Below are positions 1 to 64,000 of a stretch of DNA of 64,000 bases, one piece after another. Origin of the DNA: Sphingobacterium micropteri (GTDB lineage: Bacteria > Bacteroidota > Bacteroidia > Sphingobacteriales > Sphingobacteriaceae); assembly GCF_014692515.1 (NCBI RefSeq), contig NZ_JACOIK010000008.1, forward strand, positions 186,001 to 250,000, given 5' to 3'. Made by a program: the position numbers and the translations under genes. The notes beneath the pieces are model-generated. The model saw only the letters and a list, made by a program, of their open reading frames with translations. It was not told the origin of the DNA and searched no databases. The number at the start of each line of letters is the position of its first letter. Positions within the stretch are counted from its first letter, which is position 1.

Positions 1-1
1 A

Positions 2-184
2 CTTGCAGGCATTGCATCCGCGCTTTTAGGGTGTATCCAAATGGCATTAGGTGCGCTAACTTCCGCTTCCGTCAGTTATTTCCACAACGGTTCGATGGTA
101 CCCATGGTTGCTGTTATGTGTGCTAGTGCAACAATCGCCTGCGTGATATATTGCTTCGTTGACAAACGCCGAAGCCATACTTAG
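2..184 (+). CDS. MFS drug-resistance transporter, Bcr/CflA-like (C-terminal end only)
   Basis: This is the last 60 codons of a gene that begins before the window. The reading frame starting at base 2 runs open to a TAG at 182-184. It encodes two hydrophobic segments with small residues and a short charged tail (DKRRSHT). The segment beginning AGIASALLG followed by Gln-Met-Ala-Leu-Gly resembles the penultimate helix of Bcr/CflA-type major facilitator efflux proteins, which export drugs or small metabolites across the inner membrane by proton antiport. That assignment rests on a short stretch and is tentative. The substrate cannot be inferred. Confidence 0.6.
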   Translation, partial: LAGIASALLGCIQMALGALTSASVSYFHNGSMVPMVAVMCASATIACVIYCFVDKRRSHT

Positions 185-308
185 CGACCTCTGATTAGCA
201 GACTTCCAAGAAACAAAGACACAAACTATTTCTATCGTTTTTTGTTCTTTAGATAGGAAACCGAGATGTAAATAGCTCTCATCAACCATTGAACAAAAAA
301 ATAAATAG

Positions 309-620
309 ATGAAAAGTACTTTAGATATTGATGTTACATCCTTTTATCAAACGCAGTTTAAGCGCTTGAAATGGGCGTTGAACGATCAAACAGAAAACGA
401 ATCGAAAAGCGCTCTAGAAGAGGAGTCCATAACGAGCAAAAGCGAAATAAGAGAAGCCATGGAGGATCACATCGAACATATAAGGGCTGCTCTTCCCGAA
501 GGAAGTGTACTCAATGATTATGAAGTTGCCTTATCTTTTGATCCACAGACAGAGGAGAAACAAAAAGCGGAATTTACGACGATATTCAACGAATTCAATA
601 CAAGAGACGAATCTAATTAA
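309..620 (+). CDS. Small acidic hypothetical protein
   Basis: The product is 103 residues, rich in Glu, Asp and Lys, with no signal peptide or membrane segment, so it is probably cytoplasmic. I do not recognise the family. The ATG at 309 follows an A-rich stretch typical of Bacteroidota start regions. The gene ends 26 bases before the MATE exporter on the same strand, but that gene has its own promoter-like box in the gap, so co-transcription is uncertain. The composition suggests a mostly helical protein. It is likely to be real because it fills the space between two same-strand genes and no competing frame does. Confidence 0.6.
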   Translation: MKSTLDIDVTSFYQTQFKRLKWALNDQTENESKSALEEESITSKSEIREAMEDHIEHIRAALPEGSVLNDYEVALSFDPQTEEKQKAEFTTIFNEFNTRDESN

Positions 621-630
621 AGATATTATG

Positions 631-638
631 TAAGTTTG
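631..638 (+). promoter_or_regulatory. TAnnTTTG promoter -7 box for the MATE gene
   Basis: The sequence TAAGTTTG matches the Bacteroidota sigma-A -7 consensus TAnnTTTG. It ends eight bases before the ATG at 647, so the transcript would have almost no leader. No clear -33 TTTG is seen. Confidence 0.5.
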
Positions 639-646
639 GGCGGGTT

Positions 647-1972
647 ATGATTCATAAGAACTACATCCGGATTATCAAACTTGCATTTCCGGTTATTCTG
701 GCTAATGCTTCCGTTCCCCTATTAGGATTGGCGGATACTGCGGCTATCGGACAAACCGGAGCCGCCGTAGACTTGGGTGCCATAGCTTTGGCATCATTAA
801 TTTTTAACTTTGTGTATTGGGGGTTTGGTTTTCTCCGGATGGGTACAACCGGTTTTATATCGCAAGCAGCCGGAGCGAATGATACAGATGAAATGCATGC
901 CTTATTATTCCGGGCAGTATTATTAGGGGCAACAATCGGTCTAGTCCTTATCATACTTCAACGACTGATTGGCGAAACGGCCATCAGCTTACTAAAAGCA
1001 AGCGATGAAATTAAAACCCTTGTAAGAGACTACTTCTATATCCGTATCTGGGGAGCTCTGGCTACCTTAATTACCTTCACGTTATTAGGTACACTTATCG
1101 GAATGGGCTGGACAAAGCACTTGCTGTTCGTCCAATTATTTCTCAACGGACTTAATATCCTTCTCAATGTACTTTTTGTTGTGGGATATGATCTTGGCGT
1201 GCGCGGCATTGCGTTCGGTACGGTAATAGCCGAATGGTCTACATTATTTTTCGCGGCTTACCTACTCATCAAAAAGATGCAATTACGGAGTCTTTCCCAC
1301 CGTTTGCAGCAATTGCGGTCTCGTGTCTTCGATAAAGAAAAACTTATTGCCTTGTTTAAAGTCAATGGCGATATCATGATTCGCACCTTGGCCCTGCTTA
1401 GCGGTTTTGCTTGGTTTGCCAATCAGGGAGCAGAGTTCGGCGATCAAGTTTTAGCCGCCAACCATGTCCTCTTGCAATTTGTGTCCCTCTCTGCCTTCTT
1501 TCTGGATGGCTATGCCCATGTCGCCGAAATGCTGACAGGCAAAGCATATGGAGCAAAAGATAAAGCCTATTTTATCGAGCAGGTTCGGCATTCCAGTATT
1601 TTAGCAGGTATTACCGCGTTAATCCTCGCGTGCAGCGTATACATGCTAAGCGATTTCCTCATTTCGCTGCTCACGAAAGATATGCAAGTTCAAGCAATAG
1701 CTTCTGCCCACAGTCTGTATGCTGCTATTTACATTGCATTATCTTTCGCCGCTTTCCAACTAGATGGCGTTTTCATCGGCGTAACAAAAAGTGTGGAAAT
1801 GCGAAACGCAACACTGATGGCTTTGTTTATTTTCATCGGCTCGGCCATGTTGTTAACACCTCCCTATGGTAATGTGGGCCTATGGATTAGTTTTATTATT
1901 TATGTCGTTGCACGGGCCGTTATGTTAGGTATATACTATCCTAAAATATTACGGGGGATGGTAATTACTTAA
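647..1972 (+). CDS. MATE family efflux transporter (DinF/NorM-like)
   Basis: This 441-residue inner-membrane protein has about twelve hydrophobic helices in two related halves, the normal size and layout for MATE exporters, which pump cationic drugs or metabolites out using a Na+ or H+ gradient. The N-terminal part (IIKLAFPVILANASVPLLG, then ADTAAIGQTG near residues 30-38) is typical of the DinF branch. A second conserved stretch near residue 270 (ANHVLLQFVSLSAFFLDGYAH) fits the seventh helix of DinF-type proteins. The substrate is unknown. The start is supported by the promoter-like box at 631-638. It stands alone between a small hypothetical gene and an mscS-like gene. Confidence 0.9.
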   Translation: MIHKNYIRIIKLAFPVILANASVPLLGLADTAAIGQTGAAVDLGAIALASLIFNFVYWGFGFLRMGTTGFISQAAGANDTDEMHALLFRAVLLGATIGLVLIILQRLIGETAISLLKASDEIKTLVRDYFYIRIWGALATLITFTLLGTLIGMGWTKHLLFVQLFLNGLNILLNVLFVVGYDLGVRGIAFGTVIAEWSTLFFAAYLLIKKMQLRSLSHRLQQLRSRVFDKEKLIALFKVNGDIMIRTLALLSGFAWFANQGAEFGDQVLAANHVLLQFVSLSAFFLDGYAHVAEMLTGKAYGAKDKAYFIEQVRHSSILAGITALILACSVYMLSDFLISLLTKDMQVQAIASAHSLYAAIYIALSFAAFQLDGVFIGVTKSVEMRNATLMALFIFIGSAMLLTPPYGNVGLWISFIIYVVARAVMLGIYYPKILRGMVIT

Positions 1973-2006
1973 CAATTTTCTATATTTATAGGAATAAAAA
2001 TGAAAT

Positions 2007-3842
2007 ATGTCTTCTATTCGATTATTATTTTTATTCATTGCGGTATATATCGGTAGCACAGGGTCTTCTATGGGGCAAGATACCGTGGTTTCTCTTGCGG
2101 ATACAGCAGCAGAAATATCTTCCAAAGCGAACGATCTCCTCCAGATACGCGAACAACAAAAGCAAGATTCCCTCCAACGGAAGAAGCTCGAAACACAACT
2201 CATCTCCTTATCCACACAAGGGGACAACGAGCGGCAGCGTCTTTTACAAGAAATCAACATATTAAGAAGCCGGGATTCCATTCTGTATGCGAAGAGGAAA
2301 CAAGCAGTAGACTCGCTGCGAACGTTAAACAAAGGTGTACCCGTCGTCCCATTTAAGGACACCCTATTTACGGTATATACGCAAGTCGGGAGTTACACCC
2401 CCCAGGAACGGGCTGCCGCCGTCGAAAACCGAATCCGCTCGCTTGCGGACAATTACAAATTTGACGTAGACTCCTTACGTCTGGAGCAGAACGAAACCAA
2501 TTGGATCGTTTATTGGGAAGACCAGATGATTGCCAGCATAGGTGATGAGGATGCCATGTGGGCCGATCTTCAAACAGCGCAGTTGGCAAACACATATCTA
2601 CAGAATATCAAAGATAGTATCGTCCAATATCGGGAAGATACCAGCCTGCAAAAAATAGCATTAGGTGTTGTCTTTGCCGTTATCATTATACTCGCCGTGG
2701 CACTCATTATTAGCGGCATCGGAAAGATGATAAAGTGGGTCAAAAAACGATTACTCTTATTACGAGGTAATCTTTTCCAAGGTTTCCGTATAAAGGGCTA
2801 TGAGCTAGTTTCCGCCAAGCGGCAGATAAAGTTCATCTGGACGCTTCTCAACTTCGTGAAGTGGATACTTATCTTAACGTCGGTTTATCTCGCACTTCCG
2901 ATATTGCTGAACCTGTTCCCAACAACGGAGGGCTATGCGCCTATCCTGTTAGGGTACTTTATCAAACCCATCAAAGATGTTGCCCAGGCTGTGGTCCGCT
3001 ACCTACCTAATTTGATAACAATACTCGTTATTTGTATTATTTTTAGGTACCTATTGAAAATGCTCCGCTTCTTTGCCCAGGAAATACACAATGGAGCATT
3101 GAATTTCCCCGGATTTTATAAAGAGTGGGCATTGCCTACCTATCAGATTGTCCGCGTGTTACTATTCGCTTTCTTGCTGATTATTATCTTTCCGTACTTT
3201 CCGGGAGCCGACACCCCCATATTCAAAGGTGTTTCTGTCTTTATCGGTGTTCTTTTCACGTTCAGTTCAGCAGGCGCACTGGGCAATATCATAGCGGGTC
3301 TTCTATTAACCTATATGCGTTCGTTCTCTATTGGTGACCGCGTGAAGATTGGTGATGTTTCAGGCGACATTATTGAAAAAAGTTTATTGGTAACCCGTAT
3401 TCGTACGATTAAGAATGAAGTCATTTCCGTTCCGAATTCGCAAGTCATGAATAGCCATACAATCAATTACAGTATGGATGTAGAGGCGAATCCGTTAATT
3501 GTGTACACACATATCACCATGGCTTATGAAATCCCCTGGCAGCAAGTACACGAGCTGGCAAAAAAAGCATGTGAACAAGTAGATTTATTGGAGAAGACCC
3601 CCGCACCTTTTATTCTACAAACAAGCCTTGACGATTTTTATGTCACCTATCAAATCAATGCGTATACACGGAACCCTCATAAACAGGCGGCTATCTATTC
3701 TGAATTACACAAACACGTCCTGGATGTATTTCATGCGGCTGGAATAGAACTTTTGTCTCCACATTTTCGTGCCGTACGTGATGGCTCGGAACTCGATATG
3801 CCGACAGCATTTAAGAAAGATAAAGACATTCCAAAACAATAA
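2007..3842 (+). CDS. Mechanosensitive ion channel, MscS family, with long periplasmic N-terminus
   Basis: The 611-residue product carries a signal peptide (about residues 1-23, ending SSMGQ), then a Gln/Arg/Lys-rich helical stretch to about residue 110 that looks coiled-coil. A periplasmic segment follows, then at least five membrane helices from about residue 215. The MscS core is near residues 410-500: the Gly/Ala-rich pore helix (FSSAGALGNIIAGLLLTY), then the beta domain with SIGDRVKIGDVSGDI and the VPNSQVMNS motif. MscS proteins open under membrane tension and release solutes during osmotic downshock. The long N-terminal domain makes this one of the enlarged members, about twice the size of E. 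coli MscS. It probably stands alone, with only 34 bases after the MATE gene. Confidence 0.9.
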   Translation: MSSIRLLFLFIAVYIGSTGSSMGQDTVVSLADTAAEISSKANDLLQIREQQKQDSLQRKKLETQLISLSTQGDNERQRLLQEINILRSRDSILYAKRKQAVDSLRTLNKGVPVVPFKDTLFTVYTQVGSYTPQERAAAVENRIRSLADNYKFDVDSLRLEQNETNWIVYWEDQMIASIGDEDAMWADLQTAQLANTYLQNIKDSIVQYREDTSLQKIALGVVFAVIIILAVALIISGIGKMIKWVKKRLLLLRGNLFQGFRIKGYELVSAKRQIKFIWTLLNFVKWILILTSVYLALPILLNLFPTTEGYAPILLGYFIKPIKDVAQAVVRYLPNLITILVICIIFRYLLKMLRFFAQEIHNGALNFPGFYKEWALPTYQIVRVLLFAFLLIIIFPYFPGADTPIFKGVSVFIGVLFTFSSAGALGNIIAGLLLTYMRSFSIGDRVKIGDVSGDIIEKSLLVTRIRTIKNEVISVPNSQVMNSHTINYSMDVEANPLIVYTHITMAYEIPWQQVHELAKKACEQVDLLEKTPAPFILQTSLDDFYVTYQINAYTRNPHKQAAIYSELHKHVLDVFHAAGIELLSPHFRAVRDGSELDMPTAFKKDKDIPKQ

Positions 3843-3882
3843 GGTATTACATAAGGATTACCATATTTCCTGACGAAGTCAG

Positions 3883-3890
3883 TAATTTTG
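3883..3890 (+). promoter_or_regulatory. TAnnTTTG promoter -7 box for the LLM oxidoreductase
   Basis: TAATTTTG matches the Bacteroidota -7 consensus and ends four bases before the ATG at 3895. Transcription would then begin at or beside the start codon, giving a leaderless mRNA. Confidence 0.55.
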
Positions 3891-3894
3891 TGGT

Positions 3895-4884
3895 ATGAAG
3901 AAGATTAAACTTTCGGCTTTGGATCTAGCGACTGTCTGCAAATGGCAAAACGCACAACAAGCTATTGCTAGAAGTGTCGAAGCGGCTCAATATGTTGAGG
4001 AATTAGGATACGAACGGATATGGTTCGCAGAGCATCATAATATGGAGCATATTGCCAGTTCGGCAACAGCTGTTTTGATTGGCCATGTCGCGGGTAAGAC
4101 TAATCATATACGGATTGGATCGGGAGGAATTATGTTACCCAACCACTCTCCTTTGGTTGTTACCGAACAATTTGGCACTTTAGAGACATTATACCCTGGC
4201 AGGATCGATTTGGGACTGGGCCGTGCTCCCGGTACCGATCAGGTAACAGCCATGGCACTCCGTCGAAACAACCTGAATACCGCATTCTACTTCAAGGATG
4301 ATGTACAGGCTCTCCAACACTATTTTGAAAACGATGATCCATCGGAGAAAGTACGTGCCTTCCCCGGTGAGGGATTGGATATCCCCATTTATATTCTAGG
4401 TTCCAGTACCGACTCCGCGCATTTGGCTGCTGAGTTAGGGCTACCTTATGCTTTCGCCGCACATTTCGCACCCGCCATGCTCGCCCAGGCAGCGGAGATT
4501 TACAGAAGGGAGTTCAAACCTTCCAGCCATCTGAAAGAACCTTATTTTATTGTCTGCGTCAATATTATAGGCGCTAACACAACAGAAGAAGCAGATTTCC
4601 TTTCCAGCAGCTTACATAATATGTTTGCCGGTATTATCACAAACCATCGGCGACCGCTATCTCCTCCTACAGAACAGACAATATACCACGGCATCCCCGA
4701 AATTGAGAGAGCCGTCCATAGCATGACCGCATGTACTTTCACAGGCGATAAGGAAACGATTAAACAAGATGTCTATGATTTTGTCGACCGGTATCAAGTT
4801 GATGAAATCATGACAACAAATTATGTTTATGACAATCAGAAACGACTAGAATCGTTTCGTATCATTAAAGAGGCGTTAATATAG
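3895..4884 (+). CDS. LLM class flavin-dependent oxidoreductase (MsnO8-type luciferase-like monooxygenase)
   Basis: The 329-residue protein is a complete bacterial-luciferase-like TIM barrel. Family marks are the N-terminal strand KLSALDLATV, the RIWFAEHHNM motif around residue 45, IRIGSGGIMLPNHSPLVVTEQ near 78-98, and YPGRIDLGLGRAPGTD near 102-118. Members use reduced FMN and oxygen to oxidise small organic molecules; the MsnO8 group is mostly of unknown substrate. A promoter-like box four bases upstream supports the start. The following aspartate-dehydrogenase-like gene lies about 65 bases downstream on the same strand, so co-transcription is possible but no pathway link is evident. Confidence 0.9.
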   Translation: MKKIKLSALDLATVCKWQNAQQAIARSVEAAQYVEELGYERIWFAEHHNMEHIASSATAVLIGHVAGKTNHIRIGSGGIMLPNHSPLVVTEQFGTLETLYPGRIDLGLGRAPGTDQVTAMALRRNNLNTAFYFKDDVQALQHYFENDDPSEKVRAFPGEGLDIPIYILGSSTDSAHLAAELGLPYAFAAHFAPAMLAQAAEIYRREFKPSSHLKEPYFIVCVNIIGANTTEEADFLSSSLHNMFAGIITNHRRPLSPPTEQTIYHGIPEIERAVHSMTACTFTGDKETIKQDVYDFVDRYQVDEIMTTNYVYDNQKRLESFRIIKEALI

Positions 4885-4950
4885 AGATACGTTCAGTTCA
4901 AAAGCAAAAACGATTTTGCTTTGCTTGAAAAAAACGGTATGTTGGACCAT

Positions 4951-5751
4951 ATGGAAAAAAAGACTTTAGCTATCATTGGTTGTGGCAAATTGGCCACACT
5001 TATTGCGGATGCGTATAACGCCAATCTACTTCCGGAATACGAATTGGTTGCTGCGTATTCCCGAAGCATGGAAAAAGCGCAACACATTGCCGACAAGGTA
5101 AATGCCAAGGATTCCAGATCATCCTGTGTACCTTGTGCGTCGATTCAAGAGGTTTTAATGATGAAACCCAACTATATTATCGAAACCGCTTCACCGAATG
5201 CCCTAAAGGAGTTTGCGCTTGATGCTTTAAAAAATGGCTCTTCCATCGTGACACTCTCGATGGGCGCTTTTGCAGACCAAATATTTTATGAGGAGGTCGC
5301 TAAAACAGCTAAAGAACATGGTACGAAAGTACATATTGCTTCTGGGGCTATCGGCGGACTGGATGTATTACGGACAGTTTCCTTAATGGGTAAATGTGAA
5401 GCTTCTTTTCAAACCGAAAAAAGCCCTAACTCGCTTAGAAAATATGCGCTCTATCAAGAATCCTTACAACACGAGAAAAAAAAGGTATTCGAAGGGAACG
5501 CCATCGAGGCGATTTCACTTTTTCCTACCAGCGTCAACGTATCTGTCGCCGCATCAATTGCATCCGTAGGCCCTGAAAACATGCGTGTCTCGATAACCTC
5601 TACGCCTGATTTTGTGGGCGATAACCACCGCATAGAGATCAAAAATGAACAAGTCCATGCGGTGGTCGATGTATACAGTGCTACGGCGCAGATTGCCGGT
5701 TGGAGCATTGTCAATACCCTACGAAATATTGTTTCGCCTATTGTGTTTTAA
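4951..5751 (+). CDS. Aspartate dehydrogenase-like NAD(P)-dependent oxidoreductase
   Basis: From the ATG at 4951 the product is 266 residues. It begins with an NAD(P)-binding Rossmann fold (TLAIIGCGKLATLIADAYN). The mid-section has NYIIETASPNALKEFALDAL and a Gly-Ala-rich stretch (ASGAIGGLDVLRTV), followed by a dehydrogenase domain with FPTSVNVSVAASIA and GDNHRIEIK, where the His fits the catalytic His of L-aspartate dehydrogenases. Those enzymes convert L-aspartate to iminoaspartate or oxaloacetate plus ammonia, sometimes for NAD synthesis. Earlier starts at 4939 (ATG) and 4921 (TTG) are possible, but the fold begins right after 4951. The 3' end overlaps the convergent dehydrogenase gene by 14 bases. 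The true substrate is unproven. Confidence 0.75.
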   Translation: MEKKTLAIIGCGKLATLIADAYNANLLPEYELVAAYSRSMEKAQHIADKVNAKDSRSSCVPCASIQEVLMMKPNYIIETASPNALKEFALDALKNGSSIVTLSMGAFADQIFYEEVAKTAKEHGTKVHIASGAIGGLDVLRTVSLMGKCEASFQTEKSPNSLRKYALYQESLQHEKKKVFEGNAIEAISLFPTSVNVSVAASIASVGPENMRVSITSTPDFVGDNHRIEIKNEQVHAVVDVYSATAQIAGWSIVNTLRNIVSPIVF

Positions 5752-6649
5752 GATAGGTTTCGATATTGGCCAGTACTTTCTCGCTCAGGCGTACAAACGC
5801 CTGGCGGGTACGGCCTACCGACACCCCCATGCAGTTCACATGCGGGTGCGTCAGAAATTTCTCATTCCCTAAAGCGATCAAGGTATCGCAATAGCAACGA
5901 TTATCTCCTGCGATCCATTTCTCAAAAGGTTCTTCATCCCAAGCGGGCGAAAGTCCGGTATTAAACAATATCTTCCGATCGCCCATGGCCTCAAATTCCT
6001 CCTTGTGCAGCAAAACTACACCACGGTTTAAGCAGGTGATGATTACTTCATTTTCTTCTACCAATTCGCGAACCGGTAAATACCGATAACCTTTTTGCTT
6101 GGCATCCTCTTTTTCCGAGCGTGCGAAATACGAAATTTCTGCACCAAAGAACCGGAGTGCATCCGCTATCATCCCCCCGGACTTGCCTAAGCCGACGATC
6201 CCGACTTTTGTGCCGGTGATTTCTCGCGGCACACCGTCCCAAGGAGCACGGCGCGTGCCATCGTTCTCCGTACCAAAACCGTGTAAACAACGCACCAGCT
6301 CACTCACCACATATTCTACCACACCTTCGTCGCCGTAATCCCGAACACCTAACACCGTGATACCTTTGGAATTCGCATACCGGATATCCACATTGGCACT
6401 TTCCGGGGTGTACAGCGAGCAGCACATACCAATATATTTTACGTTAGGGCATTTCACCAACGCATCCTCCCCCAAACGAGAAATATAACTGATTAAAACA
6501 GCATCCGCGTCGCCAATCCGTAAAGCCATCTCTTCTGCAGATTGTGGACTATTTGGATAAAAGACCACTTCCTCCGCATAGTCGAATAATGCCTTTTCAG
6601 CCGAAGGAATTAAGTTTAGTGGTTCAACGGCAACTAATTTTTTAAACAT
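5738..6649 (-). CDS. D-isomer-specific 2-hydroxyacid dehydrogenase-like protein, divergent active site
   Basis: The 303-residue product starts at the ATG at 6649 (MFKKLVAVEPLNL), 14 bases after the proS stop, so it probably shares the proS transcript. A longer open frame to 6742 overlaps proS and is not likely. The NAD-binding Rossmann motif is IVGLGKSGGMIADAL near residue 150. The overall layout matches D-2-hydroxyacid dehydrogenases (glyoxylate, phosphoglycerate, lactate). However, the usual catalytic Arg region (Asn-Thr-x-Arg-Gly) reads FNTGLSP, and the usual Glu region is replaced by CYCDTLIALGNE; a His is kept in HPHVN. It may reduce an atypical substrate or only bind NAD. Confidence 0.75.
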   Translation of the reverse strand: MFKKLVAVEPLNLIPSAEKALFDYAEEVVFYPNSPQSAEEMALRIGDADAVLISYISRLGEDALVKCPNVKYIGMCCSLYTPESANVDIRYANSKGITVLGVRDYGDEGVVEYVVSELVRCLHGFGTENDGTRRAPWDGVPREITGTKVGIVGLGKSGGMIADALRFFGAEISYFARSEKEDAKQKGYRYLPVRELVEENEVIITCLNRGVVLLHKEEFEAMGDRKILFNTGLSPAWDEEPFEKWIAGDNRCYCDTLIALGNEKFLTHPHVNCMGVSVGRTRQAFVRLSEKVLANIETYLKTQ

Positions 6650-6662
6650 ATGTAATATATCT

Positions 6663-8135
6663 TTAATATGCTTTCGCAAATAATACACGCTTACCAGATG
6701 GCTTACCCGTGAAGATACAAACGCCCGCTTCTTCCTTCGCATCCAAAGGGATACAACGAATAGTTGCTTTCGTTTCGTCTTTTACACGTTTCTCGGTCTC
6801 TACGGTTCCATCCCAATGACAGGAAATAAAGCCGCCCTTGTTTTCCAGTACATCTTTAAATTCTTCATAAGAATTCACTTCCGTAATATGTTCGCTACGG
6901 AAAGACAACGCTTTATGGTAGATATTCTCCTGGATAATACCCAATAGATTTTCGATGGTCACGGCCAGCCCTTCCTGTGATACCGTTTCTTTTGTTTGTG
7001 TATCGCGCCGTGCCAATTCCACGGTGCCATTTTGCATATCACGCGCACCAACAGCCACACGTAACGGCACACCTTTCATTTCCCACTCTGCAAATTTAAA
7101 ACCCGGACGTTGCGTATCTCTATCGTCATATTTTATCGATATATCCATGTCCCGCAATTCGCTTGTTAGCTTATTAACAAAACCATCGATGTTCGCCTTT
7201 TCTTCTTCTGTTTTGTAAATAGGAACGATAACCACCTGAATAGGAGCTAATTTTGGTGGCAACACAAGCCCTTGATCATCGGAGTGTGCCATAATCAATG
7301 CGCCCATCAAGCGAGTAGATACACCCCAAGAAGTTGCCCACACATGCTCCAATTTTCCTTCTTTCGATGTAAATTTCACATCAAAAGCTTTTGCAAAATT
7401 TTGGCCTAGGAAATGCGAAGTACCCGCCTGCAATGCCTTGCCATCTTGCATAAGTGCTTCTATACAATACGTCTCCAATGCTCCGGCAAAGCGTTCGTTT
7501 TCTGTTTTTACGCCTCGAATGACAGGAACAGCAAGTGTCTGTTCGGCAAAATCTGCATATACCTCCAACATTCGTTCTGCTTCTTCAATAGCCTCTTCAC
7601 GCGTGGCATGCGCCGTATGTCCTTCCTGCCATAAGAATTCGGCGGTACGTAAAAATAAACGGGTGCGCATTTCCCATCGTACTACATTCGCCCATTGATT
7701 TACTAAAATAGGCAAGTCACGGTAGGACTCAATCCAACCTTTATACGTATTCCAAATAATGGTTTCCGACGTAGGGCGTACAATAAGCTCTTCTTCCAAT
7801 TTTGCCGTTTCATCCACAACGATATTTCCTTCACCATCATTTTTCAATCGATAGTGTGTTACGACGGCGCATTCCGTTGCAAATCCCTCCACATGCGATG
7901 CTTCTTTAGAGAAAAAGGACTTGGGGATAAATAAGGGGAAATAAGCATTCGAATGTCCGGTATCTTTGAATTTCTTGTCTAATATCGCTTGCATACGCTC
8001 CCAAATAGCGTATCCGTAAGGCTTGATAACCATACAACCGCGAACCGCCGAATGTTCTGCCAAATCGGCCTTGACGACTAAGTCGTTATACCATTGTGAG
8101 TAATCTTCACTACGACTTGTTATTCCTTTTCCCAT
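6663..8135 (-). CDS. proS: Prolyl-tRNA synthetase
   Basis: The 490-residue product is the shorter archaeal/eukaryote-like ProRS found in many Bacteroidota. It attaches proline to tRNA-Pro in the cytoplasm. Class II synthetase signatures are visible: motif 2 ([16 protein letters not shown] near residue 160) and motif 3 ([21 protein letters not shown] near residue 280). The anticodon-binding domain follows ([13 protein letters not shown]), and the C-terminus ends in FAKAY, with the terminal Tyr typical of this type. The ATG at 8135 gives the expected N-terminus ([19 protein letters not shown]). A dehydrogenase-like gene follows immediately and is probably co-transcribed. A hairpin with a U-tract lies in the presumed leader. 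Confidence 0.97.
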
Positions 8136-8194
8136 TATTTATTTCAATTATTATTTCTGTAACAATTATTGTAATTTGCTCGTATTATTATGAA

Positions 8195-8219
8195 AAAACT
8201 TGGGGTAGCCCTAAGTTTT
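8195..8219 (-). terminator. Hairpin with U-tract upstream of proS (possible leader terminator)
   Basis: The arms AAAACTTGGG (8195-8204) and CCCTAAGTTTT (8209-8219) pair with one bulged base and a four-base loop. Read on the minus strand the stem ends in a run of T, like an intrinsic terminator, about 60 bases before the proS start. No minus-strand gene lies immediately upstream, so it may sit in the proS leader. It could also simply separate the two divergent genes. Confidence 0.4.
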
Positions 8220-8224
8220 ATTTA

Positions 8225-8232
8225 TATTTTTG
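8225..8232 (+). promoter_or_regulatory. TAnnTTTG promoter -7 box for the Gly/Tyr-rich lipoprotein
   Basis: TATTTTTG matches the Bacteroidota -7 consensus. The start codon is at 8323, so the leader would be about 85 bases and would contain a small hairpin at 8248-8264 (arms CCCGT and ACGGG, loop of seven). Confidence 0.4.
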
Positions 8233-8322
8233 GAAACGGATTAAACCCCCGTCTAAAAAACGGGTCTAAGATAATAAATAAAGACTGTATTAGCGAAGTT
8301 TAACAGTAGAGGATATTATATC

Positions 8323-9468
8323 ATGAAAACAAATAGATTATTATTCGGTAGTTTGACACTTGCAGCCATTTTTGCGCTGAGCTCGTGTTCAACAAGTAGG
8401 CAGATCGCCCACCGAGACGATGTGTATAATAATCAATCCCAAGCTCCCCAAGATTACCTGAGTCCGGATTATTATTATACTGATGGCGAAGTACAGGAGG
8501 AGCAATATGTCCAAAATGACTATTATGCTGATGAATACGCCGACGAAGAATACGTAGAAGGATTTGAATATGACAATAATCTGGAATATGCGAACCGCAT
8601 TAACCGTTTCTATTACGGTGCACCCGGCATGCCTTATTTCGACCCTTGGTTTGACCCTTGGTATGGATACGGAGGAGGTTTTGGCCTAGGATGGTCTAGC
8701 TGGGGTTGGGGATCAGGTTGGTCTCTAGGATTCGGATGGGGTCGTCCCTCCTTTGGTTTTGGCTGGGGATGGGGAAGTCCTTATTACGGATACGGTAATT
8801 GGGGCTGGGGTGGATACCCTTATGCCGGCTGGGGCTATAACGCCTGGGGACACCCTGGATACGGATATGGAAACCATTATTATGGTGGAAATCGTTATTA
8901 TGGTGGAAACCGATATAGTGTACGGCCAGCCAATGCACCTACCCGTGTTGCCGCTCGCAGTGGATACAATACACGTGTAGGGAATACGACACGTGTTTCC
9001 AACTCACGCGTGGCTCGGGATAGAAACGGTCGTATTGTGACCGGACGCACAACCCGCGCTACAGCAAATGGTACACGCACTACACGTGCTTCGGGAAATA
9101 CAAGCCGCGTACGGACAGAGAACGGAAATGTTACTAGAAATCCTGCTAATAGACCTTCAAACTCTTCCCGTGTCGGTACACGTACACGTGGTGCAACGAC
9201 TAACAGAGAAGCGGTAGGAAACAGATCGAGAACAACCACTCGCCCAACAACGGGTACGAGTAACACATCGCGTTCAAGGACAACCACCCGTCCGACCACG
9301 CAAAGTACTAGACCGACTACTACCCAACCGTCCAGACCGGCTACGCGAAGCACACCTTCGTATTCGCCTTCGAGAGGTTCCTCTGGTGGCTCCATGTCGA
9401 GCGGTGGTGGATCGTCAAGAAGCTCGGGTGGTGGCGGAGGCAGCTCCCGTGGGGGAAGAACAAGATAA
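8323..9468 (+). CDS. Gly/Tyr/Trp-rich and Thr/Arg-rich prolipoprotein
   Basis: The 381-residue product has a lipoprotein signal: a positive N-terminus, a hydrophobic core and the lipobox LSSC with Cys near residue 22, so it should be lipid-anchored in the envelope. An acidic Tyr-rich segment follows (about 45-90), then a long Gly/Trp/Tyr/Phe-rich section (about 105-195) made of short repeats such as WGWG and YGYG. The C-terminal half is Thr/Arg/Ser-rich (many TTR and TRP repeats) and ends in a Gly/Ser run. Comparable low-complexity lipoproteins occur in other Bacteroidota without known function. A structural role at the cell surface is only a guess. A 12-bp palindrome follows the gene. Confidence 0.8.
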   Translation: MKTNRLLFGSLTLAAIFALSSCSTSRQIAHRDDVYNNQSQAPQDYLSPDYYYTDGEVQEEQYVQNDYYADEYADEEYVEGFEYDNNLEYANRINRFYYGAPGMPYFDPWFDPWYGYGGGFGLGWSSWGWGSGWSLGFGWGRPSFGFGWGWGSPYYGYGNWGWGGYPYAGWGYNAWGHPGYGYGNHYYGGNRYYGGNRYSVRPANAPTRVAARSGYNTRVGNTTRVSNSRVARDRNGRIVTGRTTRATANGTRTTRASGNTSRVRTENGNVTRNPANRPSNSSRVGTRTRGATTNREAVGNRSRTTTRPTTGTSNTSRSRTTTRPTTQSTRPTTTQPSRPATRSTPSYSPSRGSSGGSMSSGGGSSRSSGGGGGSSRGGRTR

Positions 9469-9497
9469 TTTTCTCTAACAGATATAATTGACATGAT

Positions 9498-9524
9498 GTA
9501 GAGGCGCAAAACTTGCGTCTCTAC
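9498..9524 (+). repeat. Palindromic hairpin (REP-like unit or terminator)
   Basis: The arms GTAGAGGCGCAA (9498-9509) and TTGCGTCTCTAC (9513-9524) pair over 12 bases with a single G-T wobble and a three-base loop. It lies between the lipoprotein stop and the porin start 15 bases downstream. The compact GTAGAG...CTCTAC form looks like a dispersed palindromic repeat, and it could also end the lipoprotein transcript. Only one copy is seen in this window. Confidence 0.55.
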
Positions 9525-9539
9525 TATTTAAAACAAACT

Positions 9540-11090
9540 ATGCATATAAAAAACATACTACTTACATCTTTATTACTTTCCGGAATAGGTTTTTCCGCTC
9601 ATAGCCAATCTGTAGGCAACGGGTTAATATTTTCGCAAGAAACCAATGGTGGTACCGCGCGATTCAAAGGATTAGGGAATGCAAAAACAGCATTAGGCGG
9701 TGATATCAGTTCCATTACCGGAAATCCTGCTGGATTAGGTTTTTTTGGTCAATCTGATATATCCGTAACGTTCAATTACGACAATGCTGCGAACAAAGGC
9801 AATTACTTTGGAAATAGCGTCAGCAAGAATAAAGGCAGATTTGGTGTGGATCATGCCGGCGTCGTTTTTCACCTTCCAAAAAATGAAGGTTATTATGGAT
9901 GGCAAAATTTCAATATAGGGATAAGCTATGAAAATACCAATAGATTTTCTAATCATGTGCGTTATGAGGGGGTAAATCCCGACAATACCATCATTAGTGC
10001 TTATACGGATGATATAGCACAATTTGGAGATCAAGCACTTACCAACAGTTTATCCGGCATGAGACTTATTGAAAGGTTTGCCGATACCGATAAAGGTTAT
10101 TTCCCGATCACCAACGAGGTTGGGAATAAAGATCAGATCAGTGATATATTGACGACCGGCAACAGTTTCAAGACATCCTTGGCATTTGGCGGTAACTACA
10201 ACAACGTCTTTTATATTGGCGGTAACATCAGCTTTACTTCTTTTATACACGAAAACTCGGCACAGTTCTCCGAATACGGTTGGACGAAAGATGCCGCTGC
10301 AGTAGCCGCGGATAATCCCGGATCCAATTTTATCGATCCAACTCATCCGAATTACGATTTTTTGAAGGCTAATTACGAGATGCTGGACGATTACTACCAA
10401 CGTTCCGAAGGCACTGGAATCGACTTCAAAATTGGTGCTATTTATAAACCTACGGTCGATTGGAACATCGGAGCCACCATTACCTCTCCTACTTGGTATA
10501 CCGTTGATCAATATACGGAAAGTTATATCGGCGTGGATTATTACGATAACGAGAATGCAGAGGAAGCTTTTGATTATGGTGAAACGGAGTTTAGAGACGA
10601 TTTTAGCTATCGCTTGGTTACACCTTGGAAATTTGGCCTTGGCGTATCTAAATTTTTCGGCCGCGGATTGATCTCGGCAGATGCCGAATACGTTAACTAC
10701 GGTAGTATTAAAATTCGGGACACCAGAGGGCCAAATTCATCAGAAGATGCGCTTTGGGACCAAGATTTTAAAGATGCTTACCAAGGAGCCGTTAATCTAC
10801 GTTTAGGCGGTGAATATTTAATTACCAATACCGTCAGCGGACGCGCAGGTGTCAATTATTTCGGTAACCCTTATAAGAACGCTGATAATAAACAGTATAG
10901 CGGTAGCTTGGGTTTAGGCACGAAACTTACAAACACCCTTTATCTTGATCTAGCAGTTGTTCACCTTATTAATGATTATAAAGTAAGTCCGTATCTTCTT
11001 AATGAAGAATTTTGGAACAGCACTAGTCCAGTTGCAGACATCAAACATCAGCGTACAAATGTAGTGTTGACATTGGGGGCTAAGTTTTAA
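9540..11090 (+). CDS. Outer-membrane OmpP1/FadL/TodX-like transport protein
   Basis: From the ATG at 9540 the product is 516 residues with a signal peptide (LLTSLLLSGIGFSAHSQ). A TTG nine codons earlier opens the frame but precedes the natural signal start. The mature N-terminus (NGGTARFKGLGNAKTALGGD, then SSITGNPAGLGFF) is the signature region of FadL-type porins, where Asn-Pro-Ala-Gly is conserved. The rest alternates polar and aromatic residues as in a 14-strand beta-barrel and ends in Phe (LGAKF), as outer-membrane proteins do. FadL relatives let hydrophobic compounds such as fatty acids cross the outer membrane. The substrate is not evident. The LapA-like gene begins 11 bases downstream and probably shares the transcript. 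Confidence 0.85.
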   Translation: MHIKNILLTSLLLSGIGFSAHSQSVGNGLIFSQETNGGTARFKGLGNAKTALGGDISSITGNPAGLGFFGQSDISVTFNYDNAANKGNYFGNSVSKNKGRFGVDHAGVVFHLPKNEGYYGWQNFNIGISYENTNRFSNHVRYEGVNPDNTIISAYTDDIAQFGDQALTNSLSGMRLIERFADTDKGYFPITNEVGNKDQISDILTTGNSFKTSLAFGGNYNNVFYIGGNISFTSFIHENSAQFSEYGWTKDAAAVAADNPGSNFIDPTHPNYDFLKANYEMLDDYYQRSEGTGIDFKIGAIYKPTVDWNIGATITSPTWYTVDQYTESYIGVDYYDNENAEEAFDYGETEFRDDFSYRLVTPWKFGLGVSKFFGRGLISADAEYVNYGSIKIRDTRGPNSSEDALWDQDFKDAYQGAVNLRLGGEYLITNTVSGRAGVNYFGNPYKNADNKQYSGSLGLGTKLTNTLYLDLAVVHLINDYKVSPYLLNEEFWNSTSPVADIKHQRTNVVLTLGAKF

Positions 11091-11101
11091 CTTATTTACA
11101 T

Positions 11102-11404
11102 ATGAAACCCAAAACCGTCATATTCAGCATCATCACCGCATTTGTGCTGATTATTCTCTTTAATAACAAAGAAGAAGCAAGCTTTTGGTTTTTTGGCGAA
11201 ATACGCACCTCAAAATTATTGATTTTGGGTGTATTCTTTATTTTGGGAGTTATTACTGGTGGGATTGTATTCCGTCGAAAAAAGAGTCATCCGAAAGAGT
11301 ATAGCATTAATAATACAACCACAGTAGATAATCCGGAAATACAAAACCCATCTCCTTACACTAATTTATCAGAGGAGGATCGGAAGTTTTTGGATCGTGA
11401 TTAA
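11102..11404 (+). CDS. Small membrane protein, LapA/DUF1049-like
   Basis: The 100-residue product has two hydrophobic helices (about residues 5-20 and 35-58), joined by a short loop with FWFFGEIRTSK, then a basic stretch (FRRKKSHPK) and a polar tail. This two-helix plan with a Phe/Trp-rich loop resembles LapA-type (DUF1049) proteins, some of which help lipopolysaccharide assembly. The similarity is by layout only. It lies 11 bases after the FadL-like gene, so the two are likely co-transcribed, and is followed by a strong bidirectional terminator. Confidence 0.65.
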   Translation: MKPKTVIFSIITAFVLIILFNNKEEASFWFFGEIRTSKLLILGVFFILGVITGGIVFRRKKSHPKEYSINNTTTVDNPEIQNPSPYTNLSEEDRKFLDRD

Positions 11405-11426
11405 ATTTTGTAACTCGTGATTTGCG

Positions 11427-11467
11427 AGGGTCTGTTAAAATATACTACATTTACTTTAACAGACCCT
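11427..11467. terminator. Bidirectional terminator between LapA-like gene and pyrD
   Basis: The arms AGGGTCTGTTAAA (11427-11439) and TTTAACAGACCCT (11455-11467) form a perfect 13-bp stem with a 15-base loop. It lies between convergent genes and its right arm overlaps the last codons of pyrD, which stops at 11451. Confidence 0.75.
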
Positions 11468-12476
11468 TGCATATACTACTGATTAATGCAGGCCCTTCAT
11501 AGATAAACCCGGTATACACCTGGACCAAGCTGGCTCCTGCTTCCAGTTTCTCAATAGCATCTTCCGCCGAATGAATCCCGCCTACTCCTATTATCGGGAA
11601 TGAACGATTGGAGCGTTCGGCTAAGTATCGAATAACCTCGGTAGAGCGATTTGTGAGCGGTTTCCCACTGACCCCTCCTGCTTCCTTCACTAAAGATGGA
11701 TCACTATACAATCCTTCTCTTGAAATAGTCGTATTCGTCGCGATAACACCGGCTATTTTTGTTTCTGTCACGATTTCCACAATATCATCCAATTGGGAAT
11801 CTGTTAAATCTGGAGCAATTTTAAGTAAAATCGGTCGCTGGATATATTTGGTATGGTTCAAATCTTGAAGTGTATTCAAGATTTTCTTTAAAGGCTCTTT
11901 TTCCTGCAAATCCCGTAAACCCGGTGTATTAGGCGAACTCACATTCACCACAAAATAATCTACATATTCAAAAAGCGCATTGAAACAATAAGTATAATCG
12001 TTTACAGCTTCCTCATTGGGTGTCGTCTTATTCTTGCCGATATTTCCTCCAACAATCAACTTATTCCGGTCTTTCAGCCGTTTCAAACGACCTGCAGCCA
12101 CATCAGCACCCTGATTGTTGAATCCCATGCGATTTATTAAAGCCTCATCGTCCACCAACCGAAACATCCGTGGTTTATCGTTTCCCGGCTGTGGACGCGG
12201 GGTTACGGTCCCGATTTCGATAAAACCAAAACCCAAACCTGCCATCTCTTCGATATACTCCGCATTTTTATCAAACCCAGCGGCAAGCCCTATCGGATTT
12301 TTAAATTTCAATCCGAATACTTCACGCTCCAAACGAGGATCATCCACCGTATAAAGTGACTTAAGCAATGACTTCGCACCCCAAATTTTAGTAAATGTGC
12401 GCAACCCTCCCGTCACCCTATGGTGTGCAGTTTCAGGGTCCATCGTGAAGAATATAGGTTTAACGATTTTATACAT
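11451..12476 (-). CDS. pyrD: Dihydroorotate dehydrogenase (quinone), class 2
   Basis: From the ATG at 12476 the product is 341 residues. PyrD oxidises dihydroorotate to orotate in pyrimidine synthesis and passes electrons to membrane quinone. An N-terminal amphipathic helix ([19 protein letters not shown]) is typical of the membrane-associated class 2 enzyme. FMN-binding and catalytic motifs are [49 protein letters not shown] (catalytic Ser) and [12 protein letters not shown]. An upstream extension to 12536 would overlap the divergent ABC-F promoter and is rejected. A TAnnTTTG box on this strand at 12482-12489 lies five bases before the ATG, so the mRNA is probably leaderless. Confidence 0.96.
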
Positions 12477-12481
12477 ATCTG

Positions 12482-12489
12482 CAAAGGTA
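12482..12489 (-). promoter_or_regulatory. TAnnTTTG promoter -7 box for pyrD
   Basis: On the minus strand this reads TACCTTTG, five bases before the pyrD ATG. It lies back to back with the ABC-F promoter box at 12513-12520. Confidence 0.6.
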
Positions 12490-12512
12490 GCCAAAGAAGC
12501 AGAAATATTCAT

Positions 12513-12520
12513 TACTTTTG
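12513..12520 (+). promoter_or_regulatory. TAnnTTTG promoter -7 box for the ABC-F gene
   Basis: TACTTTTG lies six bases before the ATG at 12527, matching the Bacteroidota -7 consensus and predicting a very short or absent leader. Confidence 0.6.
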
Positions 12521-12526
12521 CAGCAA

Positions 12527-14446
12527 ATGATATCAATTAATAATTTAACATTCGAGATTGGCTCACGTGCACTATATGACGACGCCAACTGGCATATAAA
12601 ACCCGGAGACAAAGCGGGATTAATCGGTGCAAACGGGGCTGGGAAGTCCACGTTGCTGAAATTAATCGTAGGTGATTATGCCCCGACTTCAGGCACTATT
12701 TCCATGGCGAAGGACTTAAAGATTGGTTATCTTAACCAAGATTTGTTGTCCTATCATTCCGATAAAAGTATCCTGCACGTTGCTATGGAAGCTTTCGAAC
12801 GGCAAAACCAATTGCATTCAGAGATTGAAGTATTGCTTAAAAAACTGGAAACCGACTATTCGGACGAGATACTAAATAAACTGAGCGATAGACAGATGGA
12901 GTTCGAAGCGCTCGACGGTTATAACATCGAGTTTCGTGCACACGAAATCCTCGCCGGACTGGGGTTTTCGGAGGAAGAGCAACAGCGTCCCTTAGCGACG
13001 TTTTCGGGTGGTTGGCGTATGCGTGTTATGCTCGCGCGTATCCTCCTACAAACACCAGATATTCTGTTATTGGATGAGCCGACTAACCACTTGGATTTAC
13101 CGTCTATTAAATGGCTGGAGAATTATCTACAGGCGTTCGAGGGTGCTATCGTCATTGTTTCGCACGACCGCTATTTTCTCGACCGGATCATCAATAAAAC
13201 GGTGGAATCCCGCAAAGGAAAACTGACAGTCTATGCCGGAAATTATTCTTTTTATCTGGAGGAGAAATCCTTACGTGAGGAAATCCAAGGCAATCAGTTC
13301 AAGAATCAGCAAGCGAAGATTAAGCAGGAAGAACGGCTAATAGAGCGTTTCCGAGCGAAGGCGAGCAAAGCCAAAATGGTACAATCCCGTATTAAAGCAC
13401 TCGATCGTATGGAAAAGGTGGATGCTGTGGATGATGATAACCCCGAGGTGAATTTCAGCTTTAAATTCTCCAAACCTTCGGGACGCCATGTTGTTACGGT
13501 GGAAAATGTTTCTAAATCATATCCTAATCTGGAAATTCTACGTGATACAAGTGCCATTATCGAAAAAGGAGATAAAATAGCGCTCATCGGTGCAAACGGT
13601 AAAGGTAAATCGACCTTGCTTCGCATTGTGGCCGATGCGGATAACGAATATGAAGGCAAGAGCATCAAGGGACATAATGTGTCCCAAACATTCTTTGCGC
13701 AGCATCAATTAGAAGCGTTGCATCTCGAAAACACCATTATACAGGAGCTGGTCAACTTTGCTCCCAAACATACCGAAACCGAATTACGCTCCATCTTAGG
13801 TTGCTTCTTGTTCACCGGTGATGATGTCTTTAAGAAAATCAAGGTGCTGTCGGGTGGCGAGAAATCGCGCGTCGCGTTAGCGAAGGCATTGACAGCCGAT
13901 GCAAATTTTCTTGTACTCGATGAACCGACCAACCACTTGGATATGGCCTCTGTTAATATCCTTATCCAAGCTTTACAGCAGTACGAGGGCACATTCATCG
14001 TTGTTTCGCACGACCGTTATTTCTTAGATCATGTTGCTAATAAAATTTGGTTTATCGAAGACAAAGAAATTAAAGAATATCCAGGCACCTATGCGGAATA
14101 TGAAGAATGGAGTGCAAAGCGTGTGGTAAAGAAAGAGCCTCAGGGAGAAAAGAAAGTCGTGAAAGAGAAAGAGCAGCCTAAAAAAGAAAAGACTCCCCCA
14201 TCGGAAGACAAGAACAGGCTCATCCAACGTAAAAACAAGGAGTTGGCAACGCTTGAACAACAAATAGAGGAAAGCGAGAAATCCGTGAAGGAGCTTGAAG
14301 CACATTTAGCAAAAGAAGAAGTTTATTCGGATGCACCAAAGCTTCAAGAAGCCACCCGGACGTATAATTCTGCCAAAGCTTCTTTTCAGCAGCTCCAACA
14401 AGATTGGGAAAAGCTAGCCGAAGAGATCATGGAACTTGAGGGATAA
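12527..14446 (+). CDS. ABC-F family ATPase (ribosome-associated type)
   Basis: The 639-residue soluble protein has two ABC ATPase domains in one chain and no membrane helices, the ABC-F plan (EttA, Uup, YheS, some resistance factors). Domain 1 has Walker [10 protein letters not shown], signature FSGGWRMRV and Walker [12 protein letters not shown]; domain 2 has [21 protein letters not shown] and [11 protein letters not shown]. Between them is the charged linker (about residues 245-310) that enters the ribosome E site in this family. A Lys/Glu-rich C-terminal coiled coil (about 540-639) resembles that of Uup. The role is probably translation regulation or rescue; antibiotic resistance cannot be judged from sequence. 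The ATG at 12527 is preferred over a TTG at 12518, which lies inside the promoter box. Confidence 0.92.
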
Positions 14447-14450
14447 ATTT

Positions 14451-14475
14451 GTACTTTTTTCCCGTAAAAAAGTAC
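14451..14475. terminator. AT-rich hairpin after the ABC-F gene
   Basis: The arms GTACTTTTTT (14451-14460) and AAAAAAGTAC (14466-14475) are a perfect 10-bp stem with loop CCCGT. It begins five bases after the ABC-F stop and is the likely terminator. It could also be the left end of the inverted-repeat element that follows. Confidence 0.55.
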
Positions 14476-14482
14476 GCAAAAA

Positions 14483-14560
14483 CCTCGTCACTTCGGATAT
14501 TTGACATCGAGGATAGTACAAAAAATGGACTTCTACAGTTGTCAAATTTCCGGATGTGAC
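14483..14560. repeat. Nested imperfect inverted repeats in the gap between convergent genes
   Basis: GTCACTTCGGATATTTGAC (14487-14505) is the imperfect reverse complement of the 20-base segment 14541-14560, which ends GGATGTGAC. An inner CCTCG/CGAGG pair lies at 14483-14487 and 14508-14512. The 150-base gap between the ABC-F and FemAB-like genes has no coding potential. The structure suggests a palindromic dispersed element or a second terminator. Confidence 0.45.
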
Positions 14561-14596
14561 CCTTTTAAGGGAAAGGGAGGGACAGTTTATGGTTAT

Positions 14597-15721
14597 TTAA
14601 CTTAGGTGGTAACGTTGGTTTTTAAATTCCATCGAGGTATAATAGCTATATTTCTCTGTATCCAGCGGATAGTCCCAGCATCCCATGCGGTGGTACATCT
14701 CTCCACCAAAGCCTTTCTTGAAACGATAAAGTCCGTACATCGGATGCGATGGATCGGGGTTTGGTGCTGTTCCAAAAAAATCATATTCTGTACACCCCCG
14801 TTCCTTTGCCATTTCCATCGCACGCCACTGCAGTGCATAAGTAGCCATATAATTTCGGTTTTCTGAAGCCGAAGCTCCGTAGAGATACGTTCCCCGATTG
14901 GCCGAGATTACCAAAAACATCGCCGCTAGCGGCTTGTCTTCGATTTCGGCAACCAATAAATACACATCTGCGGGTGAAGAAGTATCGTTTGCCCGGGCTG
15001 AAAGTACAATCCGGAAGTACTGAATATCATGCAAAAAGAAATTATTTCGGGTAGCCGTCTGACGGTATAAATCATACCAAATCTCCAGACTTTCAATTCC
15101 CAACGAACGCACATTTACACCTTTCCGCTGTGATAGGTTGATATTATATCGTGTTTTGGGTTTCATACTTCCGAACAGCATATCCGTATCCTTCCGTAGA
15201 TCTATGAACATGGTATTAGAAGGAAGAATATCGGTATTAGCCTTTCTCAACCGCCAATTGGTCGTGCTGTAATTGAGTCGAATCTCCTGTATACTTTTCT
15301 CGGGTACACCGAGCCAATTGCCATGCAGATCATAGCAATTTTCGTCCTTTGCCCAAAGTGATTGCCAAGGTAAATCATACCTGATCATAATGCACTTAGG
15401 CGGCAGAAACGTCCGTAAACTTTCGGACAGCTGTTCCAAGAAATAACCTTGATTTTCCTCCGATGGTTCTACTTCGGGACCATAAGGCACATAAGCAATA
15501 CTATGCTCCTTATCGATCGGTTGGATAACAATCAATAAATCACCTATAAAATAAGCGTCACTTTTGCTATGCGTATATAAATCAGATTGTTTCGTTCTGA
15601 AATTGAACGCTCTGGTACGCAATCCCTGTAAGTTTTTCACTTCTGACCAATAGGCCGTTTGTTGGATAATGGATGTCTTATAAACTTGTTTAATTTCCTT
15701 ATCTTCTAATTCCGCGATCAT
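14597..15721 (-). CDS. FemAB/FemX-like peptidyl transferase (GNAT fold)
   Basis: The 374-residue cytoplasmic protein resembles the FemABX family, which uses aminoacyl-tRNA to add amino acids to peptidoglycan precursors. Visible marks are the early AYWSEVKNLQG segment, MKPKTRYNINLSQRKGV near residue 185, and YLYGASASENRNYMATYALQWRAMEMAKERGCTEYDFFG near 275-315, the typical C-terminal GNAT half of Fem proteins, followed by LYRFKKGFGGE. Many Bacteroidota carry such genes without a cross-bridge of the staphylococcal kind, so the acceptor may be another envelope molecule. It is a single gene on the minus strand with no close partner. Confidence 0.85.
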   Translation of the reverse strand: MIAELEDKEIKQVYKTSIIQQTAYWSEVKNLQGLRTRAFNFRTKQSDLYTHSKSDAYFIGDLLIVIQPIDKEHSIAYVPYGPEVEPSEENQGYFLEQLSESLRTFLPPKCIMIRYDLPWQSLWAKDENCYDLHGNWLGVPEKSIQEIRLNYSTTNWRLRKANTDILPSNTMFIDLRKDTDMLFGSMKPKTRYNINLSQRKGVNVRSLGIESLEIWYDLYRQTATRNNFFLHDIQYFRIVLSARANDTSSPADVYLLVAEIEDKPLAAMFLVISANRGTYLYGASASENRNYMATYALQWRAMEMAKERGCTEYDFFGTAPNPDPSHPMYGLYRFKKGFGGEMYHRMGCWDYPLDTEKYSYYTSMEFKNQRYHLS

Positions 15722-15843
15722 ATATAAAAATTATAGTCATGATTTCAAAACCCAAAAGCTGCGAACATAGCCAAAATGTTTGGATTAAACAGCTCTTATT
15801 TGTCACTACCGTGTTATATATTGCCGATAAAAGTATGTCCCTT

Positions 15844-15876
15844 ATCTAAATGTAACATTATTTATTACATTTAGAT
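15844..15876. promoter_or_regulatory. Palindromic operator of the Rrf2 regulator gene
   Basis: ATCTAAATGTAA (15844-15855) and TTACATTTAGAT (15865-15876) are perfect 12-base inverted repeats with a nine-base spacer. The palindrome ends ten bases before the -7 box, so it covers the -33 region where a repressor would block polymerase. The core AATGTAA-N9-TTACA recurs before the next gene at 16324-16346. Confidence 0.75.
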
Positions 15877-15885
15877 ATTTATTAT

Positions 15886-15893
15886 TATCTTTG
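15886..15893 (+). promoter_or_regulatory. TAnnTTTG promoter -7 box for the Rrf2 gene
   Basis: TATCTTTG lies five bases before the ATG at 15899 and directly downstream of the palindromic operator. Confidence 0.6.
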
Positions 15894-15898
15894 TCTCC

Positions 15899-16309
15899 AT
15901 GAACAATACAAGGTTTGCAACAGTGATACATATATTGACACTTTTGGGTAAAACGCCTGAACAGTGGCTGAGCTCAGATTGGATTGCAGGTAGCATCCAT
16001 ATCAATCCGGTAATTGTTCGTAAAGAACTCGGTTTTTTACAGGACCAAGGTTGGGTCATCAGCAAAAAGGGTAAAGAAGGTGGGTCTATGTTGGGGGTTC
16101 CAACCCATAAAATAAGTTTGGCCGCTATTTACAAAGCTGTCAAAAACACCAGCGTATTAGGCAAAAAAAATCAAACTCCCAATCCAAAATGCCCCGTAGG
16201 AAAACATATCAACAAAAAATTGGATCAACTTTTTGCCGAAACGGATGAGATGGTGTCTAATGCACTTTCTCACAAAACGCTTAAAAATTTTGTAGAGCAA
16301 TTTGAATAA
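15899..16309 (+). CDS. Rrf2 family transcriptional regulator (single-Cys type)
   Basis: The 136-residue protein is a full-length Rrf2 regulator. An N-terminal winged helix (about residues 1-65) has a recognition region with NPVIVRKELGFLQDQGWV and the wing KKGKEGGSMLG. A long dimerisation helix fills the C-terminal third (NKKLDQLFAETDEMVSNAL). It has only one Cys, in NPKCPVG near residue 100, so it lacks the three-Cys Fe-S cluster site of IscR/NsrR and looks like the thiol- or quinone-sensing members. A perfect palindrome over its promoter suggests autoregulation. The adjacent NmrA/QorB-like reductase has the same operator motif and is the likely target. Confidence 0.9.
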   Translation: MNNTRFATVIHILTLLGKTPEQWLSSDWIAGSIHINPVIVRKELGFLQDQGWVISKKGKEGGSMLGVPTHKISLAAIYKAVKNTSVLGKKNQTPNPKCPVGKHINKKLDQLFAETDEMVSNALSHKTLKNFVEQFE

Positions 16310-16323
16310 TTTTTTTGACCCTT

Positions 16324-16346
16324 AATGTAACAAAGTTTATTACAAA
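16324..16346. promoter_or_regulatory. Second Rrf2-type operator, before the NmrA/QorB-like gene
   Basis: AATGTAA (16324-16330), nine bases, then TTACAAA (16340-16346). It has the same half-sites and spacing as the operator before the regulator gene and lies 14 bases before the ATG at 16361. Confidence 0.7.
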
Positions 16347-16360
16347 TAAATATTAATAAT

Positions 16361-17209
16361 ATGACAAAAATAGGAATCACCGGAGCTACTGGACAACTGG
16401 GTCGTTTGGTAGTAGAAAAATTAAAACAACGTGTAGATGCGGATAATTTAATAGCGCTTGTACGCGCGCCTGAAAAAGCGGCGGATTTAGGTATCGCGAC
16501 CACCGCGTTTGATTACAACAAACCTGAAACCTTAATTGAAGGACTTCAGGGGATTGACCATCTTTTGCTCATTTCTGGAAATGAGGTTGGGCAGCGCAAG
16601 GCACAACATCAAAACGTTATCGATGCCGCACGCCAAGCGGGTGTTCGATGGATTGTTTATACAAGTCTCCTTCGTGCAGACTCGTCCTCTTTGAGCTTAG
16701 CACCCGAACATCTCGAAACCGAAGAACTACTCAAAGCTTCCGGCATTCCCTACACCATCTTAAGAAACGGTTGGTATACGGAAAACTATACTGCCTCCAT
16801 TCCAGGTGCTTTGGGTGCCGGTGGGTTTGTAGGAAGTGCAGGCGATGGCAAGATTTCATCTGCTTCACGCGCCGATTACGCTGAAGCGGCGGCAACCGTG
16901 CTGAGCAGTGAAGATCACGTTGGAAAAGTCTACGAATTAGCAGGAGACGATGCGTATACCTTAAAAGACTTAGCGGCTGAAATTTCTCGACAGACTGGGA
17001 AAGACATCCCTTACAATAACCTTTCCGAATCGGAATATGCCGGTGTGCTAGCGTCGTTAGGTTTACCTGAACCACTTGCACAAGCTATTGCGAGTTGGGA
17101 TGTAGGCGCCTCCAAAGGTGATCTATTCGACGATAAGAAGGTTTTATCCCATTTAATCGGACGGTCCACAACACCGTTAGCTGAATCTGTTAAAGAAGTG
17201 TTGGCTTAG
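16361..17209 (+). CDS. NmrA/QorB-like NAD(P)H-dependent oxidoreductase (atypical SDR)
   Basis: The 282-residue protein begins with the Rossmann motif GITGATGQLGRLVVEKL and continues with LIALVRAPEKAADLG, typical of NAD(P)H-binding NmrA-like SDRs such as quinone oxidoreductase 2 (QorB). The middle has HLLLISGNEVGQRKAQHQNVIDAARQAGVRWIVYTSLL and ILRNGWYTENY, both family marks. QorB-type enzymes reduce quinones with NADPH and protect from quinone stress. The gene lies 51 bases after the Rrf2 regulator on the same strand and has its own copy of the regulator's palindromic operator, so it is probably induced when the regulator senses quinones or other thiol-reactive compounds. The inducer is inferred. 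Confidence 0.9.
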   Translation: MTKIGITGATGQLGRLVVEKLKQRVDADNLIALVRAPEKAADLGIATTAFDYNKPETLIEGLQGIDHLLLISGNEVGQRKAQHQNVIDAARQAGVRWIVYTSLLRADSSSLSLAPEHLETEELLKASGIPYTILRNGWYTENYTASIPGALGAGGFVGSAGDGKISSASRADYAEAAATVLSSEDHVGKVYELAGDDAYTLKDLAAEISRQTGKDIPYNNLSESEYAGVLASLGLPEPLAQAIASWDVGASKGDLFDDKKVLSHLIGRSTTPLAESVKEVLA

Positions 17210-17309
17210 CATAATGAATCAAGGCAGGCTTATTGGTTTCTTTTATGTCATAAGTCTGCCTTATCATATTAAATATCCACGAGTTAACATTCAGTTAATA
17301 TTGATTTCT

Positions 17310-17317
17310 TATGTTTG
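17310..17317 (+). promoter_or_regulatory. TAnnTTTG promoter -7 box for the metallophosphoesterase
   Basis: TATGTTTG ends four bases before the ATG at 17322. This decides the start, since the upstream extension of the frame to 17214 would cover the promoter. Confidence 0.6.
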
Positions 17318-17321
17318 CTCT

Positions 17322-18455
17322 ATGGAAAATATAAAATACAATGTCCCAGTTGTGTTGCACCATACCAGTGATGATTCACACAACTTCAAACCATTACCTA
17401 TTCCTACGGGCGAATATCCATATCGCTTGAACATAGAAAAGATCATTGGGGAAGCGACAAACGGAATACAAGACCGCATGTTTTTTCATATGGTCGGTGA
17501 CACAGGCAGTGTCCGTCATTCTGATTTTCAGGCAACGGTTGCCCATACGCTAGCCCAACAAATTGAAGGCCATCCGGATGCATCGCCTACTTTCTTTTTC
17601 CATTTGGGTGATATCGTTTATAATCATGGTGAAGCACACGAATATCCGGTACAATTTCTAAAGCCTTATAATCAATACCCAGCTCCTATCTTTGCTATTG
17701 CGGGTAACCACGATGGCGATATCAATCCGAACGCATCCAGTCCGTATCAAAGTCTCGACGCCTTCATGGATGTCTTCTGTGATACACACAGCCGACCGGT
17801 AAGTTATGGTTCGGGCGCCAATAGGAAGAGTATGGTACAGCCCAATGTATATTGGATATTGGAAACACCGCTTGCACGTTTTATAGGTCTGTATGCCAAC
17901 GTCACCAAGCATGGTATCATTACCGATGAGCAACGCGAATGGTTTATAGAAGAATTACGAGATGCCGCCATACAGCGAGATGAGCAGGCTATTATCGTAT
18001 GTATACATCACGCTCCATACTCGGCAGATACAAACCACGGATCGAGTATCGCTATGATTGATTTTCTCGAAAGTGCATTTGCCGAAGCTTCCGTGATACC
18101 CGATGCCGTATTCAGCGGTCATGTGCACAATTACCAACGTTTTCATAAAACATACCCAGATGGTATTACGGTGCCTTACATTGTAGCCGGTGCGGGAGGA
18201 TACGCTGACCTCCACACGATAGCCTCTCACGACTCCGCTATAGTAACACCATTGCAAACGTTCGACAATGACGTTCGATTAGTTTCTTATTGCGATGACC
18301 GTTTTGGCTTTCTCAAAATGGGCGTTGTCAAAACGGATGAAGGTCTGAAACTGACGGGAGCATATTATACGTTAACCCAACCGGATGATATGGAAGCCAA
18401 GTTATACGATCGTTTTGAGATTCCGTTGCAACGGCAAATATTCTACGAAGTGTAG
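17322..18455 (+). CDS. Calcineurin-like metallophosphoesterase
   Basis: From the ATG at 17322 the product is 377 residues without a signal peptide. The five metal-binding blocks of the calcineurin-like fold are present in order: an early Asp in MVGDTGS, FHLGDIVYNHG, AIAGNHDGD, VCIHHAPYS and FSGHVHNYQRF. Such enzymes hydrolyse phosphomono- or diesters with two metal ions, often Mn or Fe. The blocks point to the purple-acid-phosphatase-like branch, but the substrate is unknown. An upstream in-frame start at 17214 is less likely because the promoter box and AT-rich leader lie in between. The gene converges with the antiporter gene 11 bases downstream. Confidence 0.88.
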   Translation: MENIKYNVPVVLHHTSDDSHNFKPLPIPTGEYPYRLNIEKIIGEATNGIQDRMFFHMVGDTGSVRHSDFQATVAHTLAQQIEGHPDASPTFFFHLGDIVYNHGEAHEYPVQFLKPYNQYPAPIFAIAGNHDGDINPNASSPYQSLDAFMDVFCDTHSRPVSYGSGANRKSMVQPNVYWILETPLARFIGLYANVTKHGIITDEQREWFIEELRDAAIQRDEQAIIVCIHHAPYSADTNHGSSIAMIDFLESAFAEASVIPDAVFSGHVHNYQRFHKTYPDGITVPYIVAGAGGYADLHTIASHDSAIVTPLQTFDNDVRLVSYCDDRFGFLKMGVVKTDEGLKLTGAYYTLTQPDDMEAKLYDRFEIPLQRQIFYEV

Positions 18456-18466
18456 AATTATCAATA

Positions 18467-20587
18467 TTATCCAAAAACTTTCCCGATAACGTTACCGATT
18501 GCGGCGAAATCATCGAGATTATTGACGGCTCTCCTTTCGATCGGGTTTTCTCGTGCTTCCGAATACGGATAAATCAAGATATAATTATTGTGAAGTAAAT
18601 TATTATTTAAAAATTCCGGTACCGCATGCATTGGAGAAGTATAAGAGAATCGATTTCTATCAGCCATGAGCACAATTAACCCTTGATCCGTCTCCAGTCC
18701 AAGCAATACGCTCTCCGCTTCGTTCCAAGACTCCATTTCTTGCAGTTCGGCTTCGATTGCTGATTTCTTTAAAACACGTTCGAGAACGCCCAGCATCCGC
18801 TTGTTAGTGTGAAATGTCATCGTAGCGCCCGAATTACGCGCAATGTTCCAGATTTTTAACAGTGCGTGAAAAAATCCTGGTTCCTCCTCGGCATCGCGCG
18901 GAATAATAACGACATAGTTTTTCACCGTCGATATCGGCTGGACGGCGCGGTATATCAATAAATTCACATGCTCGTTTGTCAGGTAACCATTATAAAGATT
19001 GTAAATAAACGACGCAGAAAATCCTTTTTCACGTTCCAAACCGATGATTAAATCGGTGATATTTTTCTCTTTAATGACATTATTAACACCAGATACAACC
19101 TGTTCATCATGCCGGGTGATAGGTGTAATAACGACATCGGTGGCAGCGCCCATTTTTACTGCCGCATCTAAAATACGTTCTGCATTTTTGGCCGACGATT
19201 CATTTTTGTCCTCATTGATAATATTTAGCGCAAATATTCCCTCTTTATTTGACGCTGTTTTAACCAGCAGTCCAAGGTTGACCATTTTCTCGGTCATCTG
19301 CTCATTATTGATCGGCAGTAGAATCCGTTCCCTTTCGACACCTTTACCCGTCACCGTGTTGTCCTTATCCACATCCGCTATTTTCTGTCCGCTCGACATC
19401 GATACGAATGACGATATGGTACAAGACACTAAAATGAGTAAAATACTTCCATTTAATACATGGTCATTTAATAATCTGATTGGCTCGCCGTCCGCAGTTT
19501 CGCCGATGATAATCGTATAACCGACCATTACAGAAGCTAATGTTGCCGCAGCAGATGCTGCACTCATGCCAAAGATTAACCGTCCTTCGTTGGCCGTAAG
19601 CTTAAAAGTCCGTTGCGTCAGATATGCTGCCATATACTTCCCGCCTATCGATGCCACAAGCATAATTGCCGCTACCCCAAGCGTTTCCCAATCGTTTATA
19701 AAAGCCTTAAAATCAATCAGCATACCCACGCTGATCAGAAAAAACGGAATAAATATGGCATTACCTACAAACTCTACCCGATTCATCAATGAAGAAGTAT
19801 GTGGGATGAGCCTATTGAGTGCCAAACCCGCAAAGAAAGCTCCTATAATTGCCTCTATTCCCGCTATCTCGGCAAGAAGTGCCCCCATATATATCATCAC
19901 AACTACGAAGATATACTGGGAAATCTTATCCTCCACGCGCTTGAAAAACCATCTTGCAATGATCGGAAACAACATTAATACGATGGCCGAAAACAACACC
20001 ATAGAAACTCCAAGTCTCACCCAAAATTCCGTACCTGCCTCTCCTTGGGACATACCGACAATGACAGCAAGCACCAAAAGTGAAAGTACATCGGTTATCA
20101 TCGTTCCACCAACGGTAATATTCACGGATAAGTTTTTCGCAATCCCCATACCGCTGATCAGTGGGTATGCAATAAGGGTGTGCGACGAGAACAAACTAGC
20201 GAATAAAATGGATGTTGGAATGGAGAATTGCAACACATAGAAGCCCCCTATAAATCCCAGAGCAAAAGGAAATATAAAGGTGTATAATGCAAATGTCAAA
20301 CTCTTCCATTTATTCCGTTTGAAATCCCCCATATCTATTTCCAATCCCGCCAAGAACATAATATAAAGCAGACCTGTCGTCCCTATTACAATAACACTGC
20401 TGTCTCGTTCCAGCACATGAAAACCATTAGGCCCAATTAAGGCTCCAGCGATAATTAACCCCAATATGTGTGGAACTTTAATTTTGTTCAACAAGAGGGG
20501 AATAAACAGGATAATAACCAATTCAATCAGAAATTTGATTAGCGGGTCTGTAATCGGAAGTGTTATTGGGTGTATAGCAAGCATCAT
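18467..20587 (-). CDS. CPA2-type cation:proton antiporter with C-terminal universal-stress-like domains
   Basis: The 706-residue protein has about twelve membrane helices (to about residue 395) in the Kef/NapA arrangement, with LLLNKIKVPHILGLIIAGALIGPNGFHVL near residues 34-62, LAGLEIDMGDFK near 80-90 and GAFFAGLALNRLIPH near 250. The C-terminal 300 residues carry no RCK motif but have IILPRDAEEEP-type and LLPINNEQMTEK segments like two universal stress protein domains. CPA2 proteins exchange Na+ or K+ for H+ across the inner membrane. The cytoplasmic tail probably regulates activity. A lipoprotein gene ends six bases upstream, so the two form an operon. Confidence 0.9.
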   Translation of the reverse strand: MMLAIHPITLPITDPLIKFLIELVIILFIPLLLNKIKVPHILGLIIAGALIGPNGFHVLERDSSVIVIGTTGLLYIMFLAGLEIDMGDFKRNKWKSLTFALYTFIFPFALGFIGGFYVLQFSIPTSILFASLFSSHTLIAYPLISGMGIAKNLSVNITVGGTMITDVLSLLVLAVIVGMSQGEAGTEFWVRLGVSMVLFSAIVLMLFPIIARWFFKRVEDKISQYIFVVVMIYMGALLAEIAGIEAIIGAFFAGLALNRLIPHTSSLMNRVEFVGNAIFIPFFLISVGMLIDFKAFINDWETLGVAAIMLVASIGGKYMAAYLTQRTFKLTANEGRLIFGMSAASAAATLASVMVGYTIIIGETADGEPIRLLNDHVLNGSILLILVSCTISSFVSMSSGQKIADVDKDNTVTGKGVERERILLPINNEQMTEKMVNLGLLVKTASNKEGIFALNIINEDKNESSAKNAERILDAAVKMGAATDVVITPITRHDEQVVSGVNNVIKEKNITDLIIGLEREKGFSASFIYNLYNGYLTNEHVNLLIYRAVQPISTVKNYVVIIPRDAEEEPGFFHALLKIWNIARNSGATMTFHTNKRMLGVLERVLKKSAIEAELQEMESWNEAESVLLGLETDQGLIVLMADRNRFSYTSPMHAVPEFLNNNLLHNNYILIYPYSEARENPIERRAVNNLDDFAAIGNVIGKVFG

Positions 20588-20593
20588 ATATCG

Positions 20594-21199
20594 TTATTTT
20601 GCTCTCGGTGTTAATTCTACTGAAAATACAGTCTCACAATTATTTTTACCTGTTAAGACCAGTATACCTCTCATCACACCGGGTTTTATATCATCGAGCT
20701 TGGCCCGTCTGGTTACCCGCGATCTACTCACGTTGGTATCGGCTAATACATTCAGCGTAATTTCGTTGCCGCTATGTTGTCCTTTAAATATGCGAATATG
20801 TTCGTCGTTGTTGACAACTTGAACATAAGATCCAATGGAATCTGAATAAAATCGCCAGACCTCGTGACGTTGATCCCCAACAACATAGTTTACACAACGT
20901 GAAGTACGGCACACCATCCGACTATTCCATTCGCCCACTATGCTATCTGGCCAAGATTCATACGTGGAGATGGTATCTCCCTCCAATTGAGTTAATTTGC
21001 TACCCCGCAGACTATCCCTCATCTTTAACAACATGCGATAGTCTTCTTCTATCAATGCAATACGCTCTTCCCGCTGTTCAAGCGTTCTTTCACGATCGTC
21101 AAGCGTCTGATTCTTGCCATCTTGCCCACAACTTATCAGCAATATCATCACCAGATATATTGTATAAAAGCGTACTATCATGCTTATTTTTTTATTCAT
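20594..21199 (-). CDS. Hypothetical lipoprotein with coiled-coil segment
   Basis: From the ATG at 21199 the product is 201 residues; an extended frame to 21217 is less likely. It has a lipoprotein signal with lipobox LISC (Cys near residue 24). The mature part starts with a strongly charged heptad-like helix (TLDDRERTLEQREERIALIEEDY, written here in pieces: residues about 33-55), then a beta-rich domain with SIVGEWNSRMVCRTSRCVN. I do not recognise the family. It directly precedes the antiporter (six-base gap), suggesting that it is an envelope partner or simply co-regulated. Confidence 0.7.
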   Translation of the reverse strand: MNKKISMIVRFYTIYLVMILLISCGQDGKNQTLDDRERTLEQREERIALIEEDYRMLLKMRDSLRGSKLTQLEGDTISTYESWPDSIVGEWNSRMVCRTSRCVNYVVGDQRHEVWRFYSDSIGSYVQVVNNDEHIRIFKGQHSGNEITLNVLADTNVSRSRVTRRAKLDDIKPGVMRGILVLTGKNNCETVFSVELTPRAK

Positions 21200-21374
21200 A
21201 AATATACTATAACGCATACCCTAACAAAACCGCTACCATGTAGTTTTGTTTACAGAAATTTTCAAAAACTACTTTTATGAAAATTCCAACTATCCGTTCG
21301 ACGTTGTACCATTCCCACACAGAAAGGTTACCATAAAAAAGTACAACTAGCTATTGGAATTTCGCTTTTTTTTA

Positions 21375-21382
21375 TACATTTG
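21375..21382 (+). promoter_or_regulatory. TAnnTTTG promoter -7 box for the small exported protein
   Basis: TACATTTG lies nine bases before the ATG at 21392 and matches the Bacteroidota -7 consensus. Confidence 0.5.
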
Positions 21383-21391
21383 CTCCGCAAT

Positions 21392-21778
21392 ATGCGAAAA
21401 AGGACTAAACAATATATTGCCGTCGCGCTGCTTCTTATGCTACAGATTGTAGGGAGCTTTGATTTATACGCGGCAATACATTATCCTTGCTACTCTTCCA
21501 GCGACCAGCAAACGACTTTACTTCACAAAACAAACACGACCGTTTCATTCGATCGTACGCCTGTAGCATTTCACAAAAACCTCTCCGAGGTTTTGGAAAA
21601 CAGTGATTCTAGTTTGGTTGATTTTCCTTTTTCAGTAGCAGCCTTTACCACCCTACTTGTCCAGTTTTTATACTATATCGTATTACCAGAAGACCGGTCA
21701 CTGGTTTACGGCTTTGTTCCACCCCAAGGGGTAGATTCAGCTGGCCGATACCTTCTTTTTTCCAACTTTAGAATTTAG
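21392..21778 (+). CDS. Small hypothetical exported or membrane protein upstream of the RND system
   Basis: From the ATG at 21392 the product is 128 residues (a TTG four codons earlier lies in the promoter box). It has a basic N-terminus (MRKRTKQY) and a hydrophobic segment ending DLYAA that fits a signal peptide, and a second hydrophobic segment near residue 85-100 (AAFTTLLVQFLYYIVL). I do not recognise the family. It sits 108 bases before the efflux adaptor gene on the same strand, so it may be part of the efflux transcription unit, but a palindromic dyad in the gap may hold a separate control point. Confidence 0.6.
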   Translation: MRKRTKQYIAVALLLMLQIVGSFDLYAAIHYPCYSSSDQQTTLLHKTNTTVSFDRTPVAFHKNLSEVLENSDSSLVDFPFSVAAFTTLLVQFLYYIVLPEDRSLVYGFVPPQGVDSAGRYLLFSNFRI

Positions 21779-21816
21779 GATCAAGCTCCTTTTCAATTTT
21801 CTTAGTAATTCCTGTT

Positions 21817-21848
21817 TTTCAATACATGTTCAAACATCGGTATTGAAA
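21817..21848. promoter_or_regulatory. Nested dyad before the RND adaptor gene (candidate repressor operator)
   Basis: TTTCAATAC (21817-21825) and GTATTGAAA (21840-21848) are perfect nine-base inverted repeats. An inner ATGTT/AACAT pair lies at 21826-21837. The overall form is like operators of TetR-type efflux repressors. It lies about 40 bases before the adaptor ATG. No such regulator gene is in the window. Confidence 0.5.
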
Positions 21849-21886
21849 GGAGATTTATATAGCCTTTAAAGAACAAATATCCATAT

Positions 21887-22966
21887 ATGAAACGTATCAT
21901 TTTTTTTAGCGTGCTGGGCACGCTATTAACCCTCTCGTCCTGCCATTCTCATCAAAAAGAGAAAGAAGAAAACATTTTTCTGGTTACTTCCTCCCTTATT
22001 AAAGACACCACTATTACGCAACAATATGTTAGTCAGATCCGCTCCGCCAGGCATATTGAAATACGTTCGCAAGAACGCGGTTTTTTGGAGAAAATATATG
22101 TAGATGAAGGCCAATTTGTCCATAAAGGGCAGCTCCTTTTCCAAATTATGCCTAAAATTTACCAGGCAGAATATCTTAAAGCGCAAGCCGAAGTGGAGGC
22201 AAGTACGTTAGAGGTAAGCAATGCACAGGCACTAGCGGATAAGCAAATCATTGCACCAAACGAATTAGCCTTGGCCCAAACGAAACTGAAAAGAGCGGAA
22301 GCCGAAATGGAATTGGCAAAAACACATTTACAGTTCACCAAGATTACTGCGCCCTATGATGGTTACATCGATCATCTGGAGCTTAAATTGGGCAGTCTAG
22401 TAGATGAGGGTGAGCTACTGACGAGTCTTTCCGACAATAGTACCATGTGGGTTTATTTCAATGTCACGGAACGCGAATACCTCGATTTCAAAACCAATAA
22501 AGATCAGCAGGACGTCAGCAATGTGCAGCTATTGCTGGCGAATCAACAGGTGTTTTCCCAACAAGGAAAAGTAGAGACTATCGAAGCAGACTTTAACCAC
22601 GAAACGGGAAATATTGCCTTTCGGGCGGCCTTCCCCAATCCAGATAATCTTCTGCGAAACGGGCAGACCGGTACCATCCTGATGTCTAAACCTTTCAAGA
22701 AAGGTATCCTTATTCCGCAAAAAGCCACGTTTGAGATCATGGACAAAAAATACGTATATGTCGTGCATGATGACGAAACAGTCAAGCTGACACCGATCTC
22801 GATCAAAGCAGAGCTCCCGGATTTATATGTAGTACAGCAAGGTTTAGACGGAAATGAAAAAATATTGCTGGAAGGTATCCGCAAGGTGCAGGACGGTGAT
22901 AAAATAAAATTTGAATACGAAGAGCCACAGCAGGTCATGGCTAAATTGACATTGCCCAGTGAATAA
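21887..22966 (+). CDS. RND efflux periplasmic adaptor (AcrA/MexA-like lipoprotein)
   Basis: The 359-residue product has a lipobox (LSSC, Cys near residue 19) and the layout of a membrane-fusion protein. A lipoyl-type domain begins near RSQERGFLEKIYVDEGQFVHKGQLLFQI (residues about 60-87), then a helical hairpin rich in Ala, Glu and Gln (about 93-145). The second half of the lipoyl domain follows with ITAPYDGYIDHLELKLGSLVDEGELL, then a beta-barrel and a membrane-proximal domain. It should link the permease in the inner membrane to the TolC-like protein. It is the first gene of a three-gene pump operon. A nested dyad upstream may be an operator. Confidence 0.93.
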   Translation: MKRIIFFSVLGTLLTLSSCHSHQKEKEENIFLVTSSLIKDTTITQQYVSQIRSARHIEIRSQERGFLEKIYVDEGQFVHKGQLLFQIMPKIYQAEYLKAQAEVEASTLEVSNAQALADKQIIAPNELALAQTKLKRAEAEMELAKTHLQFTKITAPYDGYIDHLELKLGSLVDEGELLTSLSDNSTMWVYFNVTEREYLDFKTNKDQQDVSNVQLLLANQQVFSQQGKVETIEADFNHETGNIAFRAAFPNPDNLLRNGQTGTILMSKPFKKGILIPQKATFEIMDKKYVYVVHDDETVKLTPISIKAELPDLYVVQQGLDGNEKILLEGIRKVQDGDKIKFEYEEPQQVMAKLTLPSE

Positions 22967-22999
22967 TAAGCAGATCATAAACATTTAAAAACATAGCAT

Positions 23000-25900
23000 A
23001 TGTTTGAGAACTTCATAAAACGCCCCGTATTGGCAATCGTCATGTCCATCTTTATCGTACTCATGGGACTATTGGCGATCAATTTCTTACCCATCTCCCA
23101 ATTTCCGGACATTGCTCCGCCGGTGGTCGTCGTGAATATTGCATACCCCGGAGCGAGTGCAAATGTCCTTACCGAATCGGTGTTGATTCCGATGGAAAAA
23201 GCTATTAACGGTACTCCAGGCATGAAATATATGACCTCCGACGCGACCAGTGCCGGAGAGGCCGCTATCATGGTTTATTTTAACCTCGGTACAGATCCTA
23301 GCTTAGCTATGGTGAACGTGAAAACGCGTATCGAACAAGTCACCAACAACCTACCGGAACTCGTACAGCGCGAAGGCTTAGTTGTTAGCTATACCTCTCC
23401 CAATATGCTGATGTATGTCAACGTATTCAGTAAAGATAAACATGCCGACCAAAAGTTTCTATACAACTTTGCGAACGTCAATATCATCAATGAAATAAGC
23501 CGGTTGGATGGTGTCGGGAGTGCAAAAATATTGGGGAGCCGTACCTATGCCATGCGCGTTTGGCTCAATACCGACCGCATGCGTGCGTACAATGTCTCGA
23601 CAGAAGAAGTCATGGAAGCCATGGCCCAGCAGAGCATCATCGGAACACCAGGGCGCTTAGGGCAAAGTACCGGTAAAAAAACACAGTCTTTAGAATATGT
23701 TTTAACCTACGAGGGGCGGTATAATAAGCCTGAGCAATATGACAACATCATTATCCGGTCGAACCCGGACGGTGAAAGCCTCAAATTGAAAGATATTGCC
23801 ACCGTAGAACTTGGAAGTGAATTCTATGATATTTACTCTAATCTAGACGGCCTCCCTTCAGCTTCTATCACGCTCAAACAGAGCTACGGCAGTAATGCTA
23901 ACGACGTTATAAAAGAGGTAAAAAACAAGCTTGAAGAGATTAAAGCGTCTTCATTTCCTCCCGGTATGGACTACAAAATCACCTATGATGTATCCAACTT
24001 CTTGAATGCATCGATGGATAAAGTCGTTCATACCCTTATCGAGGCCTTTATACTGGTGGCTTTGGTGGTGTTTATCTTCTTAGGCGACTGGCGGTCTACC
24101 TTAATTCCCATCATTGCCGTTCCGGTATCCTTAATCGGGGCGTTCTTCTGTATGCAGGCCTTCGGACTGACGATCAATTTGATCACGTTGTTCGCTTTGG
24201 TTTTAGCTATCGGTATCGTAGTGGATAACGCCATTGTCGTGGTGGAGGCGGTACATACCAAGATGCACGACAAGCATATGCATGCCTATCCCGCAACGCT
24301 CGAGGTCGTCAAAGAAATCAGCGGCGCTATCATCGCCATCACCTTGATGATGACCGCGGTGTTTATCCCCGTAGCTTTTATGACCGGACCGGTAGGTGTA
24401 TTTTTCCGGCAATTTTCGATTACCATGGCCAGCTCGATCGTGATCTCCGGTTTTGTCGCCTTAACATTGACACCTGTTTTGTGTGCCATGCTGTTAAAAG
24501 GCCAACAGGGCAAAAAGAAGAAGAAAAGCATCATGGATAAGATGCTAGATGGTTTCAACAAACGTTTCGAGCGTACGACGACCCGATATGCTGTATTAAT
24601 GAAACGACTGGTTAACCGCAGGCTCATTACATTTCTATTATTCGCCATATTCGCTGTAGCAATCGTCGGAATCAGCAGTACCCTACCTTCCGGTTTTATT
24701 CCGAATGAAGATCAAGGTATGATTTATGCGATTGTGCAGACGCCACCAGGCTCCACTTTAGAGCGAACGAACGACATGACCACCCAGCTACAGCATGTTG
24801 CTGAACATATGGAAGATGTATCTTCTGTGACGGCATTGGCTGGATATGAAGTGCTGACAGAAGGCCGTGGTTCCAATGCCGGAACCTGTCTGATCGCATT
24901 AAAAGACTGGTCCGAACGCAAACATACCACAGCAGAAATCATCGAAGAACTGGAAGAAGAAACCAAAGATATCGCCGGAGCAACGATCGAATTTTTTGGT
25001 CCACCGGCCGTACCAGGATATGGCGCCGCGGGTGGTTTTTCCATGCGCTTACTCGATAAGACCAATTCAGATGATTATAAAGCACTCGAACAGGTCAACG
25101 ATGACTTTATGAAAGCCCTTGGTGAACGGAAAGAATTAACAGGATTATTCACCTTCTTTAGTGCTAATTATCCACAATACGAATTGGAAATCGACAATGA
25201 AGCCGCTATGCAGAAAGGCATTAATATTGAGACGGCTATGAATAACCTGTCGATATTGATTGGCAGTACCTACGAACAAGGATTTATCCGCTTCGGCACC
25301 TTTTACAAAGTCTATGTACAAGCCGCGCCCGAACACCGCGCCCTCCCGGAAGATATCATGAAACTTTATGTCAAAAACAACCGCGACGAGATGGTGCCTT
25401 ATGCGGCTTTCATGAAAATGAAGAAGACCCACGGACTAAATGAAATTACACGATACAACATGTATCCATCCGCGTCCATAAAAGGCGAACCGGCAGCAGG
25501 CTATAGCACAGGCGAAGCCATTAAAGCTATTCAGGAAGTAGCCGCACAGACGCTTCCAAGAGGTTACGACATCGGTTGGGAAGGACTAACAAAAGACGAA
25601 GCTGCACGAGGCAACGAAGCATTGTATATTTTTGGTATCGTTTTAGTATTCGTTTATCTCGTACTCGCTGCACAATATGAAAGTTTTATCATTCCCTTCG
25701 CGGTGATCCTGTCGTTACCCGCAGGTATTTTCGGAACATTCTTATTGTTAAAACTGATGGGGCTATCGAACGATGTATATGCACAAGTAGGGCTCGTTAT
25801 GCTCGTTGGGCTCCTGGGCAAAAACGCCGTCCTTATTGTCGAATTTGCCATGCAGAAAAATGCCGAAGGGCTATCCACCTATAAAGCAGCGATCCACGGT

Positions 25901-26161
25901 GCTAAAGCACGTTTCCGGCCGATTTTGATGACTTCTTTCGCATTTGTTGCCGGTATGTTGCCCATGCTGTTTGCGCATGGACCGGGCGCTATCGGAAACA
26001 AAACCATCGGTGCTGCCTCCGCCGGAGGCATGCTGTTGGGAACCATCTTTGGGGTTATTGTCGTCCCCGGTCTCTACTTTCTGTTTGGTAGCATCGCCAA
26101 TAAACGCAAGCTCATCAAATACGAAGAAAAAATGCCTTTGTCCGAACGCATAGAGAATTAA
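23000..26161 (+). CDS. RND efflux permease (AcrB/HAE1 family)
   Basis: The 1053-residue inner-membrane protein has the normal length and duplicated layout of AcrB: helix 1 ([17 protein letters not shown]), a large periplasmic domain, six helices, a second periplasmic domain and six more helices. Conserved motifs include [41 protein letters not shown] and [14 protein letters not shown], with the helix-10 Lys. In helix 4, where AcrB has two adjacent Asp residues for proton relay, this protein has Asp409-Asn410. It exports drugs, detergents or similar compounds by proton antiport as a trimer with the adaptor and TolC-like protein encoded on either side. Confidence 0.95.
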   Translation: [1053 protein letters not shown]

Positions 26162-26187
26162 CATCCAGCAAACTTATCAGAAAAAAG

Positions 26188-27630
26188 ATGAAGAGAAAAT
26201 ATATATCTTACAGCAGTATCCTCCTACTATCAACCCTATTTGGTGCCTGCGGTGTCCCGAAGATAGCAAAACAGGAAGTACATAAAGAACTGCCTACACA
26301 ATACGACAATCAATCCATACGCGACAGCAGAACCAATATAGCACAAATTGACTGGAAAGACTACTTCCACGACCCATATTTAGCAGCCATTATTGACAGC
26401 GCACTTCAACACAATCAGGAACTCCTTATCACGATGCAAGAAATCGAGATAACGGCCAATGAAGTGATGGCACGTCATGGAGAATATCTTCCGTCGGTAG
26501 GTATAAAAGCAGAGGGCGGAATAGAAAAGCGCAGCGAGAATACACCCTTGGGTGCGATGGAAAGACAAGTTGAAATCCGGCACGGGAAAGAAAATCCCGA
26601 ACCGATGCCGGACGTAGGCTTTGCGCTTGTCGCCAACTGGGAGATTGACATCTGGAAAAAACTGCGTAACGCGACCAAGTCTGCACAACTCCGTTATTTA
26701 TCTTCGATCGAAGGTAAAAACTTCATGGTCACCAACCTCGTCGCCGAGATTGCTCGTTCTTATTACGAATTGCTGGCTCTTGACGAACAGAACAGGATGA
26801 TTCAGCAAAACATCCAATTGCAATCGCAGGCACTGGAAATAGCGAAAGTCCAGAAAGCAGCAACACGCGTCACAGAACTGGCGGTAAAAAAGTTCGAAGC
26901 CGAGTTGCTGCGAACCCAAAGTCTGCAGTTTGCCGTACAGCAACAGATCGTAGAAACGGAAAACAAGATAAACTATCTCGCTGGCCGATATCCTCAACAC
27001 ATCCTCCGACCCGAGTCAGACTACGCCGTTAATAGCAGTCTCATGTCGTTTGCAACAGGATTACCAGCAGCGTTATTAAACAACCGCGCCGACATCCGGC
27101 AGGCGGAACTCGAAATAGCCGCCGCAGATCTGGATATCAAGGTTGCCAAAGCTCGGTTTTACCCATCGGTCGGTATATCGGCCAATCTAGGTTATCAAGC
27201 TTTCAATCCAACATATCTACTGAAAACGCCGCAATCATTGATCTACTCGCTGTCTGGGGATTTAATGGCGCCGTTAATCAACAAAAAAGCGATACAGGCC
27301 GACTATAAGAACGCCAATGCGAAACAGGTTCAAGCGGTATACAGTTATGAACAGTCTTTGCTGAATGCTTATGTAGAAGTTGCCAATCAATTGGCCAACT
27401 ACCAGAACATTTCCCAAAGCATTGGGTATAAAGCCAAGCAGGTAGATGTCCTTAACAAATCCATTGAAATTGCGAACGACTTATTCAATGCTGCGCATGC
27501 AGAATACCTGGAGGTTTTGATGACACAACGTGATATTTTAGAAACGAAGATGGAGCTCATTGAAGCCCAACGTGACCAATATATGGCTAAAGTGAATCTA
27601 TATCGTTCCTTAGGTGGCGGATGGCAGTAA
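26188..27630 (+). CDS. TolC/OprM-like outer-membrane efflux lipoprotein
   Basis: The 480-residue product has a lipobox (FGAC, Cys near residue 21) and two TolC-type repeats of helices and strands. Marks of the NodT/CusC/OprM group are WKDYFHDPYLAAIIDSALQHNQEL near residue 55, LVANWEIDIWKKLRNATKSAQ near 145, LLNNRADIRQAELEIAAADLDIKVAKARFYPS near 290, and a conserved C-terminus ending LYRSLGGGWQ. It should trimerise in the outer membrane as the exit duct of the pump. It begins 26 bases after the permease and the operon ends at a 13-bp hairpin just downstream. Confidence 0.93.
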   Translation: MKRKYISYSSILLLSTLFGACGVPKIAKQEVHKELPTQYDNQSIRDSRTNIAQIDWKDYFHDPYLAAIIDSALQHNQELLITMQEIEITANEVMARHGEYLPSVGIKAEGGIEKRSENTPLGAMERQVEIRHGKENPEPMPDVGFALVANWEIDIWKKLRNATKSAQLRYLSSIEGKNFMVTNLVAEIARSYYELLALDEQNRMIQQNIQLQSQALEIAKVQKAATRVTELAVKKFEAELLRTQSLQFAVQQQIVETENKINYLAGRYPQHILRPESDYAVNSSLMSFATGLPAALLNNRADIRQAELEIAAADLDIKVAKARFYPSVGISANLGYQAFNPTYLLKTPQSLIYSLSGDLMAPLINKKAIQADYKNANAKQVQAVYSYEQSLLNAYVEVANQLANYQNISQSIGYKAKQVDVLNKSIEIANDLFNAAHAEYLEVLMTQRDILETKMELIEAQRDQYMAKVNLYRSLGGGWQ

Positions 27631-27640
27631 GTTATTTCAC

Positions 27641-27677
27641 ACCAAGTAGGCTAACAAAACGTATTAGCCTACTTGGT
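27641..27677. terminator. Bidirectional terminator between the efflux operon and locus A
   Basis: The arms ACCAAGTAGGCTA (27641-27653) and TAGCCTACTTGGT (27665-27677) pair perfectly over 13 bases with an 11-base loop, between convergent operons. Flanks are AT-rich but without a clean T-run. Confidence 0.7.
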
Positions 27678-27685
27678 ATTAATAC

Positions 27686-29353
27686 TTAATAAATCTCACC
27701 AGCAGTTCGAAGAACCTGTTCCGCTTCTTTATCTTCATATTTTAGGATCAACTCCTGAAGTCTGCCCTGCAAAGATTCCTGTACAGAACCGTAATCCGGG
27801 TGATCAATAACATTCGATAATTCGTTCGGATCCTTCTGGAGATCAAAAAGCTCCCAATTATTCAATTCACCATAAAACCGAACCAGTTTATATCGTTCAG
27901 TACGGATACCAAAATGTGGATGAACACGATGAGGCTGTGGGAATTCATAATAGTGGTAATATCCAGCGTCCCTCCATTGTACACTATCTTGATCATTTAC
28001 CAATAACGGTAAAAATGAGTCCCCTTGAATATCGTTTGGAATAGCTGCACCCGCCAATTCCAACACGGTGGGTGCCCAATCAATATTTAGAATAAGATTT
28101 TGAAGATTCAAACCCGGTTTTACGATCCCCGGATAGCGGAGCACAAATGGTGTCTTTAACGATTCCTCGTAAATAAACCGTTTGTCAAACCAACCGTGCT
28201 CTCCCAAATAAAACCCCTGATCTGAGGCATATATTACGACCGTATTCTCTGCCAGACCACTTTCATCCAAATAGTCCAATAATTCCCCTATATTTCGGTC
28301 CAAAGATTTTGCCGTAGAAAGATAATCTTTCAGATAGCGCTGATACTTCCATTCTACTAATTCCTTTCCCTCCAATTTCTTTTCGGCAAATTCTTTCGAT
28401 ATTTTACCGTAGTAGTCCGACAATGCCTTCTCTTGCGCAGGCGTGTAGCGACCTCTCACATGGGCATCCAATGCTTTACTTTGGCTGGCGGTAAGTTCCT
28501 TACCTCCAAACCACTTTTCAATGAGCTGTTGCTTTAATTCCTGCGCCTGCTCTTTGTTTGGGTTGAACACCTGTCCCACTTTCAAATCCTGTCTTAGCAC
28601 CATCGTTTTATCGATAGTCATATCCTGATCCTTAGCAGCTTCCCTGCCTTCATAATCGTCGTAAAACGTCTCAGGAATAGGAAAATCTACACTATCAAAA
28701 GCCCCTAGATCTTGGATGTCAGGCATCCATTCCCGATGCGTAGCCTTATGTCCTACCACCAGAAAGAAAGGTTTATCAGCATCTTGCTGCTCGATAAAAT
28801 CCTTAGCAAAAGACGTGATGATATCGGTCACATAACCTTCGTGTCTCACCGTATCACCGTTGTTATGAATAAAATCTGGATTATAGTAATGGCCTTGTCC
28901 GGGCAGTATATTAAAATAATTCAACGCTTCGGTAGGGAGTGTTCCCAAATGCCACTTGCCGACCCAAGCCGTATTATAGCCGGCTTTTTGCAACTCCTTT
29001 GTAAAAATTGTCTGGTTAAGATCAAAATTAGGGTTTTCATTTGTCTTAAAGCCATTCTTATGACTGTACTTCCCGGTTAATAAAGTTGCCCGACTAGGTC
29101 CACAGATACTGTTTGTCACCAGTTGGTTTTTAAGGATCACCCCTTCCTTTGCGATCCGGTCAATATTTGGTGTTTGTGCCAGTGTACTTCCATACGCGCT
29201 GATTGCCTGATATGCATGATCATCCGAAAAGATGAATACGATATTTGGCCGTTTACGTTTAACCGAATCCAGCTGTTGTCCGAACGTATTGAATGTCACA
29301 CCAGATAATAATCCAGCGAGCACGTAACTATATATTTTTCTGTTCATAATCAT
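27686..29353 (-). CDS. Sulfatase (Cys-type, S1 family), last gene of locus A
   Basis: The 555-residue product has an N-terminal signal peptide (VLAGLLSGVTFNTFGQ) and then RPNIVFIFSDDHAYQ, the metal-binding start of the sulfatase fold. The catalytic motif ICGPSRATLLTGKYSHKNG places Cys84 as the residue converted to formylglycine. Further marks are YNTAWVGKWHLG and IYASDQGFYLGEHGWFDKRFIYEESLKTPF. The overall pattern is like GlcNAc-6-sulfatase or mucin-desulfating enzymes, but the subfamily cannot be fixed by eye. It is expected in the periplasm. The ATG follows directly after the stop of the upstream sulfatase gene, so the two are co-transcribed. Confidence 0.93.
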   Translation of the reverse strand: MIMNRKIYSYVLAGLLSGVTFNTFGQQLDSVKRKRPNIVFIFSDDHAYQAISAYGSTLAQTPNIDRIAKEGVILKNQLVTNSICGPSRATLLTGKYSHKNGFKTNENPNFDLNQTIFTKELQKAGYNTAWVGKWHLGTLPTEALNYFNILPGQGHYYNPDFIHNNGDTVRHEGYVTDIITSFAKDFIEQQDADKPFFLVVGHKATHREWMPDIQDLGAFDSVDFPIPETFYDDYEGREAAKDQDMTIDKTMVLRQDLKVGQVFNPNKEQAQELKQQLIEKWFGGKELTASQSKALDAHVRGRYTPAQEKALSDYYGKISKEFAEKKLEGKELVEWKYQRYLKDYLSTAKSLDRNIGELLDYLDESGLAENTVVIYASDQGFYLGEHGWFDKRFIYEESLKTPFVLRYPGIVKPGLNLQNLILNIDWAPTVLELAGAAIPNDIQGDSFLPLLVNDQDSVQWRDAGYYHYYEFPQPHRVHPHFGIRTERYKLVRFYGELNNWELFDLQKDPNELSNVIDHPDYGSVQESLQGRLQELILKYEDKEAEQVLRTAGEIY

Positions 29354-30871
29354 TTATTTTACGTCGTTTACTATTTCATTAGGCCAGGGAACGAATCTCT
29401 CCGTTCCTTTAAAGCGTGGCAACTGTGCTTCTCTTTCTTTGAGCTTTTGTGTCAGTAGCCCTGCCAGTTCTTTTGTTTTTTCAGGGTATATATCCGTCAA
29501 ATTATGCTTCTCCCCTATATCATGATCTAGATTATACAATTCCAGTGTTTGTTTCGTATAATCATAGATAAGCTTCCAATCCCCGATTCTTAAGGCGCTG
29601 GCCCACGAAGAAGACGAAAAATCTTCCTTGATCCATCGATTAGGATGATGCCATACCAACGCTCGGGTAGAATCAATCAGATCAGCATCTTGAAGATATG
29701 GTAGAAGATTAATGCCGTCTACCGTCTGCACCACCTTCCTATTTTCTATACCGGCAATCGCACGAATAGTAGAAAACAAATCCTCCACGATTATAGGATT
29801 TTCGGAAACAGACTGTGGTTGAATCACCTTTGGCCATTTCACCACGAGCGGAATGCGAATCCCACCTTCATACACCGATCCTTTACCCGATCGCAGCGGT
29901 GTATTATGCGTATCGGATATTCCTCCTCTCGGCGGAACACGCGATAACCCGCCGTTATCAGACAAGAAAAAGAATACGGTATTTTCCGACAAGTTATTCT
30001 TCGCTAGATAATCAAGGACATCCCCTAAACTCTTATCTACTCCTTTTACCAATGATTGATAAGCCGCTTCGACACTATCCACCGACGTTCCATAAAACGC
30101 ATTAACATACCGTGGGTCAGCCATTATCGGCGTATGTACGGCATAGTGGCTTAGGTATAGAAAAAACGGCTGCGACTGCCTTTCAGCATCTCCTAGCGCC
30201 GCCAGAGCCGATTGAGTAAGTGCTTCTGTCAGAAAAATATCTTGTCCGTGAAATTGTTTAAGTCCCCGGACCGCATTACGATCGTGAAAACCGTTTCGAG
30301 ATCGATCAAAATTTTCCGATCCAAAATACGAAGCAGGATGTCCAATTTCACTACCAGCAATATTAACATCGAAACCAATGTTTTTAGGGTCTGCTGCCGC
30401 AATGCCTTTACTTCCAAAATGAGCCTTTCCGGCTAAAATAGTTCTATAGCCATTTTCTTTAAGCAAAAGCGGTAAAGGCGTTGCCAAAAAGGTATTGTCT
30501 TCGTTTTTGTCTATTCCCAGACCGTTTATATTCCAGTCTACATGCTGGAATATCGTATCCGGGTAATCGGTGCTTCTATCCTTATCCGGATGTGTCCAGT
30601 TGGTTACGCGGTGCCTTGCCGCATTTGTACCTGTAATGAGGCTTACGCGTGTTGGTGTACAGAGCGGGGTTGCATACGCCTCGGAGAACTGGACACCGCT
30701 TTGTACCAATTTTAAAAAATTGGGGAAAGCCGAAATATCCTGCCATCCCAGATCATCTACAAGGAATATGATGATGTTTGGTTTAGCATCGTCCTTTTCA
30801 TAGACTGTCGCGGCATTACACACCCCATGTACAAACAGCATGGTAAAAAGCAAAAATTTAATATCCATCAT
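29354..30871 (-). CDS. Sulfatase (Cys-type, S1 family), third gene of locus A
   Basis: From the ATG at 30871 the product is 505 residues; a start at 30868 or 30880 is also possible. A signal peptide (FLLFTMLFVHGVCNA) leads to NIIIFLVDDLGWQD. The catalytic motif is PLCTPTRVSLITG, with Cys71 as the formylglycine site (Thr in place of the usual Ser, which still fits the CxPxR rule). Other marks are ILAGKAHFG and FLSDNGG. The type resembles the large arylsulfatase A-like group, which includes galactose and GalNAc sulfatases. Its start codon lies within the end of susD: the ATG at 30871 precedes the susD stop at 30858-30860, so translation is probably coupled. Confidence 0.92.
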   Translation of the reverse strand: MMDIKFLLFTMLFVHGVCNAATVYEKDDAKPNIIIFLVDDLGWQDISAFPNFLKLVQSGVQFSEAYATPLCTPTRVSLITGTNAARHRVTNWTHPDKDRSTDYPDTIFQHVDWNINGLGIDKNEDNTFLATPLPLLLKENGYRTILAGKAHFGSKGIAAADPKNIGFDVNIAGSEIGHPASYFGSENFDRSRNGFHDRNAVRGLKQFHGQDIFLTEALTQSALAALGDAERQSQPFFLYLSHYAVHTPIMADPRYVNAFYGTSVDSVEAAYQSLVKGVDKSLGDVLDYLAKNNLSENTVFFFLSDNGGLSRVPPRGGISDTHNTPLRSGKGSVYEGGIRIPLVVKWPKVIQPQSVSENPIIVEDLFSTIRAIAGIENRKVVQTVDGINLLPYLQDADLIDSTRALVWHHPNRWIKEDFSSSSWASALRIGDWKLIYDYTKQTLELYNLDHDIGEKHNLTDIYPEKTKELAGLLTQKLKEREAQLPRFKGTERFVPWPNEIVNDVK

Positions 30872-32297
30872 TTTGTACAAGATTTGGATTTCTATCTATC
30901 TCACTTTGTGGGATCGGATATCGTATTTGATAATCAAACGCCACCTTTCCCCTTGCTTTTGCATATTCAATAAAACGGCCATGTCTGATCAGATCCTGTC
31001 TACGCAACTCCTCCGTAAAAAACTCCCAACTTCGTTCTTTTAGGATATGGTCTCGTAAAGCAGCCTTATCTCCAAAAGAAGATAAGGATAACGGTGGAAC
31101 ATTTGCTTTCTCCCGCACCTGATTGATTAAATCTATTGATTCCTGGTTAGGTCCGTTTAACTCGTTGAGCGCCTCCGCCTTTGATAGTAAGATGTCCGCA
31201 TAGCGTACAACGGGGAAATCATTGCCTAAGTCAGCCCCCGTCGCCGGCAAATCTTCTTGAAATTTAAAGCTCCGTGCATCGTCTTTACCCAACGAAATTA
31301 TGTTCCCATTCAAATCTTCGTATGAAGTGATGATCACCTCCTTTCTTTCATCCTGCAGATGAAAAGAATCCAAAAACGACGAAAGCGTTTTCAACTGTGT
31401 CGCATAATTTGTTTTTGCGGCACCTTTATATTTATAATTTGGAGGCGCTGCATGGGGCAAATAATTTGTGCCCAAACCCGGTTGCGCAATATGCGGCCTT
31501 ACATAAATAAATTCCTTGTTCTCTTCGTTTTCAATCAAGAATAAATCTGTTCGTTTTTGACCATCAAATAGATCATACACGCCCAAACCAATGAGCTCAT
31601 TTGCCCGTTCGACTACTTTATCCCATTTTTTATTGTTTAGGTGAAATTTGGTCAAAAATGCCCATGCGGCACCTTTTGTCGCCCGTCCATATTCTGCTTG
31701 TTCAACAGGTAGAATGGCACTCACTTCCAATAGTTCATCTTCCACGAACCGAACAAATTCTTCTTTTTCAGCTCTAGAAGGTCTGTCGTCAGCAGCTACC
31801 TCGCTACTCGTAATCAATGGAACCGATCCAAATAAATCGTACAAATAAATATAGTTGCTTGCTCTTAAAAACCGCGCTTCAGCGATGATCTGGTTTTTCC
31901 TATTTTCATCGAAGTCTATATTTGGAACATGATCTATCACTAAGTTTGCTTTATAAATGGCATTGTAATACTTTGACCAAGCCGTCGCAAAAAACTCATG
32001 CGCAGGATTCCAAGTGAAATCCTCCAACGGTTGTGCGAGCCCTCTTAATCCGCCCTCGCGTATAATAAGTAAATCCGTATTCACTTCGGCCATGACCAAA
32101 ATATTTCGAAAGCCATCCGTACCTTGCTTCTGTTCAGCTGCGTATGCCGCCAGCAGCAGAGACTCGGCATCTTCTTGGCTGTTAAAAAAGTTATCAGGAC
32201 CAAAAGACGAGTAAACCGTTTCGTCCAGTGCATGCTGACAAGATAACAACAAGAAAACTATTAATAACCCAATACTATTTTTCATTTTTATTTTCAT
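30858..32297 (-). CDS. SusD/RagB-like glycan-binding lipoprotein (locus A)
   Basis: The 479-residue product has a lipobox LLSC (Cys near residue 20) and the SusD fold, which binds glycans at the cell surface and acts as a lid over its SusC partner. Typical marks are the N-terminal motif FNSQEDAESLLLAAY, the TPR-like helices with AEARFLRASNYIYLYDLFGSVPLI near residue 135, and the C-terminal RYADILLSKAEALNE and PIPQSEIDRNPNLVQNDGY. It starts 28 bases after the susC stop and overlaps the following sulfatase gene by about 14 bases. With susC inactivated, its import function is doubtful. Confidence 0.93.
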   Translation of the reverse strand: MKIKMKNSIGLLIVFLLLSCQHALDETVYSSFGPDNFFNSQEDAESLLLAAYAAEQKQGTDGFRNILVMAEVNTDLLIIREGGLRGLAQPLEDFTWNPAHEFFATAWSKYYNAIYKANLVIDHVPNIDFDENRKNQIIAEARFLRASNYIYLYDLFGSVPLITSSEVAADDRPSRAEKEEFVRFVEDELLEVSAILPVEQAEYGRATKGAAWAFLTKFHLNNKKWDKVVERANELIGLGVYDLFDGQKRTDLFLIENEENKEFIYVRPHIAQPGLGTNYLPHAAPPNYKYKGAAKTNYATQLKTLSSFLDSFHLQDERKEVIITSYEDLNGNIISLGKDDARSFKFQEDLPATGADLGNDFPVVRYADILLSKAEALNELNGPNQESIDLINQVREKANVPPLSLSSFGDKAALRDHILKERSWEFFTEELRRQDLIRHGRFIEYAKARGKVAFDYQIRYPIPQSEIDRNPNLVQNDGY

Positions 32298-32325
32298 CTA
32301 ATTATTTTTATACACCTTAATGTCT

Positions 32326-35300
32326 CTATCTACCCGTTTTAAGGTTGGCATTGATACCGAAAATATAAGACCTTGTCAAAGGATAGGCGTTAAAATCTGC
32401 ACTTACGTTTGAGGTTCCAAATGCACTAACTTCCGGATCCGAGCCCGAATAATTCGTGATTGTAAACAGGTTCTGTGCCGTAAAATGAAAACTCAACGCG
32501 TCAAAAAACGCATTGTTCTTTAACGGTAACTGATAGCGCAACTGTACATTTTTTAACCGTATATACGATGCATTTTCGACCGCCCGGCTATTGACGTTGC
32601 TCGCGTACGAAACAGCAACCGGCACGGAAGAAGAGTTCGTATTTGTGGGATTCTCAGGTGTCCAACGATCCAAGTAAGCGTCGCGCAATCTGTTTCTGCG
32701 AAAAGAGATCGGGTTTTCCGAATCCGCACGGTTCATATAGAACAACGAACTTCCAGAAACCCCTTGCACAAAAAATGACAGCCCAAACGATTTATAACTA
32801 AAATCATTGTTTACACCATACGTGAAATCTGGAAAGGGAGAACCTAAAATAGTACGGTCGTTAGCATCTATCCGTCCATTACCATCTACATCTTTATATC
32901 GGTATTCGCCCGGTCGTGATAGGGGTTGAGCGGAGTTCTCTATATCATCATCCAACTGGAACACACCCGCTATCTGATATCCATAATACGCATTCAATGG
33001 CTGTCCCTCCTGTATAATCGTAAAATCGTTGATAAATCCAGCCGATCCTGCCAATATAAATGGCAACCCGCCCAGATCGGTCACTTCATTTCTAATTGTA
33101 GAAAAGTTTATATTCGATTTCCATTTAAATTCTCGATCGATGTTCAGCGTGTTCAAACCGAATTCAAAGCCATAATTTTTCACACCTCCTACGTTCCTAA
33201 GTGTTGTATTAAAACCCGTCGTTCTAGGTACAGGTAATAGCAACAATAAATCTTGGGTGTTCTTATGAAAAAAATCGACACTACCTGTTATGCGATGGTC
33301 TAAGAATCCAAAATCAACACCGATATCAAATTGCCTTGTTGTTTCCCATTTTAGATTCGGATTAGGTAGTTGGACGGCCGATACACCTACCTTTGACGCC
33401 CCGCCCAATACGGCCTCGCCAGAAGGGCCGAACAACACTAACGAGTTATAATTCCCGATTTCCTGATTTCCTGTAAGCCCATAACTGGTACGGATTTTTA
33501 GATCCGACAGAAAAGAAACATCTTTCAAAAAAGCCTCATCCTTTAAGTGCCAGCCAATCGCTGCGGAGGGGAAAAAGCCAAACTTACTCGACTCACCAAA
33601 CCGGGAAGAACCATCTGCCCGGAACGTAAATGTCAACAGGTATTTTTGCAATAGATTATAGTTCACACGCCCCAGATACGATTGCAACTGATTGCGCGTC
33701 CGTTCGCTACCCACGCCGTAAGTAGGTTGCAATCCCGCGCCTATATTATCGGTGTATAGCGCATCCAAAGGAAACCCTTGCGCATTGGCCGAAAGTCCGC
33801 GGAATTCAAATTCTTGAAAAGTATAACCCAATAAAGCCTCTATTCCATGCGCACCGGCTTGCTTTTTATAGGTTGCTGTCAGTTCCAATAGATTATTTAG
33901 TGCTTCATTAGATCTTATATTCGCCATTCCTTTCGTTCCCTCACCTCGCTTTAACAGTCTACTGATATAACTATCCCGTCTAGCATTCTGGCGATCGAAG
34001 CCTACATTGGCACGTACGGAAAGCTCGGGAAGAATCGCATATTCGGTATACACATTTCCAAACGTCCGGTTTGTTTTTCCGTCATCCCTTATCTCCTGAC
34101 TTAATGCATATGGATTTTCCAGATTGACGATACGCGTTACACCGTACGATCCATCTTCCTGAAAAATCGGCAATGTAGGATCCTGAAACAAAGCTGAATA
34201 GATAATACCGGCACTTTCATTGATACTTACTCCACTCGGCGCATATTGGTCATCAATGGAACTACCGTTTAAGTTAATCCCAAACCTAATCCTATCCGAT
34301 TGATAATTCAGATTCGCTCTGCCGATATATTTCTTTAATCCAGAATTCAATACTACACCTTGTTGATTGGCATAGTTCAATGACGCATGCACATTCAATT
34401 TATCTACACCCCCCGAAAAGGTAACATGATGATCTTGCAAAGCCGCATTTCTATAGATCTCGTTCTGCCAGTTGGTACCCGTTCCTACTTGTCGAATTTG
34501 CTCTTACGTAAACTCGGGAGTCTCGCCAAGATCAGATTTAATATCATTCAGAAAAGACATATACTCTTGCGCGTTCAACATTTCTATCCGATTTGCAACA
34601 GACTGTATACCCGTAGAAACGTTATAGCCGAGTGCAAATCTGTTTCCCTCACCATTTTTAGTTGTTATCAAGATCACACCGTTTGCCGCCCTAGATCCAT
34701 AGATAGCAGTGGCCGATGCGTCTTTCAATATTTCTACCGATTTGATATCGTTCGGGTTTAATGAATTGAGGGGATTTCGGGGAGAAGGATCGCCTACCAC
34801 CGCCGAACTAGGTGATATTGGTGTGTTATTAATGGGCAAGCCATCTATAACATACAACGGTTCATTACTCGCATTGATTGAATTCGCACCGCGTATACGG
34901 ATAGACGCTCCCCCACCCGGTTCACTGCTCGACTGTGTCACCTGTACGCCCGGCGCTCTACCAGCAATCAGTTGATCCACTGATTGTTGAAAGCCATTAT
35001 TGAAATCTGCCGTTTCCAAGGAAGTTACCGAACCGGTAAGATCTCTTTTTTTCTGCGTACCGTATCCGACCACGATAACTTCATCAAGGTCTTTGGCAGA
35101 GGGGTTTAATTCGATAACAGTTGGTGAAGATTCGACAATGACCGTTTTTGTTTCGTATCCCAGGTAACTCAAGATAAGCGTAACGGGCAACTTTTGACCA
35201 GTTACAAAAGCAAACCCGCCCGCCCGGTCGGTTTGTACACTGTGCGTTACCGCATCCAATTGGACTGTCACACCTACTATAGGTGCTTTTGTTACAGCAT

Positions 35301-35433
35301 CGACGACCTGTCCCGTCAACGATGCATTAATAATGGGTTTAGGGTCTACTTGGGAATAAGCTTTTGTTGCGATGAAGTTAACAGAAAGCAATAGAAGGTA
35401 GACTGCGTACCGTCGTACAGCATTTTTTTTCAT
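32326..35433 (-). pseudogene. SusC/RagA-like TonB-dependent transporter with in-frame nonsense codon (locus A)
   Basis: Two segments in one frame, 34504-35433 (309 residues and a stop) and 32326-34503, together make a normal-length SusC of about 1,035 residues. The N-part has a signal peptide, a carboxypeptidase-D regulatory-like domain (about 38-115), the SusC motif VVGYGTQKKRDLTGSV and the plug (VQVTQSSSEPGGGASIRIRG, DASATAIYGSRAANGVILITTK). The C-part is the beta-barrel, ending FGINANLKTGR. They are separated only by TAA at 34504-34506, in the sequence EFT-stop-EQIRQVGTGTNWQNEIY, where relatives read straight through. It lacks the STN domain of loci B and C. A single-base change or a sequencing error would explain it. 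Confidence 0.85.
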
Positions 35434-35468
35434 TAGTATAAATATATTAATAGTAAAAAACGAAAAGT

Positions 35469-35699
35469 GCCAACGCCAATTGACAATTAATAAAATAAGT
35501 AACGCTACGAATGAATTTTAATTTCTTCGTTTTGTTGGCTTAAAATAGTTCGATATTAATGGCACATTCGACAGGAACCTCGAAATAAGATGTGAAGAGG
35601 AAGATTAGAAAGGAATCTGTTTAAAGAATCAAAGTCATACTTTTTCATTACGATAATTGTTTATTAGTAAAAATTAAACTCGTCGCCAACGCCAATTGA
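35469..35699. repeat. Two direct repeats GCCAACGCCAATTGA
   Basis: Copies lie at 35469-35483 and 35685-35699. Both follow a partly similar AT-rich stretch (TTAATAGTAAAAAA and TTATTAGTAAAAAT), so the similarity extends to about 38 bases. They may be binding sites for a regulator of the divergent genes or the traces of a short duplication. Confidence 0.5.
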
Positions 35700-35778
35700 A
35701 AAACGATTGAACAAAGATATAAATACTTCTATAAAAACTACTAAAAAGGTAGACTTTTTTTAGTCTCAACAATCTTAT

Positions 35779-35786
35779 TATTTTTG
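35779..35786 (+). promoter_or_regulatory. TAnnTTTG promoter -7 box for the histidine kinase gene
   Basis: TATTTTTG matches the -7 consensus, about 40 bases before the ATG at 35828. Confidence 0.45.
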
Positions 35787-35827
35787 TTGATACACTATAT
35801 ACATTTTGAATTATTTTTTCGTAAGAC

Positions 35828-37585
35828 ATGCGTACTCAAAGCTCTCGTTCATCTTTCCTAAAATTAGGAAGTTTCTTATTGCTCCTATGTACGTATACGT
35901 CGATCGTCGTCGGACAACAACACAAAATAGGAACATTGATCGATAGCGCAGATCTATTGCTCAAGAAAGGTTTAACCGAAGAAAGTAAATCACTGTATCA
36001 AGGAATCATATCAAAAATTGAAACCGACGATTTGCCGGATACCCTACAGCTGCGGGCCCATCTCGGCATAGCGCGTGCGTGGCATATGCACCAGCAACTG
36101 GATAGCTCACTACAATCTTACTTAAAAGCATTGCAGCTGGCCAAATCCACCAGTCAACCATCTTTTCTGACAGATGTATACATGGGAATCGGTGTGCTAC
36201 AAGCACAAATCAAAAACTTCACCGATGCGATACACTATCTCCAGCAAGCAGATAGTTTGGCCACGGAAACCTCCGTTAAGAAGCTGCAGATCAGAATCAA
36301 CCTAGCCAATACGCTTATGGACGCAGACCGGGATGAAGAAGCGCTTCATTATCTACAGGAGTCGTTACAAACAGCTCGATTGTTGGATCAAGAAGCTATG
36401 CAGGCCATTATCCATACCAATCTCAGCAATCTATTTATCAAAGCAAAAAACTGGAAAGCGGCCATTACGCATAGCAGGGAGAGTCTCCAAATTAGAGAGA
36501 AATTGGAGCAACCTCCATCCATCGTAACGTACAATAACTTAGGATACGCACTCATGCAGTCAGGTGCGTTGAACGAAGGTAAAAGAGCCTATTTACGTGT
36601 ACTCCCTATCGCCCAAGGCATACAACGACAACAAATTCTCAAAAACTTAAAAGAGCTTTCCTTATTGCAAAACGATCACCGTGCGGCCTTACAATATTTT
36701 GAGGAATATGATCAACTCAAAGACTCCATACAGCAGCACGAATTAGAGCAGCGAATCGCCGAGATAACCGAAGCCTATGAAAGTGCGGAAAAATCACGGC
36801 AGATCCAATCCCTACAGCTGGAAAACAAAACCAATCGGCAACAGCTTGCGATGGTTATTATTGGAAGCGTACTTCTTATCCTGTTGATTTGTTTAGCAAC
36901 GTATCTTTATCTGAAAAACGAAGGGGTGAAACGAGAACTTAGCCACTCCAAGACAAGAAATCAATTGTTGCGTGCACAGTTGAATCCACATTTTATATTC
37001 AATTCACTACAACATGTACAGCACTACCTCTACAACAATGACAAAGAGACGTCCATGGCGTATCTAAGCAACTTTGCACGTCTTATGCGATCGACGTTAA
37101 CGCATTCAGATACCGACTGGATTTCGCTAGAAGAAGAGATCGAATTACTCCGTAATTACCTTTATCTACAACGTCTGGCTTCGCATAAGCCTTTTCACTA
37201 TAACGTGGATGTCGATCCCGAAATAGATCTTTCGTTCGTACAGCTACCACCGATGCTTCTTCAACCCTTTGTCGAAAATGCCATTAAACACGGTATTACC
37301 GAGCAAACTGATGCCCATATTATGGTGGATATACGTTTAATAGGTCAAAAACTAACGATCAATATCTCCGACAACGGCGGGGGTATATCTACGAGCTCTC
37401 CAGACCACTCCAATAACCTACACAAATCCATGGGGTCGCAATTAGTTAGCAAAAGAATTAATGAAATCAACAAACAATATCCTAATTTCGTAAGCGTAAT
37501 GATTGATAGAATACGTCCTATGGAGACCTATCCCGGTACACGCGTACAGTTCCTATTTGATCTCACAAAAATTTCAAAAAGTTAA
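35828..37585 (+). CDS. LytS/YehU-type sensor histidine kinase with TPR repeats
   Basis: The 585-residue protein begins with a signal or anchor segment (about 11-29), then about seven TPR-like helical repeats to residue 300 and a coiled coil. One membrane helix follows (341-362). The cytoplasmic kinase domain is of the LytS type: phosphoacceptor His388 in AQLNPHFIFNSLQH, and an ATPase part with QPFVENAIKHGI (N box) and ISDNGGGI (G1 box). It should sense a periplasmic or membrane signal through the TPR domain and phosphorylate the response regulator encoded two bases downstream. It is divergent from locus A. Confidence 0.93.
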   Translation: MRTQSSRSSFLKLGSFLLLLCTYTSIVVGQQHKIGTLIDSADLLLKKGLTEESKSLYQGIISKIETDDLPDTLQLRAHLGIARAWHMHQQLDSSLQSYLKALQLAKSTSQPSFLTDVYMGIGVLQAQIKNFTDAIHYLQQADSLATETSVKKLQIRINLANTLMDADRDEEALHYLQESLQTARLLDQEAMQAIIHTNLSNLFIKAKNWKAAITHSRESLQIREKLEQPPSIVTYNNLGYALMQSGALNEGKRAYLRVLPIAQGIQRQQILKNLKELSLLQNDHRAALQYFEEYDQLKDSIQQHELEQRIAEITEAYESAEKSRQIQSLQLENKTNRQQLAMVIIGSVLLILLICLATYLYLKNEGVKRELSHSKTRNQLLRAQLNPHFIFNSLQHVQHYLYNNDKETSMAYLSNFARLMRSTLTHSDTDWISLEEEIELLRNYLYLQRLASHKPFHYNVDVDPEIDLSFVQLPPMLLQPFVENAIKHGITEQTDAHIMVDIRLIGQKLTINISDNGGGISTSSPDHSNNLHKSMGSQLVSKRINEINKQYPNFVSVMIDRIRPMETYPGTRVQFLFDLTKISKS

Positions 37586-37587
37586 CG

Positions 37588-38349
37588 ATGAAACAAAACA
37601 TGACCTGTCTGCTTCTGGAAGATGATCACTTCACCATGACCATGATGAAGGACATTATTGTCGGTGCATACCCGCAGGTCAAGATTATTTCCTGTTACCA
37701 GATAGCGGAAGCAGCGCATTGTCTTGTTTCTACAAAGGTTGATTTTTGCATCCTGGACATCAACCTTCCAGATGGAAATTCTTTCGATTGGCTAAGTCGT
37801 ATTTCCGGCGAAATAATGTATCCTTTCCGGATTATCTTTATTACCGCCTATTCGACCTATGCAGCCAAAGCATTTCGTTTCAACGCATTAGACTTTGTGG
37901 TTAAGCCTTTTTCTCCAGCAGACCTTTATATGGCCATCGACCGCGTACTGCAATCGATCAACGATGAATTCCGAAAACTCGAACTGGAGCAGGCTCTACG
38001 AAACCTAAGCCATAGCGAGGAAGCGGAGCAGCGTTTGGTGCTCAAAAGCCAAAAAGCGATTCATATTGTGCGGCTTGGTGAAATCGTATACCTTTCTGCG
38101 GATAACAATTATTGTAACTTCCATTTAACCGATGGCCGCATACTCCTGGTTTCACAACCATTGAAACATTATCATGATAAGCTAAGCGGTTTCGGTTTTC
38201 TACGTATACATCAAAGTTATCTCGTAAATCAGGTATACATTACTTCCTTTAAAAAAAAGACAAACCAACTTATTATGTCTAATAAAGAAAGTCTTCCCGT
38301 TGCACAGAGCCGTCGTGTGGATGTAATCGCGTATCTCGGCCAACTCTAA
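37588..38349 (+). CDS. LytTR-type response regulator
   Basis: The 253-residue protein has a receiver domain (about 1-120) with the acidic pair EDD at 11-13, phosphoacceptor Asp57 in CILDINLPDG, Thr86 in FITAYS and Lys106 in VVKPFSP. The C-terminal part (about 145-253) is a LytTR DNA-binding domain, with IVYLSADNNYCNFHLTDGR and FLRIHQSYLVNQVYI. It starts two bases after the kinase gene and clearly forms a pair with it. LytTR regulators bind short direct repeats upstream of target genes. The nearest candidate target is the divergent susCD-sulfatase operon. Confidence 0.93.
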   Translation: MKQNMTCLLLEDDHFTMTMMKDIIVGAYPQVKIISCYQIAEAAHCLVSTKVDFCILDINLPDGNSFDWLSRISGEIMYPFRIIFITAYSTYAAKAFRFNALDFVVKPFSPADLYMAIDRVLQSINDEFRKLELEQALRNLSHSEEAEQRLVLKSQKAIHIVRLGEIVYLSADNNYCNFHLTDGRILLVSQPLKHYHDKLSGFGFLRIHQSYLVNQVYITSFKKKTNQLIMSNKESLPVAQSRRVDVIAYLGQL

Positions 38350-38495
38350 CGAAGTCAATTCGAATTCTCAAAATATACGGGCAAATACTCAAACACCAGC
38401 CTCCCTACTCGTTTTTTTAGCGTAATACCCCTACATTTAGTTATCGAAACATGAAGGCCATCCCCTCATGATCATCGTTCATTAAAGAAAAATTT

Positions 38496-39323
38496 ATGAA
38501 AAGGATCGTTATTTTAATTTCCATATTGGGTTTGGCGCTCAACGGCCATGCACAGATTTTAAAGAAGATACAGCGCAAAATGGAGGATAAAGTTGAAAAG
38601 TCGGTTGATGGTATTTTAAATGGTAAAACAGAAGAAAAAAACCAACAGCCGAATGCTGGTATTCCGGGAACGACAGGTCCTAAAACCGCAGGAACATTTG
38701 ACATTCTGACAAAGTCTGAGCCCTTTATAGCTGGTAATGTACTCCTGTTTGAAGATAGCCTGAACTATGACACACCAGGTCATATGGCAAAATATTGGCA
38801 GACTAATAGTACGGGCACCGTGGTTGAAATTAATGGAGCTCCGGGAAAATGGTTAAAATTGGCCGACCAAGCTTCTTACCAGCTAGACACCTTACTCCAT
38901 TTGCCCCAAAAATTTACGTTGGAGTTTGATCTTTTAACGCGCGCCAGTGAAGCTAAGGATTTACGATCGATAGATTTTGGCTTTTCCAAAAACAACAGTA
39001 CACGAAAATATATCTATGGCGTGGCAAACGAAACAAATGTATACACCAGTTTGCAATATTACTACGAAACGATTAACACCACCAGTAACAATAACAACAA
39101 CCAAAGCAGGATAGAGTTCCCGCTGAGCAATTATGCGAACGCCATCATGCATGTATCAGTGTCCGTAGATGGTAGTCGAATGCAGGTTTATATCGATGAT
39201 CACAAGGTACTGGATGCCACTGTCCTGGATCCACAAGTGCCCAAACATTTTTTCCTATCTACGGAAAATTACCGTAATAACGCCGTTGCTCTTATTAGTA
39301 ATCTGCGCATTTACGGTTTTTAA
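38496..39323 (+). CDS. Secreted hypothetical protein with LamG-like fold
   Basis: The 275-residue product has a signal peptide (VILISILGLALNGHAQ). A short charged helical stretch with KKIQRKMEDKVEKSVDGIL follows, then a beta-rich domain from about residue 80. Features such as KWLKLADQASYQLDTLLHLPQKFTLEFDLL and MQVYIDDHKVLDA look like concanavalin-type/LamG beta-sandwiches, and the N-terminal part is like the lead segment of some OmpA-like proteins of this phylum. The function is unknown. It is a single gene between the regulator pair and a convergent dsbA-like gene. Confidence 0.7.
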   Translation: MKRIVILISILGLALNGHAQILKKIQRKMEDKVEKSVDGILNGKTEEKNQQPNAGIPGTTGPKTAGTFDILTKSEPFIAGNVLLFEDSLNYDTPGHMAKYWQTNSTGTVVEINGAPGKWLKLADQASYQLDTLLHLPQKFTLEFDLLTRASEAKDLRSIDFGFSKNNSTRKYIYGVANETNVYTSLQYYYETINTTSNNNNNQSRIEFPLSNYANAIMHVSVSVDGSRMQVYIDDHKVLDATVLDPQVPKHFFLSTENYRNNAVALISNLRIYGF

Positions 39324-39344
39324 TTTCTTACCACCCGATATAAA

Positions 39345-40052
39345 TTACTCACATTTCCCGTCTGTCGTACAGCTTTGCCCTTTTGTGATCTCCAATTGAT
39401 TTTCCGGATTTAGTTTACGCCATTCGGGAAAGGCTTTTTCGAGCATTTGAAGAAAAGCCTCCGCTGGCTGTGCTCCGGATACGGCATATTTTCTGTCGAC
39501 GACAAAAAATGGCACACCGCGCACGCCAATCTGCCTTGCTTCTTGGATATCCTGATTTACTAAATAGGCATATTTGTCGTCTGTAAAAGCCGCTTGCAAT
39601 TCGGTTTCATCCAAACCAATTTCCGTTCCTAACTGAGTCAGCGCTTCGATGTCTGCAATACTTTTGCCTTCCGTAAAAAAGGCCCGGAATAACCGCTCTT
39701 CTGCCTCATCGCCCAAGTTTTTAGTTTTGGCAAATTGGATCAATTGATGGGCTTTTTGTGAATTGACAATGATCGATTTGTCAAGGTGATAATCTAAGCC
39801 CACCTGTTTGGCAGACTGGGTTACATTTTCCAGCATCCCCTTGACCTGATCTAAGCTCATTCCCTTTCGTTTTACCAAATACTCCTCATGGGTTTCATTA
39901 GCCACTTCCGGAATAGTAGGATCTAATTGGAAGCTTTTCCAAACAACTTCAATATGTTCTTTTTCGGGGAATTTCGCCAATGCCGTTTCAAAATTTCTTT
40001 TTCCGATATAACAAAACGGACACATGACATCACTCCAAATTTCTATTTTCAT
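39345..40052 (-). CDS. DsbA/FrnE-like thiol oxidoreductase (2-hydroxychromene isomerase-like fold)
   Basis: The 235-residue protein starts MKIEIWSDVMCPFCYIGKR, with a CPFC redox motif at residues 11-14. The helical insert and the cis-Pro loop (IGVRGVPFFVVDRKYAVSGAQP, about residues 176-197) follow the FrnE branch of the DsbA family. There is no signal peptide, so it is cytoplasmic, like other FrnE proteins, which act in disulfide exchange and oxidative-stress survival. It is a single gene, convergent with the secreted protein and divergent from the alcohol dehydrogenase. Confidence 0.92.
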   Translation of the reverse strand: MKIEIWSDVMCPFCYIGKRNFETALAKFPEKEHIEVVWKSFQLDPTIPEVANETHEEYLVKRKGMSLDQVKGMLENVTQSAKQVGLDYHLDKSIIVNSQKAHQLIQFAKTKNLGDEAEERLFRAFFTEGKSIADIEALTQLGTEIGLDETELQAAFTDDKYAYLVNQDIQEARQIGVRGVPFFVVDRKYAVSGAQPAEAFLQMLEKAFPEWRKLNPENQLEITKGQSCTTDGKCE

Positions 40053-40331
40053 TTCGTCTCTCTTTTATTTTGTTTGCTTTATTAGCGAGCTTTTTAGCTG
40101 TAATCGAAATTACTGACAAAGACTTTCTTTAGCAAGGGGGGTATGTAGAAAGTAAGTCAAAAAATGGAGCAGATTTTAAAACTATAATAATCGAAAAATG
40201 AAAAAACACCGAAATTGTAAGAAGCAGCCTACAAAATCACTATTAAAAATTTAACGTTTCGGAATTTACATTAAAACAACACGGGAGAGCATTTTGTTAT
40301 ATAATTTAGTAGTGAAAAATTACAACAGAAA

Positions 40332-41495
40332 ATGATCAATTTCGAATATAAGAACCCTACAAAAATACTTTTCGGTAAAGGCAAAATCCCTAAAGTTGCC
40401 CTCGAAATCCCACAGGACGCCACGGTATTGATGGTATACGGTAGCGGAAGCATCAAGAAAAACGGTATTTACGAGCAGGTTAAAGAGGCGCTGCGCAACC
40501 ATACGGTTTATGAATTTGGAGGTGTTCCTGCCAATCCGGAATATGACATATTACTACAGGCGTTGGCCCTTATTAAAGAAAAGAAAGTAAGCTATCTGCT
40601 AGCTGTAGGTGGCGGCTCTGTGATCGATGGTGTCAAATTTCTATCCGCCGCAGTAACTTACGAAGGTGATCCTTGGGATATCCTGCAACTTCGTATCCGC
40701 ACAGAAGAAGGTCAGGGTATGCCTTTCGGAACTATCCTCACGCTACCGGCCACCGGCTCCGAAATGAATTCAGGATATGTAATATCCAGAAAAGAAACAA
40801 ACCAAAAGCTAGGCGCGGGCGGTCCGGGGCTATTTCCACAGTTTTCGATATTAGATCCGGAAGTTGTCCGATCAATCCCCAAAAAACAAATCGCCAATGG
40901 TATTGTTGATGCCTATATACACGTGTTGGAGCAATATATGACGGTGCCTTCGGCCGCCGATCTACAAGAGCGATTTGCGGAAAGTATCCTGATCAGTTTG
41001 CAGAAGACAGCGCCCCAACTGATGACAGCGAAATTTGATTACCCTGCTGCGGCAAACTTTATGTGGTGCTGTACCATGGCCCTCAACGGGCTCCTCCAGA
41101 AAGGAGTAATTACCGATTGGGCAATACATGCGATGGGACATGAACTGACGGCCTATTATGGCATCGACCATGCACGCACCTTGGCAATTATCGCTCCATC
41201 CCACTACCGCTATAATTTCGAGACAAAAAACGAGAAGTTGGCACAATATGCAGAACGTGTATGGGGGATTACCGAAGGTACAGTTGAAGAAAAAGCTGCG
41301 GCAGGCATTGCACAAATGGAATACTTTTTCCACAGTTTGGATATCGCCACTAAGCTTTCCGATTACGTAACAGATTATCAGGAAACAGCCACACGTATTA
41401 GGGAAACTTTCATCAGCAGAAACTTGACGGGCATCGGTGAATATCAATCCTTGACACCGGATGATGTATATGAAATCGTCAATATGAGTTATTAA
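40332..41495 (+). CDS. yqhD: Iron-containing alcohol dehydrogenase (YqhD/BdhA-like)
   Basis: The 387-residue protein is a full-length group III dehydrogenase of the YqhD type, which reduces aldehydes with NADPH. N-terminal NFEYKNPTKILFGKGKI and nucleotide motif AVGGGSVIDGVKFLSAA (about 92-108) are diagnostic. Metal ligands fit D and H in VDAYIHVLEQYM (about 195-205) and two His in WAIHAMGHELTAYYGIDHARTLA (about 262-285). YqhD detoxifies lipid-peroxidation aldehydes in E. coli. It stands alone after a 279-base intergenic region. Shares no obvious pathway with its neighbours. Confidence 0.92.
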   Translation: MINFEYKNPTKILFGKGKIPKVALEIPQDATVLMVYGSGSIKKNGIYEQVKEALRNHTVYEFGGVPANPEYDILLQALALIKEKKVSYLLAVGGGSVIDGVKFLSAAVTYEGDPWDILQLRIRTEEGQGMPFGTILTLPATGSEMNSGYVISRKETNQKLGAGGPGLFPQFSILDPEVVRSIPKKQIANGIVDAYIHVLEQYMTVPSAADLQERFAESILISLQKTAPQLMTAKFDYPAAANFMWCCTMALNGLLQKGVITDWAIHAMGHELTAYYGIDHARTLAIIAPSHYRYNFETKNEKLAQYAERVWGITEGTVEEKAAAGIAQMEYFFHSLDIATKLSDYVTDYQETATRIRETFISRNLTGIGEYQSLTPDDVYEIVNMSY

Positions 41496-41505
41496 ACACT
41501 TCGAC

Positions 41506-41538
41506 CAAAAAAAGCTCCCGAGGCTCACGCCCCGGGAG
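41506..41538 (-). terminator. Intrinsic terminator of locus B
   Basis: The arms CTCCCG (41515-41520) and CGGGAG (41533-41538) with inner GGC/GCC pairing form a GC-rich hairpin. On the minus strand it is followed by a run of seven T bases (41508-41514), a classic Rho-independent terminator for the susD end at 41594. Confidence 0.85.
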
Positions 41539-41593
41539 TACACAACACCATTAAACAAACAATTTACCAAACGTGCTGTTGTCTGCTTTTATG

Positions 41594-43024
41594 TTAATAT
41601 CCATCGTTCTGTGTAATCAGATTATTTTGTAAACGTACAATATCCGGAATGGGAAGTAATAATTTTTCTTCGGTAACCGACTTCCCTTTGGCTGTCAGCA
41701 CCGAAACGGCACGATTCTGACGTTTCAGTAAGAACCAACGTTTAAATTCTCCCGCAAGTTCCATACGTGCTTCGTGTTCGAGCGCCAGCGGAAGTGTTCC
41801 ATATTTATCTGTTGGGTACGCCGTAGTCCCCCACAGGGGTAAATCAGCCCGATCTCGTACTTCATTCATATATTGAGGGTCTCCGGTAGCTTCTGTCAGC
41901 ATCAATAATACATCTGCAAAACGATACACCATAAAGTCATTATTCGCCAATAACGTTGTACCATTCACGGTCGCATCTGGATGTATCCATTTCTGGTAAA
42001 ACTTCTGTTCAACGAAGGTTGCCCCACTTTGATATCCTTGCGCAACCGTAATATCTCGCCTTGGATCTCCCGTTTCATATTCATTGTATAGATCATCTGT
42101 GACCTGATTCATTCCTACTCCCGAAAATCCCGATAAATTTATATTCGGAAAAAAGAATTGATAAAACGGACTATGCGTGCCGGTGCTAGCATTCGCCGAA
42201 GAATATTGAATTTCAAAAACAGACTCCTTTGTATTCTTAGCATCCGGCCCCCAAACCTCCGCAAACGTAGGGAGCAGGGCATATTGCCCGCTGTTATATA
42301 CCTCTAATAATGTTTCGGCTGCAGCAGTTTTGTCGCCTAGAGTCAGATACACCTCTCCCAATGCTGTCTGTGCAGCTCCTTTGGTCGGCCGGCCGACCAA
42401 CTTTACGTTAGTCGCAAGCGGTAAGTTTTCCATCGCAAACTGCAGATCGGTCTTTATTTGTTCATACACCTCTGTTTCCGTGGATCTTAAAATACCATAA
42501 CTCTCTTGTGCCGAAACAGCTTTGGTTACCAGTGGCATACCACCCCACATTCTTACCATGTAGAAATAGTACACCCCCCTTAGAAAACGCATTTCCGCTT
42601 CCGCTATCTTTTTATATTCCACATCCAATTGAGTAGCTTCCTGAAGCTTATCAAGTACCGTATTAACATTGAATAAAGCACTATAGAATGTCCTCCAGAA
42701 ACTATACACCATCGTATTCGCTGTCTGAATCGTATAATCACGAATAGCATACTTATCAGCTTGGGCTCCCGCTATCAGATATAGTGTAGCGTTATCGCTC
42801 ATCAGTTCACCTGTATAGGATACCGGTCCTTCAGGAGCGTATACGCTATACAATGTGTTCATAGCCGCGGTAATCGCAGATTCAAAGTCCGCTTCGCTAT
42901 TATAAAAATTATTGGTATTCGCATTGGAAATCGGCGTCAGATCCGTAAACGATTTTCCACAGCCCGCCAAAAGCACAACAATCAGCGACAGCACAATTTT
43001 ATTAAAATGATTAATCTTTTTCAT
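41594..43024 (-). CDS. SusD/RagB-like glycan-binding lipoprotein (locus B)
   Basis: The 476-residue product has the lipobox LAGC (Cys near residue 22) and SusD family marks: NFYNSEADFESAITAAMNTLY near residue 42, AEMRFLRGVYYFYMVRMWGGMPLVTKAV near 145-172, RFADVLLMLTEA and the C-terminal end LLPIPDIVRLQNNLITQNDGY. It should bind the imported substrate at the cell surface with the SusC encoded just upstream. It is the last gene of locus B; no sulfatase or hydrolase follows, and a strong terminator ends the unit. Confidence 0.93.
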   Translation of the reverse strand: MKKINHFNKIVLSLIVVLLAGCGKSFTDLTPISNANTNNFYNSEADFESAITAAMNTLYSVYAPEGPVSYTGELMSDNATLYLIAGAQADKYAIRDYTIQTANTMVYSFWRTFYSALFNVNTVLDKLQEATQLDVEYKKIAEAEMRFLRGVYYFYMVRMWGGMPLVTKAVSAQESYGILRSTETEVYEQIKTDLQFAMENLPLATNVKLVGRPTKGAAQTALGEVYLTLGDKTAAAETLLEVYNSGQYALLPTFAEVWGPDAKNTKESVFEIQYSSANASTGTHSPFYQFFFPNINLSGFSGVGMNQVTDDLYNEYETGDPRRDITVAQGYQSGATFVEQKFYQKWIHPDATVNGTTLLANNDFMVYRFADVLLMLTEATGDPQYMNEVRDRADLPLWGTTAYPTDKYGTLPLALEHEARMELAGEFKRWFLLKRQNRAVSVLTAKGKSVTEEKLLLPIPDIVRLQNNLITQNDGY

Positions 43025-43064
43025 TATTAAAAATGTTTAGATAATATCTATAAATTCTATCCGC

Positions 43065-46000
43065 TTAAAATGAAGTTTTCAAACCCAACGTAACCACAAG
43101 CGGTAAAGGATAAGACCCATAATCTATGCCGAGCATCGATCCCGAAGGAAATGAAGAAGTCGACACCCCCGTATTCGCTGCAGATGTACCCGCACTGTAA
43201 TTCGTCGCCTTATAGGTCGTGTTTTCAGGGTCGTAACCTCTATATTTACTGAATAGCTTCACATTGTCAGCATTTACAAATACCCGGAAATTATCAAAGG
43301 GTGTTTTTCTTAAAACAGACTGTGGAATATTGTAGGAAAGGGTTATGTTTTTCACCCGAATAAAGGATGCATCCTCCACCCAAAGCGTCGAAAACCCTTG
43401 TTGAAAAGGTCGTCGGTTAGCCGATGGTCTTGGGTTTACGCCATCACCCGGATTTTGTTCAGATTCCCAAAAATTAGCAGCTCCAGCAAACAGGTTCCGT
43501 CCGCTGTTCCAGAACCCCAGAAACCGATAATTCTGATTAACGATCTCACCGCCTAAACGCCCCTGTAGTAGAACAGACAGCTCTATTCCCTTATATCCAA
43601 AACGATTCGTGATACCCCCGATAAAATTTGCCTGATTATTACCAATTACCGTTCTGTCATCGGTGGTAATCTGTCCATCGCCGTTGATATCGACAATGAT
43701 CGGGTCACCGGTTCTCGTTGTACCCTCATGCGGGCTATTCTGAATTTCGGTGATATTATTGTATACCCCGTCAAATACATACCCAAAATAATCAGAGACT
43801 GATGAACCGACAGCCGTACGCACCGTTGTTTCATTGTCGGTATAGTAAATCGGTGCATTTCCAGGGCCTAATTGTAACACCTTGTTTCGATTTAGGCTGA
43901 AGTTAATATCAGTTGCCCACGTAAAATTACGCTGTACATTTTTTGAGGATACGAGTATCTCCACACCGCTGTTACGCATCTTGCCTACATTGGTTAACTG
44001 GCTCGAAAAACCTGTAATATCCGGTATTGGCACATTTAATAACATATCCTCCGTGATAGAACGATAAACTTCGATCGTAGCCGAAAGCCGATTTCGTAAT
44101 ACGGCAACATCCAACCCCACATTTAGCTGGCTTGTTTTTTCCCAGCGCAAAGCTGCATTATCCAATGTGATGGGTTTTAAACCCGCAATAATATTGCCGT
44201 TGGATACGTAGTTTGCCGCCCCCAGTAAACTGATGGCTCCATAGTTCGGAATCTGGTTGTTTCCGACCTGCCCATAGCTGGCCTTTAACTTTAAAAGATT
44301 TACTCCGCCAAATCCTTTCATAAAGCTTTCGTCGGATATTACCCAACCTGCAGAAACCGATGGGAAATAACCCCATTGGTTGTTTCTGCTAAACCGTGAG
44401 CTACCATCCCGACGTATACTGGCCGACAGAAAATACCTGTTCATAAAATCATAATTTACTCTTCCCAAGTAACTCTGGATCGCCCATTCACTAGCTGTAG
44501 AGGTACCACCAGTAACCGTACCTGCATTAATAGTCTGCACGAGATCATTCGGGAAATTCGATGCTGTTACGGATTGAAACTCCGTGCGTTCTTTTTGGGA
44601 GGTATAGCCTGCCAATACGTTAAAGTTATGGTCAGCCAACGAAAAATCGTAGGTAACCGTGTTTTCCCAGAGCCAGTTTAGTTTGTTACCGGCATCAGCT
44701 GTGGCCGAAGAAGTAGCGAGATCCTGATTAAACCCATACCCTTGATTTTTCATTCTGTAGAAATTATACACGTTATTTGACAGGTTTGCACTCAAGCTCG
44801 ATTTAAACTTCAAACCTTCTATAATATCATATTCCAAGAACCCCAATGCAAACGTATTGTAAGCTTTATTCTTTTTATCGGTAAATCTTGTCGTCGCATA
44901 AGGATGCCATAAGTTTACCGGATTAAATTGCTGTGGATATCTATACCAAATCGAATTAGGATCGACAATACCCAAATTGCCATTTTCGTTATACAACGGG
45001 AAAAACGGATCGCTTTGTAATGCCAGACTAATGACATCGCTCTTTCCATTAACACCTTCGGTTCGGTCATGTATACCGGTAAGGCTCAAATTCATGCCAA
45101 CGGATACCTTGTTAGAAAGTTTTTGCCGAATATTAGATCGCAATCCCAGCCGACGATAATAGTTCTGATCTAAAACCGCATCCTGATTAAGCAGGCCTGC
45201 TGAAAACAGATATTGCGTTGCATCCGTACCACCCGAAACCGATAGTTGTGCGTTAGCCATAGGTGCCGTCTTGAACATCACGTCCTGCCAATCGGTTCCG
45301 TTCCCAAACTGTTCCGGACTGTTAATAAATTCCTCCGGAATTTTATACAAGGTAGAGCCGCCCCTAGCACTGTTCGGATCGCTAGCCTTATTTACCTCCG
45401 GATTCAGATCCACCCATGCATTATTTTTTGCAGCAACATAATAGCGTATCCATTCTTGGGCATCCATCATGTCCACCATTCGGGTTACTTTCTGAACGCC
45501 GTAATCAAAACCAGCCGTAACCATGGGTTTGCCGGGCTTTCCTAATTTAGTGGTAATCATGATTACGCCATTAGCACCACGAGATCCATATATCGATGCT
45601 GAAGAAGCATCTTTCAATATTTCTACCGACTGGATATCCTGTGGGTTGATCATGTTCATATTAAAATCTTCCAAGGGCACACCATCTATTACAAACAAAG
45701 GATTGGTACCAGCCGTGATGGAGCTGATCCCTCTGATCTGTACGACAGGCGCAGCACCGGGCGCTCCCTGCGATTGCGTAATGTTCACCCCCGGAACCGT
45801 TCCACTAAGGGATTGCACTACATTACTAAAGGAACGGTCCTTGAATTCGTCATAATTCACAGAGGCTACAGAGCCCGTTACCGACCTTTTTTTCTGTGTA
45901 CCGTATCCCACTACAACCACTTCATCCAAGCTCGAATCTTCACTTTCCAAAACCACATCTATCCTTACCGAACTTACCGTCACTTCTTTATCCGCATAAC

Positions 46001-46559
46001 CCACGGAAGAAAAGACCAACACATCGCCACTTTGTGCTTGGATAGCGAATTGACCACTTTCGTCCGTTGCCGTAGCTATAGCTTTCCCTTTTACCGACAC
46101 ACTTATTCCAACCAATGCAGCCCCGTTACTATCCACAACCTGACCACGCACTCCACGTTGCTCCATAGCTCCGGAAGCTACTACAGATACCCTCTTATTC
46201 TCTGCCTCACGGACTACGATCGACTTTCCGTCCACTACATAGGTCAAGCCTCGGTCGTTGAAGATGACATTCAACGCATTTTTGAGGGACTCATTTTGAA
46301 GGTTCACCGTAACCAATCCCGACTTTTTCAAAATAGCAGCATCGCAGATAATCGTATATCCGGTCTGCTTCTTAATCTGTCGAAAAACGTCTTTCATCGA
46401 AGCTTCCTTCCGGTTCAAATTAACAGTCTGCCCGAGTGCATTCGCATAGCTCTGCACCGAAAAGACAACGATAAGAAGTAAGATTAATTTCATAATAATT
46501 AAGTTTCTATAGTGCAACAACAGATAGCTCCGCCATAGGGATAAAACGTATATTTTCAT
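43065..46559 (-). CDS. SusC/RagA-like TonB-dependent transporter with STN domain (locus B)
   Basis: From the ATG at 46559 the product is 1,164 residues; the frame is open to 46637 and a shorter start is at 46493. After the signal region (LILLLIVVFSVQSYANALGQ) comes an STN secretin/TonB short domain (about 45-125; KDVFRQIKKQTGYTIICDA), which in this family contacts the anti-sigma factor. Then come a carboxypeptidase-D regulatory-like domain, VVGYGTQKKRSVTGSV, the plug with DASSASIYGSRGANGVIMITTK, and the 22-strand barrel, ending in Phe (GLKTSF). It imports an oligomer across the outer membrane powered by TonB. Partner susD follows 40 bases on; fecR and sigma genes lie upstream. Confidence 0.93.
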   Translation of the reverse strand: MKIYVLSLWRSYLLLHYRNLIIMKLILLLIVVFSVQSYANALGQTVNLNRKEASMKDVFRQIKKQTGYTIICDAAILKKSGLVTVNLQNESLKNALNVIFNDRGLTYVVDGKSIVVREAENKRVSVVASGAMEQRGVRGQVVDSNGAALVGISVSVKGKAIATATDESGQFAIQAQSGDVLVFSSVGYADKEVTVSSVRIDVVLESEDSSLDEVVVVGYGTQKKRSVTGSVASVNYDEFKDRSFSNVVQSLSGTVPGVNITQSQGAPGAAPVVQIRGISSITAGTNPLFVIDGVPLEDFNMNMINPQDIQSVEILKDASSASIYGSRGANGVIMITTKLGKPGKPMVTAGFDYGVQKVTRMVDMMDAQEWIRYYVAAKNNAWVDLNPEVNKASDPNSARGGSTLYKIPEEFINSPEQFGNGTDWQDVMFKTAPMANAQLSVSGGTDATQYLFSAGLLNQDAVLDQNYYRRLGLRSNIRQKLSNKVSVGMNLSLTGIHDRTEGVNGKSDVISLALQSDPFFPLYNENGNLGIVDPNSIWYRYPQQFNPVNLWHPYATTRFTDKKNKAYNTFALGFLEYDIIEGLKFKSSLSANLSNNVYNFYRMKNQGYGFNQDLATSSATADAGNKLNWLWENTVTYDFSLADHNFNVLAGYTSQKERTEFQSVTASNFPNDLVQTINAGTVTGGTSTASEWAIQSYLGRVNYDFMNRYFLSASIRRDGSSRFSRNNQWGYFPSVSAGWVISDESFMKGFGGVNLLKLKASYGQVGNNQIPNYGAISLLGAANYVSNGNIIAGLKPITLDNAALRWEKTSQLNVGLDVAVLRNRLSATIEVYRSITEDMLLNVPIPDITGFSSQLTNVGKMRNSGVEILVSSKNVQRNFTWATDINFSLNRNKVLQLGPGNAPIYYTDNETTVRTAVGSSVSDYFGYVFDGVYNNITEIQNSPHEGTTRTGDPIIVDINGDGQITTDDRTVIGNNQANFIGGITNRFGYKGIELSVLLQGRLGGEIVNQNYRFLGFWNSGRNLFAGAANFWESEQNPGDGVNPRPSANRRPFQQGFSTLWVEDASFIRVKNITLSYNIPQSVLRKTPFDNFRVFVNADNVKLFSKYRGYDPENTTYKATNYSAGTSAANTGVSTSSFPSGSMLGIDYGSYPLPLVVTLGLKTSF

Positions 46560-46713
46560 CTGAATAATTTTGTTTACAAAGGCGATGAAGCCATCAGATT
46601 TTTCACGATTGTTTATATAGGAAGTGCGAAAAACCATGATAGTTTCATTACTTTTGATTGGTTTTAAGTTTACATAAATAGTTTATAATGCATTTTATGG
46701 AAGTTAACCATCG

Positions 46714-46739
46714 GCTGGGGAAGCTCCACCTTCCCCAGC
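46714..46739. terminator. Hairpin between fecR and susC of locus B
   Basis: The arms GCTGGGGAAG (46714-46723) and CTTCCCCAGC (46730-46739) form a perfect 10-bp GC-rich stem with a six-base loop. It lies about 30 bases after the fecR stop in operon direction, with no U-run on the minus strand. It could uncouple susC from the sigma/fecR transcript. Confidence 0.6.
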
Positions 46740-46771
46740 TTCTTATTTGCCTTCCGAAAGAGTAAAAGGCG

Positions 46772-47956
46772 CTATTTCATAAAACGTACCCTCCTTCCCT
46801 CAATTTCCACTTTTACATTTTTATTCGTTAGCTGGATCAGTTTCAATACTTGTCCGAAGTTTTCGCGCCGCGGCACCGATCCCCAAAGATGGATATCCTT
46901 CAAAGCTGGATCAACGTCAATATCTAAGTCATACCACCTTCCGATTCTATTAGCCGCTTCGACCAAACTCTCTTCGTTGAACATGAACTCATCGTTCTTC
47001 CAAGCAATGTATTCATCGACATTTACATCCCCAACTTCCAAATGCTTTTGCGTTACCAATGCTTGCTGACCGGGGTATAGCACCCGCTCTTTCTGTCCCT
47101 CTATCGAAACCGCAATACGTCCTTCCACCAACGTCACTGCGGATTTACGCTCTGTGGGATAGGCGTTCACGTTAAAATGGGTACCCAGTACTTCAATCCG
47201 TTGGTTGACGGTTTCCACAATAAACGGTTTAGATTTATCTTTAGCGACTTCAAAATAGGCCTCCCCTGTCAGCTGGACCACGCGATTCTCACCTGCAAAA
47301 GTCTGCGGATAACACAACTCGCTTTCCGCATTCATCCACACCTTGGTACCATCGGCCAAGACGACATAGAAATCATTCCCTCGTGGTACAGATAGCGTCA
47401 TCACAGCGTCATTCACTTGGGTTCCATCATCAAACAAAGGGCTTCCGTCACTATACCGAAGCTGATCACCTGTAATAATCCCACCTTCGTCCGAACGCAG
47501 CTCTACGTTCCATCCGTCCGACATCGACAACCTGACACCGTTTTTTCCGGGTAGAATATTCGTCGCCAACTCCATCGTATCTGGCTGTTTGATGGGCTGC
47601 GAAGGTTGCAGCCATAAGATACCCATCACCAGCGCAGCACAAGCCGCGATACCGGCTAACGCGTAGCTGAACCACTTCATTTTATTTACAGGCTGTATCT
47701 CTGTAGTTTCTTGGATTCGATCAAGAATCTTTGTCAAAATGGGATCATTAGCCATGTGATCATCATCCTGAGATAAACTATTATATAGTTTAATCGCTTC
47801 TATAAATTGATCGTTGTTTTCCATTTCGCCGAGCAACTCCTTCAAAGACGGATGTTTCTCAACGAAGGTATTGATATCGATCTCGGTCGCTCTATCACGA
47901 GTTGGATTTATAAAATATCGCTTCCATTGAAGGACAGTCTGATCTATTCGTTTCAT
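46772..47956 (-). CDS. FecR-like anti-sigma factor (locus B)
   Basis: The 394-residue protein has a cytoplasmic N-terminal part (about 1-95), one membrane helix (WFSYALAGIAACAALVMGILWL, about 95-115) and a periplasmic FecR domain. Family marks are SVPRGNDFYVVLADGTKVWMNAESELCYP, TGEAYFEVAKDKSKPFIVET and VLGTHFNVNAYP, followed by the C-terminal Secretin/STN-like part with NEESLVEAANRIGRWYDLDIDVD. It should hold the locus B sigma factor inactive until the STN domain of SusC reports substrate. It lies 122 bases after the sigma gene and about 210 bases before susC, with a hairpin in the gap. Confidence 0.93.
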   Translation of the reverse strand: MKRIDQTVLQWKRYFINPTRDRATEIDINTFVEKHPSLKELLGEMENNDQFIEAIKLYNSLSQDDDHMANDPILTKILDRIQETTEIQPVNKMKWFSYALAGIAACAALVMGILWLQPSQPIKQPDTMELATNILPGKNGVRLSMSDGWNVELRSDEGGIITGDQLRYSDGSPLFDDGTQVNDAVMTLSVPRGNDFYVVLADGTKVWMNAESELCYPQTFAGENRVVQLTGEAYFEVAKDKSKPFIVETVNQRIEVLGTHFNVNAYPTERKSAVTLVEGRIAVSIEGQKERVLYPGQQALVTQKHLEVGDVNVDEYIAWKNDEFMFNEESLVEAANRIGRWYDLDIDVDPALKDIHLWGSVPRRENFGQVLKLIQLTNKNVKVEIEGRRVRFMK

Positions 47957-48078
47957 GGATTTATAATCGTATTGTCATAGTAAGACACATCCCTATCGGA
48001 TATCTTACACAAAAAATAAAAATAATTATAAGTAACTGATTATTAGCTATAAATACTTATCTAGCGAAGAGCGTATTC

Positions 48079-48696
48079 TTATTGCAGAAACAAGGTATGT
48101 AACAACGAGAATGTCACGACTAGTCCTTTTTTCATAAGCAATTCGCGCAGGGTCGCAATAGCCCGGGATCGGTTAGCATATACCGCAGTAGCACTAAGCT
48201 GTAATTTTTCACTGATTTCCTCTACGCTCATATCTTCCAAGAAAGTATACCGAAACACTTCCTGTTGCTTTAACGGAAGTCTATCGACCTCTTCCATAAT
48301 GCTTTTGATTAGTTCTGTACGCAGTATGTTCCCAAATATATCATCATCCTCTAAGAGCGTTTCTTCGAAATCGGCCGGCACATCTTCCAAAGACATAGCT
48401 TGTGGTCTACGCAGATAGTTTAAACTGGCGTTTTTCGCCATGACATACAGATAAGCCCTTAAACTATCTATACGACGAAGCTTAGTTCGCGCATTCCAGG
48501 CCTTGACAAATATATCCGCTACGATATCTTCTGCGACTTCCCGACTTCCCACATAACGTATAACAAAAAAAAGTAACGGTTGCCGATAGAGACGGTATGC
48601 GGTCGTCAGCCCTTCCACCTCTCCGTTACACATATTATTTAAGAAGATCGTGTTTTCCATTTCCCGGTCCATATAGTCCCCCCCTAACTTGCCCAT
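48079..48696 (-). CDS. ECF RNA polymerase sigma factor (FecI-like, locus B)
   Basis: The 205-residue protein has region 2 (QPLLFFVIRYVGSREVAEDIVADIFVKAWNA, about residues 45-75) and region 4 (LPLKQQEVFRYTFLEDMSVEEISEKLQLSATAVYANRSRAIATLREL, about 140-185). Several in-frame ATGs lie at the start (48696, 48672, 48660); the conserved part begins after the third. It should drive susC-susD of locus B once freed from the FecR-like protein. Unlike locus C, it ends with a hydrophobic tail (VVTFSLLHTLFLQ), seen often in Bacteroidota sigma factors of this type. Confidence 0.92.
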   Translation of the reverse strand: MGKLGGDYMDREMENTIFLNNMCNGEVEGLTTAYRLYRQPLLFFVIRYVGSREVAEDIVADIFVKAWNARTKLRRIDSLRAYLYVMAKNASLNYLRRPQAMSLEDVPADFEETLLEDDDIFGNILRTELIKSIMEEVDRLPLKQQEVFRYTFLEDMSVEEISEKLQLSATAVYANRSRAIATLRELLMKKGLVVTFSLLHTLFLQ

Positions 48697-48799
48697 TAAT
48701 TAGCCTTTATTGAAAACTAAATTATCGTTCCGTATTCCGCTGTAACACGTTTTTACGATGTATAGTCGCAATAATAAAAGCAAAAATATAGGAGATCGA

Positions 48800-49612
48800 C
48801 TAAATTACGAATCTCTTCGCTAAATCCGTCCTGTACCGTCTGTTAGCATTCCTACGGTTTTTCATAGCATTGATTACTATGAAAATGAGTATAACAAATG
48901 CTACGATATAGCAGGTATAGACAACCGCAAGGCTCCCATTAGCCGTATTATTGGCGACGGAAATCGCGATGAGCGCCCAGATACCGACCAAGCCATATTC
49001 GCGAAGATTCCGTGTCATGATCATAAACACGTTCACTACACCCGCAATAGCTATCATGAAAACAGTCCATGTCACCGCCGAAATGCCCCAGCCATCCCAA
49101 TTCATTTTCGTGAGCCAAGCCGCCACATTCGCTATCAGCGCAACAGAGATCCAGCCGGCATATAGCGCGAAAGGCAAGAATACAAAAAGATATCTTCTAA
49201 ACGGGTGGTAATCCAATTCCATCCGTGTTATCAAAATAATTCTCAGCAAGCAAACAAGAAGAGCGACCATAATGATAACAGAAAGCCCAACATAATCATT
49301 TAACCAAGCGATCACCCAAAGTGAATTCGCCAGACAAGTAAATACGAAAAGCCCGCGTATTTTGAAAAGGATAGGATCCGTTTCCTTTTTCGTGAAGAGG
49401 GCGCGCCCTGTATAGATGACAAAACCTAACAATGCGAAATAAATAATTCCCCAGATAGAAAATGCATATCCCGCCGGAGTGAAAAAATTAGCATATCTAT
49501 CCGATACCGTCGCCATGGTATTGCCGTTAAAGATTCCAGCATTACCGAAATAATTGACAAAAACGGTGATGATCAAGGCAAGGCCGTTGGTTATGGGAAG
49601 AACAGTTTTCAT
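48800..49612 (-). CDS. TspO/MBR-like tryptophan-rich membrane protein
   Basis: The 270-residue inner-membrane protein has about eight hydrophobic helices. The segment FFTPAGYAFSIWGIIYFALLGFVIY (about residues 45-69) and the later SLWVIAWLND and FALYAGWISVALIANVAAW match the TspO/MBR-like pattern. It is longer than classical TspO (about 160 residues, five helices), as in the extended form common in Bacteroidota. TspO proteins bind porphyrins and regulate stress or pigment pathways; the role of the long form is unknown. It lies between locus C and locus B, 98 bases after the sulfatase and about 100 bases before the sigma gene on the same strand, so read-through is possible. Confidence 0.7.
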   Translation of the reverse strand: MKTVLPITNGLALIITVFVNYFGNAGIFNGNTMATVSDRYANFFTPAGYAFSIWGIIYFALLGFVIYTGRALFTKKETDPILFKIRGLFVFTCLANSLWVIAWLNDYVGLSVIIMVALLVCLLRIILITRMELDYHPFRRYLFVFLPFALYAGWISVALIANVAAWLTKMNWDGWGISAVTWTVFMIAIAGVVNVFMIMTRNLREYGLVGIWALIAISVANNTANGSLAVVYTCYIVAFVILIFIVINAMKNRRNANRRYRTDLAKRFVI

Positions 49613-49710
49613 ACAACTAACTTAAGGGGTTACCTAACAAAAACCGTTGCGATTCCATTTTGTTTTGTAAGAACTCTAAAAAAGAAAATGAAAGTAAAGG
49701 TTATTGATGA

Positions 49711-51327
49711 TCATCGATCTACCCCAACTTCCACCGCCCAATTTTGGTAGGATTCCTTCATCTTTTCGATAAGAGCAGGATGCTGTTGACTCAAGTCGTG
49801 CAATTCGACCGGATCATCCTTCATGTTAAACAACTTGACATGCCCGTTTGAATCATCACCCACTAACTTCCAATCTCCATCCCGCATTGCCCACTTACCA
49901 AAATGCTCCCAGTACAACGTCCGATCCTCTCCAGTTTCCCCTTTAAGAACAGGTAATAAGGAAATACCTCTTGTGTCTTTAATTTCATGGCCGTTGCGTC
50001 TTTTCGGATAGGTGGCTCCGGCAATATCGATGCAGGTCGTCATGATATCCGTAATATGCCCCACCTCGTCCGTTTGATTATCTTTTCTTTTGCAAATACC
50101 ACTCGGCCAATGTACAATAAACGGTGTGATAATCCCACCTTCCTCCGTCCATGATTTGTACATCCTATAAGGCGTATTTGATACATTGGCCCAAGGTTCA
50201 TCGTAAGCCAAATAAGAACCCCGTTGCCCGACTTTTACGTGTGGATCATGTAATTTCCGTCCATCGATGTTTTCTGCACTTGCTCCATTATCGGAAAGGA
50301 AAACAATCAAGGTGTTATCGAATTTTCCTTGCTTTTTCAACGCTGCGACAAGCTGACCGATCCCTTGGTCCATACGGTCAACCATAGCCGCATATACCTC
50401 CATCCGATCCGCCCACTCTTGCGGATTATCCAGCGATTGCCACTCGGGTATTCCTTCTGGGCTGCCAGAAAGTTTATGCTGCGCATCGATTATTCCTAAC
50501 TGCTTCATCCGCTCATAACGGTATCTACGAATGTGTTCCCAGCCTTTGTCATATATCCCATCGTAACGCTCGATATCTTCCTGGGGTGCGTGCAGCGGCC
50601 AGTGTGGTGCTGTGTAAGCCAGGTATAGGAAGAAAGGTTTTTCCTTATCCTCCCTGTTGTGCCGATCTAGGAAAGATAACGCTGTATCGGTAAAGGCATC
50701 CGTCATATAAAAATCTTCAATTGGAGGAGACCATAGCTCATCTTCGTATACCATTTGCCGTTTGCGCGGTTCTTCCACTAGTTCAAAATAGCTACTTGCT
50801 CCGCTAATCAGTCCAAAATAGTGGTCAAATCCGCGTTGCCGTGGCCAGTGTTCCGGTCGTTCGCCTACATGCCATTTTCCAGCCATATAGGTTTTATAGC
50901 CCGCTTCTTTCAACACCTCAGCCAATGTTACGCTTTGTTCATTTAGGAATCCCTGATAGGGCCCTGGCTGTGGTTTGCTCCCCACATTACTCACCATCTT
51001 TCCCATTCCGGCTTCGTGGGGATATAATCCCGTCAGCAGTGCTGCCCGGGAAGGGCAGCACCGTGTCGCGTTATAAAAAGAACGGAACTGAAGGCCATCA
51101 TCCGCCAATTGATCAAGATTCGGGGTATTAATTTCACTGCCGTAACAACCCAGGTCTGAATACCCCATATCATCCGCCATTATTACGATAATATTCGGAC
51201 GGTCGGCAGGAAATAACTGGGCAACAGCTAAATGCCCAGAAAACAGTAATCCAATGATCAGTATCCAAAAACGTAAAGCTAGATAGCCTTCCAAAATAAA
51301 GATCGGGTACGAAAAAAAAGATCTCAT
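49711..51327 (-). CDS. Arylsulfatase (Cys-type, S1 family), last gene of locus C
   Basis: The 538-residue product has an N-terminal hydrophobic signal (FWILIIGLLFSGHLAVAQ) and RPNIIVIMADDMGYSDLGCYG, the classic start of arylsulfatases. The catalytic motif CCPSRAALLTGLYPHEAG places Cys90 as the formylglycine site. Further marks are YMAGKWHVG, FLYLAYTAPHWPLHAP and FLSDNGASAE. It most resembles the Pseudomonas AtsA-like arylsulfatases, which act on small aryl or sugar sulfates. The gene follows susD of locus C by 10 bases and is the only enzyme of that locus. It should act in the periplasm on the imported sulfated substrate. Confidence 0.94.
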   Translation of the reverse strand: MRSFFSYPIFILEGYLALRFWILIIGLLFSGHLAVAQLFPADRPNIIVIMADDMGYSDLGCYGSEINTPNLDQLADDGLQFRSFYNATRCCPSRAALLTGLYPHEAGMGKMVSNVGSKPQPGPYQGFLNEQSVTLAEVLKEAGYKTYMAGKWHVGERPEHWPRQRGFDHYFGLISGASSYFELVEEPRKRQMVYEDELWSPPIEDFYMTDAFTDTALSFLDRHNREDKEKPFFLYLAYTAPHWPLHAPQEDIERYDGIYDKGWEHIRRYRYERMKQLGIIDAQHKLSGSPEGIPEWQSLDNPQEWADRMEVYAAMVDRMDQGIGQLVAALKKQGKFDNTLIVFLSDNGASAENIDGRKLHDPHVKVGQRGSYLAYDEPWANVSNTPYRMYKSWTEEGGIITPFIVHWPSGICKRKDNQTDEVGHITDIMTTCIDIAGATYPKRRNGHEIKDTRGISLLPVLKGETGEDRTLYWEHFGKWAMRDGDWKLVGDDSNGHVKLFNMKDDPVELHDLSQQHPALIEKMKESYQNWAVEVGVDR

Positions 51328-51337
51328 ATCATGTTTT

Positions 51338-53095
51338 TTAATTTACAATCTCGGTTAACGGCGGCAGATTCTGCTCAGTTCCTGGGTATCCCTCATTTTG
51401 GTTAATGATACCTAGGGTGTTCGTATTAATCGCATCAGCCGGTATCGGAAACAGCACGTGGTAGGGACTAATCCGACACTCGGACGCCCCCCATTTTAAA
51501 TGGGTCTGATAAAAGTTATTCGTGGCCATAACCCGGTCGTACCAAAAATTTTTCTTGCTAAAATCCGCCAACGAGTAGCCATTACGACCTTCGGCTGCCA
51601 TGATATACGAAATCCGGACCAGCTCCGATTTACGATGTTCTTCCGCAAACAACTCTCTGGCGCGCTCGTCAAGGATCGTTTCTATGGTCACATCATCCGC
51701 AGCAATTTCCGCGGCATCGGCCCGTCTTCTTACTTGGTTGATATCTGCCGCAGCCGATTCCATCCTTCCTAACCAATAGTAGGCTTCTGCACGCAACAGA
51801 TAAGTTTCTGCCGAGCGGAACACATAATAATCGCCCTGACCTCCATTCGGCACTTGGTCTGTTGTCGCTTGCGGAACAAAGGTTTTATAAAACGGGAAAG
51901 AATGATAATGCTGGAAGGTATCTACAATTGCCGAAAAGTTTGTTGGGTCTATAGGTTTTCCAAAATCGATTGACGCCGGATTGTTATATAGCAATTCCTC
52001 CTGCAGCACCCAGTTGCCATCCTTCCGCCTTAAGTCATTTTCATCCTTCCACAGATCATAAAGATAATAATTAGAAGGCCTAAGATTCGAATTACCGCGA
52101 CCAAGGGAGTCATAGGTGTCACCTCTATCTAAAGTACCTCTTGCCGCTTTACTGTCCAGAACACGAGCGTTCCACCATGCCGGGTGATAATTGCGCATAG
52201 TATGGAGTCCCCCTGTACGTACTTCATCCGGCAAATCGTTTCTATCCAACACACCAAGGATCGTTTCGGAATTCGCTGCATTATGCACGTTTACCGGGCG
52301 GTGCAAATCCCAGAATAAGTTCCGATGCGGTGCAATTTCTACTTCGGATCCAAACCGTTCCTGCATTAACGGGTGTCTTTCAATGACGTCAGTGGCCATT
52401 TCAATCGCCTGTTCATACGCTCGGTTAGCCAAACATATTTTCGATAACAGATGTTTACCTGCCGACTGGCTTGGTGCCCCCGGCCGCATCTGTTCGGGAA
52501 GCCACTCTACGGCAAATTCCATATCGCTTTGGATACGATCCAAGATCGTCCAGCGCGAATGGGTATAGAAATCCAATTTGGCTTCCAGTAATTCCTTATC
52601 GAGAAAGGGTACATCTCCAAATTGATTGACCAGTAAATAGTACCAGTAAGCACGATGGAAGTATGCTTCGGCCAGTATTTCATTCCGATCCGTTTCATTC
52701 TCCCAGGTAATATCATCAATCCGAGAGATAAGCGCATTCACCACACGTACCGGCCGGTACGCCCACTGGAAATTATCCAGAACGTAATAATTTCCATCGG
52801 CATTTGGAGTCAGCTGCAGGTTCATATTCCGTATACCGTTGTCATTGAGTGGTCCTGCTACCCCTAGCTCCGTAAAGATAGATTCCGATACCACGGTATT
52901 GAGTTCACCGTAAAACGAATTTCGAAGGTTCTTGCGTGCGGTAACCAACATAGACTCGTATCCAGCCTTATTTATGAGTAGGTTTTCCGGTGCATAAAAG
53001 GAGAGCGGCTCTGGTTTCAACCATTCCTTGGAGCAGGAAAAAACAGCCAACATGCTTACAGCTACGACTAAACTATATATAATTTTTATTCTCAT
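51338..53095 (-). CDS. SusD/RagB-like glycan-binding lipoprotein (locus C)
   Basis: The 585-residue product is longer than the other two SusD proteins. It has a lipobox FSC (Cys near residue 21) and SusD marks: NKAGYESMLVTARKNLRN, AEAYFHRAYWYYLLVNQFGDVPFLDKEL (about 142-170), RSAETYLLRAEAYYWLGRM and a C-terminal FPIPADAINTNTLGIINQNEGYPG. It should form the surface lid of the SusC encoded 21 bases upstream. The sulfatase gene follows 10 bases downstream, so it is the fourth gene of a sigma-fecR-susC-susD-sulfatase unit. The extra length lies mostly in mid-protein loops. Confidence 0.93.
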   Translation of the reverse strand: MRIKIIYSLVVAVSMLAVFSCSKEWLKPEPLSFYAPENLLINKAGYESMLVTARKNLRNSFYGELNTVVSESIFTELGVAGPLNDNGIRNMNLQLTPNADGNYYVLDNFQWAYRPVRVVNALISRIDDITWENETDRNEILAEAYFHRAYWYYLLVNQFGDVPFLDKELLEAKLDFYTHSRWTILDRIQSDMEFAVEWLPEQMRPGAPSQSAGKHLLSKICLANRAYEQAIEMATDVIERHPLMQERFGSEVEIAPHRNLFWDLHRPVNVHNAANSETILGVLDRNDLPDEVRTGGLHTMRNYHPAWWNARVLDSKAARGTLDRGDTYDSLGRGNSNLRPSNYYLYDLWKDENDLRRKDGNWVLQEELLYNNPASIDFGKPIDPTNFSAIVDTFQHYHSFPFYKTFVPQATTDQVPNGGQGDYYVFRSAETYLLRAEAYYWLGRMESAAADINQVRRRADAAEIAADDVTIETILDERARELFAEEHRKSELVRISYIMAAEGRNGYSLADFSKKNFWYDRVMATNNFYQTHLKWGASECRISPYHVLFPIPADAINTNTLGIINQNEGYPGTEQNLPPLTEIVN

Positions 53096-53116
53096 TTCAT
53101 CAATTATTAAGGTAAA

Positions 53117-56100
53117 CTAAAACGATGCATTGAACCCGATGGTAAAGATCCGTGGCATTGGACTATTCTGAGATTCGGGATCCCAGCCAGTCCATTTTGT
53201 TAAGGTGAGCAAATTTCGTGCACTCAAAAAGAGCCGAAGGTTATTTACTGAAACTTTGTCCAGTACATCTTTCGGTAAACGGTAACCGATCGCGACATCC
53301 TGCAGTCTCAAAAAACTACGTGACTCATACATATTGATCCCCCCCTCAAACAATCGGTAATTTACATTAAGTCGAGGGTGTGTATTCGATCTATTTTCGG
53401 GCGTCCAATACGGGATATCCAAGGTATTTGCCCGGTCATAGATATTCGAACTTGAGTGGTTAAAATCATCGCGCGACCCTAGGTGACCGAGGTCAGCCCT
53501 TATGAAAATGTTTGCATCAAAGTGCTTCCAGAAACTGAAATCATTCCGCCAGCCCAGTGTATACCGAGGCTGACGCCAACCGATAAATTGTTTATCGTCA
53601 AATTGCCGGTATGCGCCATCCGCGTTACTATCTTCCACACGATATTCGCCCGGGCGTAGGCCATACTGGGCTGCTGCTTCGGTCTCCTCAACCTGCCATA
53701 TCCCCTGTATCCGGTAATCCCAGATTCTGTCTAAGGCCTCTCCCGGAAAATATCCATTTGCATAATCTGGAACCTCCCGCTGCACAAGCTGTCCATTGAC
53801 CTCTTCTTCCATCATATCCCCCCAAAGGCGATCGATACGATTACGGTTTAACGAGAAAACGAAACTACTCCTCCAATTCAAGTTTTCTTTTTTTATAATC
53901 TGTCCCTGTACGGTGGCATTTATACCTCTATTGGAAAGTTCGCCGAGATTTGTCGTGACCGATTCATAGCCGATAATCCGCGGTAACCTCCGATCCAATA
54001 AGAGATCATAGGTCGTCCCTTTGTAGGCATCTATTGTCGCAGTAAGCTTATTGTCAAAAGCGGTGAGGTCGAATCCTATGTTGTAGGCCTCCGTTCCCTC
54101 CCATTTCAGATTGGGATTGGCCATCGAGCTATTTGTTAGCCCCACTACCACGTTCGAACCATCAAAATATGCGTTGCGCGCGAGGTTAGAAAGCGCCGCG
54201 TATCCGGGCACATCTCTGTTTCCGTTCACCCCCCAAGAGACACGCATCTTTAGGTCATTTACCCAGGCGACATCAAAAAAACGCTCCTGAGACAATCTCC
54301 ACGCAAAAGCTGCGGACGGAAAGAACCCTCTCGGGTTATTTTGGCCAAACGCAGAAAACCCATCCCTACGCCAAGACAAGGTAAACAGATAACGTTCATC
54401 GTAATTGTAATTCATACGTGCCATCAAGGCATCTCCCGTACGCACCCTATCATTGTTACTGATAGAGGGATTCGCCCCATATTGCAGACCATGCCAAGAA
54501 AGATTTTCATTGGGACCAAAATTTTCATTTTCCTGAAAAGACTGCTGTATCTGTAATTTTTCCGCATTAACCAAAAAAGTAAAGTCGAATGCGTGCTTAT
54601 CGAAACGTTGCGACCAAGTTAAGATATTATCGACCATCCATTCATAGGAGTGTTCATCAGACCGCGTACCATATCCATTACGGCGCGTCACACCCCCCAT
54701 CATCGTTGTAGAAGGCCAAAAATTATAGTCTTTTTCCGTCACCAAGCGGTTTTGGAAAGATGCACGATATTTAATACCGAAAGGCAGTTTCAATTCTGCA
54801 TAGAACGTTGCAAACAAGCGATTATTTTTTCGATACTGATCCTTATAATAGGACTCTAAGAAAGCGTTGGAAAAAGAAGGGTCTTCCTGGGGAAACCTAA
54901 CTAGCATACCATCATCCTCCATAAATTTACCGTAAGGGCTAAGTCTGTTTATTCCTCCGGCAGGCACAGAGCTGTTGTCGGAAGTTGCAAACTGCGTATT
55001 TACTCCGATTTTAAAAAAATCAGCAACATCCCCTTCCAGGTTTAAACGCGTCCGCCAGGTCTTGAGCCTGTCGCCATAGATGATTCCTTCATTATCGGTA
55101 TATCCGGTAGATAGGTAATAGTTCAGGCGGGATGCCTTTCCAGACAGTGCAATGTCATTGTTGTGGCGGAGCCCCTGCTGCATCCGCTTATCGTACCAGT
55201 CGATTACCCGCCCTTGTTGGAAACCTTCAATCTCTACACTGTTCAGACGTAATCTTTTTAGCCATTCCACTATATTATCCGCATCGGCATTATTACTGTA
55301 ATTCCGCCATTGTTCTAACGACACATTTTCCGGCAATTGTTCTGGATTCATATAATAACCTTCGGCATCACGTGGTGCCATCTGCTGCATAAGATCCTGT
55401 CTAAACCTTAAATACCCTGCAGCATCGAAAGGTTTATAATCGTTGGATACGGATGCCAGTCCCCACATGGACGAAAGCGTTACGGTAGGCACCTCGCTAA
55501 CGCCACGTTTCGTGGTCACTATGATTACCCCTGAGGCAGCGCGTGCACCGTAAACGGCGGCCGAACTGGCATCTTGCAGGACGTCCATCGTAGCTATATC
55601 AAACGGATTGATATCCTGCAACGCTCCGTTGTAGATAACGCCGTCCAACACAATCAACGGACTCGAACCCGCAGTGATGGAGTTGGCTCCCCTCACCTCT
55701 AACGACCCTCCACCTCCTGCTCCGGTAGCCTGATTACTGGCAATACCTGCCACCGTCCCGCTTAGGAACTCGCTCAGGTTTGTAGCCGACTGGCTTTCGA
55801 AATCACGCGCATCCACACGGGAGATTGCACCGGTTAAATCGCTTCTTTTCTGCGTACCGTATCCGATCACGACAGCTTCTTCCAAGTCGTTCATAGCGGT
55901 TTTCATAGCAATTTCCAAACTAGAACGCCCCTTCAGCTCCACTTCCTGCGTTTCATACCCTACCAGCGTAAACACTAAGATTCTTGCCTCGGCGGGCAAA
56001 TCAAGGCTGAAATTCCCATCACCATCAGTTTTCGTCGCAGTAGCATAATTCTTCACCGATATTGTTGCACCCTCCAAAGGCAACCTATTTTCATCGGTTA

Positions 56101-56539
56101 CCTTTCCCTTCATATGGCTTTGAGCTGGTTGATCCCAGAAATCAGGAAGAGCAACCTCTCGTTTGTCGGAGATAGTTGTTTTTACTTTACGACGTACGAG
56201 CACCGTCCGGTTACGAATGGCATAGTCAAGCGGCTGACCCTTAAAACATACCGATAAGGCATGTTCTAGACTAGCATTCTGCAAATTTACCGTTACCGGA
56301 CGTGCCTTTTTTAAGTCTTGGTCCGCATAGATAAAATCCACACCAGTTTGTTCACTTAGCAATTTTACGACATCTCTCAGCGCAGCATTTTGTTTGCTTA
56401 TATTAATTTGGGCACGTGATTCCGCAGAAACCTGTAGAATCAGAAAGGTTAAAAAGAACACTGTTATCCGCATCGCTTTCCATATAGTATGATCATTCCG
56501 CTTGTGATAGCCGAATGTCTTATTATAGTTTATAATCAT
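53117..56539 (-). CDS. SusC/RagA-like TonB-dependent transporter with STN domain (locus C)
   Basis: The 1,140-residue product has a signal region (ITVFFLTFLILQVSAESRA), then an STN domain (about 45-125; LRDVVKLLSEQTGVDFIYADQDLKK) that should signal to the FecR-like protein. It continues with a carboxypeptidase-D regulatory-like domain, VVIGYGTQKRSDLTGAISRV, the plug with DASSAAVYGARAASGVIIVTTK, and the barrel ending in Phe (FNASF). The start at 56539 is the first ATG; a shorter one at 56473 precedes the signal core more closely. Imports a glycan across the outer membrane with TonB energy. Confidence 0.93.
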   Translation of the reverse strand: MIINYNKTFGYHKRNDHTIWKAMRITVFFLTFLILQVSAESRAQINISKQNAALRDVVKLLSEQTGVDFIYADQDLKKARPVTVNLQNASLEHALSVCFKGQPLDYAIRNRTVLVRRKVKTTISDKREVALPDFWDQPAQSHMKGKVTDENRLPLEGATISVKNYATATKTDGDGNFSLDLPAEARILVFTLVGYETQEVELKGRSSLEIAMKTAMNDLEEAVVIGYGTQKRSDLTGAISRVDARDFESQSATNLSEFLSGTVAGIASNQATGAGGGGSLEVRGANSITAGSSPLIVLDGVIYNGALQDINPFDIATMDVLQDASSAAVYGARAASGVIIVTTKRGVSEVPTVTLSSMWGLASVSNDYKPFDAAGYLRFRQDLMQQMAPRDAEGYYMNPEQLPENVSLEQWRNYSNNADADNIVEWLKRLRLNSVEIEGFQQGRVIDWYDKRMQQGLRHNNDIALSGKASRLNYYLSTGYTDNEGIIYGDRLKTWRTRLNLEGDVADFFKIGVNTQFATSDNSSVPAGGINRLSPYGKFMEDDGMLVRFPQEDPSFSNAFLESYYKDQYRKNNRLFATFYAELKLPFGIKYRASFQNRLVTEKDYNFWPSTTMMGGVTRRNGYGTRSDEHSYEWMVDNILTWSQRFDKHAFDFTFLVNAEKLQIQQSFQENENFGPNENLSWHGLQYGANPSISNNDRVRTGDALMARMNYNYDERYLFTLSWRRDGFSAFGQNNPRGFFPSAAFAWRLSQERFFDVAWVNDLKMRVSWGVNGNRDVPGYAALSNLARNAYFDGSNVVVGLTNSSMANPNLKWEGTEAYNIGFDLTAFDNKLTATIDAYKGTTYDLLLDRRLPRIIGYESVTTNLGELSNRGINATVQGQIIKKENLNWRSSFVFSLNRNRIDRLWGDMMEEEVNGQLVQREVPDYANGYFPGEALDRIWDYRIQGIWQVEETEAAAQYGLRPGEYRVEDSNADGAYRQFDDKQFIGWRQPRYTLGWRNDFSFWKHFDANIFIRADLGHLGSRDDFNHSSSNIYDRANTLDIPYWTPENRSNTHPRLNVNYRLFEGGINMYESRSFLRLQDVAIGYRLPKDVLDKVSVNNLRLFLSARNLLTLTKWTGWDPESQNSPMPRIFTIGFNASF

Positions 56540-56604
56540 TAACTTTGTTTGTTTGGTTATTCTTCAATTATTTAGACGATAAATAAAGGAACGATCAAAT
56601 ATTC

Positions 56605-56638
56605 AGACGGAAGGGGTCTCAAGCACTTCCGTCTTTTT
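56605..56638. terminator. Hairpin between fecR and susC of locus C
   Basis: The arms AGACGGAAG (56605-56613) and CTTCCGTCT (56626-56634) form a perfect 9-bp stem. A T-run follows on the plus strand (56634-56638), so a U-tract exists only in the direction opposite to the operon. It lies in the 123-base gap after fecR, just as in locus B. Confidence 0.6.
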
Positions 56639-56662
56639 GTGGTTCCCTACACAAGCTAGCTT

Positions 56663-57805
56663 TTACATCACCTTCACCCTCCTTCCCTCAATCTCAAACC
56701 GGACCGCCTGTGTATAGCTAATCTTATCCAAAATTTCAGATATATGCTCATACCGGCCTACGGAACCGGTGAAGGTGACCAACGATGCATCACCTTGGTA
56801 AATAATCTCTACGTCGTACCAACGCGCTAACATTTTTAATATATTTTCCAGAGGTTCCTGTTCAAATACGAACTTACCATCTTTCCATGCCGTAAACTGC
56901 CTGACATCAACTGTACTTATCTTGAGATCTTCTCCCTGTAAGACACTCTGCTGTCCAGGTTTGAGCACATGATATTTTATTTCGTTTTCATCTATCATAT
57001 CATGCAGAAACACATTAACGCTCCCCTCAATCAACGTAGTAAGTGTCTTATGATCATCCGTATACGCTGAGATATTAAATTGGGTACCGAGAACGTCAAC
57101 AATCTGCGCACCTGCCTGCACGCGAAAGGGTACCTTATGAGAAAGGCCATTTTGATCCCGTAACACCATTTTTGCGACATCAAAATAAGCTTCCCCTTCC
57201 AAGAACACCCGACGTTCTTGCTTACCAAAATGTACAGGATATCGTAGGGATGATCCGGCATTTAACCAAACGCGTGTACCATCAGGCAGTGTAAGCGCAT
57301 ACTGTCCGCCGCGAGGAGTCCTTAAGGTCAACATCTGTCCGGCGATTCCGGAACTAACAACCTCTCCGTCCTCATACTTTATCGAATCGCCGATCACAAT
57401 ACCTTTGTGCAGATCACTCAGGATAATTTCCTTTCCGCTCTCCAACACGAGCGTCGCCGTATTTCGGCCCGGTACAATACTATCCTGCTGTATTGCTACA
57501 TGATTCTGCTCAAGAGAAGTTGGTGTGTATAAGAAGACGAACAAACCCACTATTACGGCTGCTGCAGCCACATAATACCAATATAGATCAAATCGACGTG
57601 ACGGTCTGTTTTGTGTAATCCGACTGTCTATCTCCCGTTTTATCCTGTCCTTTAGCCTGCTCCGATCATCTTCGTTTAGCTGCCGTAGGACGTCTTTATC
57701 CTTGTCAAATAATCTGTAGTAGACATCCACAAACTGCCGTTCCTCTTCAGAGGCTGTACCGTTTCGATATTTTTCAACAAGTTCTAAAAAAGTTTCCCTA
57801 TCCAT
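56663..57805 (-). CDS. FecR-like anti-sigma factor (locus C)
   Basis: The 380-residue protein has a cytoplasmic N-terminus (about 1-70), one membrane helix (YYVAAAAVIVGLFVFLYTP, about 75-95) and a periplasmic FecR domain with TPRGGQYALTLPDGTRVWLNAGSSLRYP, LEGEAYFDVAK and VDVLGTQFNISAYT. The C-terminal part (LENILKMLARWYDVEIIYQ) matches the usual signalling domain. It should restrain the locus C sigma factor until SusC transmits a signal. It lies about 140 bases after the sigma gene. Confidence 0.93.
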   Translation of the reverse strand: MDRETFLELVEKYRNGTASEEERQFVDVYYRLFDKDKDVLRQLNEDDRSRLKDRIKREIDSRITQNRPSRRFDLYWYYVAAAAVIVGLFVFLYTPTSLEQNHVAIQQDSIVPGRNTATLVLESGKEIILSDLHKGIVIGDSIKYEDGEVVSSGIAGQMLTLRTPRGGQYALTLPDGTRVWLNAGSSLRYPVHFGKQERRVFLEGEAYFDVAKMVLRDQNGLSHKVPFRVQAGAQIVDVLGTQFNISAYTDDHKTLTTLIEGSVNVFLHDMIDENEIKYHVLKPGQQSVLQGEDLKISTVDVRQFTAWKDGKFVFEQEPLENILKMLARWYDVEIIYQGDASLVTFTGSVGRYEHISEILDKISYTQAVRFEIEGRRVKVM

Positions 57806-57945
57806 GATTAGCGAGGTTTACACTAATAAGACAGCATAGGTTGGCATTTTCCCGAAAAAAATTTCAATTTTTCAAATTGACAACATAAAAATCTAAATAT
57901 CAGTAAATTAAAATAATAACTAAAGAAAACCTGTTGATAGCTAAA

Positions 57946-58512
57946 TCAGAAAAGCTTGGTCAGGACGAGCAACACTATCAATGATGCACGCAGTTGTGCC
58001 AGTGCTAAACTTAATTGGTTTTGAACAGTTTTCCTGTTCATTTTTAACTTTTTGGCAATTTCCGCCGTGTCCAACTCCTGCTCATACCGCATCCTATAAA
58101 TTACTTGCTGTCTAGCGCTCAAAGAATTAACAAGTGCTTCTGCCACGACGACCAATTCCTTATCCAACAATGGGGTATCGCTGGATTCGGTAACCGCCTG
58201 ATATTCTATTAAAAGTTCGGCTATAGGCACATAGCGTTTTTCCTTCTCAAACCAGTTGAGCACCCTATTCTTAACCGCAGTATAAAGATATCCTCGAACA
58301 TTTTCGATACATAATTCTTCCATTTGGTCCCACAGGGTGACGAAAATATCCTGGGTAATATTCTCCGCTATGTCGTATTGACGACAGCGTATGAACGCCT
58401 GCTCAAAGACGTACTCCCAATGCTCTTCATACAGCGCCGTAAAGACCTGCTCATCCTGAGTTTGCGAGCGAGATAATAAATTTGATGTCGTGTGAGATTT
58501 ATAATCGGCCAT
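57946..58512 (-). CDS. ECF RNA polymerase sigma factor (FecI-like, locus C)
   Basis: The 188-residue protein has region 2 (EEHWEYVFEQAFIRCRQYDIAENITQDIFVTLWDQ, about 28-62) and region 4 (LSARQQVIYRMRYEQELDTAEIAKKLKMNRKTVQNQLSLALAQLR, about 130-175), the two regions of ECF sigma factors. It ends in a hydrophobic tail (LIVLLVLTKLF), similar to the locus B sigma. It should be controlled by the FecR-like protein encoded next and direct transcription of susC-susD-sulfatase. A TAnnTTTG box upstream on the same strand suggests that its own gene is read by the housekeeping sigma. Confidence 0.92.
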   Translation of the reverse strand: MADYKSHTTSNLLSRSQTQDEQVFTALYEEHWEYVFEQAFIRCRQYDIAENITQDIFVTLWDQMEELCIENVRGYLYTAVKNRVLNWFEKEKRYVPIAELLIEYQAVTESSDTPLLDKELVVVAEALVNSLSARQQVIYRMRYEQELDTAEIAKKLKMNRKTVQNQLSLALAQLRASLIVLLVLTKLF

Positions 58513-58893
58513 AAGTTGTATGCCATGTTATGCACACAAACTTAAAAAATAATTTGATACTTTAATAATATGCAACTCTTTCCTTATTTTGAAGTCGTTG
58601 CCCTCCTATTTAGGAAAAAATCAACCATACCGATATACCAAATGATATGACCGCGCTTCAACACCTCAAAGACAATAATCGATGTAGTAGAGCTGTGTTC
58701 TTCCTTGTGAGTCTGGTTGATCAAAAATGTTATCGTCATATTTAATATTAACATCTACAAATACCTGAAGAGCATCCGTATAAACCACATATTTTTTACA
58801 CATACTACCCATAAACATGTCCTTCATGCTTTACGGCATTTTTTTTGGAGGTGGCCTAAGAACAAAACTCAATAAACTTAGGGAATTCAGATT
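58513..58893. other. Divergent intergenic region (381 bp) before the SbnA-like operon
   Basis: No gene is seen. The left side holds the promoter of the locus C sigma gene. Near the right end GCCTAAG (58854-58860) and CTTAGGG (58877-58883) form a 7-bp hairpin 11 bases before the ATG of the SbnA-like gene. No clear TAnnTTTG box with good spacing was found for that operon. Confidence 0.5.
58537..58544 (-). promoter_or_regulatory. TAnnTTTG promoter -7 box for the locus C sigma gene
   Basis: On the minus strand this reads TAAGTTTG, 24 bases before the ATG at 58512. Confidence 0.45.
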
Positions 58894-59871
58894 ATGAGGT
58901 TATTAAACAAGGAAAATATCATGGCTACCTTAGAACGGGGGGTCGGAAATACGCCATTGCTCAAACTGGAGTCCTTATCCGCCACGCTAGACATCCAAAT
59001 CTATGCGAAGATGGAAATGGGGAATCCAAGTGGCAGTGTCAAAGATCGGTCAGCCACCAACATCCTGATCGAGGCGATCCGAAAGGGCGAGATAAATGCG
59101 GAGACCACTATTGTTGAGTCTTCGTCCGGAAATATGGGTATTGCCTTGGCCCGACTCTGCAAGCTGCTGCGGTTAGACTCCTATATTGTTGTCGACCCTT
59201 ACATTAACCATCATACCAAGAAATTACTACGTAGTTACGGCGCAAACTTGGTAGAGGTAAATGAAAAAGATGAAAATCAAGGTTACCTCCGCAACCGGTT
59301 AAAAAAAGTACAAGAACTTTTGGAAACTGTACCAAATAGCTACTGGACAAACCAATATGGAAACCCCAACGTACGGATGGCACACGAAAATATATTTCGC
59401 GAACTTCTCGTCCAACTTGGAACAGCCCCAGACTACATGCTAGTAGCAACCAGTACGTGTGGTACTATCCGCGGCATCGGCGATGCCATTGCGAAGACAG
59501 AGTCGCAAACACGGCTGATCGCGGTCGACGCCGAAGGCAGTATCCTTTTTGAAAACAACCCCAAACCCAGGCACATTCCGGGAATGGGCGCTAGCCACCC
59601 ATCCTCCTTTCTACAAAAACACCAGATCGACCACTATACACTTATCTCCGATCATCAAGCGATTCAGGGATGTCATTTGATCCGGGAGCACGAAGGCATG
59701 TTAATCGGTGGCTCCTCCGGTGCGCTCGTCGCCGCATTACATAAACTTAAAGACCGCATTCCGGCAAACGCCACGGTGGCTTTACTCTTCCCAGATAGTG
59801 GCGAGCGCTATCTTGATACGATCTACGACGACATGTGGGTACATAAGACTTTTGAGAAAGTAATCGCATGA
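58894..59871 (+). CDS. SbnA-like PLP-dependent synthase (cysteine synthase fold)
   Basis: The 325-residue protein has the fold-type II PLP layout of cysteine synthase. Lys50 in NPSGSVKDRSA is the PLP Lys. The substrate loop reads SSSGNMGIALARL rather than TSGNTG of CysK, a mark of SbnA-type enzymes, which join O-phosphoserine and glutamate to make N-(1-amino-1-carboxyl-2-ethyl)-glutamate, the precursor of 2,3-diaminopropionate. Later marks are ATSTCGTIRGIGDAI and MLIGGSSGALVAAL. Its stop overlaps the start of the FAD/NAD(P)-binding gene by four bases (ATGA), showing translational coupling. The substrate remains a prediction; a simple cysteine-synthase activity is the alternative. Confidence 0.85.
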   Translation: MRLLNKENIMATLERGVGNTPLLKLESLSATLDIQIYAKMEMGNPSGSVKDRSATNILIEAIRKGEINAETTIVESSSGNMGIALARLCKLLRLDSYIVVDPYINHHTKKLLRSYGANLVEVNEKDENQGYLRNRLKKVQELLETVPNSYWTNQYGNPNVRMAHENIFRELLVQLGTAPDYMLVATSTCGTIRGIGDAIAKTESQTRLIAVDAEGSILFENNPKPRHIPGMGASHPSSFLQKHQIDHYTLISDHQAIQGCHLIREHEGMLIGGSSGALVAALHKLKDRIPANATVALLFPDSGERYLDTIYDDMWVHKTFEKVIA

Positions 59872-61613
59872 TCTGGACAACCGAACATATTACGCCGGAA
59901 CCGGACCTGTATTCGTATGTCCAAGCGCGAAAACCAGAAACTTCGCCTACGCCCGAAAGCCGTATGATCGCCATCATGGGTGGCGGTCCTAAGGGGATGT
60001 ATGCGCTGAATCATTTTGTCAATCAAACTCGCCTCGATCCAACTACAAAACACTATCAAGTTTTGTGGTTTAATCAGGACGAACGCTTTGCTTGTGGACC
60101 GAATTACGACATACATCAACCTAATTATCTGTTGATCAACTATTGTATAGGACATGTACACGCCTTTCATCCGGCATATCGGGACATCGAAAACCAAAGA
60201 AGCTTTGTAGATTGGCTGACTGCTGTAAAGATTGTCGACACAGTTATCGAGCCGACCGATTTTGCCTCGAGGGCTTTGGTGGGCCATTATCTACAGTGGG
60301 TCGCTGCAGAGACGATCCGTAACCTTCCGTCGAATGTACACGTAGAGCTTATCCCACGGCCTGTCATCACGATGACCTATAAGGATACCCAAGTAGCAAT
60401 CGAAACTAAAACCAAGACTTGGGAGGTCGATAGCGTGTTACTTACTACAGGTCATTGTTACCAAAACAGTCCGTTAATTGAACACACGGAGATCCCCACA
60501 GCAATGTATAAGCGTGCGCCCTATCCCGTCTCACAGTTCGCCACGATCCCGCCACAAGCGCAGGTTGGTATCATCGGCATAGGTTTAACCTTTATCGATA
60601 TTGCATTGGCGCTTACCGAAGGCCGTGGCGGCACGTTTGAACAGGGCACCTATCATCGCTCCGGAAAAGAACCTGTAATTTATCCCTTTTCGAGAAGTTC
60701 ACTTCCCATATTGTGCCGCGGCGCACAATATCAGGAGCAACGCCCGTTATATATCTTGACCGAATCGCAGTTTAAGAAATGGATGCGCCAATCAGCAAAA
60801 ATCGATTTCCTAAAGGAAATACTCCCCTTAATCGAAGAAGAAGTGCAACTGGCTTATTACACCGTGGCGTTTGACGTAACAGATCTTGAAACGATACGGA
60901 ATATGATAGCACACATACCCGTATCCGAGCGCTTTATGCTAAACAATTTGTTACGACCAGCGTTAAACAACGAAGAAGAAATTATCCAGTATATACGGAC
61001 GAACATTGATGAAGCCTATAAAGGCGAAGAAAAAAGTCCGCTGATGGCAGCCGCAGCCGTTTGGAGTCGAATCTGTTCCCAGATCGCTGAGGTATATCGG
61101 ACTGTAGGTTTTACGGGTGCCTCTCAGCAGCAATTGGATCAATACTATTTTAGCGCCTTCAACCGTGTGAGTTACGGTCCTCCCATAGCGAACATGGAAA
61201 AAATATATGCGTTAGCGAAAGCGGGCATCCTCCGCTTTATGGCGTTTCAAAATCCAGTGATTAGCTGGCACTCTGACGAGCAGTTGTTTTCCCTCCGTGA
61301 CGCCAACGGAAAGGAAAAACAATTAGATATCTTAATTGACGCGCGCATCGCTCGCCCCGCCCTCGAAAAAAGAAACGCCGTACTATATGATAACCTGTTG
61401 CAGAAGGGATCTATCCATGCATACGAGAATGAAGGGTATTCCCCAGGTAGCCTGTCTATTGATAAACGTGGAAAATGTACCACGATGGAAAGTCTACCCG
61501 TTTACTGTTACGGATCGAATACCGAAGGTGTGTTTTTCGATAACGACACCTTATCACGAACAAAAAATGATACCGCCTGTTATTGGGTACAGGAGACACT
61601 TCGCCAAATGTAG
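59868..61613 (+). CDS. FAD/NAD(P)-binding protein, lysine/ornithine monooxygenase-like or oxidoreductase
   Basis: The 581-residue protein has an N-terminal dinucleotide motif AIMGGGPKGMYAL (about 35-47) and a second Rossmann motif GIIGIGLTFIDIALAL (about 234-249) after the LLTTGH motif (191-196), as in flavoproteins with separate FAD and NAD(P) sites. The type corresponds to the FAD-NAD(P)-binding group of uncharacterised proteins (GGGPKG instead of GxGxxG). No signal peptide is present, so it is cytoplasmic. Its position between an SbnA-like synthase and a PLP decarboxylase-like gene suggests that it oxidises an intermediate, perhaps replacing SbnB, or hydroxylates an amine. That is inference. 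It overlaps the upstream gene by four bases. Confidence 0.85.
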   Translation: MIWTTEHITPEPDLYSYVQARKPETSPTPESRMIAIMGGGPKGMYALNHFVNQTRLDPTTKHYQVLWFNQDERFACGPNYDIHQPNYLLINYCIGHVHAFHPAYRDIENQRSFVDWLTAVKIVDTVIEPTDFASRALVGHYLQWVAAETIRNLPSNVHVELIPRPVITMTYKDTQVAIETKTKTWEVDSVLLTTGHCYQNSPLIEHTEIPTAMYKRAPYPVSQFATIPPQAQVGIIGIGLTFIDIALALTEGRGGTFEQGTYHRSGKEPVIYPFSRSSLPILCRGAQYQEQRPLYILTESQFKKWMRQSAKIDFLKEILPLIEEEVQLAYYTVAFDVTDLETIRNMIAHIPVSERFMLNNLLRPALNNEEEIIQYIRTNIDEAYKGEEKSPLMAAAAVWSRICSQIAEVYRTVGFTGASQQQLDQYYFSAFNRVSYGPPIANMEKIYALAKAGILRFMAFQNPVISWHSDEQLFSLRDANGKEKQLDILIDARIARPALEKRNAVLYDNLLQKGSIHAYENEGYSPGSLSIDKRGKCTTMESLPVYCYGSNTEGVFFDNDTLSRTKNDTACYWVQETLRQM

Positions 61614-61623
61614 AAAGAACTTT

Positions 61624-63000
61624 ATGGACAACACATTTTTACCACTAACACCCATCCTACACCGTTGGGTGCAAGATATTATAGAACAACCCACGTCTTT
61701 GTTCCAAGCGATCGAACGGCAAGGATCGCCTATAAACATACACCATCTAGCACCATTGAAAGAAAACATCAAAGCCTATGAAAAGGTACTAACCAAATAC
61801 CAGATCCCCCACAAAATATTCTTTGCACGCAAAGCCAATAAATGCTTGGAAATAGCCCGAGCTGTAGCACAGATGGGTCAAGGAGTAGATACCGCAAGTT
61901 ACCGCGAACTCCAGCAATGCGTCGAGGCCGGAATAGATAGCCAACAACTTGTGCTTACCGCTGCGGTTAAAAACAAGAAACTTCTTGAACTTGCCCTGCA
62001 GCATAACATCCCTGTGGTATTGGATAACGAGGATGAACTGCAGCTGGCGCAAGAGGTTGCACAAAAAAAGGAGAAAACCATGATAGTAAACATTCGCGTG
62101 GGCGGCTTTTTCGTGGAGGACAAGCGTTTACCCACGCGCTTCGGCTTTCCCATCGATCACGCAGTCGCCTATATCCGTGGTTTAGCAGATAAATATCCCC
62201 ATCTCGAATACACCGGTTTACACTTCCATCTAAATGGTTATTCTGTCACGGAGCGTGTGGCAGCCATCGAGCAATCGGTACGCGTCATCGACGAACTATT
62301 GCATCATGGCATCCCGACGCGGTCGCTCGACATTGGTGGCGGTATGCTGATGAATTACCTACGATCAGAACAAGAATGGCTCGAATTCCATGACGCGCTA
62401 CGTGAAGCTGTATTGGGCGTCCGATCCGAACTTACCTATCAGAATGACGCGCTCGGTATGGTCAAGATCAACGACCAGCTCTATGGTGAACCCACGGTAT
62501 ACCCCTACTTCAATAAACTGCACAAGGAGAAACTATTGGAAGAGATTCTAACCACGCGATCTGCTATCTTCGACGCGCCGATCCATCAACTGTTTACCGA
62601 GCGCGCCTTAGCGTTTCGCATGGAGCCTGGCCGATCGCTGCTGGATCAGGTGGGCTGCACGGTGGCTAAAGTTGCCTTCCGTAAAAAAGATAGCGAAGGC
62701 CGTCTGCTAGTAGGCCTAGAAATGAACCGCACCCAGCTCCGGAGTTCCAGTGCCGATTTTTTGGTAGATCCCATCCATCTGCCCAAACGGCAAAGCCAGA
62801 AGACCGATGATCCGTGCTACGCCTATCTTGTCGGGAGCTATTGTCTGGAACAGGAATTGATCCTTAAACGAAAAGTTTACCTAAAATCGTATCCGGAAAT
62901 CGGCGATTTGATTCTATTTCCCAATACTGCCGGATATCTGATGCATTTTTACGAATCAGAAGCACATCTGTTCGAACTTGCCAAAAACATATTCGTTTAA
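61624..63000 (+). CDS. Class III PLP-dependent decarboxylase-like protein (Y4yA type)
   Basis: From the ATG at 61624 the product is 458 residues; the frame is open further upstream but only inside the preceding gene. It has the alanine-racemase-like barrel: PLP Lys70 in FFARKANKCLEIA, LHFHLNGYS (about 200-208), SLDIGGGM and MEPGRSLLDQVG for phosphate binding, and a beta-domain with GSYCLEQELIL, whose Cys fits the active-site Cys of diaminopimelate and related decarboxylases. Relatives include SbnH, which decarboxylates the diaminopropionate part of staphyloferrin B, and the uncharacterised Y4yA group; the HFHLNGYS variation fits the latter. It is the last gene of the operon. Confidence 0.85.
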   Translation: MDNTFLPLTPILHRWVQDIIEQPTSLFQAIERQGSPINIHHLAPLKENIKAYEKVLTKYQIPHKIFFARKANKCLEIARAVAQMGQGVDTASYRELQQCVEAGIDSQQLVLTAAVKNKKLLELALQHNIPVVLDNEDELQLAQEVAQKKEKTMIVNIRVGGFFVEDKRLPTRFGFPIDHAVAYIRGLADKYPHLEYTGLHFHLNGYSVTERVAAIEQSVRVIDELLHHGIPTRSLDIGGGMLMNYLRSEQEWLEFHDALREAVLGVRSELTYQNDALGMVKINDQLYGEPTVYPYFNKLHKEKLLEEILTTRSAIFDAPIHQLFTERALAFRMEPGRSLLDQVGCTVAKVAFRKKDSEGRLLVGLEMNRTQLRSSSADFLVDPIHLPKRQSQKTDDPCYAYLVGSYCLEQELILKRKVYLKSYPEIGDLILFPNTAGYLMHFYESEAHLFELAKNIFV

Positions 63001-63052
63001 CGGAGATGATAATAGCCGTTTCCAGCAAGGACAACCTGATTAAGAGACAAAG

Positions 63053-63946
63053 CTAGAGCATGAAAAAAGTCTTAGGCTTGAGGGGTTCAGGAATTTCTGT
63101 TTCTTTCAGCAACTGTTTAATATTAATCTCGATATTACGCGCTATGGCAGTTACAGGCGTATCACTGGGCCGATTACGGAAAGGATCTTGTAGGTTGTAG
63201 GCGGTTTTATCAGCAAGAAAAAACAAAGCGGCGATAAGCACCAACAGCGGAATTTCAAAAATCGCGTGGACATCTTGTATCGCAATCGATAACGTAATCA
63301 AAAAGAGATAAATAGCTGCATGCAGAAAAAAACGATACGTTACTGGAAATACCGTAGTATTTATACGTTCTGCTTTGCCCATCGAATCCACAAGACGCAC
63401 GAGCGTCTGATCCAGCTGCACCCGATAAAATTCGGGGATTGGTTGCTTATCTGCAACTTCTTTTATACGGGTTGCCTGCATCTGGGTTATGGCTAACGCC
63501 ACATTTTTATGAGGTCGAAGCATCTCCCGTTCCGCCGACGTAAGGTTGAGTTGCCTAGCCAATGGATTCAGCCCCCGTAGAGAATCACCTAAGGCGTAAC
63601 ACCACGCGATCTGTTTATAAGCGATGTCCCGAATCACTTCTTCGTATGCACTGTCCATATAGCTTTGAAGTTGTATGACGAGCGAACGGGAATCGTTTAC
63701 AATAGCGCCCCATATTTTGCGTGCCTCCCACCACCGTTCATACGACTGGCTCATCTTAAACGACAGTAACACCGATATCGCGGTACCTAAAAATGCAGGA
63801 ACACCCAAAGGCATATCTGGAAGCCGATCATTCATAAAATACGTAAAGGCATTAAAAAATAAGCCGACAACAGCCACTATAGCCACTTCCCTTTTTATTT
63901 TGTTAAGCATGTAACGTAAGGGAATCCGAGAAGAGTTCAGTATCAT
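63053..63946 (-). CDS. Bestrophin-like (YneE/UPF0187) chloride-channel-type membrane protein
   Basis: The 297-residue protein has the bestrophin plan: early hydrophobic helices (VAIVAVVGLFFNAFTYF), the motif LGVPAFLGTAISVLLSFKMSQSYERWWEARKIWGAIVNDSR (about 42-82) with conserved Arg and Trp residues, then mid-helical cytoplasmic part and two more helices (about 205-245), ending with IPLLVLIAALFFLADKTAYNLQDPF. Bacterial bestrophins form pentameric anion or cation channels. It converges with the SbnA-like operon at a gap of 52 bases and has no evident functional link to it. The start at 63946 is preferred, with an alternative at 63910. Confidence 0.92.
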   Translation of the reverse strand: MILNSSRIPLRYMLNKIKREVAIVAVVGLFFNAFTYFMNDRLPDMPLGVPAFLGTAISVLLSFKMSQSYERWWEARKIWGAIVNDSRSLVIQLQSYMDSAYEEVIRDIAYKQIAWCYALGDSLRGLNPLARQLNLTSAEREMLRPHKNVALAITQMQATRIKEVADKQPIPEFYRVQLDQTLVRLVDSMGKAERINTTVFPVTYRFFLHAAIYLFLITLSIAIQDVHAIFEIPLLVLIAALFFLADKTAYNLQDPFRNRPSDTPVTAIARNIEINIKQLLKETEIPEPLKPKTFFML

Positions 63947-64000
63947 ACTCTGATGAACAAATATCTTTTGAATGTGTTTGTACGACGAAGAAAAAAATCC

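What the first reader, a model, noticed from the sequence alone, without database searches (positions are those of the whole stretch)
58894..63000. Three-gene operon: SbnA-like synthase, FAD/NAD(P)-binding protein and Y4yA-type PLP protein
The genes are packed (4-base overlap, then a 10-base gap). SbnA-like and SbnH-like fold types recall the diaminopropionate to ethylenediamine steps of staphyloferrin B synthesis, but SbnB is missing and a flavoprotein of unknown role sits in its place. No NIS synthetase, NRPS or exporter is present, so the product may be a small diamine or diamino acid rather than a full siderophore. From memory, a Rhizobium NGR234 plasmid region also has a cysteine-synthase-like gene (y4xP) near y4yA, so this may be a widespread uncharacterised pathway.
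Basis: partly seen in the sequence, partly recalled or inferred. Interest (0 to 1): 0.75.

Follow-up and report, generated by a model that had tools for sequence, protein, structure and literature searches.

The report
Conserved three-gene diamino-acid oxidation pathway
Three adjacent genes that usually travel together in bacteria from several phyla appear to build a small nitrogen-rich compound from phosphoserine by an oxygen-using step in place of the usual dehydrogenase; the product is unknown, and it does not look like an ordinary siderophore pathway.

Summary
The trio is real at the stated coordinates, with the stated overlap and gap. It is a conserved unit: SbnA-like synthase, flavoprotein and Y4yA-type decarboxylase stand in the same order and strand in 73 of the 80 loci kept from named genomes (nine phyla, three known from metagenome assemblies only). 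Their trees are congruent, and SbnA is fused to the flavoprotein in 7 loci. Probes for SbnB and NIS synthetases found nothing in the 80 flanks. The flavoprotein belongs by sequence and AlphaFold model (pLDDT 92) with FzmM, the L-aspartate N-hydroxylase; it keeps the catalytic Asn, but three chamber residues (Arg412, Asn413, Arg416) survive in at most 2 of 72. SbnA keeps the O-phosphoserine-selecting residues, Y4yA those of a decarboxylase. Best reading: SbnA makes an ACEGA-type secondary amine, the flavoprotein N-oxygenates it where SbnB would dehydrogenate it, and Y4yA decarboxylates the result to a small N-oxygenated diamine. Y4yA has His441 in the FMO trios checked, Asp in 11 of 11 other relatives, a hint of a different substrate. 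DUF421 and long-catalase genes recur as neighbours. Activities and product are untested. My searches found no paper describing the combination.

The parts
58894..59871 (+). SbnA-like PLP fold-type II synthase, 325 aa; predicted O-phosphoserine + amino acid condensation
   Evidence: TIGR03945 365 bits over cut-off; PDB 5d84 SbnA E 1e-69; K50, S78, R135, Q154, Y155 in 71 of 71 and S187 in 69 of 71 trio loci, matching SbnA K47, S75, R132, Q151, Y152, S185 (residue roles from passages of PMC12414870)
59868..61613 (+). FzmM-fold flavin N-oxygenase (FMO), 581 aa, in the place of SbnB
   Evidence: PF13454; only PDB sequence relative at E up to 1 is 8CP2/8CP5, E 2e-34; AlphaFold model pLDDT 92.3; Foldseek top 8CP2/8CP5 with query-normalised TM 0.80-0.82, the other chains listed at or below 0.50; aspartate-chamber residues R412, N413, R416 kept in 1, 2 and 2 of 72 rows
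61624..63000 (+). Y4yA-type PLP fold-type III decarboxylase, 458 aa
   Evidence: PF02784; nearest structures are mostly diaminopimelate and D-ornithine/D-lysine decarboxylases; K70, H202, R337, C407, E409, Y438 in 71 of 71 trio loci; H441 separates FMO-linked from other members examined
58513..58893 (.). upstream intergenic region, divergent from an ECF-type sigma factor gene; no Rfam family at gathering threshold in 56000-64000

Best explanation
The three genes are one dedicated pathway. SbnA condenses O-phospho-L-serine with an amino acid, most likely glutamate, to an N-(2-amino-2-carboxyethyl)-amino acid such as ACEGA. The flavoprotein, an FzmM-fold NADPH- and O2-dependent N-oxygenase, oxygenates the secondary nitrogen of that compound and so takes the place of SbnB, yielding an N-hydroxy opine or, through a nitrone, an N-hydroxylated 2,3-diaminopropionate-type product. 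Y4yA then decarboxylates it to a small N-oxygenated C2 diamine or its adduct, probably used inside the cell, perhaps under stress. Shown by sequence: the unit, its order, fusions, fold and conserved residues. Inferred: substrates, order of steps, product and role.
For: SbnA and Y4yA flank the FMO in 73 of 80 loci. Seven loci fuse SbnA to the FMO, in two separate tree positions, which suggests that the two work together. SbnB, y4xO-type and NIS probes (tblastn, E 1e-6) found nothing in the flanks of the 80 loci, whereas 7 of 11 FMO-less Y4yA loci examined carry an SbnB-like or a y4xO-type gene beside SbnA and Y4yA; M. avium pMAH135 has SbnA-SbnB-Y4yA in our order. Distances in the three trees correlate at r 0.84-0.87 against at most 0.25 in 999 permutations. 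The FMO model is closest to FzmM. R412, N413 and R416 of FzmM are kept in 1, 2 and 2 of 72 rows, so aspartate is unlikely as substrate. Y4yA residue 441 is His in 71 of 71 trio loci plus Tsukamurella and Sulfitobacter plasmids, but Asp in 11 of 11 loci where no FMO was found.
Against: No activity is measured. The window FMO still has Arg at the R276 and R577 positions and Lys for R13, and most rows keep R577, so some acid-binding groups remain. Loss of the others could also mean a substrate with fewer carboxylates than ACEGA. His441 may be inherited once with the trio clade and mean nothing for substrate. Deefgea has SbnA, SbnB and an FzmM-related FMO together, though that FMO keeps R412 and R416. 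Four Sphingobacterium loci (eight) keep an FMO without SbnA and Y4yA beside it; those eight genomes hold only SbnA-family matches of 35% identity or less elsewhere, so the FMO may have another use there, and one copy has lost the catalytic Asn. The R412-R416 comparison rests on an alignment at about 24% identity. 33 of 73 trio loci have a further same-strand ORF close by, so more genes may belong in some genomes.
Confidence: 0.48

Rival explanations
1. The FMO is a plain functional substitute for SbnB: N-oxygenation only serves to cleave ACEGA to L-Dap and 2-oxoglutarate, and Y4yA makes ethylenediamine.
For: Same slot as SbnB in M. avium; SbnA-FMO fusions.
Against: Y4yA differs at residue 441 between the FMO trios and the SbnB or opine-dehydrogenase types; an O2-using N-oxygenase is a costly way to do a dehydrogenation (inference).
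Confidence: 0.2
2. The FMO acts first and makes a hydroxylamine-type nucleophile from an amino acid, which SbnA adds to the aminoacrylate, as the O-ureidoserine synthase of cycloserine synthesis adds hydroxyurea (pathway recalled, not from a call).
For: An O-ureido-L-serine synthase is among the PDB relatives of SbnA (3x43); fusions do not tell the order of steps.
Against: The closest PDB relative by far is SbnA itself (E 1e-69 against 1e-31); SbnA-type selectivity residues are conserved.
Confidence: 0.15
3. The trio makes a metallophore, as the SbnB- and y4xO-type Y4yA operons with iron transporters probably do.
For: Related operons stand beside iron ABC transporter genes or a TonB-dependent siderophore receptor gene. 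In some Sphingobacterium loci, the window included, the trio lies near FecI-FecR-type and TonB-receptor-like genes.
Against: NIS, y4xM-type MFS and MATE probes found nothing in the flanks of the 80 loci (other exporter types were not probed) and there is no IucA/IucC in the genome; recurrent neighbours are DUF421 and long catalases.
Confidence: 0.1
4. The SbnA-like gene is a plain cysteine synthase and the neighbours are unrelated.
For: Y4xP of Sinorhizobium was reported to be a cysteine synthase (as told in passages of PMC3973906).
Against: Conserved linkage, congruent trees and fusions; the trio SbnA has Tyr and Ser at the O-phosphoserine sites where y4xP has Ser and Gly.
Confidence: 0.03

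Closest known systems
Staphyloferrin B genes sbnA, sbnB, sbnH (S. aureus)
   Same: SbnA-type synthase with the same O-phosphoserine residues; a PLP fold-type III decarboxylase in the pathway.
   Different: No SbnB, no NIS synthetase and none of the probed transporters in the flanks; an FzmM-fold flavoprotein instead; Y4yA is only distantly like SbnH.
FzmM / CreE L-aspartate N-hydroxylases (8CP2)
   Same: Fold, FAD-motif glycine, catalytic Asn (N62 = N91).
   Different: Aspartate entry-chamber residues N413 and R416 (and R412 of the sulfate site) kept in 2, 2 and 1 of 72 rows; no CreD-type hit in the flanks; partners are SbnA and Y4yA.
Y4yA operon of Sinorhizobium NGR234 (y4yB-y4yA-y4xP-y4xO-y4xN-y4xM)
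   Same: Y4yA and an SbnA-family synthase side by side.
   Different: Opine-dehydrogenase family y4xO, NIS synthetase and MFS transporter present, Asp at Y4yA position 441.
SbnA-SbnB-Y4yA modules with a MATE gene (M. avium pMAH135, Aureimonas, Agrobacterium vitis)
   Same: Three-enzyme core without an NIS gene in the stretch seen; M. avium in the same order.
   Different: SbnB-like ornithine cyclodeaminase family protein instead of the FMO; MATE gene, and iron ABC genes in two.
Alanosine pathway (Streptomyces)
   Same: A diaminopropionate unit and a CreE-type enzyme (AlnM) in one pathway (PMC7347517, passages).
   Different: There AlnM works with AlnN to give nitrite; here no such lyase is seen and the FMO is tied to SbnA.

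Membership tests
SbnA (ACEGA synthase, TIGR03945) | Score over the curated cut-off | tested here: met
   365 bits against 349.95
SbnA (ACEGA synthase, TIGR03945) | O-phosphoserine residues Arg132, Tyr152, Ser185 and PLP Lys47 | tested here: met
   All present in the window; 71, 71, 69 and 71 of 71 loci
SbnA (ACEGA synthase, TIGR03945) | Makes ACEGA from O-phosphoserine and glutamate | not testable with these tools
   needs an enzyme assay
SbnA/SbnB L-Dap pathway | SbnB partner | tested here: not met
   Two SbnB probes, no hit at E 1e-6 in the flanks of 80 loci; the rest of the genomes was not searched for SbnB
L-aspartate N-hydroxylase (FzmM/CreE) | Fold and cofactor core | tested here: met
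   TM 0.80-0.82 to 8CP2/8CP5; G9 and N62 equivalents in 72 of 72 rows
L-aspartate N-hydroxylase (FzmM/CreE) | Aspartate entry chamber (R13, R276, N413, R416, R577) | tested here: not met
   Same letter in 5, 12, 2, 2 and 64 of 72 rows; R13 is Lys in 67; the window has K, R, S, A, R
L-aspartate N-hydroxylase (FzmM/CreE) | Nitrosuccinate lyase (CreD/FzmL) partner | tested here: not met
   One CreD-type probe without a hit in the flanks of 80 loci
PLP fold-type III amino acid decarboxylases | PLP Lys, HxH, GGG, EPGR, C-terminal Cys | tested here: met
   Invariant in the 35 rows of A3; of the single positions counted over 71 loci only E334 varies (70 of 71); fold match
NIS siderophore pathway | IucA/IucC-type synthetase | tested here: not met
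   none in the window's genome nor in the flanks of the 80 loci

The most novel reading that the evidence does not exclude
A pathway present in nine phyla makes an N-oxygenated diaminopropionate or ethylenediamine derivative, unknown so far, by a new substrate class of FzmM-fold N-oxygenase acting on an opine-like secondary amine; the product is an intracellular protectant of a general stress programme (next to DUF421 and long catalases) rather than a metallophore.
Probability: 0.28. Interest if true: 0.85.

Novelty: new variant of a known kind. Interest (0 to 1): 0.66.

Why it matters
If right, it is a third solution for the step after SbnA, besides SbnB and a y4xO-type opine dehydrogenase, and it predicts a substrate other than aspartate for the FzmM fold, whose solved member is aspartate-specific. 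Three small soluble enzymes and cheap substrates make it directly testable. If the stress link holds, many environmental bacteria would share an unrecognised small molecule. It also offers a function-based name for flavoproteins now labelled FAD/NAD(P)-binding protein.

Tried and rejected
Siderophore reading: rejected as main reading because NIS, MATE and y4xM-type exporter probes found nothing near; other exporter types were not probed. Aspartate N-hydroxylase in the strict sense: rejected on the entry-chamber residues. SbnH membership of Y4yA: not supported; the first SbnH chain is at rank 40 of the fold search. Plain cysteine synthase: disfavoured. RNA element: nothing at gathering threshold in 56000-64000. 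Upstream alignment of five Sphingobacterium loci: conserved blocks near the start codon, no regulator site recognised by eye. FecI-FecR-type and TonB-receptor-like neighbours: seen beside the window's trio and some other Sphingobacterium loci, taken as local. Papers: no held paper found that describes the combination; searches were 8CP2; Y4yA; y4xN, y4xP; ACEGA, SbnA, diaminopropion; SbnA with N-hydroxylase or CreE-type terms; the library lacks most subscription papers.
Full report
What is there. Three + strand genes lie at 58894-59871, 59868-61613 and 61624-63000. They match PALP and the SbnA model TIGR03945 over its cut-off, FAD-NAD(P)-binding PF13454, and the pyridoxal-dependent decarboxylase family PF02784. 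The window lies in a 4.85 Mb genome whose nearest named relatives at this locus are Sphingobacterium corticibacterium and S. phlebotomi. The genome holds eight PALP matches and no IucA/IucC match.

The unit is conserved. A scan of named genomes with an alignment of trio flavoproteins gave 140 relatives, of which the best 80 were kept. In 73 of the 80 an SbnA homologue lies directly upstream and a Y4yA homologue directly downstream, same strand; one (L093) has SbnA only; six have neither: four Sphingobacterium loci (L085, L086, L092, L120), Lentzea and Gluconacetobacter. The sample is biased toward trio flavoproteins because the query was built from them. The 73 come from Bacteroidota, Balneolota, Verrucomicrobiota, Kiritimatiellota, Planctomycetota, Gemmatimonadota, Chloroflexota, Pseudomonadota and Actinomycetota. 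By the record titles Verrucomicrobiota, Gemmatimonadota and Chloroflexota are represented only by metagenome-assembled genomes. A second sample was searched with Y4yA instead: 10 of 395 genomes of the phylum had a match at E 1e-60 or better. Eight of the 10, two of them already known (the window's own and G038), have the flavoprotein directly upstream; one (L160) sits on a cut contig; one (L159) has an SbnA homologue beside it and no flavoprotein in the stretch held. In 201 genomes of the family, 38 had a match at E 0.001 and 20 a strong one (E 1e-60 or better): 12 of the 20 as a trio, 8 without the partners in the fetched flanks. In those eight genomes the best SbnA-family match anywhere has 35% identity or less, and two trio genomes searched with them have such paralogues too.

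Co-inheritance and fusion. Patristic distances of the SbnA, FMO and Y4yA trees over 71 loci correlate at r 0.866 (SbnA-FMO), 0.837 (SbnA-Y4yA) and 0.866 (FMO-Y4yA); the largest values in 999 permutations were 0.171, 0.214 and 0.250. In seven loci (L105, L107, L108, L113, L114, L117, L131) SbnA and the FMO are one open frame of 915-952 aa. Six of them form one clade and L131 (Gracilimonas) stands elsewhere in the FMO tree, so fusion probably happened twice. Fusion says the two enzymes work together, not which comes first.

The flavoprotein. Its only sequence relative in the PDB at E up to 1 is 8CP2/8CP5, the Streptomyces sp. V2 L-aspartate N-hydroxylase (named FzmM in the PDB title). An AlphaFold model from 48 sequences has mean pLDDT 92.3. 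Foldseek puts 8CP2 and 8CP5 first (TM 0.80-0.82 by query); the other chains in the 50 rows shown, SidA-type hydroxylases first, are at or below 0.50. The crystal-structure paper (PMC10404684; outline with abstract and two sections read) names the residues that bind aspartate or sulfate. In an alignment of 85 proteins the FAD-motif glycine and the catalytic Asn62 are kept in 72 of 72 trio rows, Arg266 is Arg in 59 and Lys in 13, and Arg577 is kept in 64. Arg412, Asn413 and Arg416 are kept in 1, 2 and 2 of 72, Arg276 in 12, Arg13 in 5 (Lys in 67), Arg409 in 50. The window itself has Lys, Arg, Ser, Cys, Ser, Ala and Arg at 13, 276, 409, 412, 413, 416 and 577. The N413E change abolished hydroxylation in FzmM (same paper). 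So the enzyme is built like an N-oxygenase but should not be called an aspartate N-hydroxylase. In the tree the nine other relatives stand on one side of a fully supported branch, and the lone Sphingobacterium proteins are nested inside the trio group, which points to later loss of SbnA and Y4yA.

SbnA and Y4yA. The window SbnA aligns with S. aureus SbnA over nearly its whole length. PMC12414870 (passages) names Arg132, Tyr152 and Ser185 as the residues behind O-phosphoserine selectivity. They are kept in 71, 71 and 69 of 71 trio loci. In Y4xP of NGR234 the last two are Ser and Gly, and in the Rhizobium rhizogenes homologue His and Gly. Y4yA keeps the PLP lysine and the C-terminal cysteine in 71 of 71 loci. 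Its model (pLDDT 90.9; residues 441-448 poorly modelled) is nearest diaminopimelate and D-ornithine/D-lysine decarboxylases, with the first SbnH chain at rank 40.

The slot argument. Other Y4yA operons have different partners. NGR234, Bradyrhizobium and S. meliloti carry Y4yA, an SbnA-family protein, an octopine/nopaline dehydrogenase family protein, an IucA/IucC (NIS) protein and an MFS transporter. M. avium pMAH135, Aureimonas, Agrobacterium vitis and a Rhizobium rhizogenes Ti plasmid carry an ornithine cyclodeaminase family (SbnB-like) gene instead, the first three also a MATE gene. M. avium has the order SbnA, SbnB, Y4yA: our order with SbnB in place of the FMO. Residue 441 of Y4yA is His in 71 of 71 trio loci and in the Sulfitobacter plasmid, but Asp in 11 of 11 loci in which no FMO was found; four of those 11 (L046, L159, L161, L162) have no recognised middle enzyme in the stretch examined. 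The Tsukamurella plasmid also has His. Its record annotates only a 239-aa hypothetical protein between SbnA and Y4yA, yet a profile search found a flavoprotein frame there (E 6.9e-72). Because trio Y4yA may be one clade, His441 could be a single inherited change, so this is a hint about substrate, not proof. It fits a substrate whose second nitrogen is no longer a simple ammonium group (inference).

Mechanism proposed. SbnA with O-phosphoserine and glutamate gives ACEGA, as S. aureus SbnA does (PMC12414870). SbnB would oxidise ACEGA to L-Dap and 2-oxoglutarate (recalled). Here the flavoprotein would attack the secondary nitrogen with a C4a-hydroperoxyflavin, the oxidant of its class (PMC10404684); one oxidation gives an N-hydroxy opine, two a nitrone that hydrolyses to an N-hydroxydiamino acid and a keto acid. 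Y4yA would remove a carboxylate. Everything about substrates and products of the window's enzymes is inference.

Role. In 40 of 73 trio loci no further same-strand ORF of 80 aa or more lies close by; in 33 one does (contexts). NIS, y4xM-type MFS and MATE probes found nothing in the flanks of the 80 loci. Two neighbours recur in distant genera: DUF421 membrane proteins in 11 of 80 loci and long catalases in 6 of 80. The Pfam scan of 288 neighbour proteins from 40 of those loci names the same 11 DUF421 proteins and 5 catalases. Background in the phylum: 37 DUF421 places in 148 genomes and 14 long-catalase frames over 700 aa in 148, so fewer than one would be expected near 40 loci even at two copies a genome. 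That is my estimate: no matched random loci were drawn, and other phyla were not counted. S. rhinopitheci and Kaistella carry closely similar trios with a similar catalase, so those two are not independent. In the window's own genome the DUF421 and long-catalase genes lie on other contigs. A stress role is therefore a lead, not a result.

Verdict. What the pathway makes remains open.

Noticed in passing
L085, L086, L092, L120 (named genomes); L061-L068 (G178, G127, G096, G064, G160, G083, G016, G147): Flavoprotein kept without SbnA and Y4yA in Sphingobacterium; in four cases (L064-L067) between the same chromosomal neighbours that hold the whole trio in L058 and L060; the L120 copy has lost the catalytic Asn.
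   Followed up: partly
L045 6388-7908 (Tsukamurella paurometabola pTpau01): Open frame for the trio flavoprotein missed by the annotation, which lists only a 239-aa hypothetical protein there.
   Followed up: yes
L042 3457-7894 (Deefgea piscis plasmid): SbnA, SbnB, an FzmM-related flavoprotein and ThrH in one run, possibly a pathway that N-oxygenates diaminopropionate itself.
   Followed up: no
L163, L166 (Aureimonas, Agrobacterium vitis plasmids): SbnB-Y4yA-SbnA-MATE modules next to iron ABC transporter genes but without an NIS gene in the stretch, perhaps an unrecognised metallophore type.
   Followed up: no
L039 3679-13049 (Staphylococcus epidermidis plasmid pML7049-5): FzmM-related flavoprotein in a run with LeuA-, LeuC- and LeuD-like proteins, a TauD-type dioxygenase, a cupin and an aminotransferase.
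   Followed up: no
L074 and L075, about 3825-10300: Closely similar catalase plus trio stretches in Sphingobacterium rhinopitheci and Kaistella haifensis, suggesting horizontal transfer.
   Followed up: no
L127 3915-6975: Verrucomicrobiales MAG with two SbnA homologues upstream of the flavoprotein.
   Followed up: no
window 51338-58512 and 63053-63946: ECF-type sigma factor and FecR genes, then a TonB-dependent-receptor-like and a SusD-like gene (the last two names by eye) on the opposite strand just upstream; a bestrophin-like gene on the - strand downstream.
   Followed up: no
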